Virus record (IMG/VR): IMGVR_UViG_3300029957_000005
Coordinates: 99,359-163,358 of that record
Length of the DNA stretch: 64,000 nt
From: a virus
Strand: one strand, 5' to 3'
This document shows, one piece after another, positions 1 to 64,000 of this stretch; position 1 is the first letter of the stretch, and each line of letters starts with the position of its first letter. The translations under genes and the position numbers were made by a program. The notes under the pieces are model-generated. The model was not told where the DNA came from. It made no database searches and saw nothing but the letters and a program-made list of their open reading frames with translations.

Positions 1-114
1 TCAGCCTTCGACGGCGATCCATCCAACCTTCCACCGGACTCCCAGGTCGTGGTAGAAGCAACTGCCCAAGAGATCTTCAATTATGACAAGTACGGCACCC
101 TCCCTACTGACTGA
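1..114 (+). CDS. C-terminus of a gene cut by the window edge
   Basis: An open frame runs from base 1 to a TGA at 112-114 and gives 37 residues ending GTLPTD. It lies on the strand and in the position where T4-like phages carry tail-completion genes before gp16, but this fragment is too short to assign. The next gene may start inside it (ATG at 83), a 32-base overlap. No function is claimed. Confidence 0.5.
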   Translation, partial: SAFDGDPSNLPPDSQVVVEATAQEIFNYDKYGTLPTD

Positions 115-526
115 AGAAGTTTCCGTCGTTGAGATGGACGGTCTTGTGAATTCCCTCAACAAGGTCTTCGCCCGCTACGGAGTAGTCGTGAAGTTCATGT
201 CCCACTTCAGGGATCGACTAAACGATGCCAGAAACAAGAACCCGATCACTCGTCAGACCATGATCGAAATGTTCAACAAGCTCCTCCTCGCAGCTAATCT
301 CAAGAAGCTTGGAGCCATGAAGAACGGCCAAGAAGGCGTAATGGTGTACAAAAGCACCAATTTTGTGTATACTCTAGATAAGCCTTCTGGGTCAAAGTTT
401 GCCCAGCTAAGGTTCATCACAGCTATGGACAAGGATCGCTTTCAGTCTAATTCGTCTTCGGACTTCTATTTGAAGCTTGAGTCCTTCTCAGATTTCTACA
501 GGAGGCTCGATGCCAACAGGACGTAA
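83..526 (+). CDS. Conserved T4-like phage protein, function unknown
   Basis: The 147-residue product has a segment near residues 35-60 (KFMSHFRDRLNDARNKNPIT) that I recall from uncharacterised proteins of marine T4-like phages, where a similar 'F..HF.dRvNd.RN.kPIT' stretch occurs. No catalytic motif is evident. The ATG at 83 has a poor ribosome site and overlaps the upstream frame. An in-frame ATG at 134 is an alternative start. The gene overlaps the next one (ATG 510), which suggests translational coupling in the late head and tail operon. Confidence 0.6.
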   Translation: MTSTAPSLLTEEVSVVEMDGLVNSLNKVFARYGVVVKFMSHFRDRLNDARNKNPITRQTMIEMFNKLLLAANLKKLGAMKNGQEGVMVYKSTNFVYTLDKPSGSKFAQLRFITAMDKDRFQSNSSSDFYLKLESFSDFYRRLDANRT

Positions 527-974
527 GATTGCTTTCCTTCTCCCGACCGACAGAACACAACGTCGTCTGGAAGGTGTAGCCAAGAGATTTGGACTCAACA
601 TCGGCAGAGACTTCGATGGACGTCCAGTCACCCACTTCGAATTCCACATGACTCTCCTCTATTCGGTAGAGGACAATCTCGACTACCCGAACGTGACCAT
701 GCCTCTCGGCCACATCCTGAATGTGAACGGAGCCGTGATCACCACACTCGGGAATGCAGTAGTTCTCAAGACCACCAAGAACCCGAAGCTCCTCCAGGTG
801 CGAGACAATCTGATGAAGAACATCGGAGGAACGAGCCCGTATGATGGCTTCATTCCTCACGTCTCTCTATCCTACGATCCGGTCGACATAGATAGGTTCG
901 AAGAGCCTGTTCCCTTCTGGTACAAAAGACTCCAGTTCGACAGGATCGTAGTAAAGAACTCAGACTCGTCATGA
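510..974 (+). CDS. 2H phosphoesterase-like protein (T4 gp57B-type)
   Basis: The 154-residue product carries the two H-x-T/S-x motifs of the 2H phosphoesterase (LigT/CPDase) superfamily: HMTL near residue 47 and HVSL near residue 115. Family members hydrolyse or ligate 2',3'-cyclic or 2'-5' phosphodiesters, and T4 gp57B belongs to the same superfamily. I chose the ATG at 510 because AGGAGG lies just upstream (500-505); a longer frame from 477 lacks such a site. The substrate is unknown. RNA repair, or removal of a cyclic nucleotide used in host defence, are both possible and are inference only. Confidence 0.7.
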   Translation: MPTGRKIAFLLPTDRTQRRLEGVAKRFGLNIGRDFDGRPVTHFEFHMTLLYSVEDNLDYPNVTMPLGHILNVNGAVITTLGNAVVLKTTKNPKLLQVRDNLMKNIGGTSPYDGFIPHVSLSYDPVDIDRFEEPVPFWYKRLQFDRIVVKNSDSS

Positions 975-1462
975 ACAACATCGTAGATGCAGATCCCTCA
1001 ATAATCGAGATCCTGAAGGAAGGGGACGGGAGAGACAAACCGTCCTCTATTGTTGAGGCAAACTATTCGTCCTCGGCCCTTGTCGATAGAGAGCTTGAAG
1101 TCCCTTCGGAAGCCGAAGAGAGAGTCAAGGTCGAAGTCGAAGGCAATCTTCGTAAGATCATCGAGTACGGAAGCGAGGCCATCAAGGATCTCGCTGATCT
1201 GGCATCGTCATCCGAACATCCCCGTCCGTACGAAGCATTCTCCTCCCTCCTCAAGTCGGTGGTCGATGCTAACATGGCCCTCCTTGACGTAAGGAAGACG
1301 ACTGGGTCGATCCTCCAAAAGGGGAAGAGAACCAGTGAAGAAACTCCTGTGGAGACCAAGGAGGACGTCATGAAGGCCACCGTCGGCGAGTTCATGAAGG
1401 AGATCAACCGCCACAAGAGGACTCAAGGCGGGAACATAATCGACGTGGAGCCAAATGCTTAG
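971..1462 (+). CDS. 16: Terminase small subunit (gp16-like)
   Basis: The 163-residue product is close to T4 gp16 in length (about 164) and sits directly before the large terminase, overlapping it by eight bases and overlapping the upstream gene by four (ATGA). The sequence is acidic and helical, with a central segment (about residues 45-115) that could form the coiled-coil oligomerisation core. The small subunit recognises DNA and stimulates the packaging ATPase and nuclease. The call rests mainly on synteny, length and helical character. Confidence 0.8.
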   Translation: MNNIVDADPSIIEILKEGDGRDKPSSIVEANYSSSALVDRELEVPSEAEERVKVEVEGNLRKIIEYGSEAIKDLADLASSSEHPRPYEAFSSLLKSVVDANMALLDVRKTTGSILQKGKRTSEETPVETKEDVMKATVGEFMKEINRHKRTQGGNIIDVEPNA

Positions 1463-3143
1463 AGAATGGACTCAGGAAGACGTCGATCGAGTCATCGTTG
1501 ATCCTACACCCTATACCGTCTTCGACAAGCTAGGCCGCAATCCAAAGATCAAGAGGAACGGAGTCACCACTCACTGGACTCCTGAGATGCGAAGAGAGTA
1601 TCTCCTCTGTGCGACCGACATCGAGTACTTTGCCAAGAAGTACGTGAAGATCATCAACCTGGACAAGGGTAAGATGAACATCGATCCGTATCCTTACCAG
1701 GTCAACATGTGGAACACCTTCCAGAGGCAGAGATTCTCGGTCGTGCTCGCTGCTCGTCAGAGCGGTAAGTCTATCGGCTACGTCGTCTTCCTCCTACATC
1801 AGATCATCTTCAACCAAGAATACAAGATCGCCCTCCTGGCCAACAAGGGCGCCACTGCGAGACAGATCCTAGGGCGTGTGACTCTCTCACTCGAGAACCT
1901 CCCATTCTTCCTCCAGCCAGGCACAAAGATCCTGAACAAGGGATCCATCGAGTTCGAAACCGACTCCATCATCTATGCTGCCTCCACCGGTAAGGACGCC
2001 ATCCGCGGTGACTCCGTGAACATGGTTGTTCTGGACGAGTTTGCATTTGTGGACAACGACACCGAGTTCATGACCTCAACCTATCCGGTCATCTCGGCTG
2101 GTACGACAACCAAGATCATCATCGTCTCCACCGCCAACGGCATCGGCAACCAGTTCTACAAGATCTGGAATGGGGCCATCGACAAGCGCAATGCTTACTT
2201 CCCGATTCGAGTCGATTGGTGGGAAGTTCCTGGTCGTGATGAGGCCTGGAAGAAGGAAACCATTGCGAACACCTCCGAGCTCCAGTTCGCCCAGGAGTTT
2301 GAGAACAACTTCATCGGTGCTTCCAACACCCTGATCTCGCCAAATGCGATCGTCAACATCGTCAAGAAGCCACCGATTTTTGTCCTGGAAGATCGAAGCC
2401 TCAATGTCTACGAGAAGCCAGAAGAAGAGCACAAGTACATCATCACCGTGGACGTGGCAAAAGGAAGAGGACAAGATTATTCGACCTTCAACGTCATCGA
2501 CATCTCTACCAATCCGTTCAAGCAGGTGGCGGTCTTCAGGAACAACAAGATCTCTCCACTCCTGTTCCCGACTATCATTCTCAAGTATGCTCAGGCATAC
2601 AATGAAGCTTTGGTCATCATCGAAGCAAACGACCAGGGAGCACTTGTCTGCTCTGGTCTTCTTTACGATCTAGAGTATGATCACGTCTTCGTAGAGAACA
2701 GAGGCAAGAATACTCTCGGCGTCGAGATGACCAAGAGGGTCAAGGCCATCGGCTGCACCAACTTCAAGGATCTTGTGGAGCAGTCTAAGCTCGAGATCGT
2801 TGATGAAGAGACAGCCTTCGAGATCTCCTGCTTCGTCGAGATCAAGAACTCCTACGGTGCGTCCAACAACAACCACGACGACTTGGTCATGAACTTCGTC
2901 CTGTTCTCCTGGTTCATCTCGACGGACTTCTTTACCCAGTACCACGAAGAGGCCAAGAAGCTCTATGACTTCCTTTACGTCGAGACCAAGAGCGACATCG
3001 AGTTCTCGGTTCCGCCTTTTGCTATCTTCGACGACGGTGTGATCATCAAAACCTTCGATCGATACACCGAGGAGGAAGTGGATTTCTTCGACAACAGCTT
3101 CCTGAATCATTCGGCTATTCTTGGATTCACCGATCCCTGGTGA
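1455..3143 (+). CDS. 17: Terminase large subunit, DNA packaging motor (gp17)
   Basis: The 562-residue product has the two gp17 domains. The N-terminal ATPase shows Walker A ARQSGKS near residues 100-106, Walker B VVLDEF near 191-196 with the catalytic glutamate, and a coupling motif STANG near 225. The C-terminal RNase H-fold nuclease shows TVDVAKG with Asp near 333, an EAND acidic motif near 397, and HDD near 475. It pumps DNA into the prohead through the portal and cuts concatemers. T4 gp17 is about 610 residues, so this copy is slightly short but complete. Confidence 0.97.
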   Translation: MLREWTQEDVDRVIVDPTPYTVFDKLGRNPKIKRNGVTTHWTPEMRREYLLCATDIEYFAKKYVKIINLDKGKMNIDPYPYQVNMWNTFQRQRFSVVLAARQSGKSIGYVVFLLHQIIFNQEYKIALLANKGATARQILGRVTLSLENLPFFLQPGTKILNKGSIEFETDSIIYAASTGKDAIRGDSVNMVVLDEFAFVDNDTEFMTSTYPVISAGTTTKIIIVSTANGIGNQFYKIWNGAIDKRNAYFPIRVDWWEVPGRDEAWKKETIANTSELQFAQEFENNFIGASNTLISPNAIVNIVKKPPIFVLEDRSLNVYEKPEEEHKYIITVDVAKGRGQDYSTFNVIDISTNPFKQVAVFRNNKISPLLFPTIILKYAQAYNEALVIIEANDQGALVCSGLLYDLEYDHVFVENRGKNTLGVEMTKRVKAIGCTNFKDLVEQSKLEIVDEETAFEISCFVEIKNSYGASNNNHDDLVMNFVLFSWFISTDFFTQYHEEAKKLYDFLYVETKSDIEFSVPPFAIFDDGVIIKTFDRYTEEEVDFFDNSFLNHSAILGFTDPW

Positions 3144-3193
3144 AAAGAAGACCTGAATAGATACTTCAGAAAAGTTCTAAGGAGAAAGCTTTA

Positions 3194-5692
3194 ATGGCAT
3201 CGTTCCACGTATCCCCAGGCGTCATCGTAGTTGAGAACGACTACTCGAACATCGTACCTGGCATCTCAACTTCAGCAGGTGCAATCGCAGGATCCTTCCA
3301 GTGGGGTCCAGCAAACCAGGTCGTGACCGTCTCTGACGAGAAGGGACTTGCTAACGTATTCGGACCGCCGGATGACGACACCTACAAGACCTTCCTCGTT
3401 GCATCCGACTTCCTCACCTACTCCACTCGCCTCGAAACCGTTCGTGTCGTCGGAAATGACGCTCGTAACGCCGTCTCTGGTGGAACGGGTTCTGGTCTGA
3501 CCGTCGACGTCACGACTGTCAACGGCGATATCTCCTCGGTTTCCATCAACGTAGGTGGAGCGGACTACCGTCTCGGTGACCTGGTCATCGTCGCTGGTGG
3601 TATCTCCTCCGGCATCTACAAGGTCATCAACGTCGACGAAACCGGCGCAGTCACCGGCCTCGATGTAGAAACCGTTGGTGAAGGCTATGCTCCAGGAACT
3701 GCAGTTGCGACCACCGTCCAGCCGGCAGTTCTCGTCCGCAACCTCGAAGAATTCGAACACTACGGAACCCTTCCAGAAGTCCTCGGCAAGTACCCAGGCG
3801 CCCTCGGAAACTCCTTGGTCTTCAGCTCCGTCAAGGCATCTCAGTTCGACAACTGGGCGTTCGCAAACCGCTTCGTAGTTGCTCCTGCAGCAGACGTCAA
3901 GGTCTTTGCAGCAGACGGTAAGACCCAGTCCTTCGCATACGGTGGAGCAATCCCAGACGACACCGAAGTCGCCGTCAACGGAACCAAGCTCGAACTCGGA
4001 ACCGATCCGGGACGTTGGTCCATCAACGGAACCAACATCGCTATCGTCACCGACAGTGAAGTCTTCACTCCTACCGTTCCAACGAATGAATGGGTTCTCG
4101 ACAACGAGTTCGGGATCTCGACCGAAGGATACAAGGTCGAAGTCGCTTCCGTCGAACAGACTCTCTACGCAGGTGAAGGCGATGTTCCAGTCGGCCAGTA
4201 CCGTCTCGTAGGAAACAACCTCAAGTACGGTGTCAACACCGTCAACCTCAACGGTAACTCTGTCACCACGATCTTCACTCTCACCGGAGTCACCGGAGTT
4301 ATTGCCGGATCTCCGATCGGAGCAAATGCTCGCATCTCGGTCGATGGCGTCACCAAGACTATCATCGCCGGTGTCCCAGCAAACAACACCCAGGTCAAGG
4401 TCACTGAGACTGGTGGAAACACCGTTGTCACCTTCTTCTCTGCCCCAGGCATCGGAAGAGGAAACATCAAGGTCGAGTGGGGCTTCGGTCAGGCTGCAAT
4501 CACGGTCACCTACGGATATCCGAAGGCTGGTCCTGACTCGGTCAAGGTCTTCAACAACCAGACCGAAGTTCATGCAGTCGTCTACGATGCCGACGGTAAG
4601 TGGACTGGTGAAGCAGGTTCCCTCATGGAGCGCTTTGAGTTCTTGTCCCTGACCCCAGGAGCAGTCTCATTCGATGGATCGACTGCCTACTACGTTGACG
4701 CAATCAACCGTAGGTCCCAGTACGTTCGTATCGGACAGCCGTTCTTCGCACACGGAACCAAGGTTCTCAGCGGAGGCATCAACGACAACAAGTTCGGAGC
4801 AGCATCCGGAGTCACCCCCGGCATCTACCAGACTGGCCTCAAGCTGTTCCAGAATGCAGAACAGCTCGAGATCTATCACCTGATCATTCAGGACCAGACT
4901 CCTGCCTCCTGCTTGTTCGCTCTCCAGAACATCGCTGAGTTCCGTCACGACTGCGTTGCTTACTTCTCGCCTCCGATGGATGCAGTTGTCAACAACAAGA
5001 ACCGTGAAGCCGACGACTCAATCATCTTCAGAAACTTGCTCGGCTCTTCGTCCTACTACCACATGGACGGAAACTGGTCCTACAAGTACGACACCTACAA
5101 CGACAAGTTCCGTTGGATCCCATGCGCAGGTGCTTCAGCAGGTTGCTACGCCCAGACTCACTATCTGTTCGATGCCTGGATCTCCGGAGCAGGACTCAAC
5201 AGAGGACGTATCAAGAACGCTGTCAAGCTTGCCTGGAACCCAGACAAGACGAACAGAGACAAGCTCTACACGAACAACATCAACCCGATCACCACGTTCC
5301 TCGGTGAAGGACCTGTTCTGTACGGAGACAAGACTGGACAGACCAAGGCATCTGCATTCGACAGAATGAACGTCAGATTCCTCTTCATTGTCCTTGAAAA
5401 GTCGATTGCAAATGCATCTCGTTACTTCCTGTTCGAACAGAACGACGAGTTCACCCGTAATCGCTTCAAGAACATGGTCATCCCGTTCCTCAGAACCGTC
5501 CAGGGTCGTAGAGGTATCGATGAGTACGAAGTTGTCTGCGACACCCGCAACAACACTCCGGACGTAACGTCTCGTAATGAGTTCATTGCAGACATCTACA
5601 TTCGTCCGGTCTACTCGATCAACGGCATCACCCTGAACTTCAATGCGGTTTCTGGTAACGTCACGTTCAACGAGCTTATCAGCCAGGTCTAA
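3194..5692 (+). CDS. 18: Contractile tail sheath protein (gp18), enlarged
   Basis: The 832-residue product begins with the sheath N-terminus (FHVSPGVIVVEND, residues 4-16) and ends with a typical sheath C-terminus (FLRTVQGRRGIDEYEV followed by the beta-rich IYIRPVYSINGI). These segments form the contractile core and inter-subunit handshake. T4 gp18 is about 659 residues. The extra length lies in the middle (about residues 95-460) and is Gly/Thr/Val-rich with repeated beta-strand patterns, which suggests an additional surface domain. AAGGAG precedes the ATG. Confidence 0.95.
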   Translation: MASFHVSPGVIVVENDYSNIVPGISTSAGAIAGSFQWGPANQVVTVSDEKGLANVFGPPDDDTYKTFLVASDFLTYSTRLETVRVVGNDARNAVSGGTGSGLTVDVTTVNGDISSVSINVGGADYRLGDLVIVAGGISSGIYKVINVDETGAVTGLDVETVGEGYAPGTAVATTVQPAVLVRNLEEFEHYGTLPEVLGKYPGALGNSLVFSSVKASQFDNWAFANRFVVAPAADVKVFAADGKTQSFAYGGAIPDDTEVAVNGTKLELGTDPGRWSINGTNIAIVTDSEVFTPTVPTNEWVLDNEFGISTEGYKVEVASVEQTLYAGEGDVPVGQYRLVGNNLKYGVNTVNLNGNSVTTIFTLTGVTGVIAGSPIGANARISVDGVTKTIIAGVPANNTQVKVTETGGNTVVTFFSAPGIGRGNIKVEWGFGQAAITVTYGYPKAGPDSVKVFNNQTEVHAVVYDADGKWTGEAGSLMERFEFLSLTPGAVSFDGSTAYYVDAINRRSQYVRIGQPFFAHGTKVLSGGINDNKFGAASGVTPGIYQTGLKLFQNAEQLEIYHLIIQDQTPASCLFALQNIAEFRHDCVAYFSPPMDAVVNNKNREADDSIIFRNLLGSSSYYHMDGNWSYKYDTYNDKFRWIPCAGASAGCYAQTHYLFDAWISGAGLNRGRIKNAVKLAWNPDKTNRDKLYTNNINPITTFLGEGPVLYGDKTGQTKASAFDRMNVRFLFIVLEKSIANASRYFLFEQNDEFTRNRFKNMVIPFLRTVQGRRGIDEYEVVCDTRNNTPDVTSRNEFIADIYIRPVYSINGITLNFNAVSGNVTFNELISQV

Positions 5693-5714
5693 TAGAGAAG
5701 GATAGGAAACTAAC

Positions 5715-6311
5715 ATGGTTCAGAATTTTCACCTAAAGAACTTCATGGCCGTAATGAAGGATGGGGCTCGTCCCAACCAGTTCTACGTGGACTTGTCCCT
5801 CCCGGCTGCTCTTATCGGAGCCATTCCGAATGCGTCCCTCGCAGAAAGCAGAATGAAGTTCTTCATCAAGGCTACTTCGATCCCGGCCATGACGATCGGG
5901 AACGTCGACCTCAACTTCAGAGGCGGACAGTACAAGCTTCCTGGAGACAAGACTTTTGCTGATTGGCAGATTACGGTCATCAACGATACTGACTATCTGA
6001 TCAGAGATGCTTTCGAGCGTTGGAACGATCTGATCGTCGGCAACGTCGATCGTGACTCGGCAGTTGAAGACGACCCGTCGGCCTACATGTCCAACGGAAC
6101 CGTTGCTCAGCTCTCGAGAAACGGCAACACCCTCAAGACCTATCTCATGACGGGTGTGTGGCCTGCTGAAATCGGAGACATTGCTCTCTCGACTGATTCC
6201 GAAAATCAGATCGAAGAGTTCACCGTCACGATGAAGCTTCAGTGGTGGGAGTCTTCGACCTCCAGAAACAATACTTCTGGAGAAGTCTTCGGACTGACCC
6301 AGGGACTCTAA
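5715..6311 (+). CDS. 19: Tail tube protein (gp19)
   Basis: The 198-residue product follows the sheath gene, as in T4. It has the expected pattern: an N-terminal segment with PNQFYVDLSLP, a central beta region, and the C-terminal signature LMTGVWPAEIGDIALS followed by acidic strands (EFTVTMKLQWWE). gp19 polymerises as hexameric rings into the tube through which DNA exits. Length is slightly above T4's 163. A purine-rich site (GGATAGGAAAC) precedes the ATG. Confidence 0.93.
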   Translation: MVQNFHLKNFMAVMKDGARPNQFYVDLSLPAALIGAIPNASLAESRMKFFIKATSIPAMTIGNVDLNFRGGQYKLPGDKTFADWQITVINDTDYLIRDAFERWNDLIVGNVDRDSAVEDDPSAYMSNGTVAQLSRNGNTLKTYLMTGVWPAEIGDIALSTDSENQIEEFTVTMKLQWWESSTSRNNTSGEVFGLTQGL

Positions 6312-6333
6312 TCTTCATCTTCCCTGATCAGGG

Positions 6334-6341
6334 CATAGATA
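6334..6341 (+). promoter_or_regulatory. Late promoter-like box CATAGATA before gp20
   Basis: It ends four bases before the ATG of gp20 at 6346, where no Shine-Dalgarno site is visible. The predicted start would lie on the ATG. Confidence 0.5.
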
Positions 6342-6345
6342 AGAT

Positions 6346-8028
6346 ATGAAGCAGCCCAACACATTCTCTTTCAATCGTCTTCTTGATCGATTTGGAATTG
6401 CAATCAACAGAAAAAGAGAATTTGCGGATGAGAAAGCTCTTCCGCAATTTTCCCAGCCTGAGAACGATGATGGCTCTGTCATCATCCCGTTCCAGGACGG
6501 CAACGAAGGCGTATTCAATTACCAGCTGGCGATCGATCCAAAGATCTCGTCCGAAGCCGCCCTCATCAATCACTATCGCCAGGTAGCACTATTCAATGAG
6601 CCGGATATGGCCATCCAGGAAATCGTCCAGGATGCTATCGTCCAGGACGATGTGCGCCCGGCCGTCGAAATCAATCTCGATCAGATCGACAACAAGGACC
6701 TTCCGAAGGCGACCAAGGTCGAAATCGTTGAAGAGTTCCATGAGATCCTCAGGATGCTCAAGTTCAACATCAAGGGAGGAGACATCTTCCAGAGATGGTA
6801 CGTAGACTCCCGCATTGTTTATCACAAGATGGTTGACCCGAACAAGCTTTCTGAGGGTGTTCAGAAGCTAAAATTCTTGGATCCTAGAAAGATCCGTAAG
6901 ATCAAGGAAGTGGAACAGAAAGTTGACGAAAACAGAATCATTCGCTACGAGACTAAGGATGAGTATTTCCTATACTTTGATACGCCTTTTGGGTACGACT
7001 CCACTTACGGAGGCTACTCTAACGTCACTCTCAATGCTCTCGATCGCAACTCTTTCGTAAACAATAACAACACGGCCGTCAGGATCAACAAGGATTCGAT
7101 CGCCTATATTACGTCAGGTCTGACCGATCCTTCGACCGGAGTGACATACGGATATCTTCAGAAGGCACTACGTCCTTTCAACCAGCTCCGCTGGGCAGAG
7201 GACTCCATGATCGTCAATCGTATCGCCAACTCCGGTGAAAAGCGCATCATCTACGTTGACGTCGGCCGCATGTCTCCTAAGAACGCTGAACGTTACATGA
7301 ACAACATTCAGCAGAAGTACAAGAACAAGATGACTTACGACGCCGTCACCGGTGGAATGAAGTCTGACCCTCGTGTCATTTCTGTTCAGGAGAACATCTG
7401 GCTTCCTCGTATCGATGGCAACAAGACTACCGAGATCCAGCCGATCAATTCGACTACCAACTTCTCGGACATCGATGACGTCGAATACTTCAAGGACAAG
7501 CTCTACAACTCCCTTCGTGTTCCGCCGGCTCGCTTCAAGACCGATGGCATTCAGATGGTTCTGGGACAGCAGACCAACGTTTCCCAGGAGGAGCTGAAGT
7601 TCTCCAAGTTCATCAACAAGCTTCGTAAGCAGTTCTCCTTCTTGTTCCTGGACGTCCTCAGAACCCAGGTCGTCCTCAAGGGGATCATGACCGAGGACGA
7701 GTTCGATGAAATCGTTGATGAGATCGACTTCAACTTCATCGAGGACTCCTACTACACCGAGGCCAAGGATCAGGAACTTCTCCTGTCCCGTATTGCTGCG
7801 GCCAAGGAAGTCTCAGAGTTCGTCGGCAAGTGGATGTCCAATCTGGACGTTCGTAGAAACATCCTCAAGCAGACCGACGAAGAGATCGACGAGATCGACA
7901 AGCAGATCAAGATCGAATCCACAATGGCCCAGTATCAGGATCCTGATGAGGACGACGAGAATGGATCCGACGGAGGCGACAAGGACTCCTTCGGTGACTC
8001 GGCTCTTCCGAAGCCCAAAACACCTTAA
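6346..8028 (+). CDS. 20: Portal vertex protein (gp20)
   Basis: The 560-residue product matches the gp20 layout. An N-terminal region contains the wing (ISSEAALINHYR and EPDMAIQEIVQDAIV, about residues 65-105). The stem and clip follow, and the C-terminal half holds ERYMNNIQQKYKNK and PPARF near residue 393. T4 gp20 is about 524 residues. The dodecamer is the DNA entry and exit gate and initiates prohead assembly. A late-promoter-like CATAGATA ends four bases before the ATG and no Shine-Dalgarno site is evident. Confidence 0.95.
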   Translation: MKQPNTFSFNRLLDRFGIAINRKREFADEKALPQFSQPENDDGSVIIPFQDGNEGVFNYQLAIDPKISSEAALINHYRQVALFNEPDMAIQEIVQDAIVQDDVRPAVEINLDQIDNKDLPKATKVEIVEEFHEILRMLKFNIKGGDIFQRWYVDSRIVYHKMVDPNKLSEGVQKLKFLDPRKIRKIKEVEQKVDENRIIRYETKDEYFLYFDTPFGYDSTYGGYSNVTLNALDRNSFVNNNNTAVRINKDSIAYITSGLTDPSTGVTYGYLQKALRPFNQLRWAEDSMIVNRIANSGEKRIIYVDVGRMSPKNAERYMNNIQQKYKNKMTYDAVTGGMKSDPRVISVQENIWLPRIDGNKTTEIQPINSTTNFSDIDDVEYFKDKLYNSLRVPPARFKTDGIQMVLGQQTNVSQEELKFSKFINKLRKQFSFLFLDVLRTQVVLKGIMTEDEFDEIVDEIDFNFIEDSYYTEAKDQELLLSRIAAAKEVSEFVGKWMSNLDVRRNILKQTDEEIDEIDKQIKIESTMAQYQDPDEDDENGSDGGDKDSFGDSALPKPKTP

Positions 8029-8030
8029 AC

Positions 8031-8038
8031 TATAGATA
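8031..8038 (+). promoter_or_regulatory. Late promoter-like box TATAGATA
   Basis: 26 bases before the ATG at 8064. It differs from the T4 late consensus TATAAATA by one base and recurs before gp22. Confidence 0.7.
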
Positions 8039-8063
8039 GCAACGAATAAGGATCCATTCCAGC

Positions 8064-8522
8064 ATGAAGATCAGTCAGAAGAACTTTTCCACTTTCCTCG
8101 CCGGCAAGCTCGATGAAGCTGCTTCCACGAAGACCAAGAAGAATCAGATCATCAAGGAGTCCTCGGACTCCTATCCGCCGGAGCTATCAAAGATCCCAGA
8201 CTCTCTGAGCAATGCTTGTAAGACAGCTCGAGTCATGATTGCTGGCTATGCCTCCATGATTAAGGACGCAGTTGCGAACAAGTCCGGAACAAAGGTAGAA
8301 GTTCGCGACGGTGAATCTCTCTCGTTTGGTTGGAACAACATGGGTGAAACCATCGTGACCACTGAGCTGACCTTTTACGTTCCACTTGGAACCCACACGG
8401 CCCAGGAAATCGAGTCCTACATTCCTCCGAAGATCGCCAAGATCATCAATTTCAGAAATCCAAATGTCAACGGGAACTACGTTTTCTCGGTTTCATTCAA
8501 GGCTTCGATCTACAGAAAGTAA
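8064..8522 (+). CDS. Candidate prohead core or internal head protein between gp20 and gp21
   Basis: The 152-residue product occupies the slot where T4 encodes core proteins gp67 and gp68, but I see no clear sequence match to either. The N-terminus contains KLDEAA near residues 15-20, fitting the T4 prohead-protease cleavage rule (hydrophobic-x-E, then Ala), which would support packaging in the head. The rest is a mixed alpha/beta protein ending with basic ASIYRK. A TATAGATA box lies 26 bases upstream. The role is inferred from position and the cleavage-like motif. Confidence 0.6.
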   Translation: MKISQKNFSTFLAGKLDEAASTKTKKNQIIKESSDSYPPELSKIPDSLSNACKTARVMIAGYASMIKDAVANKSGTKVEVRDGESLSFGWNNMGETIVTTELTFYVPLGTHTAQEIESYIPPKIAKIINFRNPNVNGNYVFSVSFKASIYRK

Positions 8523-8529
8523 TTTTCGA

Positions 8530-9156
8530 ATGATGAAGCTCCTCTCAGAAGACGTTAACTCACGGGTTGAACTGCTCACCGAGCAGACTGACCAGGGTAA
8601 GCAATTCTACATCGAGGGCATCTTCGCCCAGGCAGATCTGGTCAACGGCAACGGACGCATCTATCCATCCAGCGTCCTGATGCCGGAGGTAGAAGCCTAC
8701 ATCGCATCACACGTCAACACCGGCAGAGCACTTGGTGAGATCGAACATCCGGAACGTCCGAACGTCGACCTCAAGGAAGCCTCCCACATGATCACCGAAC
8801 TTCGCATTGAAGGTTCGAACGTCATCGGTAAGGCAAAGCTCCTCAAGACCGATCGTGGCGTTCTCGCTTCCAAGCTCCTCGAGTCCGGAGTCAATCTTGG
8901 TGTCTCTACCAGAGCACTCGGATCGGTGACCACCAGGGACGACGGGATCGACGAGGTGGACAATGACTTCAGACTGTTCGCAGTCGACATCGTACATACC
9001 CCTTCCGCCCCGGACGCGTACGTCAAGGGCCTTCTTGAATCAGTTGATTGGATGATCGATAAAGCCTCAGGCAAGATCACCAAAATCGATCGCAAGAGAC
9101 TAGAAAAGATCATCCTAGAGCGTAAGCTTCATCTACTGAAGAAAATTTTGCTCTAA
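8530..9156 (+). CDS. 21: Prohead core maturation protease (gp21)
   Basis: The 208-residue product has the T4 gp21 protease core: GEIEHPE with catalytic His near residue 73, and GVSTRALG with nucleophile Ser near residue 127, followed by FAVDIVHTPSAP. It digests the scaffold and trims head proteins before DNA packaging. I chose the ATG at 8530 (a second ATG is at 8533); a longer frame from 8386 would overlap the preceding gene extensively. The N-terminal LLTEQ may be an autoprocessing site. Confidence 0.93.
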   Translation: MMKLLSEDVNSRVELLTEQTDQGKQFYIEGIFAQADLVNGNGRIYPSSVLMPEVEAYIASHVNTGRALGEIEHPERPNVDLKEASHMITELRIEGSNVIGKAKLLKTDRGVLASKLLESGVNLGVSTRALGSVTTRDDGIDEVDNDFRLFAVDIVHTPSAPDAYVKGLLESVDWMIDKASGKITKIDRKRLEKIILERKLHLLKKILL

Positions 9157-9164
9157 TATAGATA
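9157..9164 (+). promoter_or_regulatory. Late promoter-like box TATAGATA before gp22
   Basis: It begins one base after the gp21 stop codon and 26 bases before the gp22 ATG, with AGGAG between. Confidence 0.72.
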
Positions 9165-9189
9165 GAACGAATTAGGAGAAAAATTCACA

Positions 9190-10572
9190 ATGGCAAAGAA
9201 GCTGAAGTCCGTAATGGAAGCTGACAACGAGATCAATGACATCGAGGATCTCCTCAAGGGCCAGGAGCCTACGACCGTCCGTGACGGCAAGGACATCTTT
9301 GGTGAGTCTGAAGACGACGACAAGAAGGACGATGACGTAGAAGTCAATGAGTCCGACGATGACGACGATGAAGACAAGAACGATGTGAACGAAGCAGAGA
9401 TCGAAGACGTCATCGACGCTTCGGACAAGGTCCTCAATGCCATTGGGAAGAAGGACTCCAACGAAGGTACCTCCGGTGGAGATGAAACCATCGATGAAGG
9501 CGACGAGTTCTGCGTCGGTGACGACAACTCAGACGAGATCTTCGAAGACGAAGAGGCTGATGCTGAGAACGCAAGAAACAAGAAGGTCTCTGAAGCCAAG
9601 AAGCTGAAGGAAGCCAAGGACGCGAAGGCAGCCAAGAAGCTCAAGGAAGCTAAGGCAGCCAAGAAGGCAGCCAAGCTCAAGGAAGCTGAAGACGACGATG
9701 ACGACAAGGATGACCTTGACGAATCTGAAGACGATGACGACGATGACGACAAGGTCAACGAGTCAGACGACGATGAAGATGACGACAAGGACATGAACGA
9801 GTCCGACGATGATGACGACGACAAGGATGATGACAAGGTCAACGAGTCGACGCTGTCTCCGAAGGAGCTTAAGATCGTCATGGAAGCTCTCAAGATCCCG
9901 GCTTCTGCGAAGAAGGAAATCAAGACCATCTTCGAAGCTATGGTCAAGAACAAGATCAAGGCTCAGAAGTCTCTGATCGAAGCGAAGTCTGAAAAGAAGG
10001 TCGCTAAGATCCGTGAAGAGCTGATCGAAGGCGTCGACCTTTATGCCAAGGAAGTTGTGACCAAGTGGAAGGCAGCTAACAAGCCAGTCTTCGAAAACCA
10101 GGTCAAGCTTGCTCGTCTCGAGGAAGGCTTCCACAAGCTCGGTGAGATCTTCAAGGCCCTCGGTCTTGAGTCCAGCCTCAATGAGTCCGCAGTTGCTGCA
10201 AAGTACTCGACTCTGACCACCAAGTACAACGCACTTCTCGAGCGCAATCAGAAGCTCGAGTCCTACGTCGAAAAGATCCACGTTCGTGAGCTCTATGAGG
10301 CATGTGTCTCTGGTCTGTCCAAGAACCAGAAGCGCAAGTTCATCTCTCTCGCAGAGACGCTGGAATACGATACCGTCAAGGATCTCAAGGAGAAGCTTGA
10401 CGCAATTAAGAAGCTCTTTGTAGAGAAGAAGGTCTACGAAGATGACGAACTTGAAGACAAGACTGTGAACGAGGAGTCCTTCGACGACGAAGGCGTTCTT
10501 TCACCAGATGAGAACGACATCGGCGACAACGATGCCCTCGTATCTGAATCAGTCAAGCTTTTGATGATTTAA
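9190..10572 (+). CDS. 22: Major prohead scaffold protein (gp22-like) with long acidic repeats
   Basis: The 460-residue product lies between gp21 and gp23, like T4 gp22, but is much longer than T4's 269. Residues about 40-225 are an Asp/Glu-rich low-complexity stretch with runs such as DDDDDK and repeated VNESD units, plus a Lys/Ala section (KKLKEAK repeats). The C-terminal half (about 225-440) is the helical scaffold core. VMEA near residue 10 fits the gp21 cleavage rule. The acidic inserts probably arose by repeat expansion. The scaffold is degraded and lost on maturation. Confidence 0.87.
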   Translation: MAKKLKSVMEADNEINDIEDLLKGQEPTTVRDGKDIFGESEDDDKKDDDVEVNESDDDDDEDKNDVNEAEIEDVIDASDKVLNAIGKKDSNEGTSGGDETIDEGDEFCVGDDNSDEIFEDEEADAENARNKKVSEAKKLKEAKDAKAAKKLKEAKAAKKAAKLKEAEDDDDDKDDLDESEDDDDDDDKVNESDDDEDDDKDMNESDDDDDDKDDDKVNESTLSPKELKIVMEALKIPASAKKEIKTIFEAMVKNKIKAQKSLIEAKSEKKVAKIREELIEGVDLYAKEVVTKWKAANKPVFENQVKLARLEEGFHKLGEIFKALGLESSLNESAVAAKYSTLTTKYNALLERNQKLESYVEKIHVRELYEACVSGLSKNQKRKFISLAETLEYDTVKDLKEKLDAIKKLFVEKKVYEDDELEDKTVNEESFDDEGVLSPDENDIGDNDALVSESVKLLMI

Positions 10573-10580
10573 TATATAGC
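10573..10580 (+). promoter_or_regulatory. Late promoter-like box TATATAGC before gp23
   Basis: Same spacing to the ATG (24 bases) as the TATAGATA boxes before the two preceding genes. The match to the consensus is weaker. Confidence 0.5.
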
Positions 10581-10603
10581 CGAGAAGACAGGAGAAAATA
10601 AAA

Positions 10604-11893
10604 ATGTCAGGCAAGAACGCAAACCGTATCCTTCAGGAAAACTTGATCAAGAAGTGGAAGCCAGTTCTTGAGTCTTCGAACGCTCCCAAGTTCAAGAACC
10701 GCCAGCGCATGGTCGAAACGGCTATTCTCCTCGAGAATCAGCTGAAGGCGATCAAGTCCGACAAGGCGATGCTCTCTGAAGCAACTCCTACCAACGTCAC
10801 CGCCGGCGTTGCAAAGTGGGACCCGGTACTGATCGCAATGGTTCGCCGTTCCGCTCCGTCCCTGATCCACAACGAGATCCTCGGTGTTCAGCCGATGACT
10901 GGACCAACCGGTCTGGCCTTCGCTCTCCGTGCTCGCTACACCAGCCAGTCTGGTGCTGAAGCTCTCGGACTCTCTGAGCCGAACTCCGCATTCTCCGGAA
11001 CCGGAACCCAGGCCGTCAACGACATCTTTGCTCAGGCAGGCTCCCCGCTTGCTGACACCATCGATCGTGGTCAGGGTGTTGTAACTGCAACCGGCGAAGG
11101 TGACATCTCTGCAAAGATGGCGTTCACCGTCGACAAGATCTCGGTTGAAGCGAAGACCCGCTCGCTCATGACCAGCTGGTCCGACGAAACGACTCAGGAC
11201 ATGCAGGCGATCCACTCCATGGATCCTGAGACGATCCTCGCCGACATCCTGTCAACCGAACTCGTCGCTGAAATGAACCGTGAACTCGTCCGTACCATCT
11301 ACACGGTCGGCAAGTACGGTGCACAGACCCACACCGCTACCCCAGGTGTCATCGACATCAACACCGACTCCGACGGCCGTTGGTTCGTCGAGAAGTACAA
11401 GGGCTTGATGCTCCACCTGAACTTCGACGCCAACCAGATCTTCACCGAGACCCGTCGTGGTCGTGGTAACTTCCTGATCGTCTCCCAGGACGTCGCAACC
11501 GCACTCGGTGAGTCCGGTAACCTGGACTACGCATCGGCCATCTCTGATGGAACCGGCGTCCAGAACGACATCGCTAACTCGACCTTCGCAGGTATTCTCA
11601 ACGGCCAGTTCCGTGTTTATATCGACCCGTACATGGTCGGCCAGTTCGCGATCATCGGATACAAGGGAGCAACTGAGCTCGACGCAGGTCTGTTCTATTG
11701 CCCATACGTTCCGTTCTACGTCCGCAAGACGATCGACGAGACGTCCTTCCAGCCGAAGATGATGTTCAAGACCCGCTACGGTGTCGTCGCGAATCCATTC
11801 GTCCTGAAGAACGACGGAACCCCAGACGGTGCGACGATGACTCGCAACCTGAACCCATACTACCGCAAGGTAAAGATCACCAACCTGATCTAA
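10604..11893 (+). CDS. 23: Major capsid protein (gp23)
   Basis: The 429-residue product is an HK97-fold major head protein of the T4 type, with motifs such as PMTGPTGLAFALRARY near residue 105 and KTRYGVVANPF near the C-terminus. A prohead-protease site MLSE-A near residues 56-60 would remove an N-terminal propeptide, comparable to T4 gp23. T4 gp23 is 521 residues, so this version has less insertion-domain sequence. It is preceded by TATATAGC and AGGAG and followed by a strong hairpin terminator. Confidence 0.97.
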   Translation: MSGKNANRILQENLIKKWKPVLESSNAPKFKNRQRMVETAILLENQLKAIKSDKAMLSEATPTNVTAGVAKWDPVLIAMVRRSAPSLIHNEILGVQPMTGPTGLAFALRARYTSQSGAEALGLSEPNSAFSGTGTQAVNDIFAQAGSPLADTIDRGQGVVTATGEGDISAKMAFTVDKISVEAKTRSLMTSWSDETTQDMQAIHSMDPETILADILSTELVAEMNRELVRTIYTVGKYGAQTHTATPGVIDINTDSDGRWFVEKYKGLMLHLNFDANQIFTETRRGRGNFLIVSQDVATALGESGNLDYASAISDGTGVQNDIANSTFAGILNGQFRVYIDPYMVGQFAIIGYKGATELDAGLFYCPYVPFYVRKTIDETSFQPKMMFKTRYGVVANPFVLKNDGTPDGATMTRNLNPYYRKVKITNLI

Positions 11894-11914
11894 TCCATCA
11901 GGAAGTGTTCAAAG

Positions 11915-11940
11915 AAAAGGCCGGAGAAATCCGGCCTTTT
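11915..11940. terminator. Bidirectional rho-independent terminator after gp23
   Basis: A ten-base perfect stem (AAAAGGCCGG with CCGGCCTTTT) encloses a six-base loop. The T-rich arm ends gp23 transcription on the + strand. The mirrored arm can end the converging minus-strand operon at 11949. Confidence 0.9.
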
Positions 11941-11948
11941 CTGCATTC

Positions 11949-12317
11949 TCAATCTGATAGGCTCTCGTAGTCCAGAGGAGTCTTCCAGACGTTCCGTCCG
12001 TGATATCTCGAAGCGAGCTGCTTGAGCTTCCTGAGGGACGTCATTCGGTTGAAGAGATGAGCAGGGCGCTGGAACTTGACTCGACTGAAGTCAGGCCATC
12101 CATCCTTGTCTCGGTGGTAGTAGGTCTTCATCCCGTCCGTGGACCATTCAGGCGATCCGACGTAATCCGTGACGTGCTCAAGATCCTTGAGAGGGGTGAG
12201 ATGAATGTGGAGCCCACAGCAGATCCAGAGGGCCTTGTCGTCGATGATCCGGACGATGCGACCGTAGAACCGGTACATGTCGACCTTGTTGGTCATCACA
12301 ATGCTATTTCGCTTCAT
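11949..12317 (-). CDS. Hypothetical protein
   Basis: The 122-residue basic protein has no motif I recognise. It is the last gene of a minus-strand operon (13592 to 11949) and ends at the convergent terminator shared with gp23. The ATG at 12317 has AGGTGG just upstream and overlaps the preceding gene by 14 bases, indicating coupling. Aromatic and histidine content is high (HIHL, TYYHRDKDGW). Confidence 0.65.
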   Translation of the reverse strand: MKRNSIVMTNKVDMYRFYGRIVRIIDDKALWICCGLHIHLTPLKDLEHVTDYVGSPEWSTDGMKTYYHRDKDGWPDFSRVKFQRPAHLFNRMTSLRKLKQLASRYHGRNVWKTPLDYESLSD

Positions 12318-12513
12318 GGACCACCTTGGTTGCAGGATGCAGGCCTCGAGCGACTTCGTCCATCACTCCGAGGCTCGGGAAAGCAAGCCATATCTCCAGT
12401 GCTGTACAACCTATCACCCTGGACGTCAGGATCGCCGCCTGGATGTACTCGAGCTGGAAGCCTGAGTCTCTACACACCCTGATGTAAAGCTGCTGAATCT
12501 GCTCCTTCGTCAT
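12304..12513 (-). CDS. Small hypothetical protein
   Basis: The 69-residue product contains a helical segment (about 20-50) of moderate hydrophobicity but no clear membrane span. Its ATG overlaps the stop of the upstream gene (ATGA), and its own stop lies within the next gene, so it is embedded in an operon. I do not recognise a family. Confidence 0.55.
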   Translation of the reverse strand: MTKEQIQQLYIRVCRDSGFQLEYIQAAILTSRVIGCTALEIWLAFPSLGVMDEVARGLHPATKVVHEAK

Positions 12514-13001
12514 GAGTTCATGAAGGCTGTGTGCAGCTCTTCAGCTTTCTTTTTGACGTCGGTTTCGGTGTAGAGAGGTTCGTAGTTCCTGAACCGAAGG
12601 TCCTGTTCGTTCGGAGGAGTGGTGGTCGTGTACCATTCATGCTTGGCATTGTCTCCGTGACGATGCTCCGGCTTGTACTCCCACCTCCAGGCGAATGGAC
12701 GCTTGTTCTTTTCTCCGTAGAGATCTCTGGTCACGATCTTGGCGTGGATGACCTCGGCTCCGGTCCGAATGACCTTCGGAGGTTCTGGATCTACACACCA
12801 CTTGCCGACCTGATGATCGTACGAGAGATAGATGTCCTCCACCTTGGCTTCACGGGCGATCTCCAGCTCGAGGTCCCGACGGAGCACATTGATCGGCTCC
12901 CACCACTTGTCTCCGTAGACGTACTTGAGATTGACGTCGGAGTCGTGGCCGGTGAGGATCCGGAGGGCGTTGGAGGCTCGGGACAGGAGGGACTCGGTCA
13001 T
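12510..13001 (-). CDS. Hypothetical protein
   Basis: The 163-residue product is charged and tryptophan-rich (YGDKWWEPINVL, FAWRWEYKPEHRHG), has no signal peptide and no recognisable motif. It overlaps both neighbours by four bases. Soluble and probably cytoplasmic; function unknown. Confidence 0.65.
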   Translation of the reverse strand: MTESLLSRASNALRILTGHDSDVNLKYVYGDKWWEPINVLRRDLELEIAREAKVEDIYLSYDHQVGKWCVDPEPPKVIRTGAEVIHAKIVTRDLYGEKNKRPFAWRWEYKPEHRHGDNAKHEWYTTTTPPNEQDLRFRNYEPLYTETDVKKKAEELHTAFMNS

Positions 13002-13300
13002 TTCGTCAGTTCCTGGGCAACTTTGAGGGCTCTGGAAGCTAGTTTCCTAGCTCGTCCGAAATTCACATCATCGTGATTCCTGTGCAGGGAGATCTCGTCG
13101 AAGTACTGGTCCTCGATCGTCCGGATCCAGGAAGGAACGGCATCGACCGTGCAGACGATGATGTCCACGATGGAGCGACAGTCCACATCCGGACCCTTCT
13201 CGACCTCGAAAACGATCAGTCGGACTTCGTATCCTTCAGCAAAGAAGGACTCCCTCTCCATGATCTTCTCGAGCATGATTTCTTTGGTGTAGACGAACAT
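12998..13300 (-). CDS. Small hypothetical protein
   Basis: The 100-residue acidic/mixed protein has an alternating beta pattern in the middle (YEVRLIVFEVEK, IVDIIVCTVDAV) and a basic helical end (RARKLASRALKVAQEL). It is the second gene after the promoter at 13618-13645. No family recognised. Confidence 0.6.
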   Translation of the reverse strand: MFVYTKEIMLEKIMERESFFAEGYEVRLIVFEVEKGPDVDCRSIVDIIVCTVDAVPSWIRTIEDQYFDEISLHRNHDDVNFGRARKLASRALKVAQELTK

Positions 13301-13304
13301 CGGA

Positions 13305-13592
13305 TCACCCTATGAAGATGCAGTTGGAATGGATGGAGACTCGGATCTTGACACCCTTCTCTTCGAAGATGTCGCCGATCAGCTTGTGAACTGAAGCGAC
13401 GGCGACATCAATAGAGACGGGAACGTAGGCGGACATGTCCGAATATCCACGGAAGGAACCTTCACCGTCCGGGATCACCGTATAGAGATCGGTGGCAAAC
13501 CGGAGGTAGGACCGACGACCCTTCCGATGCTTCTTGATGCAAGCGATCGTTTCCTTCTTGGTCAGGTAGAGGGTCTGGATTTCTTCGGACAT
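13305..13592 (-). CDS. Small hypothetical protein, first gene after an early promoter
   Basis: The 95-residue protein starts at ATG 13592, which has GAGGAA upstream. The longer frame from 13619 would begin inside the promoter -10 box and is unlikely. The N-terminal half is Lys/Arg-rich (KKETIACIKKHRKGRR), the C-terminal half beta-like and hydrophobic. Function unknown. Confidence 0.65.
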   Translation of the reverse strand: MSEEIQTLYLTKKETIACIKKHRKGRRSYLRFATDLYTVIPDGEGSFRGYSDMSAYVPVSIDVAVASVHKLIGDIFEEKGVKIRVSIHSNCIFIG

Positions 13593-13617
13593 CGTCAGTT
13601 CCTCAGTTGATAGGAAC

Positions 13618-13645
13618 ACTCTACACTATTCGAAGGCTTTGTAAA
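13618..13645 (-). promoter_or_regulatory. Early promoter copy (TTTACA-16-TAGAGT)
   Basis: Read on the minus strand: -35 TTTACA at 13645-13640, 16-base spacer, -10 TAGAGT at 13623-13618. It lies over the last codons of the gene at 13626-14075 and gives a leader of about 20 bases to the ATG at 13592. Confidence 0.8.
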
Positions 13646-14075
13646 CCGGCTTGTACTGGGTTTTCCGCTGGCTCTTCCAATTCTTTTCGTTTCCGCGGTT
13701 TTTGGATTCCCAGCGATCGTAGACCGAAGACTCGATCTCCACTCCACGGAGGAACTCCTTGTTGATCAGGAGGAACTTGTGGCGAGGAGGACGCTGTCTA
13801 CGGCCACCACGGCGCCAACGACCGGTGATGTTCGGAACGGGACCACAACGGAAGACGTAGTCCTTCTTCTTGCGGAAGCGATAGTGGAGGCGAGAACGGT
13901 ACTCCTGGAAGGCCTTCTCGACGATCTCGGTCTCGACGCGCTGGTGGGAGTAGGTGTAGTAGACGCGGAGATTGTGGGCACGACCAGTGATGTAGTGGTA
14001 GTGATAGTAGGACGCGACGTCCTCGAGGGACTCGAAGGTCCGACGATCTCCGAAGAAAAAGATGGTGTGGTACAT
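13626..14075 (-). CDS. Basic hypothetical protein ending in KPVYKAFE
   Basis: The 149-residue protein is strongly basic (RFRKKKDYVFR, RWRRGGRRQR), which suggests nucleic-acid binding, but no known fold is recognisable. The ATG at 14075 follows AGGAGA. Its last codons, for KPVYKAFE, overlap the promoter of the next operon, so the tail may be constrained by DNA rather than protein function. Confidence 0.65.
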   Translation of the reverse strand: MYHTIFFFGDRRTFESLEDVASYYHYHYITGRAHNLRVYYTYSHQRVETEIVEKAFQEYRSRLHYRFRKKKDYVFRCGPVPNITGRWRRGGRRQRPPRHKFLLINKEFLRGVEIESSVYDRWESKNRGNEKNWKSQRKTQYKPVYKAFE

Positions 14076-14149
14076 TTGGCTCTCCTAGGTTAGTTACCTA
14101 AAAGAACTGATCTCCGTCGTACATAGTACTTCATCTCCATTGCTGGATC

Positions 14150-14178
14150 TATCTACTCTTTCTCGAAGGGTTTGTAAA
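14150..14178 (-). promoter_or_regulatory. Early promoter copy (TTTACA-17-TAGATA)
   Basis: Minus strand: TTTACA at 14178-14173, 17-base spacer, TAGATA at 14155-14150. The element overlaps the 3' codons of the 55-residue gene at 14153-14320. It would give a leader of roughly 70 bases before the ATG at 14075. Confidence 0.65.
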
Positions 14179-14320
14179 CCGGCTTCTCGTTGATTTCTCG
14201 GATTTTTTCGAAGAGGGTCTTGATGCCTTCGACCAGGTACTTCTCGGAGACATCGGTCTCGATAGTCAGGCCTGGACGGAGGAGAGGGCTTCCGACGATG
14301 ATGCGATAGGTGTTGTTCAT
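14153..14320 (-). CDS. 55-residue hypothetical protein ending in KPVYKPFEKE
   Basis: A small frame from ATG 14320 to TAG 14153 encodes MNNTYRII...KPVYKPFEKE. Its start overlaps the upstream gene's end. The C-terminal KPVYK-x-FE matches the end of the gene at 13626, because both ends encode an embedded promoter. No function recognised. Confidence 0.6.
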   Translation of the reverse strand: MNNTYRIIVGSPLLRPGLTIETDVSEKYLVEGIKTLFEKIREINEKPVYKPFEKE

Positions 14321-14550
14321 TTGACTTGTCCTTGGAAGTCCTCGGTGCTCTCACGGTCCCATCCGAAGACCTTGTACTTGAGGTGATTGCCGATGGAGCC
14401 AGCAGCTGCACAGTGAGCCTTGTCCACTCCGTAGGTGGTCACGTGCTCGATCCCGTCGTCTCCGACCTTGCGAGCATAGATGATCACCTGATCGTAGCCG
14501 TAGGTCTTGGCGATGTCCTTGCCGGCTGAGATTGGGATTGGTTTAGTCAT
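14317..14550 (-). CDS. Conserved small phage/bacterial protein, function unknown
   Basis: The 77-residue product (MTKPIPISAGKDIAKTYGYDQ...) belongs to a family I recall from phages and proteobacteria with the pattern 'AKDIAKkYGYDQViI.ARK.G..G.EHvTTYG', never given a firm function. ATG 14550 was chosen over an upstream frame at 14607 because the family begins here. Confidence 0.7.
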   Translation of the reverse strand: MTKPIPISAGKDIAKTYGYDQVIIYARKVGDDGIEHVTTYGVDKAHCAAAGSIGNHLKYKVFGWDRESTEDFQGQVK

Positions 14551-14741
14551 GCTGCGTCCTTCCATCTTACGAAGTTTCCGTAGAGAGCTGGAAAATTCGG
14601 ATACCACTGCTCGAGTCTTTGAATGATCTCGGTCTGATAGTTCCGGAGGTGGTGATGTCCGTGGTCCCGATTGTATCTCAGGAGGGCTCGCCTCTTGATG
14701 TATTCTCCAAAGCAGGCCTCTTCGTCGCGTCTGTTGTTCAA
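14547..14741 (-). CDS. Small hypothetical protein, paralogue of its upstream neighbour
   Basis: The 64-residue protein shares with the adjacent upstream gene the pattern EYI+++AL.+YN ... YP.FP....FVRWK. I prefer the TTG at 14741, which forms a TTGA overlap with the upstream stop; other operons in this window use the same arrangement. A GTG at 14765 is an alternative. Function unknown. Confidence 0.6.
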   Translation of the reverse strand: MNNRRDEEACFGEYIKRRALLRYNRDHGHHHLRNYQTEIIQRLEQWYPNFPALYGNFVRWKDAA

Positions 14742-14953
14742 TCGATGTCCTCTCCGAGCTTCCACCTCAGGAACTTGATGTGAGCATCGGGGAAATCCGG
14801 AAACTCGCGTTCGAGACAGGCTGCAGCTTTATGATGGTAGCGCTCGAAGTATTCCATTCGGCGCTCGAAGTTGTACTTCTCTAGAGCCTTGTGACGAATG
14901 TACTCGTTGAAGGCAAGGGACTTCTGGTAATTCTTGATCTCTTCTTCAGTCAC
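14738..14953 (-). CDS. Small hypothetical protein, paralogue of its downstream neighbour
   Basis: The 71-residue protein starts at GTG 14953, overlapping the upstream stop as GTGA, with GGAG upstream. The segment NEYIRHKALEKYN...FPDFPDAHIKFLRWK aligns by eye with the downstream neighbour, indicating a tandem duplication. Function unknown. Confidence 0.6.
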   Translation of the reverse strand: MTEEEIKNYQKSLAFNEYIRHKALEKYNFERRMEYFERYHHKAAACLEREFPDFPDAHIKFLRWKLGEDID

Positions 14954-15195
14954 GCTTCGATCTCCTTGTACCGGACTGCTCCGTACATGTCCACTGCGAA
15001 GTCGGTCTGAAGATAGGCCCTGGCTCCGCACTTGAGAGGTGGACCATCCATGAACCTTGCGGGCCCGAGGGTCACGACTTCCTGACAGTACCAGATGTCT
15101 CCGCCAGGGAATTCGACTCGATACATCGGACGGTTCTTTCCGTCCTTCCGATTCTTGGCGATGATGTTCTTGTTGACGTTGATTCTGATCGTCAC
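14950..15195 (-). CDS. Small hypothetical protein
   Basis: The 81-residue protein has a GTG start overlapping the previous stop and a beta-rich appearance (MTIRINVNKNIIAKNR, YRVEFPGGDIWYCQEV). Similar short 'I...+dG..+p...v......y...V.i.GP....' proteins are common in large phages, but I cannot name a family. It is coupled at both ends by four-base overlaps. Confidence 0.6.
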   Translation of the reverse strand: MTIRINVNKNIIAKNRKDGKNRPMYRVEFPGGDIWYCQEVVTLGPARFMDGPPLKCGARAYLQTDFAVDMYGAVRYKEIEA

Positions 15196-15359
15196 AGCTT
15201 TCGGATCTCCTCGGAGACCACGTCGTCGATCAGGCAGATCGATTGATGAAGCGTCTTGCCGACCCAGGTATTTCCATCCATGAGCAGTCGACGAACCACG
15301 GACAACGCCCGGTTCTTTTCAAGACGACGATCTAGCTTCTTTTGTTCTTCTTCGGTCAT
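15192..15359 (-). CDS. 55-residue hypothetical protein, first in operon
   Basis: The frame ATG 15359 to TGA 15192 encodes a charged helical N-terminus (MTEEEQKKLDRRLEKNRAL) and a mixed C-terminus. It lies just after an early promoter. Function unknown. Confidence 0.55.
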   Translation of the reverse strand: MTEEEQKKLDRRLEKNRALSVVRRLLMDGNTWVGKTLHQSICLIDDVVSEEIRKL

Positions 15360-15365
15360 GAGCGT

Positions 15366-15394
15366 ACTCTACTCCTTTTTTGATTTCGTGTAAA
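15366..15394 (-). promoter_or_regulatory. Early promoter copy (TTTACA-17-TAGAGT)
   Basis: Minus strand: TTTACA 15394-15389, TAGAGT 15371-15366, spacer 17. It precedes the operon running from 15359 toward 14153. Confidence 0.75.
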
Positions 15395-15404
15395 CAGGGA
15401 AAGG

Positions 15405-15412
15405 CATAAATA
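15405..15412 (+). promoter_or_regulatory. Late promoter-like box CATAAATA
   Basis: It differs by one base from the T4 late consensus TATAAATA and lies 20 bases before the ATG at 15433, with AGGAG between them. It drives the head-fibre-like pair on the + strand, divergent from the early promoter at 15366. Confidence 0.7.
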
Positions 15413-15432
15413 TCTCTGATTCAGGAGAAACC

Positions 15433-15717
15433 ATGGACAGATTTAAAGCACAAAGAGGAGCCATCGACTCCGTTGCATTCGACGCATTCACTATCACAAG
15501 AGTGGACGCAACTCCTCTTGCCCAGCCGACCAGAGCAATCTACGTCGGGACCGCAGGAAACCTTTCGGTCAAGATGGTCGGATACGATGGAGATGATCCG
15601 TCGGACAATCCGGTAGTTCTGTTCAAGAACCTCCAGGCAGGTCAGATCCTCCCAATTCGAGCAGCATACGTCATGCTCACCGGAACTACTGCGGACGACC
15701 TGGTCGGACTGTTCTAA
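15433..15717 (+). CDS. Small phage structural-type protein
   Basis: The 94-residue protein has the pattern of a widespread phage family with RAIYVGTAGNLSV in the middle and a C-terminal LPIRAAYVMLTGTTADDLVGLF. It is usually found beside head-fibre or spike genes and is probably a virion protein. A late-type promoter and AGGAGA precede it. Three bases separate it from the next gene. Confidence 0.7.
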   Translation: MDRFKAQRGAIDSVAFDAFTITRVDATPLAQPTRAIYVGTAGNLSVKMVGYDGDDPSDNPVVLFKNLQAGQILPIRAAYVMLTGTTADDLVGLF

Positions 15718-15720
15718 ACC

Positions 15721-16836
15721 ATGAACCTGACTCTCGGCCTTTCGCTCACGTCTTCGACGATCCTTAGGGCCGGGACACCGGATCCTCTCAAGTATTCTCT
15801 GGACTTCCAGAATGCGGTCTACAAGGGGGATACACTGACTAACATGCTCGGTGAGGCAGGAAACTATGTTGGAGGTCTCTATGAGAGAGAAGACAACGGA
15901 AATCTAGTCTCAGTCGCTGCAAATCAGGTTCAGATCACTTCCAATGGACTTGAGGTCTGGCAGAACAGAACCAACGCTGCATTCCAGTCCAGGGATCTTA
16001 CCAACGCCACTTGGACGAAGACCGGAGTCACGGTTGCTAGATCCACAGGTCGAAATGGTTCCGCGAACCAGGGCTCACGAGTCACAGTGGTCAGCGCCGA
16101 CGGAACGGCTGAATTGCCAGTCACCACAGAGACCATCAATAACTTCATCGGAGCCGTGGACATCAAGAGAGTCTCAGGAACCGGTGGAGCTTCGATGACC
16201 GTGGACGGAGGCGCTACCTGGGTCGCCTTGACCGGAGTTTCGACCTCATGGCAGAGACTCAGAATTCCGACTCAGAACCTCGCAACGCCGAAGGTCATGT
16301 TCAAGTTCGACACAGCCGGCGACGTCTTCGATATGGACTATGTCACCTGCCAGTCCGGAACAATCCTCGGACCTCGTATTGCGACCACAACGGCCAGAGT
16401 CAATTGCCCTCAGAACCGTGCCACCTGCTTGAACAAGCCACCGCTTCGCGACTTCATCAAGGGTGGAGCCTACACGGCCTTCTGGAAGGGCAAGATGGAC
16501 GCAAACGGAGGAAGAGGTATCTTCGTCTCCGATGCGAACTTCAACTGCTCGGTCCAGGCTGATGGATCTATCTCCTGGGGAACTGCATCAAAGCCTGCAG
16601 GCACCTTTGCCTTCGGTGTGGATCAGACCGTCTGCATTTCCAGGGACGCCGCAGGAGTGTCTCGCATCTCTGTGAACGGTGGAGCTATTGCTACCGGGAC
16701 GGTCGGCTCCCCTGCAGCCCTGACCCACTTTGATATTTCAACCAATGGCGCCGGAGCATTCAACATCGCAGGAGTGGTCAGAAAGATCGCTTTCTACACG
16801 CCTCTGACCGACTCCCAGATGATGACTCTAGCCTAA
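15721..16836 (+). CDS. Putative head-fibre or adhesin protein with carbohydrate-binding-like domains
   Basis: The 371-residue protein is Gly/Ser/Thr-rich and beta-predicted. Residues about 75-210 look like a jelly-roll carbohydrate-binding module (NATWTKTGVTV ... WQRLRIPTQNLATPKVMF). Residues about 235-365 look like a LamG/concanavalin-type sandwich (YTAFWKGKMD, IFVSDANFNCSV). Proteins of this architecture decorate phage heads or tails and bind glycans. Assignment is by overall pattern. It converges with the RlpA-like gene and overlaps its 3' end by nine bases. Confidence 0.6.
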   Translation: MNLTLGLSLTSSTILRAGTPDPLKYSLDFQNAVYKGDTLTNMLGEAGNYVGGLYEREDNGNLVSVAANQVQITSNGLEVWQNRTNAAFQSRDLTNATWTKTGVTVARSTGRNGSANQGSRVTVVSADGTAELPVTTETINNFIGAVDIKRVSGTGGASMTVDGGATWVALTGVSTSWQRLRIPTQNLATPKVMFKFDTAGDVFDMDYVTCQSGTILGPRIATTTARVNCPQNRATCLNKPPLRDFIKGGAYTAFWKGKMDANGGRGIFVSDANFNCSVQADGSISWGTASKPAGTFAFGVDQTVCISRDAAGVSRISVNGGAIATGTVGSPAALTHFDISTNGAGAFNIAGVVRKIAFYTPLTDSQMMTLA

Positions 16837-17193
16837 TCTTTCGATGTGGACTCGGGCAGTTCCGGACTGAACCATCCCGATCTTCTTCGCAGCACCGTAA
16901 GAGAGATCGATGATCCTCCCTCGGACGTGCGGCCCACGATCGGTGACGACAACAACCACAGACTTTCCATTCGTTGCATTGGTGACACGTAGTTTCGTCC
17001 CGAAAGGGTAGGTCCGATGGGCCGCAGTGAGTCCATTCGGATTGAACCGACTTCCGGAAGCGGTCTTACGACCTGCAAGTTCGTGCCCATAGTATGAGGC
17101 AACTCCAATATTTGATCCAGTGTGATGGATCGGTTTCTTCGCCTGGGCTTGGTTCACAAGACTCAGCGTAAGTAGGCCTAGGAAGCCTAACAC
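16828..17193 (-). CDS. Secreted RlpA-like double-psi beta-barrel protein
   Basis: The 121-residue product (GTG 17193) begins with a hydrophobic signal peptide ending NQAQA and continues as an RlpA DPBB domain: GVASYYGHELAGRKTASG, AAHRTYPFGTKLRVTN and VVVVTDRGPHVRGRIIDLS with the conserved Asp pair. RlpA proteins bind or cleave denuded peptidoglycan at septa. A phage copy could act on the host wall from the periplasm. A GTG at 17208 is possible but lies inside the promoter -10 box, whereas GTG 17193 has GAAGGA upstream. Confidence 0.88.
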   Translation of the reverse strand: MLGFLGLLTLSLVNQAQAKKPIHHTGSNIGVASYYGHELAGRKTASGSRFNPNGLTAAHRTYPFGTKLRVTNATNGKSVVVVVTDRGPHVRGRIIDLSYGAAKKIGMVQSGTARVHIERLG

Positions 17194-17654
17194 TTTCCTT
17201 CTCTGCACTCTATTCCTTCTCTTAGGTTTGTCAACAATCGGCAGAACTCTCGTTCCGTTAGGACGGTCTGAGAGACGTCGGAGTTGCCTATGGAATGAGT
17301 CAGGACGGCGTCGCGCGTAGCCAGGAGGGCTCGCTTGAAGGAGTCATTAGTTCCTAGTGCGTCGAACGCTCGCTCTAACAGAGCTCCATAGGCAACCGAT
17401 CGACGCATCATCGGTTCGCCCTTCCACCACAAGGTCTGAACTTTCTTCCAGGCCTTGTTTCTCTTCTGTCCGCGACGCTTGGCCATCAGGCCTGTGAGCT
17501 TGCAGACTTCTTCTTGAATGTGCACCTTGTCGAACTTCAGGCTCTGAAGGAAGCCCTCCATGCTGGCGCACTGAACTCCATCGATCACGAACGGATGGGG
17601 AGAGAAGTTCGATAGGGCTCCGGCAGGCCACCCGGCTTTCGATCCGATGTCCAT
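17187..17654 (-). CDS. NADAR / YbiA-like N-glycosidase
   Basis: The 155-residue protein fits the NADAR (DUF1768, YbiA) superfamily: ALSNFSPHPFVIDGVQCASMEGFLQSLKF (about 13-41), then helical WWKGEPMMRRSVAYGALLERAF (about 76-97) and a C-terminal helix. Length is typical. Family members cleave N-glycosidic bonds of ADP-ribose-type molecules, and some remove ADP-ribose from guanine in DNA or RNA. In a phage this could counter a DarT-like defence; that role is inference. Its last codons contain the promoter of the RlpA-like gene. Confidence 0.85.
   Translation of the reverse strand: MDIGSKAGWPAGALSNFSPHPFVIDGVQCASMEGFLQSLKFDKVHIQEEVCKLTGLMAKRRGQKRNKAWKKVQTLWWKGEPMMRRSVAYGALLERAFDALGTNDSFKRALLATRDAVLTHSIGNSDVSQTVLTEREFCRLLTNLREGIECREGKC
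17207..17234 (-). promoter_or_regulatory. Early promoter copy with perfect -35 (TTGACA-16-TAGAGT)
   Basis: Minus strand: TTGACA 17234-17229, TAGAGT 17212-17207, spacer 16. It lies inside the 3' coding end of the NADAR gene and reads into the RlpA-like gene. Confidence 0.8.
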
Positions 17655-17655
17655 G

Positions 17656-18009
17656 TCAGGCTGCCATCTTGTCTACGAAGGCTTCCAGATTTTCGACGAG
17701 GGCTTTTTCTTCCTCTTTCATGATCTCGTCGAAGGTCGGACCCTCGAACAGGTAGACCGTGGCGTGTCCGTTGAAGAAGGACGGATGACCGATCTCTCCA
17801 CGAACGTGCTTGAAGGTCTCGAGATCGAACTCGAACCAGTCTTCGGAGTAGTATTCGATCCTGGTTCCGAGGGCGATGAACACCGCCATTCCCTGGAGGA
17901 TGACATCAGACTCGGACGGGGACTTCGGGTGATCAGGAATCACGATCAAGTTCGGGAACACGAAGCAGTTTCCCTTGTCGTCCTTGAATGCTTTGGTCTT
18001 GACGATCAT
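17656..18009 (-). CDS. Hypothetical protein
   Basis: The 117-residue protein has a beta-rich body (GNCFVFPNLIVIPDHP, ATVYLFEGPTFDEI) and an acidic helical C-terminus. Its ATG overlaps the upstream stop (ATGA). No family recognised. Confidence 0.6.
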   Translation of the reverse strand: MIVKTKAFKDDKGNCFVFPNLIVIPDHPKSPSESDVILQGMAVFIALGTRIEYYSEDWFEFDLETFKHVRGEIGHPSFFNGHATVYLFEGPTFDEIMKEEEKALVENLEAFVDKMAA

Positions 18010-18407
18010 GCTGCTTCTTTCTTGATGTGGCGATAGCGATACTTGATGACGATACCGAGGAGTGTATCTCTTTCCACCTCGGTTGTAAACCCTTCAGGCG
18101 CTTCCGGAGGATCCACGAAATCGTTGAGGTGGACCCAGTCCGTGAATGGATCAGGAGCCGGAGGTTCGATCAGATCCTTGAGAAGATAGGCGACCGGATA
18201 GCCTCCCCAGAACGGACCTTCTTCCTCTGGAACGAGGGCATCGAGCTTGTCCATGGCGTCCGAAAGAGCATCGAGATTCTCGCGTTCCACGGTGATCACC
18301 GGCTCCGGTCCGAGGGTGTGGTCCTCACAGGAGTCGTCCATCAGGATCCAGGCTTGATGAACCACGAGCCACAGGGCGTCGTACTGTTCTTTGGTCAGCT
18401 TCTTCAA
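18006..18407 (-). CDS. Hypothetical acidic protein
   Basis: The 133-residue acidic protein (many Glu, Asp, Pro) starts at TTG 18407 in a TTGA overlap with the upstream stop. A promoter-like element covers codons for GFTTEVERDT near residue 104, so the downstream gene may also be transcribed from inside this gene. Function unknown. Confidence 0.6.
   Translation of the reverse strand: MKKLTKEQYDALWLVVHQAWILMDDSCEDHTLGPEPVITVERENLDALSDAMDKLDALVPEEEGPFWGGYPVAYLLKDLIEPPAPDPFTDWVHLNDFVDPPEAPEGFTTEVERDTLLGIVIKYRYRHIKKEAA
18061..18089 (-). promoter_or_regulatory. Intragenic early promoter copy (TTTACA-17-TACACT)
   Basis: Minus strand: TTTACA 18089-18084, TACACT 18066-18061, spacer 17, inside the gene 18006-18407. 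It is less similar in the -10 than other copies and could be coincidental. Confidence 0.45.
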
Positions 18408-18574
18408 TCTCGTGGGACCTTCTTCTTTTGGGATGCGAACGACTTGGCTCGCGAGTTGACTTCTTCTGGACTCAACTTGGAGTCAGAGAGATACTTCTTC
18501 CAGTTTCGGTAGGCAGCCTTCTCCTTACGAGTCGGCTGCCTCTTCCGATCGACTGAGGACCAATCGATCTCCAT
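18404..18574 (-). CDS. 56-residue basic hypothetical protein
   Basis: The frame ATG 18574 to TGA 18404 encodes a Lys/Arg-rich protein (DRKRQPTRKEKAAYRNWKKYL). Its stop overlaps the TTG start of the next gene. It could bind nucleic acid, but no motif is recognised. Confidence 0.6.
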   Translation of the reverse strand: MEIDWSSVDRKRQPTRKEKAAYRNWKKYLSDSKLSPEEVNSRAKSFASQKKKVPRD

Positions 18575-18576
18575 CG

Positions 18577-19107
18577 TTAGGCCGCGAGTGCAGCTTTGAT
18601 GTCGGCAAGACGGGCGTTGACCTTATCGTCGACCATCTTGTCGATGGCTTCGTTGGTCAGACGGGTGATGCGCTTCTCGATCCGATCCTCGACCGAGTAG
18701 TCCGCGACGATCTTGTCGACGGCGTTCTGGATCGTGGTGGCGAAGGCGATCGAGAGTTCTGCTGCAGCATTGGCCATCAGCTTGTTCTTCTCGGTGGCGA
18801 CGGCTTGATTGAGCTTCTCGCGAACCTCGGTCTTGAGGGTCGGGTTGTAGTACGGACCTGGATCCACGATCGAGGAGTTCAGGGCCTTCTGGATCAGGTT
18901 GGAGAAGTTGGCATTTGCTTGGGTGGCAGCGACTGCTTCACGGAAGAGCTCCGGACCGCATTCGGCGATGACCTTCTTGAAGTCCTTCTCGAAGATGCGA
19001 CGAGCGACCTCGGCGAGGACCGCTTGCTTGAGTTCGAGGGAGAACTCTGGATCCTTGTCGATCAGGTCGTGGAGGGCTTGGCGATTGAGGGAAATGGAAA
19101 CAGTCAC
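18577..19107 (-). CDS. Helical hypothetical protein
   Basis: The 176-residue Ala/Glu/Lys-rich protein is predicted almost entirely helical, with several amphipathic stretches (DPEFSLELKQAVLAEVARRI, ATEKNKLMANAAAELS). Coiled-coil or structural roles are possible. The first residues MTVSISLNRQALHDLI are preceded by a good purine-rich site. No family recognised. Confidence 0.65.
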   Translation of the reverse strand: MTVSISLNRQALHDLIDKDPEFSLELKQAVLAEVARRIFEKDFKKVIAECGPELFREAVAATQANANFSNLIQKALNSSIVDPGPYYNPTLKTEVREKLNQAVATEKNKLMANAAAELSIAFATTIQNAVDKIVADYSVEDRIEKRITRLTNEAIDKMVDDKVNARLADIKAALAA

Positions 19108-19118
19108 TTGGGTTCCTT

Positions 19119-19439
19119 TCAGAGGATCTGAGTTTTCTTGTTCTTCGGCTTGTCGTAGACCGGAATTCCGAACGACTGTCCGACCATAGCATATGCGCCG
19201 TGGTGCTGAACTCCAGAGATGTAGTCCGGCGAGTATTCGGTCGGCCAGAGGCAGACCACCGGAACGAACTTACCTGGCTCGGGTGAGACGACGAACATCT
19301 GCATCCCACCAGGAATCTTGGCGAGAACGTCGTTGGCTGCTTCCCAGGTTGGATACCAAGGAGCACCTTTCATGTCGATGAGGTGCCTCTGGCGGGTCAT
19401 GTCCGGGACGAATTCCTGATGCTTCGGTTTCCTGATCAT
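19119..19439 (-). CDS. Hypothetical protein
   Basis: The 106-residue protein is expressed from its own early promoter (19465-19492). ATG 19439 was chosen because the longer frame begins upstream of that promoter. Pro/Gly-rich with no recognised motif. Confidence 0.6.
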   Translation of the reverse strand: MIRKPKHQEFVPDMTRQRHLIDMKGAPWYPTWEAANDVLAKIPGGMQMFVVSPEPGKFVPVVCLWPTEYSPDYISGVQHHGAYAMVGQSFGIPVYDKPKNKKTQIL

Positions 19440-19464
19440 GGTCGTTCTCCGTTTGGATTGGCCT

Positions 19465-19492
19465 ATTCTACACAGGCCTGCGGAGAAGTAAA
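19465..19492 (-). promoter_or_regulatory. Early promoter copy (TTTACT-16-TAGAAT)
   Basis: Minus strand: TTTACT 19492-19487, TAGAAT 19470-19465, spacer 16. It starts just before the stop codon of the gene at 19496-19693. Confidence 0.7.
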
Positions 19493-19495
19493 CAC

Positions 19496-19693
19496 CTATT
19501 TCCCAGGTTCCATCCAATCCTGCCATTTTGGGTATTTCTTCTTCCCACAGGTGCAGATGCCGTAGCTTGTTCCGATCTTCTCATCCCAAGCGACCGTGGA
19601 GAAGGAGTGACCTCCGAACCAACAGAGGATCTTCATCCATCCTCGGTTCCGGCCGTACCAGGTGTGTCTCCACGGTCCCCAGGGGTTCATCAC
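19496..19693 (-). CDS. Small Trp/Cys-containing hypothetical protein
   Basis: The 65-residue protein is rich in Trp and Gly with CW and CTC cysteines that might bind metal (ILCWFGGH, YGICTCGKKKYP). Its ATG overlaps the upstream stop (TGATG). Function unknown. Confidence 0.55.
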   Translation of the reverse strand: MMNPWGPWRHTWYGRNRGWMKILCWFGGHSFSTVAWDEKIGTSYGICTCGKKKYPKWQDWMEPGK

Positions 19694-20094
19694 TTGAGCA
19701 GCTCTTCCTTGAGTTCCGGATGTTCTTCCAGAAGTTTCTTGAGCGCGTCCTTCTTTTCGAAGAGGACCTTGGCGTCTCGCTTGATCTTGGCTTCGGCCTT
19801 CTTCAGACGCTCGTCCTCTCGACGCTTCTCGATGGCGTCCACTTCCTTCTGGAGCTCGGCCCGGAGGGACAGGATCGTTTGCTTGACCGGAACCTCGTCC
19901 TCGATCACGATGTATGGAGTCTGTCCATTCCCGTATTTGGCAGGATCCATCCTGGCGAGCCGGAAGATGTTGTCCCGGAGGAAGAAATACTCCTGCTCCG
20001 TGACCTCCTCCCAGTCGGTGATGCCGATCGAGGTTGATCTCTCGTCGTAGTCTCCGTAGGAGGCCAGGAGAATCTTGACTTTGAAGGTCCGCAT
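19690..20094 (-). CDS. Hypothetical protein with C-terminal coiled coil
   Basis: The 134-residue protein has a beta-like N-terminal half (FKVKILLASYGDYDERS, TPYIVIEDEVPV) and a long charged helix from about residue 80, strongly coiled-coil in character. It overlaps its neighbours. Function unknown. Confidence 0.6.
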   Translation of the reverse strand: MRTFKVKILLASYGDYDERSTSIGITDWEEVTEQEYFFLRDNIFRLARMDPAKYGNGQTPYIVIEDEVPVKQTILSLRAELQKEVDAIEKRREDERLKKAEAKIKRDAKVLFEKKDALKKLLEEHPELKEELLK

Positions 20095-20339
20095 CAGATC
20101 TTGCTCTCGATCAGGCGAGCGAGGAGCTTCGGCGTCACGACTCCGGTTTGTTTCCTGGTCGGGACATCATAGATGTCGTGGAGGGTCATGTTGCAGCCGC
20201 AGTGGCAGTAGTCGTGGACTTCCACGGTCTCGCCGATCTCCTGGTTCAAGAAGGCGCCGATGCCCTTGATCTTGGTGTGGGTCCGGCCGACGGTGTATTC
20301 GTAGGTCTTTCCCTTGACTTCAATCTTTCTGTACGACAC
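20094..20339 (-). CDS. Small hypothetical protein with CxCxC cluster
   Basis: The 81-residue protein starts at GTG 20339, inside the end of the upstream gene. YCHCGC (residues about 44-49) could hold a metal. No family recognised. Confidence 0.55.
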   Translation of the reverse strand: MSYRKIEVKGKTYEYTVGRTHTKIKGIGAFLNQEIGETVEVHDYCHCGCNMTLHDIYDVPTRKQTGVVTPKLLARLIESKI

Positions 20340-20487
20340 TGACTTTTACTCCTGGATGGTCCTTCTGGACGATGATCTCGATCTGTTCTCGGGTCAGAAA
20401 AGACCCCATGTATCCGTAGCAGTCTTGATACTGCTCCCAGTCCCCATCGAACATGTCGTCGACGAGGATGTGAAACTTATGATGCAT
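20320..20487 (-). CDS. 55-residue hypothetical protein
   Basis: The frame ATG 20487 to TGA 20320 encodes an acidic N-terminus (HILVDDMFDGDWEQYQ) followed by a helix (LTREQIEIIVQKD). It overlaps both neighbours by 20 and 11 bases. Function unknown. Confidence 0.55.
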   Translation of the reverse strand: MHHKFHILVDDMFDGDWEQYQDCYGYMGSFLTREQIEIIVQKDHPGVKVSVVQKD

Positions 20488-21259
20488 TCTGTTCTCCAAT
20501 CAGGACCGGGCGATTGATGTAGGTCTTCTTGACCTTGTCCTCTCCGGTCTCGTAGTGAAACTTGACGGTGAACTTGATCCGGCACTTTCCTTCCGGAAGA
20601 TCCGTCTTTCCCTTGTGGGTCAGGATCTGATCACTGAGCTTGATGGTGTACTTGAAACCCATGAAGAAACCCTGTTCCTCCATCCGGTTCCGATAGAGAA
20701 CTTCCACGTCCTCCTCGTAGCGCTTACCGATCTCACCGAAGTGAGCAGACTTCAGATCCTCCTGACGACGCTCCTCACGACGGACCTCCCGCTTGGCGAG
20801 AAGATCACGGGACTGGGCGATACCGGAGGCGATCGAACACAGGGTGCTGAAGACCGGATCCAGTTCCTTGGCGAGCTGATCAGTCAACCAGAGGATGTAG
20901 GAGTCCGGGAGTTCCTCGATCTTCATCCCTTTGTTCTTCCCGAAGGGGATGATTCCTTCTTCGATCGACTCGATGTTCTGAGTGTCACGAACCGAAAGCT
21001 TCCCACGACGCTTGAAGACCTCATCGACATCGCATCCGGAAAAGACGACGGAGCAGGTGTCACCACCGATCCGGCTCTGGAGATTGTCGGCGTATTCCTG
21101 GGCGAGGCGCTCAGCTTTGTCGAAGTCCGTCGAGAGGTTCTTGATGTAGCTCTCGATGGAGTAACCATTCACTGTCCTCCAGGTCCGGAGGGTGAACATG
21201 GCTTGAAGATCACCGGTCGAAATGAATACGCTGATGTGCATCTTGTAGTCGGCGGTCAT
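20477..21259 (-). CDS. Hypothetical protein with a DUF3820-like motif
   Basis: The 260-residue protein contains IPFGKNKGMKIEELPDSYILWL near residues 105-125. This resembles the short DUF3820 family (PFGK..G..i.dlP..YL.WL), found alone or fused to nucleases and phage proteins. The rest includes a charged coiled-coil (KREVRREERRQ) and a beta-rich C-terminus. ATG 21259 has GGAGAA upstream and lies after the early promoter. The motif's biochemical role is not established. Confidence 0.6.
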   Translation of the reverse strand: MTADYKMHISVFISTGDLQAMFTLRTWRTVNGYSIESYIKNLSTDFDKAERLAQEYADNLQSRIGGDTCSVVFSGCDVDEVFKRRGKLSVRDTQNIESIEEGIIPFGKNKGMKIEELPDSYILWLTDQLAKELDPVFSTLCSIASGIAQSRDLLAKREVRREERRQEDLKSAHFGEIGKRYEEDVEVLYRNRMEEQGFFMGFKYTIKLSDQILTHKGKTDLPEGKCRIKFTVKFHYETGEDKVKKTYINRPVLIGEQNAS

Positions 21260-21284
21260 CGGAACGTTCTCCAATTGTGAGAAC

Positions 21285-21313
21285 ACTCTAAACCAGATCG
21301 GAAGACTTGTAAA
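21285..21313 (-). promoter_or_regulatory. Early promoter copy (TTTACA-17-TAGAGT)
   Basis: Minus strand: TTTACA 21313-21308, TAGAGT 21290-21285, spacer 17. It precedes the operon starting at 21259. Confidence 0.78.
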
Positions 21314-21322
21314 TACGGAAAA

Positions 21323-21526
21323 TTAGGACTGGAAGAAGATTCCGTCGATTTTGTGTGGACCTTCGGATTTCGTGTAATTTGAAGGCCATATCTCTCGGCC
21401 TTCGGCGTCCGTGACGCAGATGTCTCGGAGAGGACGATCGTCCATCATGGATCCTCCGGTCACTGCGATGTCTCCGAACTTGGCCTCGATCTTATCGAGG
21501 ACTTCTCTGAGTTTCGATATCTTCAT
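21323..21526 (-). CDS. Small hypothetical protein
   Basis: The 67-residue protein (MKISKLREVLDKIEAKFGD...) has AGGAGC upstream of ATG 21526. It resembles short phage proteins in which a helical 'L.+iLd.i..++GD..V' N-terminus is followed by strands, but I cannot name a function. Confidence 0.6.
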   Translation of the reverse strand: MKISKLREVLDKIEAKFGDIAVTGGSMMDDRPLRDICVTDAEGREIWPSNYTKSEGPHKIDGIFFQS

Positions 21527-21543
21527 GATTGCTCCTTTAGAGT

Positions 21544-21720
21544 TCAAACATCGGCCAGGTGAGCTTCCTCACTGAAGCACTTCATGGCCTGTTCTCCGAT
21601 GTCCTCGTAGATCTCGTCCCAGATGTCGTCATCAAGATCCATGTCGAAGCCTTTACGATCTCCGAGAGCCTGGTCATAGATGAACTTACCGACTTTCCAT
21701 TCTTCACTGCGCTTAGACAT
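21544..21720 (-). CDS. Small acidic hypothetical protein
   Basis: The 58-residue protein starts at ATG 21720, overlapping the end of the upstream gene, and has a very acidic middle (GFDMDLDDDIWDEIYEDIGE). Acidic small phage proteins often mimic DNA or bind host enzymes, but nothing here proves that. Confidence 0.5.
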   Translation of the reverse strand: MSKRSEEWKVGKFIYDQALGDRKGFDMDLDDDIWDEIYEDIGEQAMKCFSEEAHLADV

Positions 21721-21904
21721 CAACGAATTTCCATCCTTTTTCTTTTGCCCATGCAGCTGCCTGCTTTCGGGCGTCCTTCTTGTGTTCCCATCGATCCAAG
21801 GATTCCCATGGGACACTAATTCCGATCGTCAGGGACTTGAGCATCCGAACCGGGACCCAGGCATTCCCATCCAGAACCACGAACACCGAGTCCGAGTAGA
21901 TCAT
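21713..21904 (-). CDS. Small hypothetical protein
   Basis: The 63-residue protein ends with a helix and strand (ARKQAAAWAKEKGWKFV). A similar end (GRDWARAEGIRYV) occurs in the gene at 22137-22490, so the two may share a small domain. Function unknown. Confidence 0.55.
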   Translation of the reverse strand: MIYSDSVFVVLDGNAWVPVRMLKSLTIGISVPWESLDRWEHKKDARKQAAAWAKEKGWKFVDV

Positions 21905-22140
21905 CGACGCTGTTCAGCCCAACGGACGACCAGGGCAATGTTTCGACTCACGGCTTCACGGTTCTTGTGGAAGGCTGAGTAGATCGTATCCCGGTTCGAA
22001 GGCCGGGTCGGATAGCTGTAGACGTGGATGGCGCAGTCGTTGTGAGTGGCAAACCACTTGGACTTCTGCTCGAAGTCGACTCCATAGGGAAGGAGGTCCT
22101 TGTCCAGGGAGATGCGTTCAAAGGTGCTGTGATACTTCAT
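21901..22140 (-). CDS. Small hypothetical protein
   Basis: The 79-residue protein starts at ATG 22140 (MKYHSTFERISLDKD), overlapping the upstream stop. The C-terminus is basic (RWAEQRR). No family recognised. Confidence 0.5.
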   Translation of the reverse strand: MKYHSTFERISLDKDLLPYGVDFEQKSKWFATHNDCAIHVYSYPTRPSNRDTIYSAFHKNREAVSRNIALVVRWAEQRR

Positions 22141-22490
22141 GCTGCACTCTTCGGATGAACATAGCGGATGCCTTCGGCTCGAGCCCAATCACGACCTTCG
22201 TTCTCGGCGCCTTTCGAGGTCTCGTACTTCCCGAACCCTGTCTGCCAAGGCTCCCAGAAGCCGTCGGTGTTCCAGTAGATGTGGACGGCAGTCCATCCGG
22301 AGATCGACTCATAGATCGTGATGTACTCGGACTTGTCGTTCGCGTTCAGGAACTCGCGGATCGCCAGGACGGTCTCGTCCTTGTCGGCGAAGTTGCTCCC
22401 ACCTTGGTGGACGCTCCCAGGAGCGATGGCCGAATAGAGTCCGATCAGCTTTTCTTCCGCTTGACGCAGAAGGGCAATTGCTTCTTTCAT
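22137..22490 (-). CDS. Hypothetical protein
   Basis: The 117-residue protein has a helical N-terminus (MKEAIALLRQAEEKL), a beta-like middle, and the shared C-terminal GRDWARAEGIRYV element. It overlaps the ATP-grasp gene upstream by four bases. Function unknown. Confidence 0.55.
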   Translation of the reverse strand: MKEAIALLRQAEEKLIGLYSAIAPGSVHQGGSNFADKDETVLAIREFLNANDKSEYITIYESISGWTAVHIYWNTDGFWEPWQTGFGKYETSKGAENEGRDWARAEGIRYVHPKSAA

Positions 22491-23266
22491 TGAATGTCCT
22501 CGATTGCTTCTATGAGTTTGAACAAGTCCGCGGCGTAGAAGCCGGCGGCGTTCATGCAGTTGGTCTCGATGATCTTGAGTCCCTCGTCCGTCCTGCAGAC
22601 GTCAAGGACGTAGGCCTGGGCGTACCCTGGATTCAGGGCTATCATCCACTCCACGAATTCGCGAGCGTCCTGGTCGATCTCCTCCCGATAGAGGACACGA
22701 CCACCCATCTTGTAGAGGGACGAAGTGATCAGTCGATCCTCGACGATCCAGTTCCTCCACTCCTTCTGGATGTGGTGAGGTTCTCCGATCATCATGAGGG
22801 TGTCCGGCTTCAGGGAGCCTTGGATGTATTCTCCGGGCAGGAGGTTGTTCACGTTCCGAGCCATCTCTGTCAGCTCGTCCGAGGTCATCACGGTCCCGGC
22901 GATCTCCTTGGAGTCCTCCACCGGACGAACGAACCAGAGATCATCTCCGTCCAGGGCCAGGAAGCCGAGTTCTCGAACGGTGAGGGTCTTGCATTCGGCT
23001 CCATTCAGGAGGAAAGGAATCCACGGCTTCTCGTAGAGGAACGGTCGAAGCTCGAAGACGCCTGGCTTGAGATCGTGATCCCGGGCGTAGTGCCTCAGGG
23101 AATAGGAGCCGAACATGACCACTCGGTCCGGGTCTTGAATGATAGGCTCTGGGAGGAGGTCACCGACGAATGGGACCACCTTGTGGGTCGAGTATGGGAG
23201 GCCGACTCTCTCAAGGATGTCGGCCAGCTTGTCGGTGTCCTCATAGGACTGTAGGATCCACTGCAT
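22487..23266 (-). CDS. ATP-grasp (R2K-type) domain protein
   Basis: The 259-residue protein matches the R2K ATP-grasp group. Its C-terminal half has EWRNWIVEDRLITSSLYKMGG (about 168-188), then VLDVCRTDEGLKIIETNCMNAAGFYAADLFKLI, which carries the Asp/Glu/Asn metal-ATP ligands. Such enzymes ligate amines to carboxylates via acyl phosphates and occur in phages and in predicted peptide-modifying or conflict systems. The substrate is unknown. It is the largest gene of its operon, whose neighbours are tiny unknown proteins. Confidence 0.75.
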   Translation of the reverse strand: MQWILQSYEDTDKLADILERVGLPYSTHKVVPFVGDLLPEPIIQDPDRVVMFGSYSLRHYARDHDLKPGVFELRPFLYEKPWIPFLLNGAECKTLTVRELGFLALDGDDLWFVRPVEDSKEIAGTVMTSDELTEMARNVNNLLPGEYIQGSLKPDTLMMIGEPHHIQKEWRNWIVEDRLITSSLYKMGGRVLYREEIDQDAREFVEWMIALNPGYAQAYVLDVCRTDEGLKIIETNCMNAAGFYAADLFKLIEAIEDIQ

Positions 23267-23275
23267 CAGAAGCTT

Positions 23276-23620
23276 TCAGAATGAGAAGTCGAAGAAGTGA
23301 TTTCGGTGGTTGATCCCGAGCTTCGGGCTCTGGGTTTCGTTGAGGTTCCAGCGCTTGGTCTTCTCGTTGAAGTGGACCAGCTCCCAGGCTTCCTTGGTCT
23401 CGTTCCGACGGTAGACGAACTTGCGTCCTTCCGGATCCGGAGTGCAGTCCCAGGTCTGGGAGTCGGACATTCCATTGGAGTCGACTCGGACTGCACTGTC
23501 CTCCTGGACGATGACGAAGGTGGTCTTGTCCGTGGTCACTTCGACCACGGTGGCTGCGTGACGATCGGTCCACCAGTAGAGGGTGGCTCCGGATCCGACT
23601 GCTGGGATCACTGTGGTCAT
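23276..23620 (-). CDS. Hypothetical protein, paralogue of the gene at 25205
   Basis: The 114-residue protein shares GATLYWWTDRHAATVVEV, VQED-A, D-NG-S and a terminal FFDF with the gene at 25205-25663. The two are paralogues of a phage family whose pattern 'GATl..y.DRhAaTiv.V' I recall only as hypothetical. Beta-rich and probably small and soluble. Confidence 0.65.
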   Translation of the reverse strand: MTTVIPAVGSGATLYWWTDRHAATVVEVTTDKTTFVIVQEDSAVRVDSNGMSDSQTWDCTPDPEGRKFVYRRNETKEAWELVHFNEKTKRWNLNETQSPKLGINHRNHFFDFSF

Positions 23621-23624
23621 GTTC

Positions 23625-23999
23625 TCAGACCTCCGTGAGTTTGACGTTCTGGTTCGGAGCAGGATCGAGACGGAACTTCTTTCCTTCGAAAGAGATCACG
23701 TCACCGAAGGCGAGACCGAGCTTGGTGGTCTTGACCTTGGGACCGTTGTGGAGGACCACTCCGAGACCGAAGGCATAGTAGAGCTCGTGACCGAGGCTCT
23801 TGGCACGTTCGACTCGGGCGACCGGATCGTCACCGCGCTTCTTGGCGTAACCTTCGACCGAACCGATCTGGAAGAAGTGATAGAGATCACCGTAACGGGC
23901 GGACTTGAAGGCGATACCGAATTCTTCACCATCCACGAACTCGTGGTCCTTACCTTCGATGATGGTGTAGGCTGGGTAGTCGGCGAGGATCTTGGTCAT
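23625..23999 (-). CDS. Hypothetical protein, first in operon
   Basis: The 124-residue protein follows the promoter at 24031-24058. It is mixed alpha/beta (HEFVDGEEFGIAFKSARYGD, GVVLHNGPKVKTTKLG) with no recognised catalytic motif. It heads a co-directional string including the ATP-grasp gene. Confidence 0.6.
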   Translation of the reverse strand: MTKILADYPAYTIIEGKDHEFVDGEEFGIAFKSARYGDLYHFFQIGSVEGYAKKRGDDPVARVERAKSLGHELYYAFGLGVVLHNGPKVKTTKLGLAFGDVISFEGKKFRLDPAPNQNVKLTEV

Positions 24000-24030
24000 T
24001 TCAGTATCTCCGTTCCAGTTGATAGATCAG

Positions 24031-24058
24031 AGTATAAACTGATTCCTGCAGGAGTAAA
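24031..24058 (-). promoter_or_regulatory. Early promoter copy (TTTACT-16-TATACT)
   Basis: Minus strand: TTTACT 24058-24053, TATACT 24036-24031, spacer 16. It heads the operon 23999 to 21544. Confidence 0.75.
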
Positions 24059-24174
24059 TACGGAATTTGCGCATTCCCGCACTTTTCTGATAGGAACCAT
24101 TTTCCTGAGGAAAAGAGAGATCCTACTCCGCCTATCCGCCGCCTGTCATACTTCCTGTCGGAGGTGTAGCTCTC

Positions 24175-24540
24175 TCAACCGAAGATCCGATAGACCTCTT
24201 CCTTGGGAACTCCGGTCAGACGACAGGCGGACTCGATTGCGTCCTCGATCCGATGACCTCCCCAGATGTCTCCGGGAACCTGCTTCTGGCGGTTGACCAG
24301 AAAATTGAAGAGAGTCGTGATGTCGTCGACGCGATCGATCTTGGCGATCTGGGTCTGATCGAGAATGGTGAAATAGGACTTCATCCATCCATTCGGAAGT
24401 CCGCGGTCATCCTTTTCGACCCAATAGCTCTTCGGATGCTCTGGATCGTCTTCTAGATTGTAGATCTTTCCGACTGTCCAGGCACCCTCGGTACCTCCCT
24501 TCGGCATCTTTCCGTCGATACCCATGAACACAGCGTACAT
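24175..24540 (-). CDS. Hypothetical protein
   Basis: The 121-residue protein (MYAVFMGIDGKMPKGG...) starts at ATG 24540, just after the upstream stop. The C-terminal part is helical (EDAIESACRLTGVPKEEVYRIFG). It is the last gene of the operon from the promoter at 25119. The 110 bases after it hold no gene I can see. Confidence 0.55.
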   Translation of the reverse strand: MYAVFMGIDGKMPKGGTEGAWTVGKIYNLEDDPEHPKSYWVEKDDRGLPNGWMKSYFTILDQTQIAKIDRVDDITTLFNFLVNRQKQVPGDIWGGHRIEDAIESACRLTGVPKEEVYRIFG

Positions 24541-24541
24541 C

Positions 24542-24880
24542 TCAGTCTTCCTTCTTTTCGTTTGAAACCAGGCACATCGGGCGATAGCGCTTGCGATCTC
24601 CCATACCCAACCAGCTCGGCATCTCGTCGATGGCTTTCTGGCACTCGTCCTCGGTGCGATAGAACTTGTCACCGTGGGAAACGTGGGCGATGCTTCCGGC
24701 TGAGTTGTTCATCGAGAGGTACATCACCCAGATCTCGTCCGGGAGAGGAGCGAGCTTCGGAGGCTTGGGCTTCTTGATCCTCGGAGTCCTCTGTCTCTTG
24801 GGCTCCTCGCGGTGCGGGCAGTAGGTCATTCCACACGACGAGGGGTCAGGCTCTCTCAAACACCAGGCGCACTGTTTCAT
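24542..24880 (-). CDS. Small zinc-ribbon-like hypothetical protein
   Basis: The 112-residue protein begins MKQCAWCLREPDPSSCGMTYCPH, a CxxC...C...CxH arrangement that could bind zinc, then a Lys/Pro-rich linker and a C-terminal domain. ATG 24880 was chosen because the cysteine motif is N-terminal in such proteins. Function unknown. Confidence 0.6.
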   Translation of the reverse strand: MKQCAWCLREPDPSSCGMTYCPHREEPKRQRTPRIKKPKPPKLAPLPDEIWVMYLSMNNSAGSIAHVSHGDKFYRTEDECQKAIDEMPSWLGMGDRKRYRPMCLVSNEKKED

Positions 24881-24890
24881 TTTCGGCTCC

Positions 24891-25085
24891 TTAGCGGTTC
24901 TGCATCCAGACGGCTGCTTCGAACTTCGACATCTCGCGGTTGACCCACTTCTTGAAGGGATGCCGCTGACCAGGTCCGGGTTCGTTGTCGTTCTCACACA
25001 TGGCTTCACCGGACTGGCGGAACTGGCAGTGCATTCCCTTACGCTCGGCTTCCGTGCGATTTGAAAAGTGCTGCTGGTTTCTCAT
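24891..25085 (-). CDS. Small hypothetical protein, first in operon
   Basis: The 64-residue protein follows the promoter at 25119-25146. It is hydrophilic with two cysteines and a helical C-terminal segment (HPFKKWVNREMSKFEAAVW). No family recognised. Confidence 0.55.
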   Translation of the reverse strand: MRNQQHFSNRTEAERKGMHCQFRQSGEAMCENDNEPGPGQRHPFKKWVNREMSKFEAAVWMQNR

Positions 25086-25118
25086 TTCCGTAACTCCAGT
25101 GCATTTCTTATGTTTTCC

Positions 25119-25146
25119 ACTCTATACTGATTCCTCGGGATGTAAA
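25119..25146 (-). promoter_or_regulatory. Early promoter copy (TTTACA-16-TAGAGT)
   Basis: Minus strand: TTTACA 25146-25141, TAGAGT 25124-25119, spacer 16. This is one of the best copies and lies immediately after a terminator. Confidence 0.85.
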
Positions 25147-25153
25147 CAGCAAA

Positions 25154-25184
25154 AAGGAGAGAACCGAAAGGTTCTCTCCTTTGA
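25154..25184 (-). terminator. Rho-independent terminator
   Basis: A ten-base stem (GGAGAGAACC with GGTTCTCTCC) with a four-base loop, followed on the minus strand by a T run, ends the gene at 25205-25663 before the next promoter. Confidence 0.88.
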
Positions 25185-25204
25185 AGGGACTTCTCCGCTT
25201 CCCG

Positions 25205-25663
25205 TTACCTGGCGGAGAAGTCGTAGAATTGATCTCGAACACCGATGACCAGGGCGGGGAAGTTCCGGGCGGTGACGACTCGACCGTTTTCGTTGATCTG
25301 GGCTCCGACCCAGCGACCGTTCTTGAAGCGGTAGGTGTAGGCTCGACCGTTCGGGTTCGCTTGATAGTCGTAGTGCTGGTCGAAGCTCGGACCGTTCTTG
25401 TCCGTTCGCTTGGCGACGTCTTCCTGGACCCGGATCATCGAGACGTTCTTGAACTCGGTGACCTCGACGATGGTCGCGGCATGTCGGTCCTTGTAGTAGC
25501 AGAGGGTGGCACCCATTCCGACGAGGGGTTCGACTCCATGGACCGAGAGAAGCATGGCATTCGAGACCGTGTTCTTGGTCGGCTCGAAGACGAACTTCCG
25601 GGCAGGCTCCTTCTGAGAGCGAGAGGTCTTGCGGTTCGAATTGTGCTGAGTCAGTGCGTTCAT
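25205..25663 (-). CDS. Hypothetical protein, paralogue of the gene at 23276
   Basis: The 152-residue protein has a basic N-terminal extension (about 1-45) and then the GATLCYYKDRHAATIVEV...VQED-A...FYDFSAR pattern shared with the gene at 23276. ATG 25663 is favoured because AAGGAG lies eight bases upstream. It has its own promoter and terminator, so it is a single-gene unit. Function unknown. Confidence 0.65.
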   Translation of the reverse strand: MNALTQHNSNRKTSRSQKEPARKFVFEPTKNTVSNAMLLSVHGVEPLVGMGATLCYYKDRHAATIVEVTEFKNVSMIRVQEDVAKRTDKNGPSFDQHYDYQANPNGRAYTYRFKNGRWVGAQINENGRVVTARNFPALVIGVRDQFYDFSAR

Positions 25664-25719
25664 GATCATTACTCCTTACTGGTTGATGATGATAGGCTAC
25701 TCACATATTCACAATTCAT

Positions 25720-25747
25720 AATATAATGCGTCCCCCGGGATTGTAAA
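25720..25747 (-). promoter_or_regulatory. Early promoter copy (TTTACA-16-TATATT)
   Basis: Minus strand: TTTACA 25747-25742, TATATT 25725-25720, spacer 16. It gives a leader of about 50 bases for the gene at 25663. Confidence 0.75.
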
Positions 25748-25782
25748 CCCCGGAGGTGCAAAAAATTTTGGAAGGTTAATTT

Positions 25783-26031
25783 TCAGTGAAGGGTCGGCTT
25801 GTCCGGAAGCAGGGCAGTCCGGATGAAGTTCCGACCGAGGGAGATCCAATTTGCTGAGGAGATGGAATCAAAGGAGTCTATGAAGACCCGTGTGCGCACG
25901 CAGCGCCCCTCGTCGTCGTCGTAGGTCATCTCGTAGAAGCCGATAGGATTGTAGTCAAGGAAGAAGTGAGGGCAGTCAACGCCCTCTATAACAGCCGCAG
26001 AAGTATGCATCCAAGTCCCCGTAAAGCCCAT
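25783..26031 (-). CDS. Small hypothetical protein after the tmRNA gene
   Basis: The 82-residue protein has no recognised motif. It lies directly downstream of the tmRNA coding piece, and I see no separate promoter, so it may share that transcript. Confidence 0.5.
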   Translation of the reverse strand: MGFTGTWMHTSAAVIEGVDCPHFFLDYNPIGFYEMTYDDDEGRCVRTRVFIDSFDSISSANWISLGRNFIRTALLPDKPTLH

Positions 26032-26059
26032 TTTGATGTGATGGTTGGTAACAGAATGT

Positions 26060-26269
26060 TTCTACCTTTTTTCCAAGGTTACGTACACTGGAAAAGTGGG
26101 CCCGTTGGGTAAAAAGGTGGAGCCCATACCCCTGAAGGTTACGCCGCTAGGGCTACGCCTTCGTATGAAACGTTGTCGTTTGCATTTACAGTTTTGGCCG
26201 TGATGAAGGTACTTGCCATGCCTAGTCGCGTTCTTCTCTACCTGTGCCAATCGAGCCTAGTTCACCCCC
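26060..26269 (-). ncRNA. ssrA: Coding piece of a two-piece (permuted) tmRNA
   Basis: The minus strand begins GGGGGTG at 26269, the 5' strand of the tRNA-like acceptor stem. It pairs with CACCTCC of the acceptor piece and includes a G3-U70 wobble, the alanine identity element. A D-loop-like segment (GGCTCGATTGG) follows. TTGGCAC then pairs with GTGTCAA of the acceptor piece to form helix P2. The tag frame lies at 26183-26139. Pseudoknot-like G/C-rich segments follow to about 26060; the 3' end is an estimate. It rescues stalled ribosomes and tags their products. Confidence 0.9.
26139..26183 (-). other. tmRNA proteolysis-tag reading frame
   Basis: From the resume codon GCA the frame reads ANDNVSYEGVALAA and then TAA. 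The ANDN start and the A-L-A-A end match alphaproteobacterial SsrA tags, which are recognised by ClpXP through the C-terminal hydrophobic residues. With the charged alanine, the full tag would be AANDNVSYEGVALAA. Confidence 0.93.
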
Positions 26270-26343
26270 ATCAGAAACAGTGTTCAGAGGACCAGTTCCC
26301 TACATCCGTCGATATAGACCTACCGTGGTCATGACACTGCTTT
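26270..26343 (-). other. Intervening segment of the permuted tmRNA precursor
   Basis: The 74 bases between the CCA end of the acceptor piece and the first G of the coding piece correspond to the internal transcribed spacer that is removed in alphaproteobacterial two-piece tmRNAs. It is framed by tRNA-like ends that RNase P and 3' processing enzymes could cut. Confidence 0.75.
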
Positions 26344-26419
26344 TGGTGGAGGTGGCGGGAGTTGCACCCGCGTCTTGACACCTCTCAAGTCGACATTATA
26401 CGACTATCGAACTTTATCT
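26344..26419 (-). ncRNA. ssrA: Acceptor piece of the two-piece tmRNA
   Basis: The minus-strand 3' end reads GACGCGGGTGCAACTCCCGC followed by the acceptor strand CACCTCC and ACCA. This is nearly identical to the conserved 3' end of bacterial tmRNAs. The T-stem is GCGGG/CCCGC with a seven-base loop. GTGTCAA upstream pairs with the coding piece (P2). The 5' boundary is an estimate, set at the end of the inverted repeat. Confidence 0.9.
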
Positions 26420-26578
26420 ATTCCACGACTCCTCTGGAGGACCTTCTTTCAATTCATCACCGCTTTTTGCTAGCATTTACGGATCAGAACCGGCCGTCCA
26501 CCTCCACTCCTGCAGGAGCTTCATAGGCAGGCATCACACCCGCGGTGCATTGAAGGCCCACCAGAGGAGTCGTGGAAT
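26420..26578 (-). repeat. 18-bp perfect inverted repeat enclosing 123 bases upstream of the tmRNA
   Basis: ATTCCACGACTCCTCTGG at 26420-26437 is the exact reverse complement of 26561-26578. The enclosed segment includes a CTCCTGCAGGAG palindrome and, on the minus strand, GGAGGTG at 26505-26499. That GGAGGTG could pair perfectly with the tmRNA acceptor 3' strand. It may be a processing hairpin, a degenerate second tmRNA half or an independent small RNA. Confidence 0.7.
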
Positions 26579-26585
26579 TAAACGA

Positions 26586-26777
26586 TCACCAGCCTACGCT
26601 GGTGTCGTACTTCTCGACGAGACCGTCGATCTCCGGCTTGCGGGTCAGAGGACCTTCAATCCGGACTGCATCACCCTGCTTGGTCGCACGAATCACGACT
26701 TCGGTCCCACGGTACATTTCGATGAGGGCATGAAAATTGGCTTCCGAAGTCTCGATGTAGCGAACGTAGTTAGTCAT
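26586..26777 (-). CDS. Small hypothetical protein co-transcribed with the tmRNA
   Basis: The 63-residue protein (MTNYVRYIETSEANFHALIEMYRG...) is mixed alpha/beta with no recognised motif. It lies between an early promoter and the tmRNA locus, so they probably share a primary transcript. Confidence 0.6.
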   Translation of the reverse strand: MTNYVRYIETSEANFHALIEMYRGTEVVIRATKQGDAVRIEGPLTRKPEIDGLVEKYDTSVGW

Positions 26778-26810
26778 TGATCTGCATCCCTCACTGATTT
26801 GATAAGAAGC

Positions 26811-26838
26811 ACTCTAAACTGATTCTAGGAAATGTAAA
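26811..26838 (-). promoter_or_regulatory. Early promoter copy (TTTACA-16-TAGAGT) upstream of the tmRNA
   Basis: Minus strand: TTTACA 26838-26833, TAGAGT 26816-26811, spacer 16. It drives the 63-residue gene and, in all likelihood, the tmRNA precursor. Confidence 0.85.
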
Positions 26839-26846
26839 CTGAAAAA

Positions 26847-27071
26847 TCACCAGGAATGGACGGGATCCGACTCATTCACATTTTCAGGCCCCATATCTCC
26901 GAATTGGGCCGGAGGAGTCAGGATCTGATCGAGAGTCATGATTCTGTAGAGGCCGCCTGGACCGAGCATCGAGTGATAGACTGTTCCATCTTTCTCACGA
27001 CGGGAGCCCACCAGGCTCCATCCCTCGGTCTTCCAGGCAGTCAGTATTTCGTTTGGGATAAAGTCAGACAT
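26847..27071 (-). CDS. Small hypothetical protein
   Basis: The 74-residue protein starts at ATG 27071, overlapping the stop of the membrane peptide upstream. It has the look of a short DUF1653-like or beta domain (GWSLVGSRREKDGTVYHSM), but I do not assign it. Confidence 0.55.
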   Translation of the reverse strand: MSDFIPNEILTAWKTEGWSLVGSRREKDGTVYHSMLGPGGLYRIMTLDQILTPPAQFGDMGPENVNESDPVHSW

Positions 27072-27177
27072 CGAGGTACGAAAGCTCTCTATCAAGCTGG
27101 TGGAGGTAGTTGGTCACCTGAACCGCGAGGAGTCCCCAGGCGATGATGGCGATGACGATGAGGATCTTCTTGAACAT
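27064..27177 (-). CDS. 37-residue single-span membrane peptide
   Basis: The frame ATG 27177 to TGA 27064 encodes MFKKILIVIAIIAWGLLAVQV and then a short polar tail. Two lysines before one hydrophobic span predict an inner-membrane peptide. It overlaps the next gene by eight bases. Function unknown. Confidence 0.6.
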   Translation of the reverse strand: MFKKILIVIAIIAWGLLAVQVTNYLHQLDRELSYLDV

Positions 27178-27230
27178 GGTCTTGATCTCCGTTGATGAGA
27201 CCAGTATAATTTGAACGGGTTAACTAAAGG

Positions 27231-27929
27231 TTAATTCAGGTTTCGGACGATGAATTCTTTCGAACCGAGGTTGTTGGTGATCCAGATGATCTGGGAGGTC
27301 TTGACGATCTTATCGAGGATCACGGCCTGGTCGGTCTTGGTTTTGTTGATGTGAGTGATCCATTCTTGGTCCTGCTTCAGGGAGTGGACTAGATCGTCTC
27401 CATCCGTGACGTATGACCTGTTGAGAGAATAGATGTCGTAGTAGTCTGGGTTCTTGAGCTCCGGATGCTTGTCGTTCTTCTTGTAGATCTTGCTTCGAAA
27501 CTTGACGAAGCCGAATTTCTGATAGTCCTTATAGGCCTTGGCGATTTCGGCGTCCGTGATCGGGGTGTGGATCAGATCCTTCTCACCGTTCGCGGTTCTC
27601 AGACCTGCAAAACCTTCGGCAACTTTTCGATCGTCCGTCCACGAGGACAGGAACTTATTGGCCGCGTTGAACTTGGATCCTACTGTCTCGCCTCGATACA
27701 GACGAATGGTCGAACCTAGAGTCTTTCGAATAGGAGCAAAGACCGACTCTATCTCCTTGGCTATCGCATCGTTGTTCCGAATGGAGTTCTCTAGAGCACC
27801 TCCGACCCACTGAGATCTTTCCCAGGAGGAGATTGCATCCTTAGCCTCGTCGGACAGGGAGTTCCAAGCCTTCTTGGCCTGTCCGATGTAGGCCATCTCA
27901 TTCATGAACCTCGCGAATGAGCCAGGCAT
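27231..27929 (-). CDS. Putative ADP-ribosyltransferase with capsid-targeting-like N-terminus (Alt-like)
   Basis: The 232-residue protein shows an ART R-S-E-type arrangement: IRLYRGE near 74-80, FLSSWTDDRKVAEGFAG near 93-109, and a C-terminal strand with GSKEFIV where the catalytic Glu is expected. The second acidic residue of the usual ExE/QxE is not obvious. The N-terminus SFARFMNEMA resembles T4 internal-protein targeting peptides cut by the prohead protease after Glu. A TATAGATA late box precedes its operon. By analogy to T4 Alt it could be packaged, injected and modify host proteins. This is an inference from motifs. Confidence 0.55.
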   Translation of the reverse strand: MPGSFARFMNEMAYIGQAKKAWNSLSDEAKDAISSWERSQWVGGALENSIRNNDAIAKEIESVFAPIRKTLGSTIRLYRGETVGSKFNAANKFLSSWTDDRKVAEGFAGLRTANGEKDLIHTPITDAEIAKAYKDYQKFGFVKFRSKIYKKNDKHPELKNPDYYDIYSLNRSYVTDGDDLVHSLKQDQEWITHINKTKTDQAVILDKIVKTSQIIWITNNLGSKEFIVRNLN

Positions 27930-28097
27930 TTAGTACTTCGTGAATTTGGAACGGAGGAATGCAGAGAAAGACTCGTCATACTTCCCTTCACCTATCTTGA
28001 TTGACGGATTGATCGCCATGTGGGCTGGCTTCTTCTCGTTTCTCTCGAGGCCTGTCGGGGACTTGCGGAGCTTCTGCTCCTTGAGATTCTTCTTCAT
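27930..28097 (-). CDS. 55-residue basic hypothetical protein before the ART-like gene
   Basis: The frame ATG 28097 to TAA 27930 encodes a Lys-rich protein (MKKNLKEQKLRKSPTGLERN...). Its stop abuts the ATG of the ART-like gene (TAAATG). A TATAGATA box ends five bases before its ATG. It might be a partner or chaperone of the ART, but only position suggests this. Confidence 0.55.
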   Translation of the reverse strand: MKKNLKEQKLRKSPTGLERNEKKPAHMAINPSIKIGEGKYDESFSAFLRSKFTKY

Positions 28098-28102
28098 GCG
28101 GA

Positions 28103-28110
28103 TATCTATA
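28103..28110 (-). promoter_or_regulatory. Late promoter-like box TATAGATA
   Basis: On the minus strand TATAGATA ends six bases before the A of ATG 28097. This puts the predicted transcription start on the ATG itself, so the mRNA would be leaderless. Confidence 0.6.
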
Positions 28111-28163
28111 GACCGGACGATTCAAGGCCCGAGTAATGATCTCGAGCAAGTTCGGTACGATAA

Positions 28164-28238
28164 TGGTGCGGGTGGAGGGACTCGAACCCTCGTCCCTGGA
28201 GTGGCGCTCCAAGATAATAACCTCTATACTACACACGC
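28164..28238 (-). tRNA. tRNA-Gly (GCC)
   Basis: 75 bases with encoded CCA. The anticodon loop GCGCCAC holds GCC with C33 instead of T33. The T-loop is canonical. Acceptor position 4 is mismatched, as in the Gly(TCC) copy at 31143. Confidence 0.8.
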
Positions 28239-28266
28239 AGTTGTTGACGATTGTCCTTTACGAGAA

Positions 28267-28358
28267 TGGCGGAAGGCATCGGTCTCGATCCGAACACCTC
28301 TTCCCGAGGTGCGATACGCTTAGCAGGCGGTCCCGGAGCCCCGTCCGGTTTACCTTCC
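28267..28358 (-). tRNA. tRNA-Ser (GCT)
   Basis: 92 bases, long variable arm typical of Ser, loop CTGCTAA, discriminator G and encoded CCA. Its 5' nine bases overlap the end of the coding gene at 28350. Confidence 0.85.
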
Positions 28359-28640
28359 TTTTGTCTTCTTGGTCACAGCCTTGGCACGATACACGGGCTT
28401 CCTGACCATCACGGTCTCACGTCTGATGGTTCCATCTCCACAGGAGCAGGGAACCCAACCCTCGGAACGATGCGCATCAGCGGACTCCAGATATGATCCG
28501 GTTCCTCCGCAGACTCCGCAGGATCTCCACTTGGATTTCGGGAGTTCGCGTGTCTCATAGAGGGCAGGCTTTATCATCACTGGTCTTTCGTAGACCGATC
28601 TCTTCACCATGGTGGCGAATATCTTCCAATCCTGCTTCAT
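28350..28640 (-). CDS. DnaJ-type zinc-finger hypothetical protein
   Basis: The 96-residue protein contains CGVCGGTGSYLES and PCSCGDGT (residues about 42-72), a CxxCxGxG plus CxCxxG pair like one DnaJ zinc module. Similar basic segments flank it (VYERPVMIKPALYETRE and RETVMVRKPVYRAKAV). Its stop codon lies inside tRNA-Ser(GCT), so tRNA maturation would cut this message. Function unknown. Confidence 0.65.
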   Translation of the reverse strand: MKQDWKIFATMVKRSVYERPVMIKPALYETRELPKSKWRSCGVCGGTGSYLESADAHRSEGWVPCSCGDGTIRRETVMVRKPVYRAKAVTKKTKGR

Positions 28641-28659
28641 AACGATCCTTTGTTAGTAC

Positions 28660-28757
28660 TTGAGTGGGAACCATCCCCGATCGGCACAATGTGGATCGAT
28701 CTTTCAGATTTTACCCAGGGAACCTAAGCTCCACAGTTGACGCTACGAACCACTCAA
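28660..28757 (-). ncRNA. Unidentified structured element N1 in the tRNA cluster
   Basis: An eight-base perfect closing stem (TTGAGTGG with CCACTCAA) encloses 82 bases that contain a second six-base stem (TGTGGA with TCCACA). No anticodon or T-arm is visible. The minus strand continues as TACTAACA, as it does after element N2. Confidence 0.45.
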
Positions 28758-28760
28758 ATT

Positions 28761-28836
28761 TGGATCTCCGAGTAGGTCTCGAACCTACGTTGACCTGGTT
28801 CAATGCCAGGGGTCCTGCCAATTAGACGATCGGAGA
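28761..28836 (-). tRNA. tRNA-Gln (TTG)
   Basis: 76 bases, acceptor TCTCCGA/TCGGAGA, loop CATTGAA (A33), canonical TTCGAGA T-loop, discriminator T, encoded CCA. Confidence 0.85.
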
Positions 28837-29040
28837 ATGTTTCTTGTCTTCGAGAAGCTTCTGGATCTTATCCCAGACTGCGGCTGGAGCTTTCCAGACC
28901 TGCCCATTCGGGAGTCCGGTCTTCGGATCCACCAAAGCCACGAAGTGATACTTCGGAAAGTAGGTTTCCATCAGAACCGTCTCGGCTGAGAAGGTGTCTT
29001 CGAATTTCTGCTTTGGCTGGCCTAGATCTGAGTTGATCAT
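28822..29040 (-). CDS. Small hypothetical protein ending inside tRNA-Gln
   Basis: The 72-residue protein is mixed (YHFVALVDPKTGLPNGQVW), followed by a helix (AAVWDKIQKLLEDKK). Its last five codons and stop lie within tRNA-Gln(TTG). No family recognised. Confidence 0.6.
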   Translation of the reverse strand: MINSDLGQPKQKFEDTFSAETVLMETYFPKYHFVALVDPKTGLPNGQVWKAPAAVWDKIQKLLEDKKHSPIV

Positions 29041-29056
29041 TTGCTTCCTTTGAAAT

Positions 29057-29143
29057 TGGAGTACCGGGCGAGATTCGAACTCGCGGTGTCCTTTCGGAAT
29101 CGGATTAAAAGTCCGACGTCGTCGACCGCTTGACTACCGGTAC
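29057..29143 (-). tRNA. tRNA with Lys anticodon (TTT) and long variable arm
   Basis: 87 bases, acceptor GTACCGG/CCGGTAC, loop CTTTTAA, three-pair D-stem, and a 15-base variable region with a TTCC/GGA stem. Lys tRNAs normally have a short variable loop. Discriminator T, CCA encoded. Confidence 0.75.
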
Positions 29144-29146
29144 ATG

Positions 29147-29515
29147 TTACTTGGAGTGAGCCCTGCAGAAGGCGAGTGACTCACTCAAATTCGTGGAGAT
29201 GATGTCCGTCTCCGTGAAGATCTTGTGCCTCAGTTCCCGGACTCCTTCCGGTTCATCGAAGGCAGTTCTGAAGTCGACCTGAGCCAGCTTTCCCAGTCTC
29301 GAGAGTCTTCCTTCGAGCTGAGCGATCTCAGCCCTGAGTTGGAGCTCGATTGGATAGGAATGCAACTCGTCGAACTGAGACTGAACACCGAGAAGATTTT
29401 CGCGAAGGACTTGAGGGTCCACGCCTGGAACGTAGTCAACATGGACCTTCGTAGCTCCAATCAGCTTTCTGTATTCCTCGACTACGGCTTCGCAGTCCAA
29501 TTCATTCTGAGTCAT
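29147..29515 (-). CDS. Hypothetical protein
   Basis: The 122-residue protein (ATG 29515, MTQNELDCEAVVEEYRKLIG...) is largely helical with a possible coiled coil (LRAEIAQLEGRLSRLGKLAQV). It is flanked by tRNA genes on both sides in the same transcript direction. Function unknown. Confidence 0.6.
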   Translation of the reverse strand: MTQNELDCEAVVEEYRKLIGATKVHVDYVPGVDPQVLRENLLGVQSQFDELHSYPIELQLRAEIAQLEGRLSRLGKLAQVDFRTAFDEPEGVRELRHKIFTETDIISTNLSESLAFCRAHSK

Positions 29516-29530
29516 TTCACTTCTTCCATA

Positions 29531-29620
29531 TGGCGCGCTCGGAGGGAGTCGAACCCCCATTGATGCAATCTCCTCCGATTACGGTTACTGCGGGGTAGAA
29601 ACCCGGACCGGTACGAGCGC
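29531..29620 (-). tRNA. tRNA-like, probable Arg anticodon (TCT), no normal D-arm
   Basis: Perfect acceptor GCGCTCG/CGAGCGC, canonical T-arm and CCA. Only seven bases separate the acceptor from a CGGG-TTTCTAC-CCCG hairpin whose loop holds TCT with T33 and A37. About 30 bases with a TAATC/GATTG stem follow before the T-arm. The same layout occurs in the Arg(ACG) gene at 35400. Confidence 0.55.
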
Positions 29621-29627
29621 TTGTCGA

Positions 29628-29768
29628 TTAGGACGCAGAACGAGCAATTGCCGAAATGTCAGCTCTTGCAATTCCGATGTCCGATAGTTCTCTGTTGGAT
29701 AGGCTTGCAAGTTCGCTGACGGTGTGTCTGTAAACTTTCCAGGCCCTATACTTACGCATCAAATTCAT
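29628..29768 (-). CDS. DUF1127 family small basic protein
   Basis: The frame ATG 29768 to TAA 29628 encodes 46 residues with the DUF1127 pattern (W+.YR.TV.EL..LS.REL.DIGI.R.DI..IAR): AWKVYRHTVSELASLSNREL then SDIGIARADISAIAR. AGGAAG precedes the ATG. Small DUF1127 proteins are abundant in Rhizobiales, where some bind RNA and influence RNA turnover and phosphate or carbon metabolism. A phage copy inside a tRNA cluster was probably acquired from a host. Confidence 0.85.
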   Translation of the reverse strand: MNLMRKYRAWKVYRHTVSELASLSNRELSDIGIARADISAIARSAS

Positions 29769-29947
29769 GTTTCTTCCTTTCGATTTGGTACTGTCTTATA
29801 CTATACCAAAGAGGTAGAAATTAGAATTGATGATTTGGAATACCTAGTATTCCGAAATTCGATCGACTCCGTTTGCCGTTCCTTTCTTAGGGCCCGACTG
29901 CCTGTTTTCTAGAATGAACCAGATGACCACGGAGTCCGAGTACGGTC

Positions 29948-30026
29948 ACAATGCGTTGCGTGGCGCATTGTTTTCTGGTAGGTCACACCTTAAAGCCACC
30001 TAGCTGATGCATCTCCCGAGCTAGGT
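29948..30026 (-). ncRNA. Two adjacent perfect hairpins, unidentified
   Basis: ACAATGCG/CGCATTGT (29948-29971) and ACCTAGCT/AGCTAGGT (29998-30026) are eight-base perfect stems in a gene-free stretch between tRNAs. No tRNA features are visible. On the minus strand the second hairpin resembles a D-arm (TAGCTCGGGAGATGCATCAGCTA-like), so this may be a decayed tRNA. Confidence 0.4.
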
Positions 30027-30040
30027 AGGACAGGTGGATA

Positions 30041-30126
30041 TGGAGGCGTGGGTGAGAATTGAACTCACTCTCATTGCTGAGACCTTGGCTTTGCAGGCCA
30101 GTTCGTTGCCGGTCCGACACCACGCC
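30041..30126 (-). tRNA. tRNA with Cys anticodon (GCA) and long variable arm
   Basis: 86 bases, acceptor GGCGTGG/CCACGCC, discriminator T (the Cys identity base), loop CTGCAAA, three-pair D-stem and a TCTCA/TGAGA variable arm. A long arm is abnormal for Cys. Confidence 0.75.
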
Positions 30127-30133
30127 TATAATT

Positions 30134-30223
30134 TGGAGTACCTGGAAGGATTCGAACCTTCGACGTCCTTACGGATCCGGATTAAGAGTCCGGCGCCTTC
30201 GACCAACTCGGCTACACAGGTAC
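30134..30223 (-). tRNA. tRNA with Lys anticodon (CTT) and long variable arm
   Basis: 90 bases, acceptor GTACCTG/CAGGTAC, loop CTCTTAA, a Ser/Leu-like D-arm (GCCGAGTTGGTCGAAGGC) and a variable arm with ATCC/GGA pairing. CCA encoded. Confidence 0.75.
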
Positions 30224-30242
30224 ATTTAGAGATTGATTGTCC

Positions 30243-30404
30243 TCAGAGCGTTTCGAGCTTCTTGTTCGGAAGGATCTTGCACCAGTTGAGGAGCGCACCA
30301 CCTTCGACGAGAGCGCGAGACATCAGCATCTTTCCACGATAGACTCCACCAACTTGAAGATGGGAGAAATTCCTGGAACGAACTTCTGAGGTAATCTTCA
30401 GCAT
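30243..30404 (-). CDS. 53-residue hypothetical protein
   Basis: The frame ATG 30404 to TGA 30243 (MLKITSEVRSRNFSHLQVGG...) has GGAG upstream and follows the early promoter at 30428-30455. It resembles the start of several small phage proteins but is not assigned. Confidence 0.6.
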   Translation of the reverse strand: MLKITSEVRSRNFSHLQVGGVYRGKMLMSRALVEGGALLNWCKILPNKKLETL

Positions 30405-30427
30405 ATCTATCTCCATTTGTTAGAAGC

Positions 30428-30455
30428 ATACTAACACATCAGGAGGAGATGTAAA
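30428..30455 (-). promoter_or_regulatory. Early promoter copy (TTTACA-16-TAGTAT) inside the tRNA cluster
   Basis: Minus strand: TTTACA 30455-30450, TAGTAT 30433-30428, spacer 16. It re-initiates transcription of the downstream third of the tRNA cluster. Confidence 0.78.
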
Positions 30456-30464
30456 CTGAAAAAT

Positions 30465-30540
30465 TGGATCATCCACTAGGATTCGAACCTAGATTCTCCG
30501 ACTTCAGAGGACGGCGTTCTACCAGTTAAACTACGGATGA
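30465..30540 (-). tRNA. tRNA-Gln (CTG)
   Basis: 76 bases, acceptor TCATCCG/TGGATGA, loop CTCTGAA, canonical TTCGAAT T-loop, discriminator T, CCA encoded. One T-T mismatch in the anticodon stem. Confidence 0.8.
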
Positions 30541-30548
30541 ATATGACC

Positions 30549-31043
30549 TTACTTCAGGTCTTTCGCCTTGACCCACTTGTCGTCGATGAAGACTTCAGAG
30601 AGGGACTCAGCTTGGTTTTCTGCCACGATCACGGACTCGTGGGGTCTTGGATTGGCCGAAACGTTCTTCGAAACGACCTTGACTTGAGACACAGTGCGAG
30701 AGATCCTGATGAAGGACCTATCGTCTGGATGGATCTTCCGAAATTCAGCCAGCTGTCTGTTGTACTCTTCGTAGTACTTCTCGCGGTTCTCACCGTATGG
30801 ACGGAAGGAGATGTCTGCTTCGAATTCGATGTAGTCCGGATTCTTATAGGAGACTTCGGCAAATCGATCCATCTGGACGACCTCGAGAACCTCTCTCCAG
30901 TAGGCCGATCCCTTGTTGGATCTCGAACCGGCAAAGCGGACTCGCATTCCTGGACGAAGGTTTTGAAGAACCCAGGTGGTTATCCGATCTTCACGATCTA
31001 TGGTTCTCTGGGCCTGAGCCTGTGTTTCGTTATACCATGCCAT
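30549..31043 (-). CDS. Hypothetical protein
   Basis: The 164-residue protein is charged. Its N-terminal half (RPGMRVRFAGSRSNKGSAYWREVLEV) looks like a small beta-barrel RNA/DNA-binding or SH3-like domain, and the rest is hydrophilic and helical. It lies within the tRNA cluster in the same direction. No family recognised. Confidence 0.6.
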   Translation of the reverse strand: MAWYNETQAQAQRTIDREDRITTWVLQNLRPGMRVRFAGSRSNKGSAYWREVLEVVQMDRFAEVSYKNPDYIEFEADISFRPYGENREKYYEEYNRQLAEFRKIHPDDRSFIRISRTVSQVKVVSKNVSANPRPHESVIVAENQAESLSEVFIDDKWVKAKDLK

Positions 31044-31064
31044 TCTATGTTCCTTATTTCAAAT

Positions 31065-31136
31065 TGGTCCCTCTGCCGGGTAACGCTCCTGGAGAATCAG
31101 CCTTATGAGAGCCGTTCGACCACTTGATCCAGAGGG
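31065..31136 (-). tRNA. tRNA-Met/Ile2 (CAT) with variant T-loop
   Basis: 72 bases, acceptor CCCTCTG/CAGAGGG, loop CTCATAA, discriminator A, CCA. The T-loop is AGCGTTA instead of TTCRANT. CAT could be elongator Met, or Ile if C34 is lysidinylated. Confidence 0.78.
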
Positions 31137-31142
31137 ATGTTT

Positions 31143-31216
31143 TGGTGCGGGTACAGAGACTCGAACTCTGGACTCCTGGTTGGAAGCCAGGCACGTTTCC
31201 TCTACGCCATACACGC
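31143..31216 (-). tRNA. tRNA-Gly (TCC)
   Basis: 74 bases, loop CTTCCAA in a perfect CCTGG/CCAGG stem, canonical T-loop, CCA. Acceptor position 4 mismatched, as in Gly(GCC). Confidence 0.85.
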
Positions 31217-31223
31217 GTTGTTT

Positions 31224-31299
31224 TGGTGCGACTTCTTGGTTTCGATCCAAGCTCCCTGGTTTTTCAAACCAGCGCTTTCACCAGATTAGCTTAAGCCGC
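31224..31299 (-). tRNA. tRNA-Phe (GAA)
   Basis: 76 bases, acceptor GCGGCTT/AAGTCGC, loop TTGAAAA in a perfect CTGGT/ACCAG stem, T-loop ATCGAAA (A54), CCA. Confidence 0.85.
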
Positions 31300-31307
31300 A
31301 TGTTAGT

Positions 31308-31414
31308 ATTCGACCTCTTAGTCCTGCACGTCTCGGGAGAGAATTTATCGGTTTTACCAGCAGTCCATGTTAAGTTAGTCCACGTTGTCCCGTTGCTCGT
31401 GGATTAGGTCGAAT
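31308..31414 (-). ncRNA. Unidentified structured element N2 in the tRNA cluster
   Basis: A nine-base perfect closing stem (ATTCGACCT with AGGTCGAAT) encloses about 89 bases, including a CCACG/CGTGG hairpin. No tRNA features. Like N1, its minus-strand end runs into TACTAACA, and both contain GGTAAAA internally. Confidence 0.45.
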
Positions 31415-31416
31415 TA

Positions 31417-31510
31417 TGGCGGAAGACGGAGAGCCCGAGTCCCATACGTGGTCTTAGCACGTACGCATCGCTTTCCAAGCGAGCCCAGCACCCTGTCTGG
31501 TTCATCTTCC
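31417..31510 (-). tRNA. tRNA-Ser (GGA)
   Basis: 94 bases, acceptor GGAAGAT/GTCTTCC, loop TTGGAAA, long variable arm, discriminator G, CCA. Weak T-stem with loop CTCGGGC. Confidence 0.78.
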
Positions 31511-31515
31511 ATATT

Positions 31516-31615
31516 TGGCGGACACTGTGAGGTTCTCACTCACCATAGAGGTCGACAGCTTCTATCCATTAAGTTTCATCACGACCCGGACTGGGCAGGA
31601 TGAAACTCCGTGTCC
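31516..31615 (-). tRNA. tRNA-like with oversized D-arm (possible Asp anticodon GTC)
   Basis: 100 bases ending in CCA. Acceptor GGACACG/AGTGTCC. The D position holds an eight-pair hairpin (GTTTCATC/GATGAAAC) with an 18-base loop. The next arm (ATAGAAG/CCTCTAT) shows a CTGTCGA loop with GTC at 34-36. T-stem GTGAG/CTCAC. Confidence 0.45.
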
Positions 31616-31623
31616 ATATTCAA

Positions 31624-31712
31624 TGGCGGAAGGCAGAGGTCTCGATCCCCACACCCGTGAGGGTGCTCACTGCTTTCGAAGCAGGTCCAGAACCCCGTCT
31701 GGTTTACCTTCC
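31624..31712 (-). tRNA. tRNA-Ser (CGA)
   Basis: 89 bases, acceptor GGAAGGT/GCCTTCC, loop TTCGAAA, long variable arm (CACCC/GGGTG), discriminator G, CCA. Confidence 0.83.
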
Positions 31713-31715
31713 AAT

Positions 31716-31808
31716 TGGCGGAAGACTGAGGTCACGCTCCCCACACGTGGTACTAGCACGTGCCCACTGCTTTCAAGGCAGGTCCGATCCTCGACCGGTT
31801 AGTCTTCC
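31716..31808 (-). tRNA. tRNA-Ser (TGA) with variant T-loop
   Basis: 93 bases, acceptor GGAAGAC/GTCTTCC, loop CTTGAAA, long variable arm (GCACGTG/CACGTGT), T-loop AGCGTGA, discriminator G, CCA. Confidence 0.82.
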
Positions 31809-31814
31809 ATGTTT

Positions 31815-31891
31815 TGGTCCCGCCATCGGGATTTGAACCCGAGTCGCCTACCTTGAGAGGGTAGCATTCTTGACCACTAAACTACAGCGGG
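31815..31891 (-). tRNA. tRNA-Glu (CTC)
   Basis: 77 bases, acceptor CCCGCTG/TGGCGGG, loop CTCTCAA in a CTACC/GGTAG stem, canonical T-loop, CCA. Confidence 0.83.
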
Positions 31892-31897
31892 TAATCT

Positions 31898-31974
31898 TGG
31901 TCCTCTTGAAAGGATTCGAACCTTCAACCTTGGCGTTAGGAGTGCCGAGCTCTGTCCGGTTGAGCTACAAGAGG
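31898..31974 (-). tRNA. tRNA-Arg (CCT)
   Basis: 77 bases, perfect acceptor CCTCTTG/CAAGAGG, normal D-arm, loop CTCCTAA, canonical TTCGAAT T-loop, CCA. The anticodon stem has terminal mismatches. Confidence 0.82.
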
Positions 31975-31979
31975 ATAAT

Positions 31980-32056
31980 TGGTCCGGCTGATGGGATTCG
32001 AACCCACATTGGACTCCTTGAAAGGGAGGCTTCCTAGGCCATTAGAAGACAGCCGG
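31980..32056 (-). tRNA. tRNA-Glu (TTC)
   Basis: 77 bases, perfect acceptor CCGGCTG/CAGCCGG, loop CTTTCAA, canonical T-loop, CCA. Confidence 0.85.
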
Positions 32057-32140
32057 TTAATAAAGAGAGGCTCAGGAGTGTATGCCTGACTTACGCTGTC
32101 ACCTCCGCTTGGTGACAGACCTAGGCTCCGAGGAGCAAAT

Positions 32141-32215
32141 TGGCTGCAGAGGCTGGGTGTGAGCCAGCACCTCCGTCCCACAACGGGACGGCGCTCTCCA
32201 TTAAGCTACTCCACA
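32141..32215 (-). tRNA. tRNA, anticodon ambiguous (TTG, or GTG if shifted)
   Basis: 75 bases with CCA and discriminator G. The anticodon arm is a seven-pair stem CCGTCCC/GGGACGG. Taken as a normal five-pair stem, the loop is CGTTGTG with TTG at 34-36. A shifted reading gives GTG (His), but with poor pairing. T-loop CTCACAC is non-canonical. Confidence 0.55.
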
Positions 32216-32216
32216 A

Positions 32217-32292
32217 TGGCGAGGATGACGGTATTCGAAACCGCAACTATTCCGCAGACAACGGAGCACCCTTCCCAGAGGGTCCCATCCCC
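32217..32292 (-). tRNA. tRNA-Asp (GTC)
   Basis: 76 bases, acceptor GGGGATG/CATCCTC with one G-U pair, loop TTGTCTG, canonical TTCGAAT T-loop, discriminator G, CCA. It is the first tRNA after structured element N3. Confidence 0.8.
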
Positions 32293-32294
32293 AT

Positions 32295-32445
32295 TAAGCT
32301 CTGTTCAAACCTCTCTCTTCGAGATACCGGATGGAGGGTGAGGACCTACATCTTTCCCCTCCCTCACGAAGAGCGGCAGCCATATTGGACCGCAGCCACA
32401 TTGGACCGTAGCCGTCTTGAAGAGAAGAAGTTAGAACAGAGCTTA
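32295..32445 (-). ncRNA. Structured leader N3 of the middle tRNA unit
   Basis: A 12-base perfect closing stem (TAAGCTCTGTTC with GAACAGAGCTTA) spans 151 bases between the promoter at 32453 and tRNA-Asp. Inside is a tandem imperfect repeat of the unit ATTGGACCGYAGCC (near 32380-32415). No tRNA or coding feature. It may be a processing or regulatory leader. Confidence 0.5.
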
Positions 32446-32452
32446 CTGTGTT

Positions 32453-32481
32453 AGTCTATCATGCTTGTGAAGGCATGTAAA
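32453..32481 (-). promoter_or_regulatory. Early promoter copy (TTTACA-17-TAGACT) inside the tRNA cluster
   Basis: Minus strand: TTTACA 32481-32476, TAGACT 32458-32453, spacer 17. It heads the unit N3, Asp, and onward. Confidence 0.78.
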
Positions 32482-32489
32482 CTGAAAAA

Positions 32490-32514
32490 GTGGAGAAATG
32501 ACCATGTTTCTCCG
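32490..32514 (-). terminator. Terminator of the upstream tRNA unit
   Basis: On the minus strand GGAGAAA and TTTCTCC form a stem followed by ACTTTTT, just before the next promoter. It ends the unit that starts at the promoter at 35557. Confidence 0.75.
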
Positions 32515-32616
32515 CGAAGCAATTAAGAGCTTAACCTTTTGCAGACCGACAGACTTTCGTCTGACCTTATGTTTATCCACCGTGGGTCTATAGCGCAATC
32601 ACGGTGCGTTGGAATA

Positions 32617-32708
32617 TGGTGGGCCCCGGGACGTATCGCACGCCTTGCCGCATAGGGACCTGGTTTACAGCCAGGCAACCGGACTTCCGATTCTTACTTG
32701 CGGGGCCC
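32617..32708 (-). tRNA. tRNA-Tyr (GTA)
   Basis: 92 bases, perfect acceptor GGGCCCC/GGGGCCC, loop CTGTAAA in a CCTGG/CCAGG stem, long variable arm as usual for bacterial Tyr, CCA. T-arm short, with loop TGCGATA. Confidence 0.83.
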
Positions 32709-32728
32709 ATATGAAGGATTTTGCATTC

Positions 32729-32790
32729 TGCACGAATGAGAGTCGAACTCAATCGTTCCGGGACTTACACCCGTCTGCATCCTACTGGGA
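32729..32790 (-). tRNA. Degenerate tRNA-like element (possible TAA loop), no CCA
   Basis: A canonical T-arm (TGAG-TTCGACT-CTCA) and an arm ACGGG-TGTAAGT-CCCGG are present, but no acceptor stem with CCA can be drawn. Adjacent sequence forms GGGAGA/TCTCCC and TGCCC/GGGCA hairpins. Probably a pseudo-tRNA. Confidence 0.35.
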
Positions 32791-32827
32791 GAACCCATCT
32801 CCCTGCCCTTGTCGGGCATCTCTGATT

Positions 32828-32903
32828 TGGCACGGGAAGCCAGATTCGAACTGACTCTAAACGTTTTGGAGACGTTTGTGCTAGGCCATTACACCATACC
32901 CGT
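32828..32903 (-). tRNA. tRNA-Trp (CCA)
   Basis: 76 bases, acceptor ACGGGTA/TTCCCGT, loop CTCCAAA in a perfect AACGT/ACGTT stem, canonical T-loop, discriminator G, CCA. Confidence 0.87.
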
Positions 32904-32907
32904 ATGT

Positions 32908-33144
32908 TCACTTCACGAAGTGAGGCTGACCTTCCTTGGCCTTCCACTTCAATCCCTTCCAACCAGACGGGATGTAGTGAGAGATGCCAAAGGCATCGAA
33001 GAGACGATGACCACCTGACTTGGAGACGTTGAGCCAGAGAGGCTCCTCGATCCTGATAGTTTCGCCTACGAACTTGTATTCGCGCCATTCCTCCGAAGAG
33101 ATATCCACGAATTCCAATCCCGACTTATTGTTGAAGTCTGACAT
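32908..33144 (-). CDS. Conserved small phage protein
   Basis: The 78-residue protein (EFVDISSEEWREYKF ... IEEPLWLNVSKSGGHRLFDA ... KWKAKEGQPHFVK) matches a pattern I recall from hypothetical proteins of large phages, in which a ligand-like 'W+.Y.F' start leads to LNVSKSGGHR. No function is known to me. ATG 33144 fits the family start. It lies between tRNA-Trp and tRNA-Ile. Confidence 0.65.
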   Translation of the reverse strand: MSDFNNKSGLEFVDISSEEWREYKFVGETIRIEEPLWLNVSKSGGHRLFDAFGISHYIPSGWKGLKWKAKEGQPHFVK

Positions 33145-33170
33145 GATTGAATTTCCTTTCTCTGTCAAAT

Positions 33171-33246
33171 TGGTACCAGTACTAGGTTACGCTCCTAGCT
33201 ATACACGGTTATCGGCCGCGCCTCGTCACTAGCTGAGTCTACTGGC
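33171..33246 (-). tRNA. tRNA-Ile (GAT) with variant T-loop
   Basis: 76 bases, acceptor GCCAGTA/TACTGGT, loop CCGATAA (C33), T-loop AGCGTAA in a CTAGG/CCTAG stem, CCA. Confidence 0.8.
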
Positions 33247-33252
33247 ATATTA

Positions 33253-33328
33253 TGGTGCTCTATCCAGGTATCGCGCCTGGTGCCTCCTGGATGTCGACCA
33301 GGCGTCTTTACTAACTGACCCATAGAGC
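33253..33328 (-). tRNA. tRNA-Val (GAC)
   Basis: 76 bases, perfect acceptor GCTCTAT/ATAGAGC, loop TCGACAT in a CCTGG/CCAGG stem, T-loop CGCGATA, CCA. Confidence 0.82.
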
Positions 33329-33334
33329 ATTAAT

Positions 33335-33409
33335 TGGAACTAGAGGAGAGGCTCGAACTCTCAATTCCGGGGACACAACCCAGCCGGTTACCATTACCGT
33401 CACTCTAGC
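33335..33409 (-). tRNA. tRNA-His (GTG)
   Basis: 75 bases, acceptor GCTAGAG/CTCTAGT, loop TTGTGTC, canonical T-loop, discriminator T rather than the usual C of His, CCA. Confidence 0.75.
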
Positions 33410-33419
33410 ATGTTCGTTT

Positions 33420-33511
33420 TGGTACGCGATCTGGGTTTCGATCCCAGTCAAGAACGGTCATCTACCGCTAAAGGCTTTATAAGGGCCTCTCATGTCCCAA
33501 CATCATCGCGT
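33420..33511 (-). tRNA. tRNA with Ile anticodon (TAT) and long variable arm
   Basis: 92 bases, perfect acceptor ACGCGAT/ATCGCGT, loop CTTATAA with TAT, variable arm CGGT/ACCG, T-loop ATCGAAA, CCA. A long arm is unusual for Ile. Confidence 0.65.
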
Positions 33512-33519
33512 ATTCTAAT

Positions 33520-33596
33520 TGGTAGGCCTAGAGGGAGTTGAACCCACAACCACTACGTTCTAAGCGTAGCCGCTTTGCCAATTTGCGTATAAGCCC
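33520..33596 (-). tRNA. tRNA with Leu anticodon (TAG) and short variable loop
   Basis: 77 bases, acceptor GGGCTTA/TAGGCCT, loop CTTAGAA in a perfect CTACG/CGTAG stem, T-loop TTCAACT, CCA. Leu tRNAs normally have a long variable arm. Confidence 0.8.
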
Positions 33597-33602
33597 ATAT
33601 TT

Positions 33603-33679
33603 TGGTGCTCTGAGAGGGAGTCGAACCCTCACTGTACGGCATCTCAGTCCGCTTCCTCTACCAATTGGGATATCAGAGC
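33603..33679 (-). tRNA. tRNA with Leu anticodon (GAG) and short variable loop
   Basis: 77 bases, perfect acceptor GCTCTGA/TCAGAGC, loop CTGAGAT, canonical T-loop, CCA. Five-base variable loop. Confidence 0.78.
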
Positions 33680-33687
33680 AATTCGTT

Positions 33688-33763
33688 TGGAGCCCACATC
33701 GGGTAACGCTCCCGCTTCACCGGTTTACAGGACCGGACCTCATCTAATAAAGGCGTTGTGGGC
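33688..33763 (-). tRNA. tRNA-Thr (TGT) with variant T-loop
   Basis: 76 bases, perfect acceptor GCCCACA/TGTGGGC, loop CCTGTAA in a CCGGT/ACCGG stem, T-loop AGCGTTA, discriminator T, CCA. Confidence 0.83.
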
Positions 33764-33769
33764 AGATAG

Positions 33770-33823
33770 GAAGGAGAGGCTCCGTCTTGATCACCGATCA
33801 GACCACCGAGTAGTTCCTCTCCT
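33770..33823 (-). ncRNA. Unassigned hairpin between Thr tRNAs
   Basis: A nine-base perfect stem (AAGGAGAGG with CCTCTCCTT) encloses about 36 bases. No tRNA features; may be a spacer or processing element. Confidence 0.35.
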
Positions 33824-33827
33824 TGAT

Positions 33828-33902
33828 TGGAGCTTCCTGTCAGTAACGCTCTGACTTCTCACCCTTACGAAAGGCGCACATCGCTTTTAATGCTTAGGAA
33901 GC
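33828..33902 (-). tRNA. tRNA-Thr (CGT) with variant T-loop
   Basis: 75 bases, perfect acceptor GCTTCCT/AGGAAGC, loop TTCGTAA, T-loop AGCGTTA in a GTCAG/CTGAC stem, discriminator T, CCA. Confidence 0.82.
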
Positions 33903-33974
33903 ATGAATTGATCGAGGCCTTGCACCTCGCCAGCCGTAGCATTGTTAGAGACCTATGACGCGGCTCAGGTCTTT

Positions 33975-34050
33975 TGGTTGCGGGGGCTGGGTTTGAACCA
34001 GCGTCTCCGGCTTATGAGGCCAGCAAGGAACCGGGCTCCTCTACCCCGCA
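33975..34050 (-). tRNA. tRNA-Met (CAT), initiator-like
   Basis: 76 bases, acceptor TGCGGGG/CCCCGCA. The D-arm (GAGGAGCCCGGTTCC) and the loop CTCATAA resemble bacterial initiator tRNA. Position 1-72 is T-A rather than the C-A mismatch, and the three G-C pairs of the anticodon stem are incomplete. Canonical T-loop, CCA. Confidence 0.75.
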
Positions 34051-34063
34051 ATATTCCGGTTGT

Positions 34064-34120
34064 TGGTATCAGGGCGAATCACCTCATGAAAGCGATTCCG
34101 TCGGCCGACTGACCCTGAGA
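34064..34120 (-). tRNA. Mini tRNA-like element ending in CCA, no T-arm
   Basis: 57 bases: acceptor-like stem (TCAGGG/CCCTGA), a GTCGGCCGAC hairpin, and an arm GAATC/GATTC with a 13-base loop containing CAT, then TACCA. No T-arm. May be a decayed Met tRNA. Confidence 0.4.
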
Positions 34121-34121
34121 A

Positions 34122-34196
34122 TGGTGGCCCCTCTCCCTTGCAAGGAAAGATCCTCTCCCTCAACGGGAGCGCTTTGTGCCTTTAAGCTAAAGGGCC
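34122..34196 (-). tRNA. tRNA, anticodon ambiguous (TTG in a normal loop)
   Basis: 75 bases with CCA. Acceptor GGCCCTT/AGGGGCC. The anticodon arm CTCCC/GGGAG has a tight GTTGA loop, like the gene at 32141. T-loop TTGCAAG. Gln is the simplest reading, GAG (Leu) if shifted. Confidence 0.5.
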
Positions 34197-34201
34197 AAAC
34201 T

Positions 34202-34275
34202 TGGTGCTCTCAATAGGTTACGCTCCTATCTCTGCTCCTTACCAAAGAGCTATTCTACTAATGAAATATGAGAGC
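34202..34275 (-). tRNA. tRNA-Thr (GGT) with variant T-loop
   Basis: 74 bases, perfect acceptor GCTCTCA/TGAGAGC, loop TTGGTAA, T-loop AGCGTAA in an ATAGG/CCTAT stem, CCA. Confidence 0.83.
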
Positions 34276-34280
34276 AAATA

Positions 34281-34355
34281 TGGTACTTCCTGAGAATTCC
34301 GAGATCTCGACCTTCGGTATGTAACACCGCTGCTCTGCCTCTGAGCTAAGGAAGT
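34281..34355 (-). tRNA. tRNA-Val (TAC)
   Basis: 75 bases, perfect acceptor ACTTCCT/AGGAAGT, classic D-arm, loop GTTACAT, T-loop CTCGGAA (non-canonical), CCA. Confidence 0.78.
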
Positions 34356-34370
34356 ATGAATTCTTCTCGA

Positions 34371-34440
34371 CGAACCTGCAAGGAATCGAACCCTGTGTTT
34401 CCCTCTGCACGAGAGCGTCCTATCCACTAGACGAAGGTTC
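34371..34440 (-). tRNA. tRNA-like with TGC loop, CCA not encoded
   Basis: Acceptor GAACCTT/CAGGTTC (one mismatch), D-arm, loop CGTGCAG (G33), canonical T-arm. The 3' end reads GTCG, not CCA, and there is no G3-U70 pair. Possibly a pseudogene of Ala. Confidence 0.45.
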
Positions 34441-34552
34441 TCAGACAAAGACCGATCCGGCAAGACCGGCATAATCGTCTGCGAGTCAACAAGGCCCGAG
34501 TGGATTGCCGTCCAACCTTCCTTGTTCGAAGAGGGTAACAATCTCTTCTTAA

Positions 34553-34629
34553 TGGTGCCTAAGGAGGTATTCGAAACCTCATACACCTCTTTTTGAGGGA
34601 GGCCGCTTTGCCTCTTTGCGTACTCAGGC
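34553..34629 (-). tRNA. tRNA with Leu anticodon (CAA) and short variable loop
   Basis: 77 bases, acceptor GCCTGAG/CTTAGGC, loop CTCAAAA, canonical T-loop, CCA. Short variable loop like the other two Leu genes here. Confidence 0.77.
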
Positions 34630-34634
34630 TTATT

Positions 34635-34709
34635 TGGTGGAGAAGGTGGGTAACGCTCCCACTAGGCTGGAATCTTGCAAGGATTCCCCGGGTATCTCAC
34701 CCCATCCCC
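34635..34709 (-). tRNA. tRNA-Ala (TGC) with variant T-loop
   Basis: 75 bases, acceptor GGGGATG/CTTCTCC with a G3-U70 pair (Ala identity), loop CTTGCAA in a GAATC/GATTC stem, T-loop AGCGTTA, CCA. Confidence 0.85.
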
Positions 34710-34720
34710 AATTCTTGAAT

Positions 34721-34768
34721 TGGTGCCACCGATAGCCGAAGAGACAACAATGATTACCGCTCGGTGGC
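34721..34768 (-). tRNA. Minihelix-like element ending in ACCA
   Basis: 48 bases: a perfect seven-pair acceptor-like stem (GCCACCG/CGGTGGC), 30 unpaired bases and ACCA. No D-, anticodon or T-arm. A CCA-ended minihelix or tRNA relic. Confidence 0.4.
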
Positions 34769-34786
34769 AACACGGGTCATTGTATT

Positions 34787-34860
34787 TGGAGCGGATAGTG
34801 GGGATCAAACCCACCTCAACGGCTTGGAAGGCCGAGGCACAGTCACTATACCATATCCGC
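34787..34860 (-). tRNA. tRNA-Gly (TCC), second copy
   Basis: 74 bases, perfect acceptor GCGGATA/TATCCGC, loop CTTCCAA, T-loop TTTGATC, discriminator T, CCA. Different body from the copy at 31143. Confidence 0.85.
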
Positions 34861-34866
34861 AGTAAT

Positions 34867-34956
34867 TGGCTCCTATCGCAGGTACCGCCCCTGCCCCACC
34901 TTTCGATGGCCTTCCGGTTAACAGCCGGAGACTTTCACTATGCCAGTCCGATAGGA
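34867..34956 (-). tRNA. tRNA with Asn anticodon (GTT) and long variable arm
   Basis: 90 bases, perfect acceptor TCCTATC/GATAGGA, loop CTGTTAA in a perfect TCCGG/CCGGA stem, variable arm with CCA/TGG pairing, T-loop GGCGGTA, discriminator G, CCA. Confidence 0.75.
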
Positions 34957-35250
34957 ATATTGCTCTTTCGAGCAAAACGACTAAACCGATATTTGGTCAG
35001 AATGGCCTCGGTTAAAGGGCAGCAGAAAATTCGATGGGTCCACGTTTTGAAAGGACCGGACCCTTTACGCTTGGAGTTAAGTGGGTAAGTCCACCTCCAG
35101 AACGACTCGTATACCTTCTTTGGAGTCCGACTCTTACTGCCGGATACCTGTAAAGGACAATCTTCAATTGTCTAAGAACCCGAGCTTTCTTAGGCTCGTA
35201 CCTTCCGGAGAAGGATTTCTGACCGAGCCCAGTTGGTCTCAAGGTCGTAT
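34957..35250 (-). other. Gene-free stretch with several hairpins
   Basis: No complete tRNA can be folded here. It holds a GGGTCC/GGACCC stem near 35040-35065, a possible CCA-ended relic reading GGACTCCA at about 35120, and a CGAGC/GCTCG hairpin near 35180. Probably decayed tRNA sequence. Confidence 0.4.
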
Positions 35251-35325
35251 TGGTCAGGATGGTTGGTAACGCTCCAACTTTGCGGACTTCCAAGGTCCAC
35301 CGATGATCTTATCTCTTACACCCTG
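35251..35325 (-). tRNA. tRNA-Pro (TGG) with variant T-loop
   Basis: 75 bases, acceptor CAGGGTG/CATCCTG, loop CTTGGAA, T-loop AGCGTTA in a GTTGG/CCAAC stem, discriminator A, CCA. Confidence 0.8.
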
Positions 35326-35399
35326 TTTATGCACTCGGATCTTTATCCTATCACGTTTTTCGGTCGTCTGAAACTCTTTTTTCGGTTTCAGTTAAAATT

Positions 35400-35482
35400 T
35401 GGAGCTCACGACAGGCTTCGAACCTGCATCTACCTATCCAGTTACCTTTGTCCTCGTTCGTAGCGAGGGGGGATACGTGAGC
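35400..35482 (-). tRNA. tRNA-like, Arg anticodon (ACG), no normal D-arm
   Basis: 83 bases, perfect acceptor GCTCACG/CGTGAGC, canonical T-arm and CCA. Only eight bases precede a perfect CCTCG-CTACGAA-CGAGG anticodon arm, and 24 bases follow it before the T-arm. Same layout as Arg(TCT) at 29531. Confidence 0.65.
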
Positions 35483-35556
35483 ATGTGGTCTATATATGAC
35501 GATCTTCAGATTTCCAGGAGGATTTTTTCGGATCGTTTCAACTTTTCGATAATGAC

Positions 35557-35585
35557 ACTCTACTCTAAGATGGAAAGCTTGTAAA
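35557..35585 (-). promoter_or_regulatory. Early promoter copy (TTTACA-17-TAGAGT) heading the tRNA cluster
   Basis: Minus strand: TTTACA 35585-35580, TAGAGT 35562-35557, spacer 17. First of three promoters that transcribe the tRNA cluster. Confidence 0.8.
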
Positions 35586-35613
35586 CAGAAAAATTGAAGA
35601 ATGTCGAATTTTT

Positions 35614-35778
35614 TTAGAGATCGGGAATTTCGATGACTTCGTAGTAAATCGGGTTCTCTCTATAATAGACGAGATGGCGATAGGTCGGATCGAACTTCAT
35701 CGCCTTCTCGATTGAGAAACCCCAGGTCCCATTCTCTTGACGATACTTCTGGGTGTGGACACTCTTGACGATGATCAT
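35614..35778 (-). CDS. 54-residue hypothetical protein
   Basis: The frame ATG 35778 to TAA 35614 (MIIVKSVHTQKYRQENGTWG...) overlaps the phosphoesterase stop (ATGA) and so is the last gene of that operon. Mixed charge, aromatic-rich. Function unknown. Confidence 0.6.
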   Translation of the reverse strand: MIIVKSVHTQKYRQENGTWGFSIEKAMKFDPTYRHLVYYRENPIYYEVIEIPDL

Positions 35779-36482
35779 AGGTCGATGAACTTCGCGTGGT
35801 AGCCTGAGTAGTTGTCTTCACGCGGATAGCCTCGCGGATGACAGAGGATCCTGGTCGAGCCGATCATGTAGTCGAATGACTGATGAACGTGACCGTGGAT
35901 TGCGACTTCGATGTTCGGACACTGAAGGATCCAATCGTCCAGATCGTTGACGAAGGAGCCGTTCAGGGGACCACCAGCGAATCTTGGAGAGATAGATTGC
36001 TTGGACAGACCGTGGTGCGTCAGGAGGATGATCCTCTTGTTCCAGTTGGTGCTGACAATTCTACGAATTTCAGTGAACTGGGTCTTGAAGCAGTTCAGGG
36101 CTCTCTGGGCGTTCCAGTCCTTGATGTAGTTCTTGTCGTTCAGGAACTTGTACTCGTCGATCTCCTTGGGAGTCTCTCCGAAGTAGTTCGTCCAGAGGGT
36201 GGCCGAGACGACAAGGAAATCTCCGATCGTCGTCTCTTCGACACCCCAGTCCTCTGGAGTCGTATGCCAATTCTGATAGAAGTCGTGATTGCCCATGACC
36301 TTGACATACGGACCGAGGTCCTCCAAGGCCAGGATGAAGTCCGGGTTGTAGATGTTCGAGAAGTCCCCGGCATTCAGAATCAGATCTGGCTTTTCGTCAG
36401 CTGCCTGTTTGAAGAGGCGAGCTTGAAGGACCTGCTGCTCCAGTCCGGAGACATGCAGGTCCGAGAAGTACATGACTTTCAA
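35775..36482 (-). CDS. Calcineurin-like metallophosphoesterase
   Basis: The 235-residue protein has all metallophosphoesterase motifs in order: FSDLHVS near residue 7 (D, H), NAGDFS near 39, GNHDFY near 66, LTHHG near 153, and HGHVHQS near 197. It binds two metal ions and hydrolyses phosphoesters. It is smaller than the SbcD-like T4 gp47, so it is probably a separate phosphatase or nuclease, perhaps 2',3'-cyclic-nucleotide- or DNA-directed. Its neighbours are replication genes. Confidence 0.88.
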   Translation of the reverse strand: MKVMYFSDLHVSGLEQQVLQARLFKQAADEKPDLILNAGDFSNIYNPDFILALEDLGPYVKVMGNHDFYQNWHTTPEDWGVEETTIGDFLVVSATLWTNYFGETPKEIDEYKFLNDKNYIKDWNAQRALNCFKTQFTEIRRIVSTNWNKRIILLTHHGLSKQSISPRFAGGPLNGSFVNDLDDWILQCPNIEVAIHGHVHQSFDYMIGSTRILCHPRGYPREDNYSGYHAKFIDL

Positions 36483-36487
36483 GGTGA

Positions 36488-37186
36488 TTAGCCCTTTTTG
36501 GCTGAAGCTTTCTTGGCCGGCTTCTTGAATTCTTCTTCGGCCTTTTCGATGATGGCTGCCGTCTCTTCATCCACATTCGGGATGGAGATAACGACCTCAG
36601 ACTTCACGTCCTCGTCGCCGAAGGTTTCGGTCTCGTCGATCTTGGCGACCTTGACCACATCAGCTTCTGGATCGTAGTCACCAGGCTTGATCACACGTGG
36701 TTTAGCAGGTACGGATCCCTGATCGTCCACTCCAGCCTTGGAAGAGGCTTTGCCCTTCTTCTGAAGAGCTTCAATATCCTCTGCAGAAAGTTCGGGGAAG
36801 AGAGCCGGAAAGATCTTCTGGACGTCGGCGAAAGTGAGGCCGATTTCCAGATCCTTGTCCTTCAGAGCAGTGATGAGGATGACCTCTTCCTTGGACAGCG
36901 GCTGGAGAATACGGAGCCAGGACTTCTCGAGCTTCGGGCCGGCTTCGAGGGTGACCAGCGGTGGAATTGAACGGATCATCTTCTCGAGCGAACCGTACGG
37001 GTGGGTGTTGAACTTGTAGTCCACCGGAAGGCCGGCCGGGAGTTCGAACTTGATGGATGGGTCGAAGAGCATCTTCAGGCATCCGGCGAGGGACACCGAG
37101 TATTCCTCATTGATGATCTTGGTCTTTTCCTGGATCGTCTCTGCCTTAGCGATGGCATCGAAAACTTCTGGTAGTGATTTCTTCAC
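36488..37186 (-). CDS. DUF6433-like conserved T4-like phage protein
   Basis: The 232-residue protein matches a family common in T4-like and marine myophages: LPEVFDAIAKAETIQEK at the N-terminus, FDPSIKFELPAGLPVDY near 42-58, and ALKDKDLEIGLTFADVQKIFP near 108-128. The last third is acidic and Lys-rich low complexity. Function is unknown. It lies between rnh and a phosphoesterase, as related genes often do. Confidence 0.75.
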   Translation of the reverse strand: MKKSLPEVFDAIAKAETIQEKTKIINEEYSVSLAGCLKMLFDPSIKFELPAGLPVDYKFNTHPYGSLEKMIRSIPPLVTLEAGPKLEKSWLRILQPLSKEEVILITALKDKDLEIGLTFADVQKIFPALFPELSAEDIEALQKKGKASSKAGVDDQGSVPAKPRVIKPGDYDPEADVVKVAKIDETETFGDEDVKSEVVISIPNVDEETAAIIEKAEEEFKKPAKKASAKKG

Positions 37187-37197
37187 GTATCTTCCTT

Positions 37198-38139
37198 TTA
37201 CTTGTTTCTAAAGTCCCCAATCACATCGAGCATGTTCTTCATTCTGTTTGCGATGAAGGCTTGACGCAGGGTTTCGAGGTTGCCCCTCGGAGTTTCGGTC
37301 TCTCTTATATACACCTCTTCGATGGAGGCTTCCACGTCCTTCGGAATTCCGTGGATCAGATCGATCAGCTTCTTGTTTCGATCGAACCTCTGAAGGAAGA
37401 GTTCCTTGGAGATCTTCTTGACCTCGATGGTCTCCGGGTTCTCGAAGCCGGCCTTGAACTCGGTGACGAATTTCTCCATGATCGGAGTCTGACGGATCTT
37501 GTCGATCAGGCAGTTGTCGGCAGAGAGGACATTCGGGACTCCATCTCCGGCGTCTCCACGAGCGATGTGCTCCATGAAGAATCCACGAGGGTCTTTGCAC
37601 TTCAGGTTCTTCTTGAGGGTCGGAGAGTACTGATCCACGTTCGGAAGGATCTGGAGCTGCTGGAAGTCCTTGTCTCCGGAGAGGATCAGGACCTTCTCAG
37701 GCTTTGCTGTCTCCTGACCGAAACCACCGAAGTCGTCATCGGCGGAGTCAGGAGCGGCAAACTTGCGAGTCAGCCAGGCGATGATGTCGTCTGCTTCTGC
37801 TCCAGGCACCCGGATCACCGGATACGGAGAGAACTCGTCCAGCAGGTCCGCGGTCTCCTTGACCGTCTGATAGACCAGCTTCCAGAACTCCTCGTCGTCC
37901 TTCCTGTCCTCGGCCCTTCGAGCCTTGTAGAGAGGAAAGTAGGACTTCCTCCAGGAGGTGGAGTCCACACAGAGGTAGACCTTACCGTATTGTCCCTTGA
38001 ACTTCATGGTGTTCATTCGAAGGGAGTTGATGATGAAGTGCTTGGCGAGCGCCGGTTCCAGAGGAACGTTCGGGTTCGCAGCTTTCTCGGCAGCGATGCC
38101 GGCGAGAGAGATTTGTGAGAAGTCGACTAGAATTGGCAT
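37198..38139 (-). CDS. rnh: RNase H / 5'-3' flap exonuclease (T4 rnh-type)
   Basis: The 313-residue protein is close to T4 RNase H in length (305) and layout: MPILVDFSQI (first Asp), VYLCVDSTSWRKSYFP, GAEADDIIAWL near 118-129 with the acidic metal cluster, LILSGDKDFQQL near 152-163, and a DAGDGVPN helix-hairpin loop near 193-200. It removes RNA primers and short flaps during lagging-strand synthesis. Confidence 0.93.
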   Translation of the reverse strand: MPILVDFSQISLAGIAAEKAANPNVPLEPALAKHFIINSLRMNTMKFKGQYGKVYLCVDSTSWRKSYFPLYKARRAEDRKDDEEFWKLVYQTVKETADLLDEFSPYPVIRVPGAEADDIIAWLTRKFAAPDSADDDFGGFGQETAKPEKVLILSGDKDFQQLQILPNVDQYSPTLKKNLKCKDPRGFFMEHIARGDAGDGVPNVLSADNCLIDKIRQTPIMEKFVTEFKAGFENPETIEVKKISKELFLQRFDRNKKLIDLIHGIPKDVEASIEEVYIRETETPRGNLETLRQAFIANRMKNMLDVIGDFRNK

Positions 38140-38183
38140 GATCTGATACTATCTCTTCTTGAGAGGAAAGGACACTGAAAAGT

Positions 38184-39236
38184 TCAGAAGACCTTCATGA
38201 GGAGAGTCTCCTCGTTGATCCGGCAGTTGTGAACGCTCGGAGTGGTCTTGATCTCTTCAAACAGTCGGTCCATGGCTGCTTTGGTCGTTCCGAAGAAGTT
38301 CTTCATGATTTCCGGCTTTCGGATCCTCTTGCGCTCGGACTTGTCCACATTCTGGAGGGTGGTTCCCTTGAGGTCGAACCCTGCCTTGGACTCGAACCTG
38401 GTCAGCTCACGATACTTGGAGTTGAAGGTCCAGAGCACATTGGCTCCGAGCATCTTCTCCGGATCGATCGAGGCGAGGGACAGGTCTTGATCGGTCTTCT
38501 TGAAGCGGAGGTGCTTGAGTTTCTTGTCGACCGGAACCGCTTTCTTCTTCCTCGGAGACAGGATCTTCTTGGCCGCGTGGATGAAGTCCAGGGTGTTCAG
38601 ACAGGACTCGTAGAAATCGATCATGGCTCTCTTGTCCTTGACCGTCATGTGAGAGAAGGCTTCCTTGACGTCCCGATCTCGGCTCTTGAGTTCCTCGAGA
38701 CGCGGTCCGATCAGGTCCTTGAGTTCCTGAGCAGCATACTTCGGGATCGAGGCAGAGAAGGTGGCGAAGGTCGCTTCCGCTGCTTTGTAGTCCCCGTTCC
38801 GGAAGATCATGTCCTCGATGTCGTCGAAGTCAGCGACGTGCTTGCGCTCCTTATAGAGAGGAACGATCTCCTCGACCACGGCCGCAACCACCGGCTCCGG
38901 CTTCTTCTTGGACTTCGGAAAGTCCCGCTCGAGCTCGGCGAAGTACTTCCGCATCTTCTTGAGGATGAAGTCCGGGAAAATGCAGTTCACATCGATCATC
39001 ATCCCGATCCAGGCGTAGGTCAGGTTCTGTCGGCTGTGGGGTACTTCGGTCCATTCAATCTTGCGATTGTTCTTCTCGAGATAGGTCCGGGCATCCTTTT
39101 GGGAGTAGACATAATTGTACCAATTGTAGGCTTTAGCGATTTCCGCACCCGTTGATTCGGTGAAATCCAGATCGGCCGGAGCTTCACCCATCCCAAGCAT
39201 CTTGACGCTTGCGGGTCTCGTTTTCTTCTTTGACAT
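38184..39236 (-). CDS. Conserved T4-like phage protein, function unknown
   Basis: The 350-residue basic protein contains AKAYNWYNYVYSQKDARTYL (about 35-54), which I recall from uncharacterised proteins of T4-like cyano- and pelagiphages, where 'A..WYny........k.yl' is followed by a basic C-terminal half. The C-terminal half is rich in Lys, consistent with nucleic-acid contact. It lies beside rnh and uvsW. An early promoter inside the upstream gene (39388-39416) could drive it. Confidence 0.65.
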   Translation of the reverse strand: MSKKKTRPASVKMLGMGEAPADLDFTESTGAEIAKAYNWYNYVYSQKDARTYLEKNNRKIEWTEVPHSRQNLTYAWIGMMIDVNCIFPDFILKKMRKYFAELERDFPKSKKKPEPVVAAVVEEIVPLYKERKHVADFDDIEDMIFRNGDYKAAEATFATFSASIPKYAAQELKDLIGPRLEELKSRDRDVKEAFSHMTVKDKRAMIDFYESCLNTLDFIHAAKKILSPRKKKAVPVDKKLKHLRFKKTDQDLSLASIDPEKMLGANVLWTFNSKYRELTRFESKAGFDLKGTTLQNVDKSERKRIRKPEIMKNFFGTTKAAMDRLFEEIKTTPSVHNCRINEETLLMKVF

Positions 39237-39242
39237 GTCAGC

Positions 39243-39605
39243 TCAATTCTTTGGTTCGAAGAGGTGATTATTCTCAAAGTACGGGAGTTCCTTGGCCTTT
39301 GCGAAATTCGTGGTTCTGTTGAGATAGTCCATAAAGGCCACTGCATGAGTCGTGCTCAGTTGAGCGACTCCAATCACTCGGTTTTTCTGAATACTCTGAT
39401 TTTCTTCGGATGTAAACAGAAAAATGTCATAGTACCCCATTTGTGAACCATTCGTCTGAAGTCCACGGAAGAAGGAGACATCGAGAGCCAGGACGTTTGG
39501 ATCATTCATGTCTTTCTGGAGATCCGATCCGTAGGCAATTCCCTTGACGATTCCAGAGACTCCCATATCGATCAGGATCATATAGGCGGTGGCGTTCTGC
39601 TTCAT
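39243..39605 (-). CDS. Hypothetical protein containing an internal promoter
   Basis: The 120-residue protein starts at ATG 39605, overlapping the end of uvsW. It is mixed alpha/beta with no recognised motif. Codons for FLFTSEENQSIQ contain an early promoter copy. Confidence 0.6.
   Translation of the reverse strand: MKQNATAYMILIDMGVSGIVKGIAYGSDLQKDMNDPNVLALDVSFFRGLQTNGSQMGYYDIFLFTSEENQSIQKNRVIGVAQLSTTHAVAFMDYLNRTTNFAKAKELPYFENNHLFEPKN
39388..39416 (-). promoter_or_regulatory. Intragenic early promoter copy (TTTACA-17-TATTCA)
   Basis: Minus strand: TTTACA 39416-39411 in the usual TTTTTCTG context, then 17 bases and TATTCA 39393-39388. It lies inside the gene 39243-39605 and would transcribe 39236 onward. 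Confidence 0.6.
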
Positions 39606-41176
39606 AGTGAGACCTTCTTGTAAATTATCTTGAGTTTTTCTTCGGTGTAGTACTTGAGACGCATCAGACCGTGAGTCCACGTGTGATTAGCATTCTCTCC
39701 AACCTTTATATCATCGATCAGATCGAAAAGGTAACCTGATTTTCCATCTCTCGAAGGACGAAGTAGTCTTCCGAGGGACTGAAGAATTCTGATGCGTCCT
39801 TTTGCCGGAGCAGCCAGGATCCCGTTGTGCAGGTTCCTGATGTTGATGCCGAGCTGAAAGAGCTGATAGGTCGACAGAACGACGACGCCTGAGTGTGACT
39901 CCACATAGGCCCTGATCGCATCTCTCTCCTCGGCGCTCATGGTCGAGGACATCCTCTGGACGTCGATGCCGGCCTGAGTCAGGATCTTCTCGATCTTGTC
40001 GATGTGCTCAATGTTCCTGAAGAGGATCAGGGTGTTGGTGGTCTTGAGCTTCTGACAGAGCTTGATGATGACCTGATTTCTGCGACGATGCATGATCAGG
40101 AACTTGAGTTCGAGGGCGAAGACCTTCTGGTTCTGCTGCTTCTTCTTGAGTTCCTTGACTGCCTGCCAGAACGTCTTCCGATCGCCTTCCGGGTATCCGA
40201 GAATCATGGCCACGATCGGAGTGTTGGACAGGAGTCCTTCCTCCATGAGCTCATGAGTCCTTTTGGTGTAGATCAACTCACCGAACAGGCCGACCAAGGC
40301 CAGAGGGTTCATCTTGGATTCCTTGAGAGTCCCGGTGGTGCCGATCTTATAGAGAGCGTTCACGGACCCTTCGACGATCCTGGTGATTCCCTTGGACTCG
40401 GCCAGATGGACCTCATCGACGAAAGTTCCGTCGAACTGCTCAAAGAACTTGAGGCCTTTGATCTGGTCCATGGACTGCCAGGTGGTGATGTTGATCTTCT
40501 TGACCGCGTCCTTGTCCTTGCCGCCGTAGATCTGATGGCACATCTTGTCCACGTCGAAGCCAGGATCCTTGGCCGAGTACTCTCCGAAGTCCTTGTACAT
40601 CTGAGTGACCAGGTTGATGGTCGGAACCACAAGAAGAGTCTTGCGAAACAGGGCCCTGGACAGCCCGTACCTCAGGATCAGGTAGAGAATGAAGGACTTG
40701 CCGGAACCAGTAGGAGATATTACGATCGCTCTCCTCGTCCTCAGGGACTCTAGGACCGCCGCCTTCTGATAATCCCTGAGCTCTATCTCCGGTGGGAGAA
40801 CTAGCCCAGAATAGAAGCGATCGAAATCTGCTTCGAGAGACACAGGATCTACATCGTCCGGGAACCCGGTCTTCTCTATCTCACATCCGGCTTCGTTCAG
40901 GAGTTCTTCAAGCTGAGGAGCAAGGCCGAGTGGAAGGGTGTTGAAGCGTGAGTTGAACAGCCGAATACGGCCGTCCCACATCCGGGACTTGACCTTTGGA
41001 TGCCACTTGTATCCTTCTGCGAAGAATGAGAAATGCTCGGAGATCGTCTGACACAGGGAGGACGAGGCATTCACGTACACATAAGTCTCATTCAACTTCT
41101 TGAGTTGAACCTGTTCCACCTCATATGTATCGTCCTCTAGGTCAGCCGTTTCCAGAGGTGAACCTATCCCACTCAA
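39602..41176 (-). CDS. uvsW: UvsW-type recombination DNA helicase
   Basis: The 524-residue SF2 helicase has the UvsW N-terminal DNA-binding domain (about 1-110) and helicase motifs: SPTGSGKS (I) near 154-161, LLVVPTINLVTQMYKDF (Ia), VDEVHLA (II) near 252, GTTGTL (III) and QSLGRLLRPS (VI) near 470. It unwinds branched DNA and R-loops and switches replication mode. T4 UvsW is 587 residues. The start overlaps uvsY by 35 bases. Confidence 0.94.
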   Translation of the reverse strand: MSGIGSPLETADLEDDTYEVEQVQLKKLNETYVYVNASSSLCQTISEHFSFFAEGYKWHPKVKSRMWDGRIRLFNSRFNTLPLGLAPQLEELLNEAGCEIEKTGFPDDVDPVSLEADFDRFYSGLVLPPEIELRDYQKAAVLESLRTRRAIVISPTGSGKSFILYLILRYGLSRALFRKTLLVVPTINLVTQMYKDFGEYSAKDPGFDVDKMCHQIYGGKDKDAVKKINITTWQSMDQIKGLKFFEQFDGTFVDEVHLAESKGITRIVEGSVNALYKIGTTGTLKESKMNPLALVGLFGELIYTKRTHELMEEGLLSNTPIVAMILGYPEGDRKTFWQAVKELKKKQQNQKVFALELKFLIMHRRRNQVIIKLCQKLKTTNTLILFRNIEHIDKIEKILTQAGIDVQRMSSTMSAEERDAIRAYVESHSGVVVLSTYQLFQLGINIRNLHNGILAAPAKGRIRILQSLGRLLRPSRDGKSGYLFDLIDDIKVGENANHTWTHGLMRLKYYTEEKLKIIYKKVSL

Positions 41177-41588
41177 TGGCTGACTTGATGTGATCCTTCC
41201 TGTCTCGGATCATCCAGAGTATCGAGGTCAAGAGTTCCTTGAGGGAGTCGTACTCCGAGATCTTTTCCAGGACCTTGGCGTAGTCGTCATCCGCTTTGAT
41301 GTAGACATCCAGATCGGACTTCTGAACCTTGAGGTGGAAGTTCTTCTCGCGATACTCGTCCGGGTCACCCTTCCCATTATAGAAGAGAGACTTCTCGAGG
41401 AACATCTTGTCCTTGCGCCTCTTGAGCTTGGCCAACTGGGCGTTGGTCTGCTTCATGAGGTTTAGGTATTTGAAGTGAAGCTTGGAGATGTTCACGGCTT
41501 CTTGACTGAGATTGTACCGATCCAGCTTGGAGTCGGCTTCCCAGAAGACCATGATCTTATCGGTGATGGACTGTTCTTCTTCTGACAT
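41142..41588 (-). CDS. uvsY: UvsY-type recombination mediator
   Basis: The 148-residue protein is the length of T4 UvsY (137) and lies next to uvsW as in T4. The pattern KVQKSDLDVYIKADDDYAKV ... SILWMIRDRKDHIKSAIEWDRF is typical of the family's C-terminal half. It loads the recombinase UvsX on gp32-coated ssDNA. Confidence 0.88.
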   Translation of the reverse strand: MSEEEQSITDKIMVFWEADSKLDRYNLSQEAVNISKLHFKYLNLMKQTNAQLAKLKRRKDKMFLEKSLFYNGKGDPDEYREKNFHLKVQKSDLDVYIKADDDYAKVLEKISEYDSLKELLTSILWMIRDRKDHIKSAIEWDRFTSGNG

Positions 41589-41624
41589 GGTTACATTCTA
41601 CCATCCCAGACGAGGATCTGCTAC

Positions 41625-42161
41625 TTAAATGTCGCAGACCGTCTTCTTGGTGAAGTCAGGCTTGTAGGTCGAATAGTCGAAGTTCGCATTGAACTTGAGG
41701 TTGCCTGGATTCGGATCGTTGTTCGCATAGGACAGGGACCCCATGGAGATCGGATAGCAGTGAGCGAAGTTGAAGGTTCCTACCTCCTCGGTCTTCTCAT
41801 TGTTCAGGATTACAATCCTGGCGTCCGAGGTGATCTGCTCGAAATCTCGATTTGGATCGATCTCCGGATCGGCAATGAGCGACAGCCAGTTCCAGATTTC
41901 CTGGAGGGCCCGATAGTTCTCGTCCAGGATGATCTCGAGAGCGAGCGGCTTCTCGAACTCCAGGTTCTCTCCGGGCCTGGAGAAGCTTCCGGTCCTTCCC
42001 TTGAGTCCGACAGTCCCGAGGCCTACCGCTGGAAGAGTGAACCTTTGGATCTGAAACTCAAATGTCGGGATGCGGGCGAAGACCAGCTTGGCATTATCGG
42101 ATCTGGTGAATGTTCCGAATTGCTGCGGCTTATCGTAAAAAAGTGTGGTTGAGGTGTCCAT
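41625..42161 (-). CDS. Tail tube-like or baseplate tube protein
   Basis: The 178-residue protein resembles the gp19/gp54/gp48 tube fold: an early FTLPAVGLGTVGLKGRTGSF, a central LEIILDENYRALQEIWNWLSLI, and a C-terminal strand pair SMGSLSYANNDPNPGNLKFNANFDYSTYKPDF. It is probably a baseplate or tube-initiation protein. ATG 42161 follows an ATAAATA box with no Shine-Dalgarno site. A longer frame from 42311 is unlikely. Confidence 0.65.
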   Translation of the reverse strand: MDTSTTLFYDKPQQFGTFTRSDNAKLVFARIPTFEFQIQRFTLPAVGLGTVGLKGRTGSFSRPGENLEFEKPLALEIILDENYRALQEIWNWLSLIADPEIDPNRDFEQITSDARIVILNNEKTEEVGTFNFAHCYPISMGSLSYANNDPNPGNLKFNANFDYSTYKPDFTKKTVCDI

Positions 42162-42165
42162 GAGG

Positions 42166-42172
42166 TATTTAT
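42166..42172 (-). promoter_or_regulatory. Late promoter-like box ATAAATA
   Basis: On the minus strand ATAAATA ends five bases before the ATG at 42161, which implies a leaderless or nearly leaderless late transcript. Confidence 0.6.
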
Positions 42173-42231
42173 TTGTTCCGAAGGATGGTGTATATAAGAG
42201 TGAGAAATGAGTTTTTGAGGGAATCCTTGAA

Positions 42232-42753
42232 ATGAACAAGATCGCGAAAGCCATAGTCGCTCTTCTAGTAGCCGGTGCAGTTTCCGGTTGCTCGACCACG
42301 TCTGGAACCACGGACGTTGGTTACGTCTACGTTCCTCTCAAGAACGACAAGGTCATCGCCGGTGATTATGGTGGGGTCCTGACCACCTACAAGGAACGTG
42401 CCGCAGAATATCGTCGGAACGGAACCCGAGTCGTGATCGATGGAGTATGCTACTCCGCCTGCATGTACTTGGTCTCTTCTCTCTCCTCGAGCAACGTTTG
42501 TGCCACTCCGAGTGCCGATCTTGGGTTCCATGCTCCGTACAGGATCAAGACCGCAGGTCAGGAGGTGGTCTATTCCGAGGACGCCAAAGCGGAGTCCAGG
42601 AAGAACACAGCCGAATTTTTGAGCCTGCTTCCTTCGAAGATTCGCTCAAAAATCTTGTCCAGAGGTTATCCGTCTGTGTATAAGGGAGACTCCCCACAGA
42701 AGATGACCCACATCCAGGGACAGGAAGCAATGAACATACTAGGAAAGTGCTAA
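42232..42753 (+). CDS. Predicted lipoprotein with ClpP/SDH-like serine protease signature
   Basis: The 173-residue protein begins with a lipoprotein signal peptide (positive MNKIAK, a hydrophobic stretch, and lipobox VSGC with Cys20). The body shows RVVIDGVCYSACMYLVSSL and SADLGFHAPYR. This matches small periplasmic proteins of Rhizobiales resembling ClpP-fold serine proteases, where the Ser of SAC would be the nucleophile and the His of FHAP a partner. It is probably anchored in the host envelope; substrate unknown. Confidence 0.7.
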   Translation: MNKIAKAIVALLVAGAVSGCSTTSGTTDVGYVYVPLKNDKVIAGDYGGVLTTYKERAAEYRRNGTRVVIDGVCYSACMYLVSSLSSSNVCATPSADLGFHAPYRIKTAGQEVVYSEDAKAESRKNTAEFLSLLPSKIRSKILSRGYPSVYKGDSPQKMTHIQGQEAMNILGKC

Positions 42754-42755
42754 TC

Positions 42756-43301
42756 ATGACCGACAAAGAAAAGTACAGGATAGACCCACACGAGATCAAG
42801 GACTTCGTCGACAAGTACTCCGACGGAACCAAGCTCTACATCGGGTGCGACTCCCTCAAGTTCAAGAAGGGTGGAGCCTGGTTCGCCGAATACGCCCTGG
42901 TCGTGGTTGTTCATCTGAACGGTCGGAATGGCTGCAAGGTCTTCGCCGAGATCCAGGTCGAGCGCGACTACGATCAGCAGAAGAGCAAGCCTCGCATGCG
43001 TCTGATGAACGAAGTCTACAAGACTGCCGAGCTCTACCTCAAGCTCGCCGAGGTCATGCCGAAGATCGAGATCGAGGTCCACCTGGACATCAATCCCGAT
43101 AAGAAGCACAACTCCTCGATCGTGGTCAATGAGGCCATCGGCTACATCCGTGGCGTCTGCTCCACTGATCCTCTGGTCAAGCCGGACGGTTGGGCAGCAA
43201 CTCACTGCTCCGACCACATCCTCAGGAACCGAGACCAGTTCAAGGTCAAGAGGCTCTGGGAGAACGACAACGAAGGTGACGGTGGACAAAAGGCGGCGTA
43301 A
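42756..43301 (+). CDS. RNase H-like YkuK (DUF458) family protein
   Basis: The 181-residue protein has the DUF458/YkuK pattern: LYIGCDSLKFK near 27-37 (Asp), a central strand region, EIEVHLDINPDKKHNSS near 107-123 (Asp), and IGYIRGVCSTDPLVKPDGWAATHCSDHILRN near 129-159. The fold is RNase H-like with acidic residues in catalytic positions. The cellular function of YkuK is unclear. ATG 42756 has AGGAAAG upstream. The gene ends at a terminator. Confidence 0.8.
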   Translation: MTDKEKYRIDPHEIKDFVDKYSDGTKLYIGCDSLKFKKGGAWFAEYALVVVVHLNGRNGCKVFAEIQVERDYDQQKSKPRMRLMNEVYKTAELYLKLAEVMPKIEIEVHLDINPDKKHNSSIVVNEAIGYIRGVCSTDPLVKPDGWAATHCSDHILRNRDQFKVKRLWENDNEGDGGQKAA

Positions 43302-43312
43302 GTCGCCTTTTT
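43289..43312 (+). terminator. Rho-independent terminator
   Basis: AAAGGCG and CGCCTTT form a seven-base stem with an eight-base loop, followed by TT. It overlaps the stop codon of the YkuK-like gene and precedes an early promoter. Confidence 0.8.
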
Positions 43313-43325
43313 CTCATTTTCCGTA

Positions 43326-43353
43326 TTTACATCCCCTCCTGAAGGTTTAGAGT
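43326..43353 (+). promoter_or_regulatory. Early promoter copy on the + strand (TTTACA-16-TAGAGT)
   Basis: TTTACA 43326-43331, TAGAGT 43348-43353, spacer 16. The same motif as on the minus strand, here upstream of the + strand gene at 43383. Confidence 0.82.
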
Positions 43354-43382
43354 AACTCCAACATCCACGGAGTTTCTTCGAC

Positions 43383-43730
43383 ATGACCATCAAGATCGTT
43401 GCCGGTGAAGATACCTACAACCTCATCCAGCATCTGAAGCAGAACGCGATCCCGAAGAAGGACGGAAACTTCGACTCCGAGTCCCTCTCCAAGTTCCAGG
43501 AGAAGGTTGCCAGGAACGGGTTCCTCGGAGCCCAAATCGTCAAGTCCAACTACGGATACTCAGTCCGCTACGACTCCGGTCTCCAGAACTGGGGACTCCT
43601 CGCCTCATCCCGAGCCGGAACCTTGGACGGTTCCATCACCGCCGCCATCAAGTTCTGTGAGGCTTGGGTCGCCCAGAGCCCGTCCACCCGGTACGCCTGG
43701 GTCATGGACTACGAAGCCCTCGGAGTCTAA
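43383..43730 (+). CDS. Hypothetical protein
   Basis: The 115-residue protein (MTIKIVAGEDTYNLIQHL...) has a beta pattern in the middle (GYSVRYDSGLQNWGLLASSRAG) and a helical C-terminus. It has its own early promoter. No family recognised. Confidence 0.6.
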   Translation: MTIKIVAGEDTYNLIQHLKQNAIPKKDGNFDSESLSKFQEKVARNGFLGAQIVKSNYGYSVRYDSGLQNWGLLASSRAGTLDGSITAAIKFCEAWVAQSPSTRYAWVMDYEALGV

Positions 43731-43738
43731 AAGCCCAG

Positions 43739-43767
43739 TTTACACCAGCCCAGAAATGTGTTAGACC
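43739..43767 (+). promoter_or_regulatory. Early promoter copy on the + strand (TTTACA-17-TAGACC)
   Basis: TTTACA 43739-43744, TAGACC 43762-43767, spacer 17, upstream of the ATG at 43787. Confidence 0.7.
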
Positions 43768-43786
43768 AGACCTGAGAGGGAATACC

Positions 43787-43981
43787 ATGAAAGAGCTCGT
43801 CCTGACCACCAAGGAAATTCGGATCCTGATGACCCTCCTGGGTGGACCGGTGATCCCCATAATCGAGCAGTTCAAAGCTGCCGGGATCAAAGTGGACGTC
43901 ACCGAAATCACCAATCTTTTTCTGACGCTTGGTGATGCATACGATCTCGTAAGGGATCGAGAAGAGAAAGCAGCTCGGTAA
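43787..43981 (+). CDS. Small hypothetical protein
   Basis: The 64-residue protein (MKELVLTTKEIRILMTLLGG...) is predicted helical with a wing-like strand and might be a small DNA-binding or anti-sigma-type protein, but no motif is firm. GAGAGGG precedes ATG 43787. Confidence 0.6.
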   Translation: MKELVLTTKEIRILMTLLGGPVIPIIEQFKAAGIKVDVTEITNLFLTLGDAYDLVRDREEKAAR

Positions 43982-43999
43982 ACCAAGAGGAGGACGTTA

Positions 44000-44374
44000 A
44001 TGGAAATTCGATACCACACGAATCCTTTCACCCTTGAGACCAATCAAGTCGAGATGGTCGAGATGCCCTGGACATCCAAGTGGGAGGGGAAGGTCGTCGG
44101 AACTCAGAACATCATCCAGGATGATTCCTTCAATTTCGCCAAGGACGCTCCGTCTCCTATCATCGAACAGCTGGAGCACGCTATCCGATCTCATGATCTG
44201 ACCTTCTCCTTCTCGGACTACGGTCCGACCTGGAAGCGAGGGATGGATCAGCTCGATCGGATCAAGAAGCTCGCCAAGTTCTTTCCAGCGGATGCGACGC
44301 GTCTCTGGAAGGACAAGGTCGACAAGACCCTTCGACCACAGGATCGGGAGCAGTTCTACCGGGACTTCTTCTGA
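44000..44374 (+). CDS. Hypothetical protein
   Basis: The 124-residue protein has a good site (GAGGACG) before the ATG. It is mixed, with a helical Lys-rich C-terminal half (RIKKLAKFFPADATRLWKDKVDK). No family recognised. Confidence 0.6.
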   Translation: MEIRYHTNPFTLETNQVEMVEMPWTSKWEGKVVGTQNIIQDDSFNFAKDAPSPIIEQLEHAIRSHDLTFSFSDYGPTWKRGMDQLDRIKKLAKFFPADATRLWKDKVDKTLRPQDREQFYRDFF

Positions 44375-44375
44375 G

Positions 44376-44516
44376 ATGGACGCCCGGATCAACATCCTGA
44401 TCTGGTTCATTATCGCCCTCATAGCTCTCACGCTCGGAGCTGAGGTCTACATCATCTCGACATCCGGAATTCCGGAAGATTCATCAGGTTATCAGTTGGT
44501 CTTCCCGAATCAGTGA
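44376..44516 (+). CDS. 46-residue single-span membrane protein
   Basis: MDARINILIWFIIALIALTL begins a single hydrophobic span (about 6-26) followed by a short polar tail. It lies two bases after the preceding stop and ends at a terminator. Function unknown. Confidence 0.6.
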   Translation: MDARINILIWFIIALIALTLGAEVYIISTSGIPEDSSGYQLVFPNQ

Positions 44517-44540
44517 AGGGACCGTAAGGTCCCTTCACTG
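44515..44540. terminator. Strong hairpin terminator
   Basis: GTGAAGGGACC and GGTCCCTTCAC form an 11-base perfect stem with a four-base loop. The following bases are moderately T-rich. Confidence 0.8.
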
Positions 44541-44589
44541 TCTTTAGTGCATACTCGAAACTAGAAAAATAAAAATGGAGAACTTGATT

Positions 44590-44709
44590 ATGAAGTATGT
44601 GCGTATAATTACAGCCGTGCTGATCTTGTTCGTTGTTGGGGTCGGACAAGTTCAGGCCGAATGCAATCCTGGAGTAAATGATTGCGTTGGGAATAACGGC
44701 GGACACTGA
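44590..44709 (+). CDS. 39-residue secreted peptide
   Basis: The frame ATG 44590 to TGA 44707-44709 encodes a signal peptide (MKYVRIITAVLILFVVGVGQ ending VQA) and a mature part ECNPGVNDCVGNNGGH with two cysteines. GGAG lies upstream. It resembles very small periplasmic proteins of Rhizobiales with Cys/Asn/Gly-rich tails. Function unknown. Confidence 0.65.
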   Translation: MKYVRIITAVLILFVVGVGQVQAECNPGVNDCVGNNGGH

Positions 44710-44747
44710 ACCGTTCGGCAACATCGAGTAGCATAAAGTGAAAATAG

Positions 44748-44776
44748 TCGCCGGATTCTTGATTGAGTCCGGCGAC
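44748..44776 (+). terminator. Hairpin terminator
   Basis: GTCGCCGGA and TCCGGCGAC form a nine-base perfect stem followed by CATTTTG. It ends the secreted-peptide transcript. Confidence 0.75.
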
Positions 44777-44830
44777 CATTTTGTATAACAGGTTAGTCAT
44801 AAAGTCACTTAAGGACTTACGAAGTGAACA

Positions 44831-45322
44831 TTAGTCTGTCCAGACGGCCTTGAGAGCGCCGTCGTACCACTTGGCATATCCTTCGATCAGCTCGGCCTTG
44901 TCCATGATATTGATGATGCGACGAGCGTGGAGGAAGTCCGACCCGTTGAGGTCGATATAGTCCGAGAGCTTCTTTCCAGAGAACCAGCCTTCCTTCATTC
45001 CGATCACCGCAATGTCGGCTGCGATCACGGGATCCAGGGCGAGAGCCGGGTTCTGATGGATCGGCTTGCCTAGTTCCTTTTCAGCCTTGGCATAGTTGGC
45101 TTCCCAGGTCAGCTGGACGAAGCCACGACCATACCATGGGTAGTAGCGAAGGTGATGCTTTCGCCAGTCTTCAGAAAGCCAGTTGGCTTCGATGACCGGC
45201 TTCATGGTGGCGCCGGTCTCGTGGTAGGTAGTTGCAAGAACATAGGCACACTGGTTCCTGAGGAGTCCGTGTGCCTTGCTCGAGTCGATGAGGGCTTGCG
45301 TATAGCCTGCTGTGAGGTTCAT
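44831..45322 (-). CDS. Endolysin, GH19 chitinase/lysozyme-like
   Basis: The 163-residue protein shows VLATTYHETGATMKPV (catalytic Glu of HETG near residue 35) and RYYPWYGRGFVQLTWEANYAKA (about 59-80), the signature of GH19-type phage endolysins that cut peptidoglycan glycan strands. No signal peptide, so release would need a holin. The TAAATG overlap with the upstream gene suggests co-expression with late proteins. Confidence 0.88.
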   Translation of the reverse strand: MNLTAGYTQALIDSSKAHGLLRNQCAYVLATTYHETGATMKPVIEANWLSEDWRKHHLRYYPWYGRGFVQLTWEANYAKAEKELGKPIHQNPALALDPVIAADIAVIGMKEGWFSGKKLSDYIDLNGSDFLHARRIINIMDKAELIEGYAKWYDGALKAVWTD

Positions 45323-45639
45323 TTACTTACTTGCTTCAGATAGTCCAAGGCCTTTTGATTGGCCTGGATCAAGTTGACATCGGCGGATATGGTCACGTAG
45401 TAATCATAGCCGTTTAGTCTGTAGTGGATGTTCTTTTCAGCATAGCTTACTGAGGATCCAGACTTCTGCTGACTAGAAACTACTTGACCCTCTTTGTATA
45501 GAAGGTCAATAGCCTTTTTGTGAACCTTATCGTCCCCAGGAAATCCAGCATTCTTCCAGACAATAGTGCCAGGAATTGCAGCGGCCTCCTGGATATTTTC
45601 TAGGATGCTTAGGGACTTGCTTATTAGTTTTTCTGACAT
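45319..45639 (-). CDS. Hypothetical protein with prohead-protease-like N-terminal site
   Basis: The 106-residue protein has SILENIQEAAA near residues 11-21. IQE-A fits the T4 gp21 cleavage rule, so it may be a packaged internal protein. The C-terminal part is mixed (YYVTISADVNLIQANQKALDYL). It lies directly after the AAA+ gene, which has a stronger site of the same type. Confidence 0.55.
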   Translation of the reverse strand: MSEKLISKSLSILENIQEAAAIPGTIVWKNAGFPGDDKVHKKAIDLLYKEGQVVSSQQKSGSSVSYAEKNIHYRLNGYDYYVTISADVNLIQANQKALDYLKQVSK

Positions 45640-47244
45640 TTAGATGTACTTAATCAATCGCTTCCAGTTAGGATTACCGGACGAGCGAATGTCCATTCCG
45701 GCGATCAGGGTTCTCATGTTGACTTCGCCGAAGGATGAGGTGTTACCGCTCATGACTTCGTCCTTGAAGAAGTTGAAGACTTCGAGCTTCTCGTCCATGG
45801 ACTGGTTCGGAGATCCCAGATTGGAAAGGATCGAGGCCATTCTGTCCAGGACCTGCTGCTGAGTCAGGGTCATGTCGATGGTCAGAGAACGAGACATGAC
45901 GGCCGTGTCCAGCTTGCTCTTCGGAAGGTTCGAGATGAAGATGACCTGTCCGGTGAACGAGAACTCATTCGGGAGCTTGACGGTCGAAGTCGGATCGTCC
46001 ATCAGAGCCAATCTGGTTCTCAGGACGTAGGAGTCCGCATCGTCCTTGGAGAAGGCAGAGAGGTTGGTCGTCGAGGACGAGAACCAGGACACCGTACGAA
46101 CGGCATAAGAGTCCAGAGCAGCCTTGAGAATGTTGACCGCATCTTCGTCTCTCCAGATGGAGTCTGTATCATCGAACACGATCAGCTTGTCGTAGTTGAT
46201 GAACAGGGTACGATAGAGGGCAGCAGGAGTGACCTTGCCCTTGGCGATCACATAGTCAGATCTCGGCTGGAGTCCGCAGCTCTTAATCGTCTCCAGGACG
46301 GTGTGAGTCTTACCGATGCCAGGTCCACCGACGATCATCAGGGACGGACGCTTGCCGGAGGCAACGAGGGTGACGAGATCCTCAAGGTCCTGGAACAGGA
46401 GGTGAGTCGGCTGGATGTCTCCCTTGGCCTGGGTCGATGCCATCACGGATGTGATCTGACGAGCAATCTCCTTGCCCTGAGAAGAATTCGGAAGATCGGC
46501 TGGAGTCATCTTGTAGAACTTGCCGTCTTCGCCTCTGGTGATCAGGAGAAGGTCAGTGGCCTTGTTGGAAGGGATCTTTGATCCATCGTCCGTGGTCACA
46601 GTGGATCCCTGTGGAACTTCTCCAAGCAGGTTCCAGGTGCCTCGACCAGCCTTCATTCCCCAGATGATCGAAGGGATCGTGACATCATACTTGTCGGAGA
46701 TGGCCTTGATGTCTGCGAGAGTCATGGCCGAAAGCTTGCTTGGGAAGTCCTTGCGAGCCAGGTCGATGAAGGCCGGAAGTTCGACTCTCTGCTTTTCGGT
46801 CAGAAGCTGATCGTAGATGATGGTGTCTTTGGACTCAACGATGATCACTTCAGAACCAACTCCTGGGGAGCCAAGGATGGAGCCTAGGGCATCGGCAATC
46901 TGCACGATGTTGATCTCTTCAGGAATCTGAACTTGATAGTCCGGAGAAACTGCCTTGATGAAGTTCTTGAGACCGAACTTGTTCCAAATGTCCACCGAGG
47001 CGAAACGGAAGGCCGAACCATCACGAACGTAGTTCAATCTGAATGCAGACTGAGCCTTGTAGGTGTAGAGCACTCCCATACCTGTTCCGGAGGTCGACTG
47101 AAGGATCACCGATCCTTGGTCGCCACCATATCGGTAGATTGGACCCACTCTACGGGCTATGACCTTCTCAAGAAGACCAAGGACCTTGGAGAATTTGGAG
47201 ACGTCGAAAACTGCTTCTGTTAGGAGAAATTGCTTGAATGACAT
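45640..47244 (-). CDS. AAA+ ATPase with capsid-targeting-like N-terminus
   Basis: The 534-residue protein has an AAA+ module in the second half: MIVGGPGIGKTHTV (Walker A) near 300, KLIVFDDTDS (Walker B) near 355, and a sensor region around IFISNLPKSK near 443. The N-terminus MSFKQFLLTEA closely resembles T4 internal-protein capsid-targeting peptides, cut after Glu by the prohead protease. It could be packaged and ejected with the DNA. A CATAAATA late box abuts the ATG. The biochemical target is unknown. Confidence 0.72.
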   Translation of the reverse strand: MSFKQFLLTEAVFDVSKFSKVLGLLEKVIARRVGPIYRYGGDQGSVILQSTSGTGMGVLYTYKAQSAFRLNYVRDGSAFRFASVDIWNKFGLKNFIKAVSPDYQVQIPEEINIVQIADALGSILGSPGVGSEVIIVESKDTIIYDQLLTEKQRVELPAFIDLARKDFPSKLSAMTLADIKAISDKYDVTIPSIIWGMKAGRGTWNLLGEVPQGSTVTTDDGSKIPSNKATDLLLITRGEDGKFYKMTPADLPNSSQGKEIARQITSVMASTQAKGDIQPTHLLFQDLEDLVTLVASGKRPSLMIVGGPGIGKTHTVLETIKSCGLQPRSDYVIAKGKVTPAALYRTLFINYDKLIVFDDTDSIWRDEDAVNILKAALDSYAVRTVSWFSSSTTNLSAFSKDDADSYVLRTRLALMDDPTSTVKLPNEFSFTGQVIFISNLPKSKLDTAVMSRSLTIDMTLTQQQVLDRMASILSNLGSPNQSMDEKLEVFNFFKDEVMSGNTSSFGEVNMRTLIAGMDIRSSGNPNWKRLIKYI

Positions 47245-47249
47245 AAACC

Positions 47250-47257
47250 TATTTATG
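47250..47257 (-). promoter_or_regulatory. Late promoter-like box CATAAATA
   Basis: On the minus strand the box ends at 47250, six bases before the A of ATG 47244. Initiation would therefore fall on the start codon, and no Shine-Dalgarno site is present. Confidence 0.65.
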
Positions 47258-47501
47258 CCAAATGCTTCTCTAGTCCTAGGAAACCACCGGGGATGTAGCC
47301 GTCCGGACCCCAGATCTGAGGTAGGGTCCAGGGCTTAGGAATTCCCATGTATTCGAGCTGATAGAAGAGATCGTCTCGATATTCCGGATGCTTGGTGTTG
47401 ATGATCTCAAAGTCCTCACCGAGGAAGTCGAGAAGGTCCTTTGCCTTCTCGCAGTGAGGACATCCGTCCTTGGTGTAGACTGTATATCCGATGTTGCTCA
47501 T
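47253..47501 (-). CDS. Glutaredoxin / NrdC-like redox protein
   Basis: The 82-residue protein has the glutaredoxin fold pattern: YTVYTKDGCPHCEKAKDLL with active-site CPHC near residues 14-17, and TLPQIWGPDGYIPGG with the cis-proline near 60. It reduces ribonucleotide reductase, which is encoded immediately upstream. Confidence 0.9.
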   Translation of the reverse strand: MSNIGYTVYTKDGCPHCEKAKDLLDFLGEDFEIINTKHPEYRDDLFYQLEYMGIPKPWTLPQIWGPDGYIPGGFLGLEKHLA

Positions 47502-49156
47502 GCTTCACACGCCTTGCAGGAAAGTAGATCTCTCGAGAGCTCCTGGGCCGGGTTGGTTGACCTCTGATAGTAGAGGGACTTGCATCCGAGCTTCCAGGCT
47601 TCGACGAGGAGTTTGGACACGTCGTTCAGAGGGGTGTCCGGATGGATCATAAGATTGGTCGACTGACCTTGATCGATTGACCTCTGACGCTGTGCTGCCT
47701 GGGTGATGATCTCGATCTGAGGAATTTCACCGAAGGTCTTGAAGACGTCCTTCTCGTGTTCGTCCAGGAAGTCAAGGCCTTGGACGGAACCACCGGCAAC
47801 AAGGATCTGATCCCATACGTCTCTGGTGTCCTTACCCTTGGACTCAAGGAGTTCCTCGAGGTGAGGGTTCCGGTAGGTGGACTTGCTCTTTGCCAGATCC
47901 TTGACGAAGTAGTTCGAGTTCAGAGGCTCGATGGATGGAGACACCTGACCAAGGATGAAGGACGAGCTGGTGGTTGGAGCGATGGCGATCCTCAGGGTGT
48001 TTCTGACTCCATAGCCCTTACAGACTTCCGGTTCACCGAAGCGAACTGCTAGGTCCTGGGAGGCCTTGAGGGACTCTTCGTCCAGGTGTCTGAAGATGAT
48101 CGCATTCTCGATCTTGGCTGCGAGGGAGGCGAAAGGAATCATCTTGGACTGGAGATAGGAGTGCCAGCCGAGGATGCCGAGACCGAGAGCACGATGGCGT
48201 CGAGCGAAGCGATTTGCCCTCTCCATGAACAGCTTCCCGGTTGTCTTGATGATGTACTCTTCCATCACAGCATCCAGGAACTGGGTTGCCGTCTGGACGA
48301 GGTCAGTATGCTTCCACTCTTCGTAGTGAAGAGCATTCAAGGACGAGAGGCAGCAGGCGAAGGACTCTTCTTCGGACGAAGGCTGGAAGATCTCGGTGCA
48401 GAGATTGGACGCATGGATTTTGAGGCCCTTGTCCATATAGCCCTGGAAGGTGTTCTTGTTGGCCGTGTCCAGGAAGATGATGTACGGGAAGCCAGTCTCA
48501 AAGCGACGCTGGATGATACGAACCCAGATCTTTCTCTTGTCCTTGTCTCCGGCCATCATGTCTTCCATCCACTGATCGGTGATGGTCACACCAAAGGACA
48601 GGTGATGGATCGGAGAGAACTCCTCCCTGAGGTTCAAGAACTCCTTGACGTCCGGATGTTCGACCGAGAGGTAGACAGCGCAATTCCCACGACGAGCCGA
48701 ACCTTGAGAGATGTTCTGGACGATGGATTGGATCGGCTCGAAGTAGTGAACCGGTCCATCTGCAGTTCCACCAGTCGAGATCTCGGAACCCCTCCTGCGG
48801 ACGTCGCTCGCAACCAGGGAAGTACCTGCACCGAGCTTGGTCATCTGACCGATTTCGGCAATAGCCTTGAGGATCGAGTCTACCGAGTCCCCCATGTAGG
48901 TTCCGTTGCAGGAGATAGGAAGCCCGCGATCGTTGCCGTAGTTGATCCAGACCGGGGTGGCCAGAGAGATCCAGCCCTTGGCCATGTAGCCTACGAACTT
49001 GTCGGCCCATCCGTCGATCTTGAGGTATTTCTCGGCTGCCCTGGCGATCTCCCAGATTCTTTCCTCTGCGGACTGACCCTCCTTGAGGTAGCCATTTGCA
49101 AGAAACTTCCGTGAGTCCTTATTGAGCCAATACCAGTCTTTGTATTTTGTAGTCAT
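47498..49156 (-). CDS. nrdA: Ribonucleotide reductase, class I large subunit
   Basis: The 552-residue protein contains PISCNG (first active-site Cys), NLCTEI (Asn-Cys-Glu catalytic centre) near 252, the paired Cys in FACCLSSLN near 267, LYYQRSTN (radical-transfer tyrosines) near 533, and a C-terminal SCKACEA redox pair. It is much shorter than E. coli NrdA (761), without the ATP-cone domain, so allosteric activity control is probably absent. It makes dNDPs with NrdB. Confidence 0.93.
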   Translation of the reverse strand: MTTKYKDWYWLNKDSRKFLANGYLKEGQSAEERIWEIARAAEKYLKIDGWADKFVGYMAKGWISLATPVWINYGNDRGLPISCNGTYMGDSVDSILKAIAEIGQMTKLGAGTSLVASDVRRRGSEISTGGTADGPVHYFEPIQSIVQNISQGSARRGNCAVYLSVEHPDVKEFLNLREEFSPIHHLSFGVTITDQWMEDMMAGDKDKRKIWVRIIQRRFETGFPYIIFLDTANKNTFQGYMDKGLKIHASNLCTEIFQPSSEEESFACCLSSLNALHYEEWKHTDLVQTATQFLDAVMEEYIIKTTGKLFMERANRFARRHRALGLGILGWHSYLQSKMIPFASLAAKIENAIIFRHLDEESLKASQDLAVRFGEPEVCKGYGVRNTLRIAIAPTTSSSFILGQVSPSIEPLNSNYFVKDLAKSKSTYRNPHLEELLESKGKDTRDVWDQILVAGGSVQGLDFLDEHEKDVFKTFGEIPQIEIITQAAQRQRSIDQGQSTNLMIHPDTPLNDVSKLLVEAWKLGCKSLYYQRSTNPAQELSRDLLSCKACEA

Positions 49157-50133
49157 TAGAACTCCAGATCGTCTTCGGAAAAGCCCTTGCCCTTCGAAGT
49201 ATAGTTGACGTCTTCCTTGAAGAAGAAGTCTGTCATGTTGTAGCCGAGGAGCTCCTCACGGAACCACTGGGCATCGTTTGATAGATTGTCGTTGGTCTTG
49301 ATGAGCGGCTGGAACCCAATGCCGACCAGGCTCTCGTTGATACGATCGCCGATGAAGTTTTTGAGAACTTCTGCATTGAGGCCTTCTTCGCTGAAGTCTC
49401 CAAGGATCCAGTCCACGATGGCTGACTCGGCCTTGAATGCTTCCCAGGCCTCATGAGCAACTTTGGACTCCAGGTCCTCGTCGAACAGCTCAGGCAGTTC
49501 CGAACGAATGGTGTTGATGATCCTCATTCCGGCCAGAGCATGAAGCTGCTCTTCATTCCGGGTGTACTGGACCTGGTTCGCTGTATCCTTGAGGATGTTC
49601 TTGCGATTGCGATGGTACCAGAGGATGATGTAGAATTGGGAAAACAGCGAAACGTTTTCTACGAAGAGGGTGAACAGGATCAGGGCGTAGATGAACTGCT
49701 TGCGATCGTTCTTGTAGACCTTGGTGATGTGCTTGCGGAGGTACTTGACTCGGTCTCCGAATACCGGAACGTTCAGGTTTTCTTCGAATGCCTTGCCGAG
49801 ATTGAGGACTTCCAGGAGCTTTTCGTATGCTCGATTGTGGATCGACTCCACGTGGGCAAAGGTATATCCTAGATCGTAGATGGATGGGTGAGGGAGAACG
49901 TCTCCGATCTTGGCCCAGAACTTCTTGACGTCCACTTCAACCTGACCAATTGCGGTGAGGGCTCGGACGATCATCTGCTTTTCTTTTTCCGGCATCTTCT
50001 TGAATTGAGAGAAGTCGGATTTGAAGGTGAACTTCTTGGGAGTCCAGAAGGTATCTTCGATGGCCTCAATAAGCTGTTGAGTCCAGGGGTAGTTGTCCGG
50101 TTTACGGGACACTTGTTCGTCAAATATTGTCAT
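49156..50133 (-). CDS. nrdB: Ribonucleotide reductase, class I small subunit
   Basis: The 325-residue protein has the di-metal ligands of NrdB: FAHVESIHNRAY with E-xx-H and the radical Tyr four residues after the His, FTLFVENVSLF, and RNEEQLH. The first acidic ligand is in QVEVDV. The C-terminal tail ends ...DLEF for docking to NrdA. The stop overlaps the nrdA start. Confidence 0.93.
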   Translation of the reverse strand: MTIFDEQVSRKPDNYPWTQQLIEAIEDTFWTPKKFTFKSDFSQFKKMPEKEKQMIVRALTAIGQVEVDVKKFWAKIGDVLPHPSIYDLGYTFAHVESIHNRAYEKLLEVLNLGKAFEENLNVPVFGDRVKYLRKHITKVYKNDRKQFIYALILFTLFVENVSLFSQFYIILWYHRNRKNILKDTANQVQYTRNEEQLHALAGMRIINTIRSELPELFDEDLESKVAHEAWEAFKAESAIVDWILGDFSEEGLNAEVLKNFIGDRINESLVGIGFQPLIKTNDNLSNDAQWFREELLGYNMTDFFFKEDVNYTSKGKGFSEDDLEF

Positions 50134-50157
50134 CAGATTCCTTGTTACAGAGACAGA

Positions 50158-50201
50158 AAGAGGCCGCAGAGAACTCTAGACACAGAGTTTCCCGCGGCCT
50201 C
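50158..50201 (-). terminator. Terminator after the kinase gene
   Basis: GAGGCCGC and GCGGCCTC form an eight-base stem with an additional inner stem (AACTC/GAGTT). The minus strand continues TTTCTGTCT. It separates the modification operon from nrdB. Confidence 0.75.
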
Positions 50202-50227
50202 AAATTGGGGTCGCGTTGTTGTTCTTC

Positions 50228-50785
50228 TTATATGGACAGCATAATGCTATTTATGAGTTGTTCTTGCTTCAGGTTGTCAAAAACACCATCATAAACGAGC
50301 CGTGTGCGGAATATTTTTTCGCCGGAAAGCCAATCGGATTTTCCGTAATCACGATAGGCCTGGATGACACCGTTGAAGCGATCCTTCTTCATGGCGAGGT
50401 TGTCGTCCTCGAAGTCCACTGCCACAAAGTCTCGATCCAGGAGGTAGAGACGAATGTCGAAAATGTTGTTCATTTGACTGATGGCATCATAGGTCAGCTG
50501 AATGTCCTTGCACCCGTAGATCAGGTTCGAGTGGATCGAACGATCCATGACCCAGACTTCACCGTCCACCTTCGGGAGGACTTCCAGGATCTTGAGGAAC
50601 AGAGTCAGACTCTGAGGATCGTCGATGACCATCTTCTGCCTCTTCTTGGTGGCATCCAGGAAAATGGTCTTCTTCGGAAGATCGATCAAGCGAAATGGAT
50701 CGTTCTTGCAGAGTTCACGAGCGGTGGAGGTCTTTCCGGAGGCATCGGCGCCTTCGAAGATAATGAGAATTGGCTTTGTTGTCAT
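50228..50785 (-). CDS. dNMP / thymidylate kinase-like protein
   Basis: The 185-residue P-loop kinase shows FEGADASGKTS near residues 10-20 and VMDRSIHSNLIYG near 79-91 (the DR-x motif of thymidylate kinases). It probably phosphorylates deoxynucleoside monophosphates. As the last gene of the modification operon it may act on the modified pyrimidine nucleotide made by the hydroxymethylase two genes upstream. Confidence 0.8.
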   Translation of the reverse strand: MTTKPILIIFEGADASGKTSTARELCKNDPFRLIDLPKKTIFLDATKKRQKMVIDDPQSLTLFLKILEVLPKVDGEVWVMDRSIHSNLIYGCKDIQLTYDAISQMNNIFDIRLYLLDRDFVAVDFEDDNLAMKKDRFNGVIQAYRDYGKSDWLSGEKIFRTRLVYDGVFDNLKQEQLINSIMLSI

Positions 50786-51672
50786 GAGAACAGTATATCA
50801 CTTATGGTTGGAATGTTGAACGGAGAAACGATGTCGCAGCCAAAAAATATCAGTTCGCCGAGACCTGGATGGAAGCAGAATTCCGGGTCCTCGAGGTAGA
50901 TGATGGTCGGACGAGACATGAGGATGGCATAGTACTCATACTTGGACGGCTTGATCTTCCGGACGAAGCGATCGTCAGCCAGGCTCTCATTCGGGTCGGT
51001 GACCACCAGCTTCTTGCCCATACGGACTGCGAGGCTCTGGGCCTTCTCGAAACGGTAGCACGGATCTGAAATCCGAAATGGGAAGAAGATCTCATTCGAT
51101 GCAAGTCTCTGGATCTGAAGAGTCCTTGGAACAAGGCTCGATAGGACTTCGGTGTTGACCACCTTCTGATTGACCACGATCTTCTCAGGATCAGCTCCTA
51201 TGTGAGTCAGTCTGTCTTTCTGCCAGGTGTTGAAGACTTGCGCCTGCTCCGTCCTTCCGCTGTTGATGGACGCTACATCTCGAGCCAGGAACTCGTCTAC
51301 GTACGGACGAGAGATCAGAGGATGGGAGGTGATCTCGAGGTAGTAGACGATCGGAAGATCGATTGGACAACCAGTCATATTGGTCACGATCCGATCCACA
51401 CCTTCCGGGATCTGGAGTCCCGGGTTCAGGTCCCAGAAGCTCTTCCGATTCTCATAGGCGTTCAGACCGTACTTGGCCTTGATGATCCGATCCCACCTGA
51501 TCAGGCCAAAGGCTACGAACACATCGATGCCGATGGAGTTCTCCGGGATGACGATGAAATCATCCCTCTTCATCCGATGAAGGTGGACTTGAAAATTGCC
51601 GTCCTTTGAGACGTCGTAGAGATTCGTCTCATAGGAACGCATAGAGTATATCGGAACGTGTAGGGTGCTCAC
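50782..51672 (-). CDS. GT-B-type glycosyltransferase candidate
   Basis: The 296-residue protein lacks a named family match. The C-terminal half has a GT-B-like donor-site pattern: EIFFPFRISDPCYRFEKAQSLA near 190-211, then LVVTDPNE, IKPSKYEYYAILMSRPTIIYLEDPE and FHPGLGE. It starts at GTG 51672 in a GTGA overlap. Its position between a pyrimidine hydroxymethylase and a kinase, with NDP-sugar genes upstream, suggests it transfers a sugar to modified DNA. Confidence 0.62.
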   Translation of the reverse strand: MSTLHVPIYSMRSYETNLYDVSKDGNFQVHLHRMKRDDFIVIPENSIGIDVFVAFGLIRWDRIIKAKYGLNAYENRKSFWDLNPGLQIPEGVDRIVTNMTGCPIDLPIVYYLEITSHPLISRPYVDEFLARDVASINSGRTEQAQVFNTWQKDRLTHIGADPEKIVVNQKVVNTEVLSSLVPRTLQIQRLASNEIFFPFRISDPCYRFEKAQSLAVRMGKKLVVTDPNESLADDRFVRKIKPSKYEYYAILMSRPTIIYLEDPEFCFHPGLGELIFFGCDIVSPFNIPTISDILFS

Positions 51673-52412
51673 AGGCGGAGTCCTAGCGGCTCTGAGGCTG
51701 GTCTAAAGGTGTTGACGTATGCTTCATCTCTCTCGAAGACGTGAGCGTTCTGAAGGAAGCCAGTCCAGTGTGTCCTCTCGATCTCGACTCCAGCCTCGTC
51801 CAGTTCGTCGGCCAGCTTTTTGAGGAGCTTGCCTTGAAGGTAGATGTCGAGCTGGAATACGGTCGCCAGATTTTGGGATCGCATCACAGTGGACATGAAC
51901 AGAGTCTTGTTTCTGATCTGGAAGGAATACGAGATCGTGCACGGGTATTCGAGAGTCTCATCCTTGTCCAGGAGGGCTGCGTCGCCTCCATCCAGAATTG
52001 TGATCACAGCACGTCTGGTGTTCGGAGAACGAACCATCTCATCGAACATCATCGGGTACTGCTCCGCAATCCTCGGCCCGTAGAAGGTGTTGAAGTTTGC
52101 CGGGAGCTCAGTGGACTTCGGCTTATCCAGGAACTTGGAGACCTGCGGATAGGCCTTGAATGCCTCCTGGGCATCGGTTCCGCCGGAAATCATGAAGCTC
52201 CAGAAATCCTCTGCATACTTGTACGAGATGCGATTGATCTCCGGATCCTGATTGAACACGAACGTTCTCGGATCGTTGACCACAATGCCGAGGTTCAGGA
52301 TCTCATAGGCCTTTCCGATCCTGGTCTCTGAGACAAAGTCCGGAGTCAGGATGGCGTGGGTGTTCGCCATCTTGAAGGCATTTGCAAAGGTGGATGCGTA
52401 TATGGTTCTCAT
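51669..52412 (-). CDS. Thymidylate synthase family protein, probable pyrimidine hydroxymethylase
   Basis: The 247-residue protein has the TS-family core: EYPCTISYSFQIRNKTLFMSTVMRSQNL with catalytic Cys near 153, then a QLDIYLQGKLLKKLADEL helix. T4 dCMP hydroxymethylase (gp42) is a relative. The segment that in thymidylate synthases binds dUMP with Asn is divergent here. Embedded among sugar-nucleotide genes, a dCMP or dUMP hydroxymethylase is more likely than plain dTMP synthesis. That step is inference. Confidence 0.72.
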   Translation of the reverse strand: MRTIYASTFANAFKMANTHAILTPDFVSETRIGKAYEILNLGIVVNDPRTFVFNQDPEINRISYKYAEDFWSFMISGGTDAQEAFKAYPQVSKFLDKPKSTELPANFNTFYGPRIAEQYPMMFDEMVRSPNTRRAVITILDGGDAALLDKDETLEYPCTISYSFQIRNKTLFMSTVMRSQNLATVFQLDIYLQGKLLKKLADELDEAGVEIERTHWTGFLQNAHVFERDEAYVNTFRPASEPLGLRL

Positions 52413-52786
52413 CTATTTGGTTTCTCACTTTCGATTTCTTCAATTATAACATCAAGCTCGCCTCGATGGTACAGTTCTTTGAACGCCCATGGGTCCATAG
52501 CCTTGTCGTCGATGATCATATCGTAGGTCGGCTTGTGGGTCAGGAGCTCGTGGTACTTGAGTCCGATCTTGGCCAGGTTCTCGAGGAGCGGAGGGATGAT
52601 CGCCTCCTTGATTCCGTCCGGACCCACCGAGTTCATGCCTCTGGCAGTGAAGAGCTTAATGTAGTGCCCGTCCTCATAGAGGCCATTGATGATCCGAACC
52701 ATCTCCTTGTCAGGAGCGAAGTTGGCGTAGTCTCGGTTTGGGTTCCAATGGACGATGGTGTCATCCACATCAAAGCAAAAGATCAC
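52409..52786 (-). CDS. HAD-family phosphatase
   Basis: The 125-residue protein begins at GTG 52786 (VIFCFDVDDTIVHWN) in a GTGA overlap with the upstream stop. FDVDDT is HAD motif I, TARG is motif II (IKLFTARGMN) and IIDDKAM is the motif IV acidic pair. It matches the short HAD type used in sugar-nucleotide pathways. A larger frame to 52930 is a reading-frame artefact. Confidence 0.8.
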   Translation of the reverse strand: MIFCFDVDDTIVHWNPNRDYANFAPDKEMVRIINGLYEDGHYIKLFTARGMNSVGPDGIKEAIIPPLLENLAKIGLKYHELLTHKPTYDMIIDDKAMDPWAFKELYHRGELDVIIEEIESEKPNR

Positions 52787-54315
52787 AGATTCTTCCTCAT
52801 CAGGTAGGTGCCGTACATGTAGGCTGCAAGGCTCTTGTATGGGTTGTTCTTGAAGTAGCCGGCAAGGGCCATCCAGATCACTCCGACCATGAGCTTGTGC
52901 TGACGATCGAAGAACAAGGACGTGTCCCAATTGGGCAGCTTCGGCTCGATGTCCACAAAGGCATATTCACCTTCGACTCTGAACCCTGCCCAGTCCGGCT
53001 GACTATTGAACTTGTCGTATCCGGAACAAGCATACATGTACTTGGCGATGTCGTAGTCCTTGGGACCGAAGAGCTTGGTCGAACCGAAGTAGCCTCTTGG
53101 ATCGATCAGAGCCAGGGTCTCGTCCGGCTGGACGATGATGTTTGAGAAGTTCGGATCTCCGTGGATCAGATGATACTCGGTCGGGAGGAACTTGGAGATC
53201 TGTTCGAACGTCTCGCAGATGAGACCCATCTCGGTCATGTCGATCCGAAGGCCGTTGATGACCTTGATGTGCTCGAACTGGTCGATCAGATATCGGATCG
53301 AGTGATTGCGGACGATGACCTTGTCCACGAACTCCTTCTGATAATCCCTCTGAATCTGGTCCAAGTCCATCTCTATGGAGAGCGAATTGTTCCGAGTGTA
53401 TGTCAAGAGGTCGTGGACATAGGACTTGATCATTGGCTCGCTCTGGAAGGAGGCCAGCGGGCGTCCTTCTATCTTCTCGAGAGCGATGACGTTGTCTTCT
53501 CCGTAGACGCCGAGGAGCTTGGCCGGTCGAACTATGTTCGAGAGAGTTTGGTACTTGGCCATTTCTTCGTACCAGGCGACCTCGTTCTTCTGGAGTTCGA
53601 TGGCCGGTTCGGTTAGAGCAGTCTTGACCACATAGTCCGCGTGGATCTCGACCGTATTGAAGCTCCTCGAGACCTGTTCATGGTTGTGGACCTTCTTGAG
53701 CTTGACCATGTCTCCGATGTCGACCACCATTCCGAGAGGCTCTTCGATGTGTTTGTCTAGATCATAGACCTCGACGAGATCGCCTTCAGAGTCGATGCAC
53801 TTGAAGTTCTTGAACTGGAAGACGCCGATGACGTTGCCTCCGGTCTTTCCTACGTTGTGCATCTCGCCTTCCTTGAAGAAGTATCGAGACTCATTGCCGT
53901 GGGTGTAGACCGCATTCTTCTTCCAGAACGTCTTGTCAGTGAAGAGCTTTGTCTGCCCTGAAGGGAAGGCGATCACATCGGACCAGTTGAAGACAACGTT
54001 CTCGCCGTCCAGGTTCCTGACTCGATTGAGCTCATTGATCGCATAGGCCGAGCCGAGTGGCTTGTCCACGCCGATGGCATAGACTCCCTGATCCACGAAG
54101 CCATTGTCCTCGAGGTATCCTTCGACCATGGCCAGCTGATGCTTTGGTACAACGACCCAGACCTCATTGGCCTTGAGGACGCTTTTGTATATTGAAATCT
54201 GATACTTAAGTGCTGGGTCGTTGTACCAATTGACCAGGACTTTTGGAATGACCGAAGAGATTGGGTGGAGGCGTGTTGCCAAGCCTGCCCCGACGATGAC
54301 TGCTATTCTGCTCAA
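52783..54315 (-). CDS. Bifunctional sugar nucleotidyltransferase and APH/choline-kinase-like kinase
   Basis: The 510-residue protein joins an N-terminal nucleotidyltransferase (GAGLATRLHPISSVIPKVLVN, residues about 9-29, like the GxGTRL...PK motif) to a C-terminal APH-type kinase (HLIHGDPNFSNIIV near 382-395 and LIDPRG near 405). It could phosphorylate a sugar and attach a nucleotide, forming an NDP-sugar. TTG start in a TTGA overlap with the isomerase stop. Confidence 0.8.
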   Translation of the reverse strand: MSRIAVIVGAGLATRLHPISSVIPKVLVNWYNDPALKYQISIYKSVLKANEVWVVVPKHQLAMVEGYLEDNGFVDQGVYAIGVDKPLGSAYAINELNRVRNLDGENVVFNWSDVIAFPSGQTKLFTDKTFWKKNAVYTHGNESRYFFKEGEMHNVGKTGGNVIGVFQFKNFKCIDSEGDLVEVYDLDKHIEEPLGMVVDIGDMVKLKKVHNHEQVSRSFNTVEIHADYVVKTALTEPAIELQKNEVAWYEEMAKYQTLSNIVRPAKLLGVYGEDNVIALEKIEGRPLASFQSEPMIKSYVHDLLTYTRNNSLSIEMDLDQIQRDYQKEFVDKVIVRNHSIRYLIDQFEHIKVINGLRIDMTEMGLICETFEQISKFLPTEYHLIHGDPNFSNIIVQPDETLALIDPRGYFGSTKLFGPKDYDIAKYMYACSGYDKFNSQPDWAGFRVEGEYAFVDIEPKLPNWDTSLFFDRQHKLMVGVIWMALAGYFKNNPYKSLAAYMYGTYLMRKNL

Positions 54316-54941
54316 GCTGCTTCCTCTCTGAGCATTGCTCCCAATGCTCCACCTGGATGATACTTCAGAAAGTCTTCTCGTGTAAACCCAATTTTTTCAG
54401 AAAGTTGGGTTCCGATCAAATCCAGAAGAGTCAAGAGAATTGTGGTGGATGTGGTCGGGGCCAGGGCATGGAGATCGATCTCGGTGACCTTGCCGGTGTA
54501 GATGATCCAATCGAAGATGCGATGGTTGAAGGAGTTCAGAAAGAATTCGATCGGCTGACAGGTCAGGAGTACCTGAACCACATTCGGCTTGATCTTGTCC
54601 AGGTGGGCAGCAGCCGAGAGCATCTCGATGGTCTGCCCGGATCTGGACAGATGGATAACGATGTCCTCGTCTCCGATGAAGCCGAAGTCTCCGTGGGAGA
54701 GGTGGCTCGTATTCAGATACGCCGATCGGAGACCGAGAGATGCAAAGGTTTCTGACGCCTTCATGGCCAAGGAAGCGTTCTTCCCGACGCCCGTGATGCA
54801 GATCTTGCCTCCAGGATACTGAAGGTGTCGATTGTGAATTCGGGTGATGAGGGTTCGGAACTCTTCCTCTTGGAAGCCTAGAAATCCGGAAAGTTGTGTG
54901 AGATAGGCCTGGACGAGAGAGATCTGATTTTCATAATTCAT
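54312..54941 (-). CDS. SIS-domain sugar-phosphate isomerase, arabinose-5-phosphate isomerase type
   Basis: The 209-residue protein matches the KdsD/GutQ SIS domain: CITGVGKNASLAMKASETFASLGL near 48-71, NTSHLSHGDFGFIGDEDIVIHLSRSGQT near 77-104, ALAPTTSTT near 159-167 and HPGGALG near 194-200. KdsD converts ribulose-5-phosphate to arabinose-5-phosphate. The CBS domains of KdsD are absent. It is the first gene of the six-gene operon. Confidence 0.87.
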   Translation of the reverse strand: MNYENQISLVQAYLTQLSGFLGFQEEEFRTLITRIHNRHLQYPGGKICITGVGKNASLAMKASETFASLGLRSAYLNTSHLSHGDFGFIGDEDIVIHLSRSGQTIEMLSAAAHLDKIKPNVVQVLLTCQPIEFFLNSFNHRIFDWIIYTGKVTEIDLHALAPTTSTTILLTLLDLIGTQLSEKIGFTREDFLKYHPGGALGAMLREEAA

Positions 54942-54958
54942 CTAGCGATCTTATCATA

Positions 54959-54987
54959 TTTACATCCTCCGTGTACATCGATAAATA
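54959..54987 (+). promoter_or_regulatory. Combined early -35 and late box upstream of the gene at 54997
   Basis: TTTACA (54959-54964) is 17 bases from TAAATA (54982-54987), which is also the end of GATAAATA (54980-54987), a T4-late-like box. One site could serve both early and late transcription. Confidence 0.5.
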
Positions 54988-54996
54988 CGCTAGATC

Positions 54997-55605
54997 ATGG
55001 CAAAAAGAATAGCATCCGTCAATACCCGAAGGGAACGATTCCGTGAGAAGGAAGTCCAGAGAGACGCCATCAAGTGGTTCATCGGGACTCTTCGTGGAAC
55101 CCAGCAGAACAACGTCGGATCCGGAGATCTCGATCCCAACCTGCTCCTCCAGAACAGGCGCTCCACAGTCAATCTGATCCCCGGTCAGATCTACTTCATG
55201 AGGTACGATCCGAAGCACAAGGATACCCTTCCTTACTACGACACGGCACCTCTCTTCATCCTTCTGGACATTCGAGAGAACGGTCTGTTCGGGATCAACA
55301 CCCACTACCTTCCGTACCGTCTACGCATCCAGTTGATCAATGCCCTCCTGGACACGATCACCGCAAAGAAGTGGGATCACAAGACCAAGGCTCAGATCAA
55401 CTACCAGATGGTCAAGAGCATGTCGAAGTACGGCATCTGCAAGCCGGCCCTCAAGTCCTATCTGTTCGACCACATGCGATCCAAGCTGGTTCGTGTTCCA
55501 GCTGAGAACTGGAAGAGGGTTGCATACCTACCAATCGAAACCTTCGTCAAGGCCAGCAAACAGCGTGTGTGGCGCGAAACAGAGCGAGCAACAAAGAGAA
55601 GTTAA
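54997..55605 (+). CDS. Conserved T4-like phage protein (LPYYD...HYLP family)
   Basis: The 202-residue basic protein has PGQIYFMRYDPKHKDTLPYYDTAPLFIL (about 62-89) and FGINTHYLPYRLRIQL (about 97-112). This pattern is common in T4-like marine phages. I recall such proteins being annotated as virion or DNA-end-protector (gp2-like) proteins but cannot confirm it. It precedes a homing endonuclease with a TAATG overlap. Confidence 0.65.
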   Translation: MAKRIASVNTRRERFREKEVQRDAIKWFIGTLRGTQQNNVGSGDLDPNLLLQNRRSTVNLIPGQIYFMRYDPKHKDTLPYYDTAPLFILLDIRENGLFGINTHYLPYRLRIQLINALLDTITAKKWDHKTKAQINYQMVKSMSKYGICKPALKSYLFDHMRSKLVRVPAENWKRVAYLPIETFVKASKQRVWRETERATKRS

Positions 55606-56147
55606 TGTTTCATTTTGTGTACAAGACCACCAATCTAGAGAACGGTCGTTACTACATTGGCAAGTGTACTACGAAGTATCTCAACAAGAAGTATCTGGGC
55701 TCTGGTAAAATTCTTTTGGAAGCGATCAAGAAGTATGGAGAAGAGAATTTCAAAAGAGAAATTCTAGCCTTCACTGATTCTCCAGAAGCCAATGCAGAAA
55801 AGGAAAAGGAGTTGATAGGAGATTTGTGGGAAACAGATCTTCTTTGCTACAACCTCAAAGCTGGCGGACTAGGAGGCAGGCCAAAAGGAATGCCTTTGAC
55901 TCGAATCGCAAGATACAAAATCTCCATGGCTCTAAAAGGCAAAGCTAAGAGTCCAGAACATGTTGCTAATCTCAAGAAACGAGTCTTTTCAGAAGAGACC
56001 AGACGACGCATATCAGAAGCAGCGAAGAATAGAGCTCCTATGACTGAAGAGCATAAAAGAAAGCTCGGTATGATTCACAAAGGAAAGCCTTTGTCTGAAG
56101 AACACAAGCGTAAAGTTTCTGAAGGGGTCAAGAGGGCGTTGGCATGA
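55605..56147 (+). CDS. GIY-YIG homing endonuclease (Seg-like) with NUMOD3 repeats
   Basis: The 180-residue protein has a GIY-YIG domain (FVYKTTNLENGRYYIGKC, residues 4-21; the canonical GIY is replaced by FVY) with EKELIGDLW later, and C-terminal NUMOD3-like repeats (SEETRRRISEAAKNR, TEEHKRKLG, SEEHKRKVSEG). It cuts phage DNA lacking the gene and so spreads itself. Base composition is visibly A/T-richer than its neighbours. It starts in the TAA of the previous gene and its stop overlaps the next ATG. Confidence 0.9.
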   Translation: MFHFVYKTTNLENGRYYIGKCTTKYLNKKYLGSGKILLEAIKKYGEENFKREILAFTDSPEANAEKEKELIGDLWETDLLCYNLKAGGLGGRPKGMPLTRIARYKISMALKGKAKSPEHVANLKKRVFSEETRRRISEAAKNRAPMTEEHKRKLGMIHKGKPLSEEHKRKVSEGVKRALA

Positions 56148-56737
56148 AGCTCTACCACGGTTCCCCACTAGACTTCGATCACTTTCGACAAGAGTTGTCT
56201 CGCTCTCCAAACGATTACTACGGAGGCGGTCTCGCGTATCTGACCACTTCCTTTGATGTGGCTGTAACCTATGCCAAGGCCGGAATGAAGAGACAAACTG
56301 GAGCTGGTCTCGAACCCACGGTCTATACGATCGATGCGAACTTCAAGAAAACCTTCGACGTGGACATGGAGATCACCGGAGACGATCTAGTGGACTTCAT
56401 CCCTTCCCAGAAGGTGGACGAGTTCGCCCGTGGTGCTGGCCTCATCAAGTTCTCTGATTCTCCGTATGAGGTCAAAGCCAAGCTGACCTCCGGACGACTC
56501 AAGATCTCAGGAGACCAGATCTTCAAGGGACTGGACAAGGCCCTCGGTGGATCCGCAAAAGCCAGAGACTACCTGATCAAGATGGGATACGATTCCCTAC
56601 GCTACAACGGAGGAGCCAACATGAGCATGGCCACTCGTCACGACGTCTACATTGCCTATAAGGCATCGACCCTGAGGATTGTTGACAAGACACCTCTCGA
56701 AACAACTTTCAAGAATATCATGAAGAGAGCAGCATAA
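56144..56737 (+). CDS. ADP-ribosyltransferase-like protein (H-Y type)
   Basis: The 197-residue protein shows KLYHGSPLDFDHF (residues 2-14, the His motif), YGGGLAYLTTSFDVAVTYAK (about 25-46, the Tyr motif) and a C-terminal strand DVYIAYKASTLRIVD. This order resembles PARP-like ARTs of phage and polyvalent proteins. The usual third-motif Glu is not clear, so activity is uncertain. No capsid-targeting peptide. Lies between the homing endonuclease and late tail genes. Confidence 0.62.
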   Translation: MKLYHGSPLDFDHFRQELSRSPNDYYGGGLAYLTTSFDVAVTYAKAGMKRQTGAGLEPTVYTIDANFKKTFDVDMEITGDDLVDFIPSQKVDEFARGAGLIKFSDSPYEVKAKLTSGRLKISGDQIFKGLDKALGGSAKARDYLIKMGYDSLRYNGGANMSMATRHDVYIAYKASTLRIVDKTPLETTFKNIMKRAA

Positions 56738-56738
56738 A

Positions 56739-57275
56739 ATGACTAAAACCCTCGTAATCGGATCAGCCGGTAATGTCCTCCAGGACATGGCTCGAGTGGA
56801 CATCAAGGACTTCGATTACGTCATCGCGGTGAACAAAGCCATCCTGATGTATCCGTCCGCAACCCACTGGGTAACCCTACATCCGGAGCGCCTGCCTGAA
56901 TGGGAGACTGAACTGCGTGAGCCTCTTCCGGAGGAGTGCGTGGTTGTCTCATTCGATCGAAAGGTCAATCTCCTAGGAAACGAGATCCGTTACCAGGTGG
57001 ATGACACTCTGGACTATCTGTTCCCGAACACAGCCAACTCCGGATCCTCTGGTCTCTTCGCCGTCAAGTACGCCCTTGAGAGATTGAACTCGGACTCGGT
57101 AGTTCTGGCCGGAGTTCCGATGGATCCTGTTCTGTGTCACTATTCGGACTCGGAGTTCTGGTCAGAAGGCGAAACCTTCTGGGATTCCTGGATGCAGGTC
57201 AAGAACCTACTGATAGATAAGGGTGTGAGATCGCTCTCAGGTCGCACGTCAAAACTCCTCGGACTCCCTGATTGA
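56739..57275 (+). CDS. Hypothetical Rossmann-like protein
   Basis: The 178-residue protein begins TLVIGSAGNV, a nucleotide-binding-like strand-loop, with FDYVIAVNKAILMYPSATHWVTLHPE next and SSGLFAVKYALERLNSDSVVLAGVPM later. Similar 'vI.vN.a...y...Hwvt.Hpe' proteins occur in phages near glycan or ART genes. I cannot name the function. Confidence 0.6.
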   Translation: MTKTLVIGSAGNVLQDMARVDIKDFDYVIAVNKAILMYPSATHWVTLHPERLPEWETELREPLPEECVVVSFDRKVNLLGNEIRYQVDDTLDYLFPNTANSGSSGLFAVKYALERLNSDSVVLAGVPMDPVLCHYSDSEFWSEGETFWDSWMQVKNLLIDKGVRSLSGRTSKLLGLPD

Positions 57276-57802
57276 TCAAGCCATCCCAGTTCCTCGAAAC
57301 TCTCGTTAAGTCCAAGGGCTTCGCTCGTCCGAACCTCTTTGCTCTGGAGATCTTTCCTCCGGAAGGACTTCAGATTGGCTCGACGACCCTCGAACAACTC
57401 TGCAATAACGTCCTGTCTACCGAACTGCCTGGGAGAGCCATCGACGCACAACAGAATGTGAACGGTGGCTATATCCCAACTCAGCTCCCATTCAATACTT
57501 CCTATCAGCCTCTCCCTGTTACCTTCAGATGCTCCGGAGACCTTCGGGAGAAGCGCTTCTTCGAGGAGTGGCAGAAGCTGATATATAATGAGACTACGAA
57601 TACCCTCGGCTGGTACGAAGACTTCATCGGATCGGCTGAAGTCTCTCAGTTGAACAGAAACGGAAAAGTACTAGCCACGTACCATATGTACGAAGTATGG
57701 CCGGGACCTATCAATTCTATCACAGTGAGTCACGATACTACGGACTCGATCTCCGAGATCCAGGTGTCACTGTACTACCGAAACTATAGATTGGTGAAGT
57801 GA
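57272..57802 (+). CDS. Tail tube-like / baseplate tube-cap protein (gp54- or gp19-like)
   Basis: The 176-residue protein shares the gp19-like pattern: RPNLFALEIFPPEG, LPGRAID, a Pro/Phe-rich centre, and VLATYHMYEVWPGPINSITVSHDTTDSISEIQVSLYYRNY. In this context, next to gp26-like and tape-measure genes, it is probably the baseplate tube initiator or cap. TTG start in a TTGA overlap. Confidence 0.72.
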   Translation: MIKPSQFLETLVKSKGFARPNLFALEIFPPEGLQIGSTTLEQLCNNVLSTELPGRAIDAQQNVNGGYIPTQLPFNTSYQPLPVTFRCSGDLREKRFFEEWQKLIYNETTNTLGWYEDFIGSAEVSQLNRNGKVLATYHMYEVWPGPINSITVSHDTTDSISEIQVSLYYRNYRLVK

Positions 57803-57809
57803 GAACAAT

Positions 57810-58508
57810 ATGATGAACCTACCTAAGATTACGTCGACCATCCACACCTATACGACTCTGGAAGGACAGAAGATCCTGTTTGCCCAGTTCACCGGAGGTC
57901 AGGAGAAGGTCCTCCTGGAGGCCAAGGAATCAGGTGATGATGATCTCATCGTCCAGACGGTCATTGAGGTCCTGAAGTCCATCGTTCGAAAGGGTGATGT
58001 CGAGAAGCTTCCGACCTTCGAAGTCGAGAACCTGCTTCTCCGCTCTCGCATCGTCTCGGTTGGATCGGACGTCGAAGTGGTCATCAAGGATCCTGAGACA
58101 GAAGAGAAGATCAACATCCACATCGATCTGTCCAAGGCCGAGTTGACCAAGAGTCGTCCGGACAAGAGAGTCCTGCTAGGTCAGTCCGAAGACGGATCCG
58201 GGGAGGTCTTCCTCAATCTCAAGTATCCGACCTTTTCCGATCTGGCCGACTACAAGAAGGTCTCGGATGATGCCAAGATTCGTCTCTGCCTGGACAACAT
58301 TCAGGTCGGAGACAAGTACACCGACATCTCAGAAGTTCCGGACAAAGAACTCACCGCCTGGCTCCTGACTCTCGAGAAGAGCACCCTCAAGAAGCTCGGT
58401 GAATTCATCCAGAACATTCCGAGACTCGAATTGCCACTCACCTACCATCTCAAAGATGGAACTGAAAAGACCATTATCTTGAAGGATTTCAAGGATTTTT
58501 TTATGTAA
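57810..58508 (+). CDS. 26: Baseplate hub protein, T4 gp26-like
   Basis: The 232-residue protein matches the T4 baseplate hub gp26 family in layout: LPKITSTIHTYTTLEGQKILFAQFTGGQEKVLLEAKESGDD (about 4-44), FEVENLLLRSRIVSVGSDVEV (about 70-90) and a C-terminal region ending FKDFF. It takes part in hub assembly. Length is close to T4 (208). The stop overlaps the next gene's ATG. Confidence 0.8.
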   Translation: MMNLPKITSTIHTYTTLEGQKILFAQFTGGQEKVLLEAKESGDDDLIVQTVIEVLKSIVRKGDVEKLPTFEVENLLLRSRIVSVGSDVEVVIKDPETEEKINIHIDLSKAELTKSRPDKRVLLGQSEDGSGEVFLNLKYPTFSDLADYKKVSDDAKIRLCLDNIQVGDKYTDISEVPDKELTAWLLTLEKSTLKKLGEFIQNIPRLELPLTYHLKDGTEKTIILKDFKDFFM

Positions 58509-58687
58509 TGCTGGGGCACAGCTCCCTGGCAACATTCATCAAGCTTCGATTTCTGATGAACGCTGAATATTCTTGGTCATACGATCACTACGAAAGCCTA
58601 AGACCATGGGAGCTCGAAGCCCATCTGATCCTACTGCAGCAGCATCTGCAAGAAAAAGAGGCCGCAAGGGCCAAACAGAAAAGGTGA
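58508..58687 (+). CDS. Small conserved baseplate-region protein
   Basis: The 59-residue protein (MLGHSSLATFIKLRFLMNAEYSWSYD...) is of a type that follows gp26 in many T4-like phages, with the pattern 'f..f+..y.m....ws...l..l.p.E.......'. It has TAATG and GTGA overlaps with both neighbours. Function unknown, presumably hub assembly. Confidence 0.65.
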   Translation: MLGHSSLATFIKLRFLMNAEYSWSYDHYESLRPWELEAHLILLQQHLQEKEAARAKQKR

Positions 58688-58992
58688 GTGACATTGCCCG
58701 TCGATGGAAGAACCGTCGATGGATGGCATGGATCACTTTCGTATTTGATCACCTGATGATCATGTACATCGTCCTCTATACTCCTTCTGTCCAGGCCTAT
58801 GAAGGCATCATCAATACTTTCTTCATGCTCTCAGGCGCCGTCCTTGGCGCCTACATTGGCTTCTCTACGTGGGACGACGTGTCCGCCAAAAGGTCCGGTG
58901 TAGGGATAGATACGGAAGAAGATACGATAGAACCCGATGGACCTCACATGGCACCTCCGCCTGAGGCCCAAGCGGATACAGACGAGAGATAA
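58684..58992 (+). CDS. Two-span membrane protein, holin-like
   Basis: The 102-residue protein starts at GTG 58684 (GTGA overlap) and has two hydrophobic spans (about 13-33 and 43-63) with a charged N-terminus and an acidic, Pro-rich C-terminus. This is the topology of class II holins. It could be a holin or a membrane protein tied to tail assembly. Frames from 58573 run out of register with the upstream gene. Confidence 0.55.
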   Translation: MSDIARRWKNRRWMAWITFVFDHLMIMYIVLYTPSVQAYEGIINTFFMLSGAVLGAYIGFSTWDDVSAKRSGVGIDTEEDTIEPDGPHMAPPPEAQADTDER

Positions 58993-61014
58993 GTGGTAAC
59001 ATTCGCCCCACCAGTATTGAAGGCCCCGGAAGGGGAAGACGTCAAGACGGTCGTCGCATACACGCCTCAGGAACAGATTGAGGCGCAGAACGCCCGCGAC
59101 GATCAGCAGCGAAAAGAAGACATCAAGACCCGCAAGGAAGAAAAGATCCTTGCCAAGCAGCAGGCCGATAAGCAGAGAGCCAAGGACAAGGTCGACCGCC
59201 GTAAGGAACAGGGTCAGATCGTCAAGGCCATTCGTCAGGACAAGGAAGACGCCAAGAAGCAGGAGAAGCTCAAGGTCCTCAATGAACAGTCTGCCTTGTT
59301 CTCCGATCAGTTCAGATCCGGCATCCTCGGTAAGTTCTTGGCCTTCACAAAGAACCGTGAAGAGATGCTCAAGAACGCCATCGAGGTCGTCAAGGACTCT
59401 GCGAAGGACAAGTTCCTCGGCAAGACCCTAGCAGACCAAAAGATGGAAGTCGAAGGCTACTTCAAGAACTCGTTTTTGAAGAGAGTCCTCGGTGCCGAAA
59501 AGTATTCCGAAGGAGAGGAGAAATCAAGAGTTGACAACCCGGAAGATAGAAAGCCGGAAATTGAGGACGCTCCTAAGAGCGATACTCCTGATATCACTGC
59601 TAAGATGGAAGGCCTCTTTGAGAAGCTCGGAGGTTTCCTCAATACTTTCATTGGTGGAAAGACCGGCGATAATCCAGAAGGTGGCGGTGGCCTAGTATCC
59701 TTCCCGAACAAGATCAATGTCGGAGAGGACGAGACTGCAATCACCAAGCAGATCCCTCTCTTGGAGCGCATCTCGGAGGCCATCTCTAGTCTCTATGAGG
59801 CCTTCCAGAAGTTCACTGAAAGCAATAAGGATAATAGAGAAGAGGACCTCCGAAAGGAGAACTCAAGCAATATTGCCTCCAAGCTCGGTGGAGCCAAGGA
59901 TAGAGTGGTGGAGCTGTCCAAGAAGGCTGGCGGATGGATCTCTGGACTCATCAACGATTTCGGCGTCTGGACCTTGGTCGGGATGAACAGCCTGATCGGC
60001 ATCCTCAAGTCAACGGTTCTCGGAGCGCTTGGAACTGTCGGTAATCTCATTGCAAAGGCATTCCCGATTGCAGCCCTGGCGACTGGACTCTATCTGGCAG
60101 TCAAGGACGCAATCGGTGGCTGGTTCTCAGCAGATGCCTGGGGTGTAGGCAACATCGCCGGAATGCTCGGTGGTCTCCTCGGAGGCCTGAACAGCGGCGT
60201 CATGGGAATGCTTCAGAACGCAGGCAAGTGGGCTCTCATCGGAGCTGGTATTGGTTCTGTCGTACCGGTGGTCGGCACCCTCCTCGGAGGCCTGATCGGT
60301 GCAGTCTTCGGAGGTCTTTTGGGATACTTCGGAGGCGAGAAGATCGCCCAGGTCATTCAGAACGTGACGGACTGGGCATGGAACAAGTTCAATCAGGTCG
60401 TAGACGCAGTCAAGTGGTTCTTCACGGAGCTCCCGGTCAAGATCGGTGAGTTCATCAAGGCCACGTTCGATGCTGTGGTCAAGTGGGGCCAGGAGAAGAT
60501 CGACTCCATCCGCAATACGATCAAGGACTTCATGGACTCTGTCGAAGCTTACTTCAAGAAGTTCTTCACCCTTGACTACTGGCTCGGAAAGGAGGGTGTG
60601 GCTCAGCCTAATCCTCCGAGAGTCGAGTCCTCAATGGACGACGTCAAGATCCTGGATGGAGAGACAGCGGCCGGAGCTCCGGTCAAGGTAGAGATTCAGC
60701 CTTCTCACGACTTCGACGATATGCTCAAGTCCATGGACAACTTCTCACAGAACATCGAGTCCGAACCTCGTGCCATTGCTAAGGAAGCTGCGGCAATGAG
60801 GATCTACGAGAAGTCCATCGAGAACTCGACCACGAACAACAATACGTCCAATGCCGACTACTCGAGAACCACCAATCAGAGCGTGGTCTCCGGATCCTAC
60901 AACAAGGCATCCATCAATCTGGCTGGATCACCTAATCCAAGAAACCAGGAAGGCTCCTCATTTGGAACAAGGAGCCTTCTGAATGGTGGGTTTGGTAACC
61001 CGTCTAGGTTCTAA
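58993..61014 (+). CDS. 29: Tail tape-measure / baseplate hub protein (gp29-like)
   Basis: The 673-residue protein has a charged coiled-coil N-terminal third (about 25-100, Lys/Glu/Gln-rich), a hydrophobic Gly/Ala-rich middle with several membrane-like segments (about 325-465), and a Ser/Asn-rich end. This is typical of tape-measure proteins that set tail length and pass into the cell membrane on injection. T4 gp29 is 590 residues. GTG start immediately after the preceding stop. Confidence 0.8.
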   Translation: MVTFAPPVLKAPEGEDVKTVVAYTPQEQIEAQNARDDQQRKEDIKTRKEEKILAKQQADKQRAKDKVDRRKEQGQIVKAIRQDKEDAKKQEKLKVLNEQSALFSDQFRSGILGKFLAFTKNREEMLKNAIEVVKDSAKDKFLGKTLADQKMEVEGYFKNSFLKRVLGAEKYSEGEEKSRVDNPEDRKPEIEDAPKSDTPDITAKMEGLFEKLGGFLNTFIGGKTGDNPEGGGGLVSFPNKINVGEDETAITKQIPLLERISEAISSLYEAFQKFTESNKDNREEDLRKENSSNIASKLGGAKDRVVELSKKAGGWISGLINDFGVWTLVGMNSLIGILKSTVLGALGTVGNLIAKAFPIAALATGLYLAVKDAIGGWFSADAWGVGNIAGMLGGLLGGLNSGVMGMLQNAGKWALIGAGIGSVVPVVGTLLGGLIGAVFGGLLGYFGGEKIAQVIQNVTDWAWNKFNQVVDAVKWFFTELPVKIGEFIKATFDAVVKWGQEKIDSIRNTIKDFMDSVEAYFKKFFTLDYWLGKEGVAQPNPPRVESSMDDVKILDGETAAGAPVKVEIQPSHDFDDMLKSMDNFSQNIESEPRAIAKEAAAMRIYEKSIENSTTNNNTSNADYSRTTNQSVVSGSYNKASINLAGSPNPRNQEGSSFGTRSLLNGGFGNPSRF

Positions 61015-61020
61015 GGACGA

Positions 61021-61971
61021 TCAGAACGGGATCTGATCGTCGTCATCGTCGTCCAACTTGAAGGACGACAGATCGATCCCGTCATCGTCATCATCGTCAT
61101 CCTTCTTCTTTTCCTGCTTCGGCTTGGAGACCTTGTCGTCCAGGACGTTCAGATCGTCGTCATCGTCCTTGGACGATTCGTTGATCTTGTCCTGGAGCTT
61201 CTGGTCGGCGGTCTTGCCGGAAGATTCTGAACCACTCAGAACCCAATCGAGCTTCTTCTTGAGCTCTTCGTAGGTCTTGAACTTGTTTTCGGCAACTTCT
61301 GCCTCGAGCGAGTAGCACTGGTTCCAGATCTTCTCCATCTCGGCTTCCTTGCCACCTGCGAGAGGCGACGGGTTCTCGAACTTGGAGTCGTCGTAGTTCG
61401 GGAATTCACCCTGCTTCTTGACCTTCAGACGGAAGTTGGCTCCTTCGAAGATGTTGAAGACGTCGATCGGCGTATCCTCTTCGAGTTCCGGCTGAGCCAG
61501 GTTCTTGATCTTCTCGAAGATCTTGGCACCGAAGCGGTACAGGAAGACCTTACCGTTGTTCTCCGGAGCGTTGGTGTCCTTGATGACCAGAATGTTGGCC
61601 ACGTAGTTCAGACCACGCTTGCGCTTGCGAACGATCTCACGCTTGGCCTCATCGCCGGTATCCCAGAGGATCTTGTTGGCTTCACCGAGCGGGTCGTCCT
61701 TGCCGATGGTCGTCAGGGAGCGTTCGACGTACCAACGGTTGTTGAGCGAGAAACGGTGCGAGTAGTAGGTGACATAGGAGAGTTCTTCGCCAGCTGGGGC
61801 GGGGAGGAAACGAATGACGGCAAGTGCGTTGCCATTATCGTCCTTGGTCGGTTCCCAAAAGCGTTCGTCTTTCTGGAAGCCCTTGCGTTCTGTGGACTTG
61901 AGACGTTCCTGGAGGGAGGAGACGGAATTCTTGGACTGCTTCTTGAGGTCCGCGAACGAAAACTTTGACAT
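61021..61971 (-). CDS. 32: Single-stranded DNA-binding protein (gp32)
   Basis: The 316-residue protein has the gp32 layout: a basic N-terminal cooperativity domain (FADLKKQSK, RLKSTERKG), an OB-fold core (ALAVIRFLPAPAGEELSYVTYYSHRF ... KRKRGLNYVANILVIKD), and a highly acidic C-terminal tail (DDDDDDDGIDL...DDDDDDQIPF). The Cys cluster that binds zinc in T4 gp32 is not present. It coats ssDNA and recruits replication and recombination proteins. Confidence 0.92.
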   Translation of the reverse strand: MSKFSFADLKKQSKNSVSSLQERLKSTERKGFQKDERFWEPTKDDNGNALAVIRFLPAPAGEELSYVTYYSHRFSLNNRWYVERSLTTIGKDDPLGEANKILWDTGDEAKREIVRKRKRGLNYVANILVIKDTNAPENNGKVFLYRFGAKIFEKIKNLAQPELEEDTPIDVFNIFEGANFRLKVKKQGEFPNYDDSKFENPSPLAGGKEAEMEKIWNQCYSLEAEVAENKFKTYEELKKKLDWVLSGSESSGKTADQKLQDKINESSKDDDDDLNVLDDKVSKPKQEKKKDDDDDDDGIDLSSFKLDDDDDDQIPF

Positions 61972-61985
61972 CTAGTGTACCTTTC

Positions 61986-62588
61986 TTAAGATGGCTTTAA
62001 AGTTGTTTTAATCAGTGTTTTAAGCTTGTCAAATTCAGGGATTTTCGTCACTGAATTGTACTTGCTATATATCGTGTAGTTGTCCTGAAAAAGTGGGTCG
62101 TGCTCAAATATTTTCGAGTACTTAGCCATCAGGTTGTAGGTTCGATCCAGTGCTGCGAACTGGGACGGATAGATCTTTCCGTCATAGAGACGCTCCAAGA
62201 TAGTCGGCCACGATTGTCCGTCTGTCTTCAAATCTTGAATGGAGATCTCATTTAGCATTATATCAAAATTGTACTCGAATGAGTACCTTATTTTCATCCA
62301 GACGTCCTTAAATTCGGTTTCGACGTCTCTGTTGTCGAAGCTCCGAATGTATGGGACTTTGCCGGTCCTGAAGCCGTAGAGCTTGAGGTACTCCTCGAAT
62401 GCCTCCTCGGTGCCGAAGCGTCTGACGAACCCGATGTAGATGAAACGATCTGGAGACATCTCGAACTTGTCGGCGTTCTGATTGCGCCTAAGTGGACCAT
62501 ACTTCGCATAGTCATAGGACTTGTTGAAGTGGAGGCTCAGGCCGTTGTAGATGGCCTGAAAATCGAATGCCTTCTGGAGTGAGCTCAA
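61986..62588 (-). CDS. 59: Replicative helicase loader (gp59)
   Basis: The 200-residue protein lies next to gp32 as in T4 and has the gp59 pattern: LHFNKSYDYAKYGPLRRN near 18-35, SPDRFIYIGFVRRF near 45-58, and a C-terminal helical half (WPTILERLYDGKIYPSQFAALDRTYNLM). T4 gp59 is 217 residues. It loads gp41 helicase on gp32-covered forks. Confidence 0.83.
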   Translation of the reverse strand: MSSLQKAFDFQAIYNGLSLHFNKSYDYAKYGPLRRNQNADKFEMSPDRFIYIGFVRRFGTEEAFEEYLKLYGFRTGKVPYIRSFDNRDVETEFKDVWMKIRYSFEYNFDIMLNEISIQDLKTDGQSWPTILERLYDGKIYPSQFAALDRTYNLMAKYSKIFEHDPLFQDNYTIYSKYNSVTKIPEFDKLKTLIKTTLKPS

Positions 62589-62815
62589 AGAAGATCTTCC
62601 ATGACGTAGTGGTCTTCCATGACTTCGATATGATTGAGTTTGATTGAGTCAGCCTTGATCTTCTGGAACAGGGACTCGGTCAGGAGCCTCGGAACGATTG
62701 AAGGATCGATGTTGTGCTTCTCGATGTATTCGGAGATGATCTCCACATAGGAGACGTCGCCTGATCCGATCTTGAGGTTCTCGATATCAAACGAAAATTT
62801 TGTTTTTGAATCCAC
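62585..62815 (-). CDS. 33: Late transcription coactivator (gp33)
   Basis: The 76-residue protein precedes gp59, matching the T4 33-59-32 order. KFSFDIENLKIGSGDVSYVEIISEYIEKHNIDPSIVPRLL has the shape of T4-like gp33 (a 'sYveai..yce...iEie..a.Li' pattern). gp33 bridges RNA polymerase and the sliding clamp at late promoters, consistent with the TATAAATA-like boxes in this window. Confidence 0.75.
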   Translation of the reverse strand: MDSKTKFSFDIENLKIGSGDVSYVEIISEYIEKHNIDPSIVPRLLTESLFQKIKADSIKLNHIEVMEDHYVMEDLL

Positions 62816-63446
62816 TGTTCTCTCGATAGAATTTTTTCAGAAGTTCAAGAGAGACCGGAAGATAGTCCTTGACTCTCTTTTTGAAGACCAGTGTTCTTCC
62901 GGTCTGGCAGGCCATCAAGATCACAAGTTGGAGGTGATCGAGACCCAGCCGTTCTTTGACCATTACGGAATACAGTGTAGTCTGGATGAAGTAACCTAGT
63001 ATATCATCTTCCGACTTCTGCTGGTTAGAATTTTTGAAGTCGATGATGGATGGAACGTCCTCGTAGTCTGCCACGCAGTCGGCTGTTCCGGCGAGTCGAA
63101 GCTTATCCGAGTGGAGGGACAGTTCGAGCCCTTTGATGTTGGTGATCTTGTCCAGGTGAGGCTTGAGCTGCTTGAACATCGTCTTGACCATCGGATACTT
63201 GGTCTCGACCGGCGTTCCGAGGAGATACTGCTCGCAGAGGTGATGGAGCTCTGTTCCTCGATCCGTGGACTGCTTGGTTATCCTGTTTGCTTCCGTCTCA
63301 CCAACCCATGCCCTCCAGGAGTCCAGATCGGACTTGTCCAGGACGTAGTTCAGGAAGGTGGTGACCGAGGGATAGAAGTTCTGTTCGCCGCAGTAGTAGA
63401 AACGGCCTTCCTCGTTCTCGGTCCTCTGGTAGAGCTTCTGGGTCAA
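62787..63446 (-). CDS. PD-(D/E)XK exonuclease (RecB/Cas4-like)
   Basis: The 219-residue protein shows PSVTTFL near 27, RGTELHHLCEQYLLG near 64-78, ELSLHSDKLRLAGTADCV near 108-125, and SIIDFKNS near 133-140, the E...GT-D...D-x-K nuclease core. Such nucleases are common beside gp32/gp59 in T4-like marine phages. It probably degrades or processes DNA. It overlaps gp33 by 29 bases. Confidence 0.82.
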   Translation of the reverse strand: MTQKLYQRTENEEGRFYYCGEQNFYPSVTTFLNYVLDKSDLDSWRAWVGETEANRITKQSTDRGTELHHLCEQYLLGTPVETKYPMVKTMFKQLKPHLDKITNIKGLELSLHSDKLRLAGTADCVADYEDVPSIIDFKNSNQQKSEDDILGYFIQTTLYSVMVKERLGLDHLQLVILMACQTGRTLVFKKRVKDYLPVSLELLKKFYRENSGFKNKIFV

Positions 63447-63721
63447 TCTTCCTCATCTTCCGGAGCATAGTCGATCGGGTTGAAGCCCGTGGTCAGACCG
63501 AACTGGATGAACTTCGAGATGAAGTCCTGATCCTCAGTCAGAATGTCGACGCACTCTTCATCGAAGGTGATGACCACCTCTGAGTGCTTGCCAAGAACTT
63601 CGCCGAAGTAGATCCTCTTGCCGATGAGAGCTTCAATCTCGTCCTTCTCAGCGACAAACAAGCCGCAGAGTTCACCTGATCGACCACAGTCGTATTCAAA
63701 TCTATAGAGTGCCTGAGTCAT
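63443..63721 (-). CDS. Conserved small phage protein
   Basis: The 92-residue acidic protein (YRFEYDCGRSGELCGLFVAE ... RIYFGEVLGKHSEVV) matches a pattern I recall from hypothetical proteins of T4-like phages. No function is known. Its stop overlaps the nuclease start. Confidence 0.65.
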   Translation of the reverse strand: MTQALYRFEYDCGRSGELCGLFVAEKDEIEALIGKRIYFGEVLGKHSEVVITFDEECVDILTEDQDFISKFIQFGLTTGFNPIDYAPEDEED

Positions 63722-63753
63722 GGGTTATACTCTTTTTGCAATTCTGTTATAAC

Positions 63754-63969
63754 TCACTTGAGTCCTGGATGGTATCGCTTCTTGGGTGCGATGACCTTGT
63801 CGTAGAAGTCCTGAGCCTTCTTGGTCGACAGGGATGGATCGGTCTGCTTCGGAGCAGAAAGGACCAAGATGATCTTCTTGCCGTCGACGCCGTCGAGTCT
63901 CTGATCCATGTTGCGGTACTCGGACCAGGTCTCTCCAGTCTCTGTATTCTCGTAGTTGTACGTCGGCAT
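63754..63969 (-). CDS. Small conserved phage protein (MPTY.Y..TGE type)
   Basis: The 71-residue protein begins MPTYNYENTETGETWSEYRN, like FmdB-type or related short phage proteins, but lacks the cysteines of a zinc ribbon. The C-terminus is basic (APKKRYHPGLK). Function unknown. Confidence 0.6.
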   Translation of the reverse strand: MPTYNYENTETGETWSEYRNMDQRLDGVDGKKIILVLSAPKQTDPSLSTKKAQDFYDKVIAPKKRYHPGLK

Positions 63970-64000
63970 TATGCTCCAGCCCTTTCGACGACCATCTTGG
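63969..64000 (-). CDS. C-terminus of a gene cut by the window edge
   Basis: An open minus-strand frame enters at base 64000 and ends at TAA 63971-63969 in a TAATG overlap with the next gene, giving ...KMVVERAGA. Too short to assign. Confidence 0.4.
   Translation of the reverse strand, partial: KMVVERAGA

What the first reader, a model, noticed from the sequence alone, without database searches (positions are those of the whole stretch)
50228..54941. Six-gene operon for a sugar-decorated hydroxymethylpyrimidine DNA base, probably arabinose
In one overlapping operon lie an arabinose-5-phosphate isomerase (SIS, KdsD-type), a nucleotidyltransferase fused to an APH-type kinase, a HAD phosphatase, a thymidylate-synthase-family hydroxymethylase, a GT-B-like transferase and a dNMP kinase. 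Together these could make NDP-arabinose, hydroxymethyl-dNTP and the final glycosylated base. RB69 is known to carry arabinosyl-hydroxymethylcytosine using an A5P isomerase and a nucleotidyltransferase. Here the kinase fusion and linked phosphatase suggest a different route.
Basis: partly seen in the sequence, partly recalled or inferred. Interest (0 to 1): 0.86.

Follow-up and report, generated by a model that had tools for sequence, protein, structure and literature searches.

The report
Phage operon for arabinose-tagged hydroxycytosine DNA
An uncultured T4-like phage carries, in six overlapping genes, the set that known phages such as RB69 and LC53 use to replace DNA cytosine with a cytosine bearing an arabinose on an oxygen, so it is a new and distant member of a known DNA-protection system rather than a new route.

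Summary
The interpretation needs two corrections. (1) The route is not different from RB69: RB69, LC53, Konradin and PspYZU05 carry the same six genes, including the nucleotidyltransferase-kinase fusion and the HAD phosphatase, in the same relative order. (2) The TS-family enzyme is almost certainly a 5-hydroxy-dCMP synthase, not a hydroxymethylase. It groups with the enzymes of RB69, Bas47, LC53 and Thanatos, and shares Asn and Val where thymidylate synthase and dCMP hydroxymethylases have the folate-site Asp and Gly, while keeping the catalytic Cys and the cytosine-specifying Asp. Recent papers report that these phages carry arabinose or a pentose directly on 5-hydroxycytosine, and that the original RB69 'ara-hmC' was a misassignment. 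The A5P isomerase, absent in Thanatos (a non-arabinose pentose), points to arabinose. The GT is GT-B and no second arabinosyltransferase was found, so single arabinosylation is predicted. New here: a carrier outside the Straboviridae with an alphaproteobacterial-type tmRNA. A new member of a known kind.

The parts
54312..54941 (-). D-arabinose-5-phosphate isomerase (SIS, KdsD/KpsF type), first gene of the operon
   Evidence: phrog_5670 1.2e-70, SIS PF01380 above cut-off, TIGR00393 2.6e-25; motifs GVGKN, HGDFG, HPGGALG; 55% identical to RB69 ORF055c
52783..54315 (-). Sugar-1-phosphate nucleotidyltransferase fused to APH-type kinase, 510 aa, TTG start; lacks the ~50-residue C-terminal tail of Straboviridae homologues
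   Evidence: phrog_4098 6e-139; PF00483; AF2 pLDDT 92, RmlA/MurU-like N-terminal domain; profile hits to heptose-pathway NTase 5xhw/6jq8 and APH kinases 3uzr/3ham
52409..52786 (-). HAD phosphatase, 125 aa, GTG start overlapping the previous stop by 4 bp
   Evidence: phrog_1238; EcbF-BcbF capsule phosphatase 1e-5; solved orthologue 9iqw 1.5e-44; motifs DVDDT, TARG, DDK; 62% identical to RB69 ORF051c
51669..52412 (-). Thymidylate-synthase-family enzyme, predicted 5-hydroxy-dCMP synthase (not a hydroxymethylase)
   Evidence: phrog_160; 56-57% to RB69 ORF048c vs 21% to T4 gp42; PDB orthologues 9iqc/9iqu/9ir2; Cys158, Asp189 (cytosine type), Asn181 in RSQN replacing the folate Asp
50782..51672 (-). 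GT-B glycosyltransferase, predicted DNA 5-hydroxycytosine arabinosyltransferase
   Evidence: phrog_3891 4.8e-83; AF2 pLDDT 92.3 pTM 0.88; Foldseek to GT-B glycosyltransferases and to both halves of the split RB69 gene ORF047c/046c
50228..50785 (-). P-loop kinase, predicted 5-hydroxy-dCMP (dNMP) kinase
   Evidence: phrog_761 5.9e-11, Walker motif GADASGKT; 27-32% to the kinase in the same cassette of LC53, PspYZU05 and Acj9
49156..50133 (-). Ribonucleotide reductase small subunit, next gene downstream (94 nt gap), dNTP supply neighbour
   Evidence: PF00268 4.5e-46
47498..49156 (-). Ribonucleotide reductase large subunit-like neighbour, followed by a glutaredoxin-like ORF 47253-47501; assigned from sequence and position only
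   Evidence: open reading frames; junctions; no family search was run on these two

Best explanation
The operon makes 5-(arabinosyloxy)cytosine in the phage DNA. Sugar arm: the SIS isomerase turns ribulose-5-P into D-arabinose-5-P; the fused kinase and the HAD phosphatase move the phosphate from C5 to C1 (either kinase first through arabinose-1,5-bisphosphate, as in GmhA/HldE/GmhB heptose synthesis, or phosphatase first, as in MupP/AmgK/MurU); the nucleotidyltransferase domain makes NDP-arabinose. Base arm: the TS-family enzyme hydroxylates dCMP at C5 (no one-carbon unit), the P-loop kinase and host enzymes raise it to the triphosphate, the polymerase inserts it, and the GT-B enzyme adds arabinose to the C5 oxygen in DNA. 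Shown: gene content, homology, folds, signature residues. Inferred: each catalytic step and the identity of the sugar in this phage. The likely purpose is evasion of restriction and CRISPR nucleases.
For: Same six genes in the same relative order in phages whose DNA was analysed: RB69 (PMC13390438) and LC53 (PMC12409353). Bas47, reported to carry doubly arabinosylated hydroxycytosine (PMC12923530), has the same TS. The TS falls in a 98/96-supported clade apart from three dCMP hydroxymethylases; 48 of 49 collected TS relatives have Asn at ThyA-D169, Val at G173 and Asp at N177, hydroxymethylases have D/G/D. Thanatos, with a non-arabinose pentose on the oxygen of cytosine C5, has the fusion, HAD, TS, GT and kinase but no SIS in its genome, so SIS tracks arabinose. 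The GT model is GT-B. The NTase domain's best solved relative is a heptose-pathway NTase, the kinase domain hits APH kinases. The phosphatase slot is refilled by other phosphatases elsewhere: His_Phos in PTm1, another HAD in L090. The genome also has a MazG-type NTP pyrophosphohydrolase and dCMP deaminase and a ThyX-family ORF, so the cassette TS is probably not needed for dTMP.
Against: No chemistry on this phage. Identity to characterised phages is mostly 36-62%. The NTase-kinase lacks the C-terminal tail of the Straboviridae proteins. The Thanatos GT orthologue TH1_063 was reported as a UDP-xylose pyrophosphorylase (PMC12838424), which conflicts with a simple transferase role. The SIS-arabinose link rests on few chemically typed phages. 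The primary papers on the pathway (Lee 2025, Mahler 2025) were not held and are cited through PMC13390438, PMC12923530 and PMC12409353.
Confidence: 0.78

Rival explanations
1. Arabinosyl-hydroxymethylcytosine: the TS homologue is a folate-dependent dCMP hydroxymethylase and the GT arabinosylates hmC.
For: TS superfamily member with the cytosine-type Asp and catalytic Cys; RB69 was first described this way (PMC6024577).
Against: Only 21% identity to T4 gp42 against 57% to the RB69 enzyme; separate clade; the Asp that binds the folate pterin ring is Asn in 48 of 49 relatives; PMC13390438 calls the RB69 methyl group erroneous.
Confidence: 0.06
2. The base is 5-hydroxycytosine but the sugar is another pentose (for example a deoxypentose or xylose as in Thanatos), or two or three arabinoses are added by an unrecognised second transferase.
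For: The GT and fusion are 36-39% identical to those of Thanatos as well as of RB69; the fusion lacks the usual C-terminal tail.
Against: The window has the A5P isomerase that Thanatos lacks. No homologue of the ORF003c-type second transferase (phrog_8302) at E<=1 in the 163 kb held.
Confidence: 0.13
3. The sugar arm serves capsule or LPS modification and the TS is an ordinary thymidylate synthase.
For: SIS, NTase and HAD families also occur in capsule synthesis (EcbF-BcbF, KpsF); divergent SIS-NTase pairs occur in other phage contigs without TS or GT nearby.
Against: Six genes overlapped with TS, dNMP kinase and GT, next to ribonucleotide reductase; the TS carries the cytosine Asp and lost the folate Asp; a separate ThyX-family ORF exists; related contig L092 has a true ThyA near the cassette TS.
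Confidence: 0.03

Closest known systems
Ara-hydroxycytosine cassette of RB69 (Mosigvirus) and LC53 (Winklervirus)
   Same: Same six families in the same relative order SIS > NTase-kinase > HAD > TS > GT > dNMP kinase, including the fusion and phosphatase
   Different: RB69 has peptidase and small ORFs, and LC53 endonuclease, peptidase and small ORFs, inserted between HAD and TS; both lie between DNA polymerase and uvsX, RB69 with a second transferase ORF003c elsewhere. The window cassette is compact, sits beside nrdB/nrdA, has no ORF003c homologue, and is mostly 36-62% identical
Compact cassette of Acinetobacter phage Konradin (Lazarusvirus) and Pseudomonas phage PspYZU05
   Same: Exactly the same six-gene compact order
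   Different: Straboviridae, locus near DNA polymerase; Konradin has two phrog_8302-type transferases next to it
Shewanella phage Thanatos pentosyl-cytosine cassette
   Same: NTase-kinase, HAD, TS, GT, kinase in the same order
   Different: No SIS gene in the genome; sugar reported as a deoxypentose, not arabinose (PMC12838424)
T4 hmC/glucosyl system (gp42 + alpha/beta-gt)
   Same: TS-superfamily enzyme on dCMP, post-replicative GT-B transfer
   Different: T4 gp42 is a true hydroxymethylase with the folate Asp; T4 uses host UDP-glucose (own knowledge); 21% identity
GmhA/HldE/GmhB heptose and MupP/AmgK/MurU salvage routes
   Same: Phosphosugar source + HAD phosphatase + anomeric kinase + nucleotidyltransferase logic (PMC10948575; PMC5371407); NTase domain closest to a heptose-pathway NTase, MurU among its fold matches
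   Different: Pentose instead of heptose or MurNAc; APH-type kinase fused to the NTase; phage-encoded and coupled to DNA base synthesis

Membership tests
Phage arabinosyl-hydroxycytosine (ara-hC) cassette | Six-gene set SIS, NTase-kinase, HAD, TS, GT(phrog_3891), dNMP kinase | tested here: met
   All six with own HMMs, E 1e-60 to 1e-210; the window proteins were among the model rows, so the independent support is PHROG hits and tblastn; order as in Konradin and PspYZU05
Phage arabinosyl-hydroxycytosine (ara-hC) cassette | TS homologue of the 5-hydroxy-dCMP synthase clade | tested here: met
   Clade support 98/96 with RB69, Bas47, LC53, Thanatos; Asn/Val/Asp signature
Phage arabinosyl-hydroxycytosine (ara-hC) cassette | Second DNA arabinosyltransferase (ORF003c type, phrog_8302) | tested here: not met
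   No hit at E<=1; not a defining feature of all members, it is thought to add the second arabinose in Mosigvirus
Phage arabinosyl-hydroxycytosine (ara-hC) cassette | 5-arabinosyl-oxy-cytosine in virion DNA | not testable with these tools
   No isolate, no DNA
dCMP hydroxymethylase (T4 gp42) | Asp at ThyA position 169 and Gly at 173 (folate site) with Asp at 177 | tested here: not met
   N, V, D in the window; D, G, D in T4, Mexia and Aeromonas enzymes
Thymidylate synthase ThyA | Asn at 177 (uracil specificity), Asp at 169 | tested here: not met
   Asp and Asn instead; PF00303 does not ring in the genome
GT-B glycosyltransferase | GT-B fold | tested here: met
   AF2 pLDDT 92; 58 PDB matches at E<=0.001, the 50 listed being glycosyltransferases of GT-B type and UDP-GlcNAc 2-epimerases or their kin, TMq up to 0.58
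D-arabinose-5-phosphate isomerase | SIS domain with KdsD-type histidines and HPGGALG motif | tested here: met
   HGDFG at 83 and HPGGALG at 195; TIGR00393 matched over the SIS part only, below its full-length cut-off; activity not tested

The most novel reading that the evidence does not exclude
The cassette is two interchangeable modules: a base module (TS, GT, kinase) making and decorating 5-hydroxycytosine, and a sugar module (SIS, NTase-kinase, phosphatase) whose make-up sets the sugar. The window phage would be a non-Straboviridae, alphaproteobacterial phage with a singly arabinosylated genome, and the jumbo phages that pair the sugar module with a true dCMP hydroxymethylase would carry the genuine arabinosyl-hydroxymethylcytosine once wrongly ascribed to RB69.
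Probability: 0.3. Interest if true: 0.6.

Novelty: new member of a known kind. Interest (0 to 1): 0.42.

Why it matters
It extends the arabinosyl-hydroxycytosine system to a T4-superfamily phage outside the Straboviridae, probably of an alphaproteobacterium, with all six genes overlapped: a compact unit for reconstituting the unsolved donor pathway. The Asn/Val signature gives a quick test to tell hydroxycytosine from hydroxymethylcytosine phages in uncultured genomes, where annotation calls both 'thymidylate synthase' or 'dCMP hydroxymethylase'.

Tried and rejected
E58 and W80 of ThyA also seemed lost in the TS clade, but a different alignment places a Glu and a Tyr there, so I do not use them; D169, G173 and N177 lie in an ungapped block and are used. 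TTG 52930 as HAD start was rejected for GTG 52786 (4-bp overlap, Shine-Dalgarno-like AGGAAG). Searches for the NTase-kinase in bacterial genomes found none, and for the TS only one contig of an Omnitrophota MAG, which has the same length as an IMG/VR viral contig and is probably that virus. The nearest packaging-gene relative, phage C48C1 (terminase 54%), gave no match to TS or NTase-kinase profiles. The jumbo contigs L080-L089 first looked like sugar-module-only phages; TS-family enzymes in those examined turned out to be a ThyA and a true hydroxymethylase type.
Full report
What is there. The window is bases 99359-163358 of a 163,358-base IMG/VR virus record. On the minus strand, 54941-50228, six genes run head to tail: SIS-type arabinose-5-phosphate isomerase, a 510-residue nucleotidyltransferase-kinase fusion, a 125-residue HAD phosphatase, a TS-family enzyme, a GT-like protein and a P-loop dNMP-kinase-like protein. 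Every junction is a 4-bp overlap; the HAD start is GTG 52786, not the TTG of the mechanical ORF list. Ribonucleotide reductase genes follow 94 nt downstream. The operon has nearly the G+C of the genome (0.517 vs 0.526).

Relatives. tblastn in 50,697 phage records finds the fusion in 366, the GT in 338, the TS in 373, the HAD in 375, the SIS in 268 and the kinase in 124, mostly the same Straboviridae. RB69 has ORF055c SIS, ORF053_052c fusion, ORF051c HAD, ORF048c TS, ORF047c/046c GT (one gene split by a frameshift in the record; both halves match our GT model) and ORF045c kinase. LC53 has the same set. Konradin and PspYZU05 have the six genes with nothing between. Identities to these four phages are 49-59% SIS, 36-42% fusion, 51-63% HAD, 51-56% TS, 36-51% GT (the top value being one half of the split RB69 gene), 20-28% kinase (the RB69 kinase fell below the blastp cut-off there but is found by phmmer at 4e-6). 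So the kinase fusion and linked phosphatase do not mark a new route; RB69 has both.

The base. RB69 was first reported to carry arabinosyl-hydroxymethylcytosine (PMC6024577). PMC13390438 states that this was erroneous: the arabinose is joined directly to C5 of cytosine through oxygen, made from 5-hydroxy-dCMP by a TS-superfamily '5-hodCMP synthase'. Bas46/47 have doubly arabinosylated hydroxycytosine (PMC12923530), LC53 an arabinosylated genome (PMC12409353). The window TS is 57% identical to the RB69 enzyme and 21% to T4 gp42. Solved orthologues are 9iqc/9iqu/9ir2 (7e-78), labelled 'thymidylate synthase'. In a tree, 19 sequences including window, RB69, Bas47, LC53 and Thanatos form a 98/96 clade, apart from T4, Mexia and Aeromonas hydroxymethylases and ThyA. 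In the ungapped RS-block, 48 of 49 collected relatives have Asn, Val, Asp where ThyA has D169, G173, N177 and hydroxymethylases have D, G, D. From established knowledge of ThyA, D169 holds the folate pterin and N177 (Asp in T4 gp42) chooses uracil or cytosine. Losing the first while keeping the second, Cys146, R166 and H207 fits a cytosine enzyme that no longer transfers a one-carbon unit. The genome has a separate ThyX-family ORF (genome 16821-17852, PF02511 1.6e-11; its motif reads THR where canonical ThyX has RHR, so its activity is unsure), a MazG-type NTP pyrophosphohydrolase (15032-15571), a dCMP deaminase (19516-20031) and a dNMP phosphatase (51148-51753) (genome coordinates).

The sugar. 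Thanatos DNA carries a deoxypentose on the cytosine oxygen (PMC12838424). It has fusion, HAD, TS, GT and kinase orthologues but no SIS in its 160 kb, nor have Marfa or Pm5461. RB69 and LC53, with arabinose, have SIS. The SIS in the window therefore argues for arabinose; this is a correlation over few chemically typed phages. The fusion has NTase motif GAGLATRLHP, kinase loop HGDPNFSN and DPRG, an AF2 model of pLDDT 92 whose NTase part matches RmlA and MurU, and profile hits to the heptose-pathway NTase 5xhw/6jq8 and to APH kinases 3uzr/3ham. Two known pathways have this logic: GmhA/HldE/GmhB (PMC10948575; kinase first) and MupP/AmgK/MurU (PMC5371407; phosphatase first). The evidence does not choose between them. 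That a phosphatase step belongs to the pathway is supported by replacement: a histidine phosphatase follows the fusion in Tenacibaculum phage PTm1, and another HAD follows it in contig L090. The HAD-like N-terminus fused to the GT in L092 is my reading of the sequence only (no Pfam hit).

The transferase. The GT has no significant Pfam or PDB sequence match but folds confidently (pLDDT 92.3, pTM 0.88) into GT-B. Its Thanatos orthologue TH1_063 (phrog_3891) was reported as a UDP-xylose pyrophosphorylase; a GT-B fold and the presence of an NTase in the same operon make transfer the likelier main role, but the conflict stands. No phrog_8302 (ORF003c) homologue was found in the held genome at E<=1, so one arabinose per base is predicted, provided the record is complete.

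Wider survey. In IMG/VR the contig L076 has SIS > fusion > HAD > TS > GT in the same order up to the contig end. L092/L142 are divergent versions. Contigs L114, L117, L118, L131 and the Pootjesviridae have TS > GT, mostly with the kinase, without SIS or fusion nearby. Jumbo contigs up to 342 kb have SIS > fusion; in the six whose TS was read, 15-22 kb or so away there is a TS of the true hydroxymethylase type, and in the three where the other TS was read, it is a ThyA. This suggests a base module and a sugar module that assort, and that genuine arabinosyl-hmC may exist in jumbo phages.

Host and place. Terminase places the phage in the T4 superfamily nearest C48C1 (54%), then cyanophages and a Pelagibacter phage, outside Straboviridae. 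A permuted tmRNA of the alphaproteobacterial type suggests an alphaproteobacterial host.

Verdict.

Noticed in passing
window 26139-26405 (-): Permuted (two-piece) tmRNA of the alphaproteobacterial type, Rfam RF04321 119 bits and RF01849 76 bits, tag ANDNVSYEGVALAA; suggests an alphaproteobacterial host. A phage paper holding the term 'permuted tmRNA' came up (PMC9004378) but was not read.
   Followed up: partly
window 28164-35325 (-): Array of 24 tRNA genes found by ARAGORN.
   Followed up: no
L080-L089 (IMG/VR contigs, up to 342 kb): Jumbo phage contigs with SIS + NTase-kinase pair plus, in those examined, a separate ThyA and a TS-family enzyme with the true dCMP hydroxymethylase signature some 15-22 kb away: candidates for genuine arabinosyl-hydroxymethylcytosine.
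   Followed up: partly
L092 3724-5379 and 9084-10623: GT of the phrog_3891 type with an N-terminal HAD-like region (by eye), next to SIS and NTase-kinase; a true ThyA and a dCMP deaminase lie nearby on the other strand.
   Followed up: partly
L008 4598-5498 (RB69 ORF046c/ORF047c): The RB69 transferase gene in the cassette is split by a frameshift in the reference record, as was already known for ORF053c/052c.
   Followed up: yes
L052 4760-5662 (Thanatos TH1_063): Reported as UDP-xylose pyrophosphorylase, but belongs to the same phrog_3891 family as the GT-B transferase of this operon; the assay result and the fold disagree.
   Followed up: partly
L015, L016 (Pootjesviridae OLIVR5, phiM9): TS of the hydroxycytosine clade followed by a phrog_3891-related GT, without SIS or NTase-kinase nearby: probably hydroxycytosine decorated with a sugar from another source.
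   Followed up: no
window 55569-56147 (+): By eye a GIY-YIG/Seg-like homing endonuclease reading frame just downstream of the DNA end protector gene.
   Followed up: no
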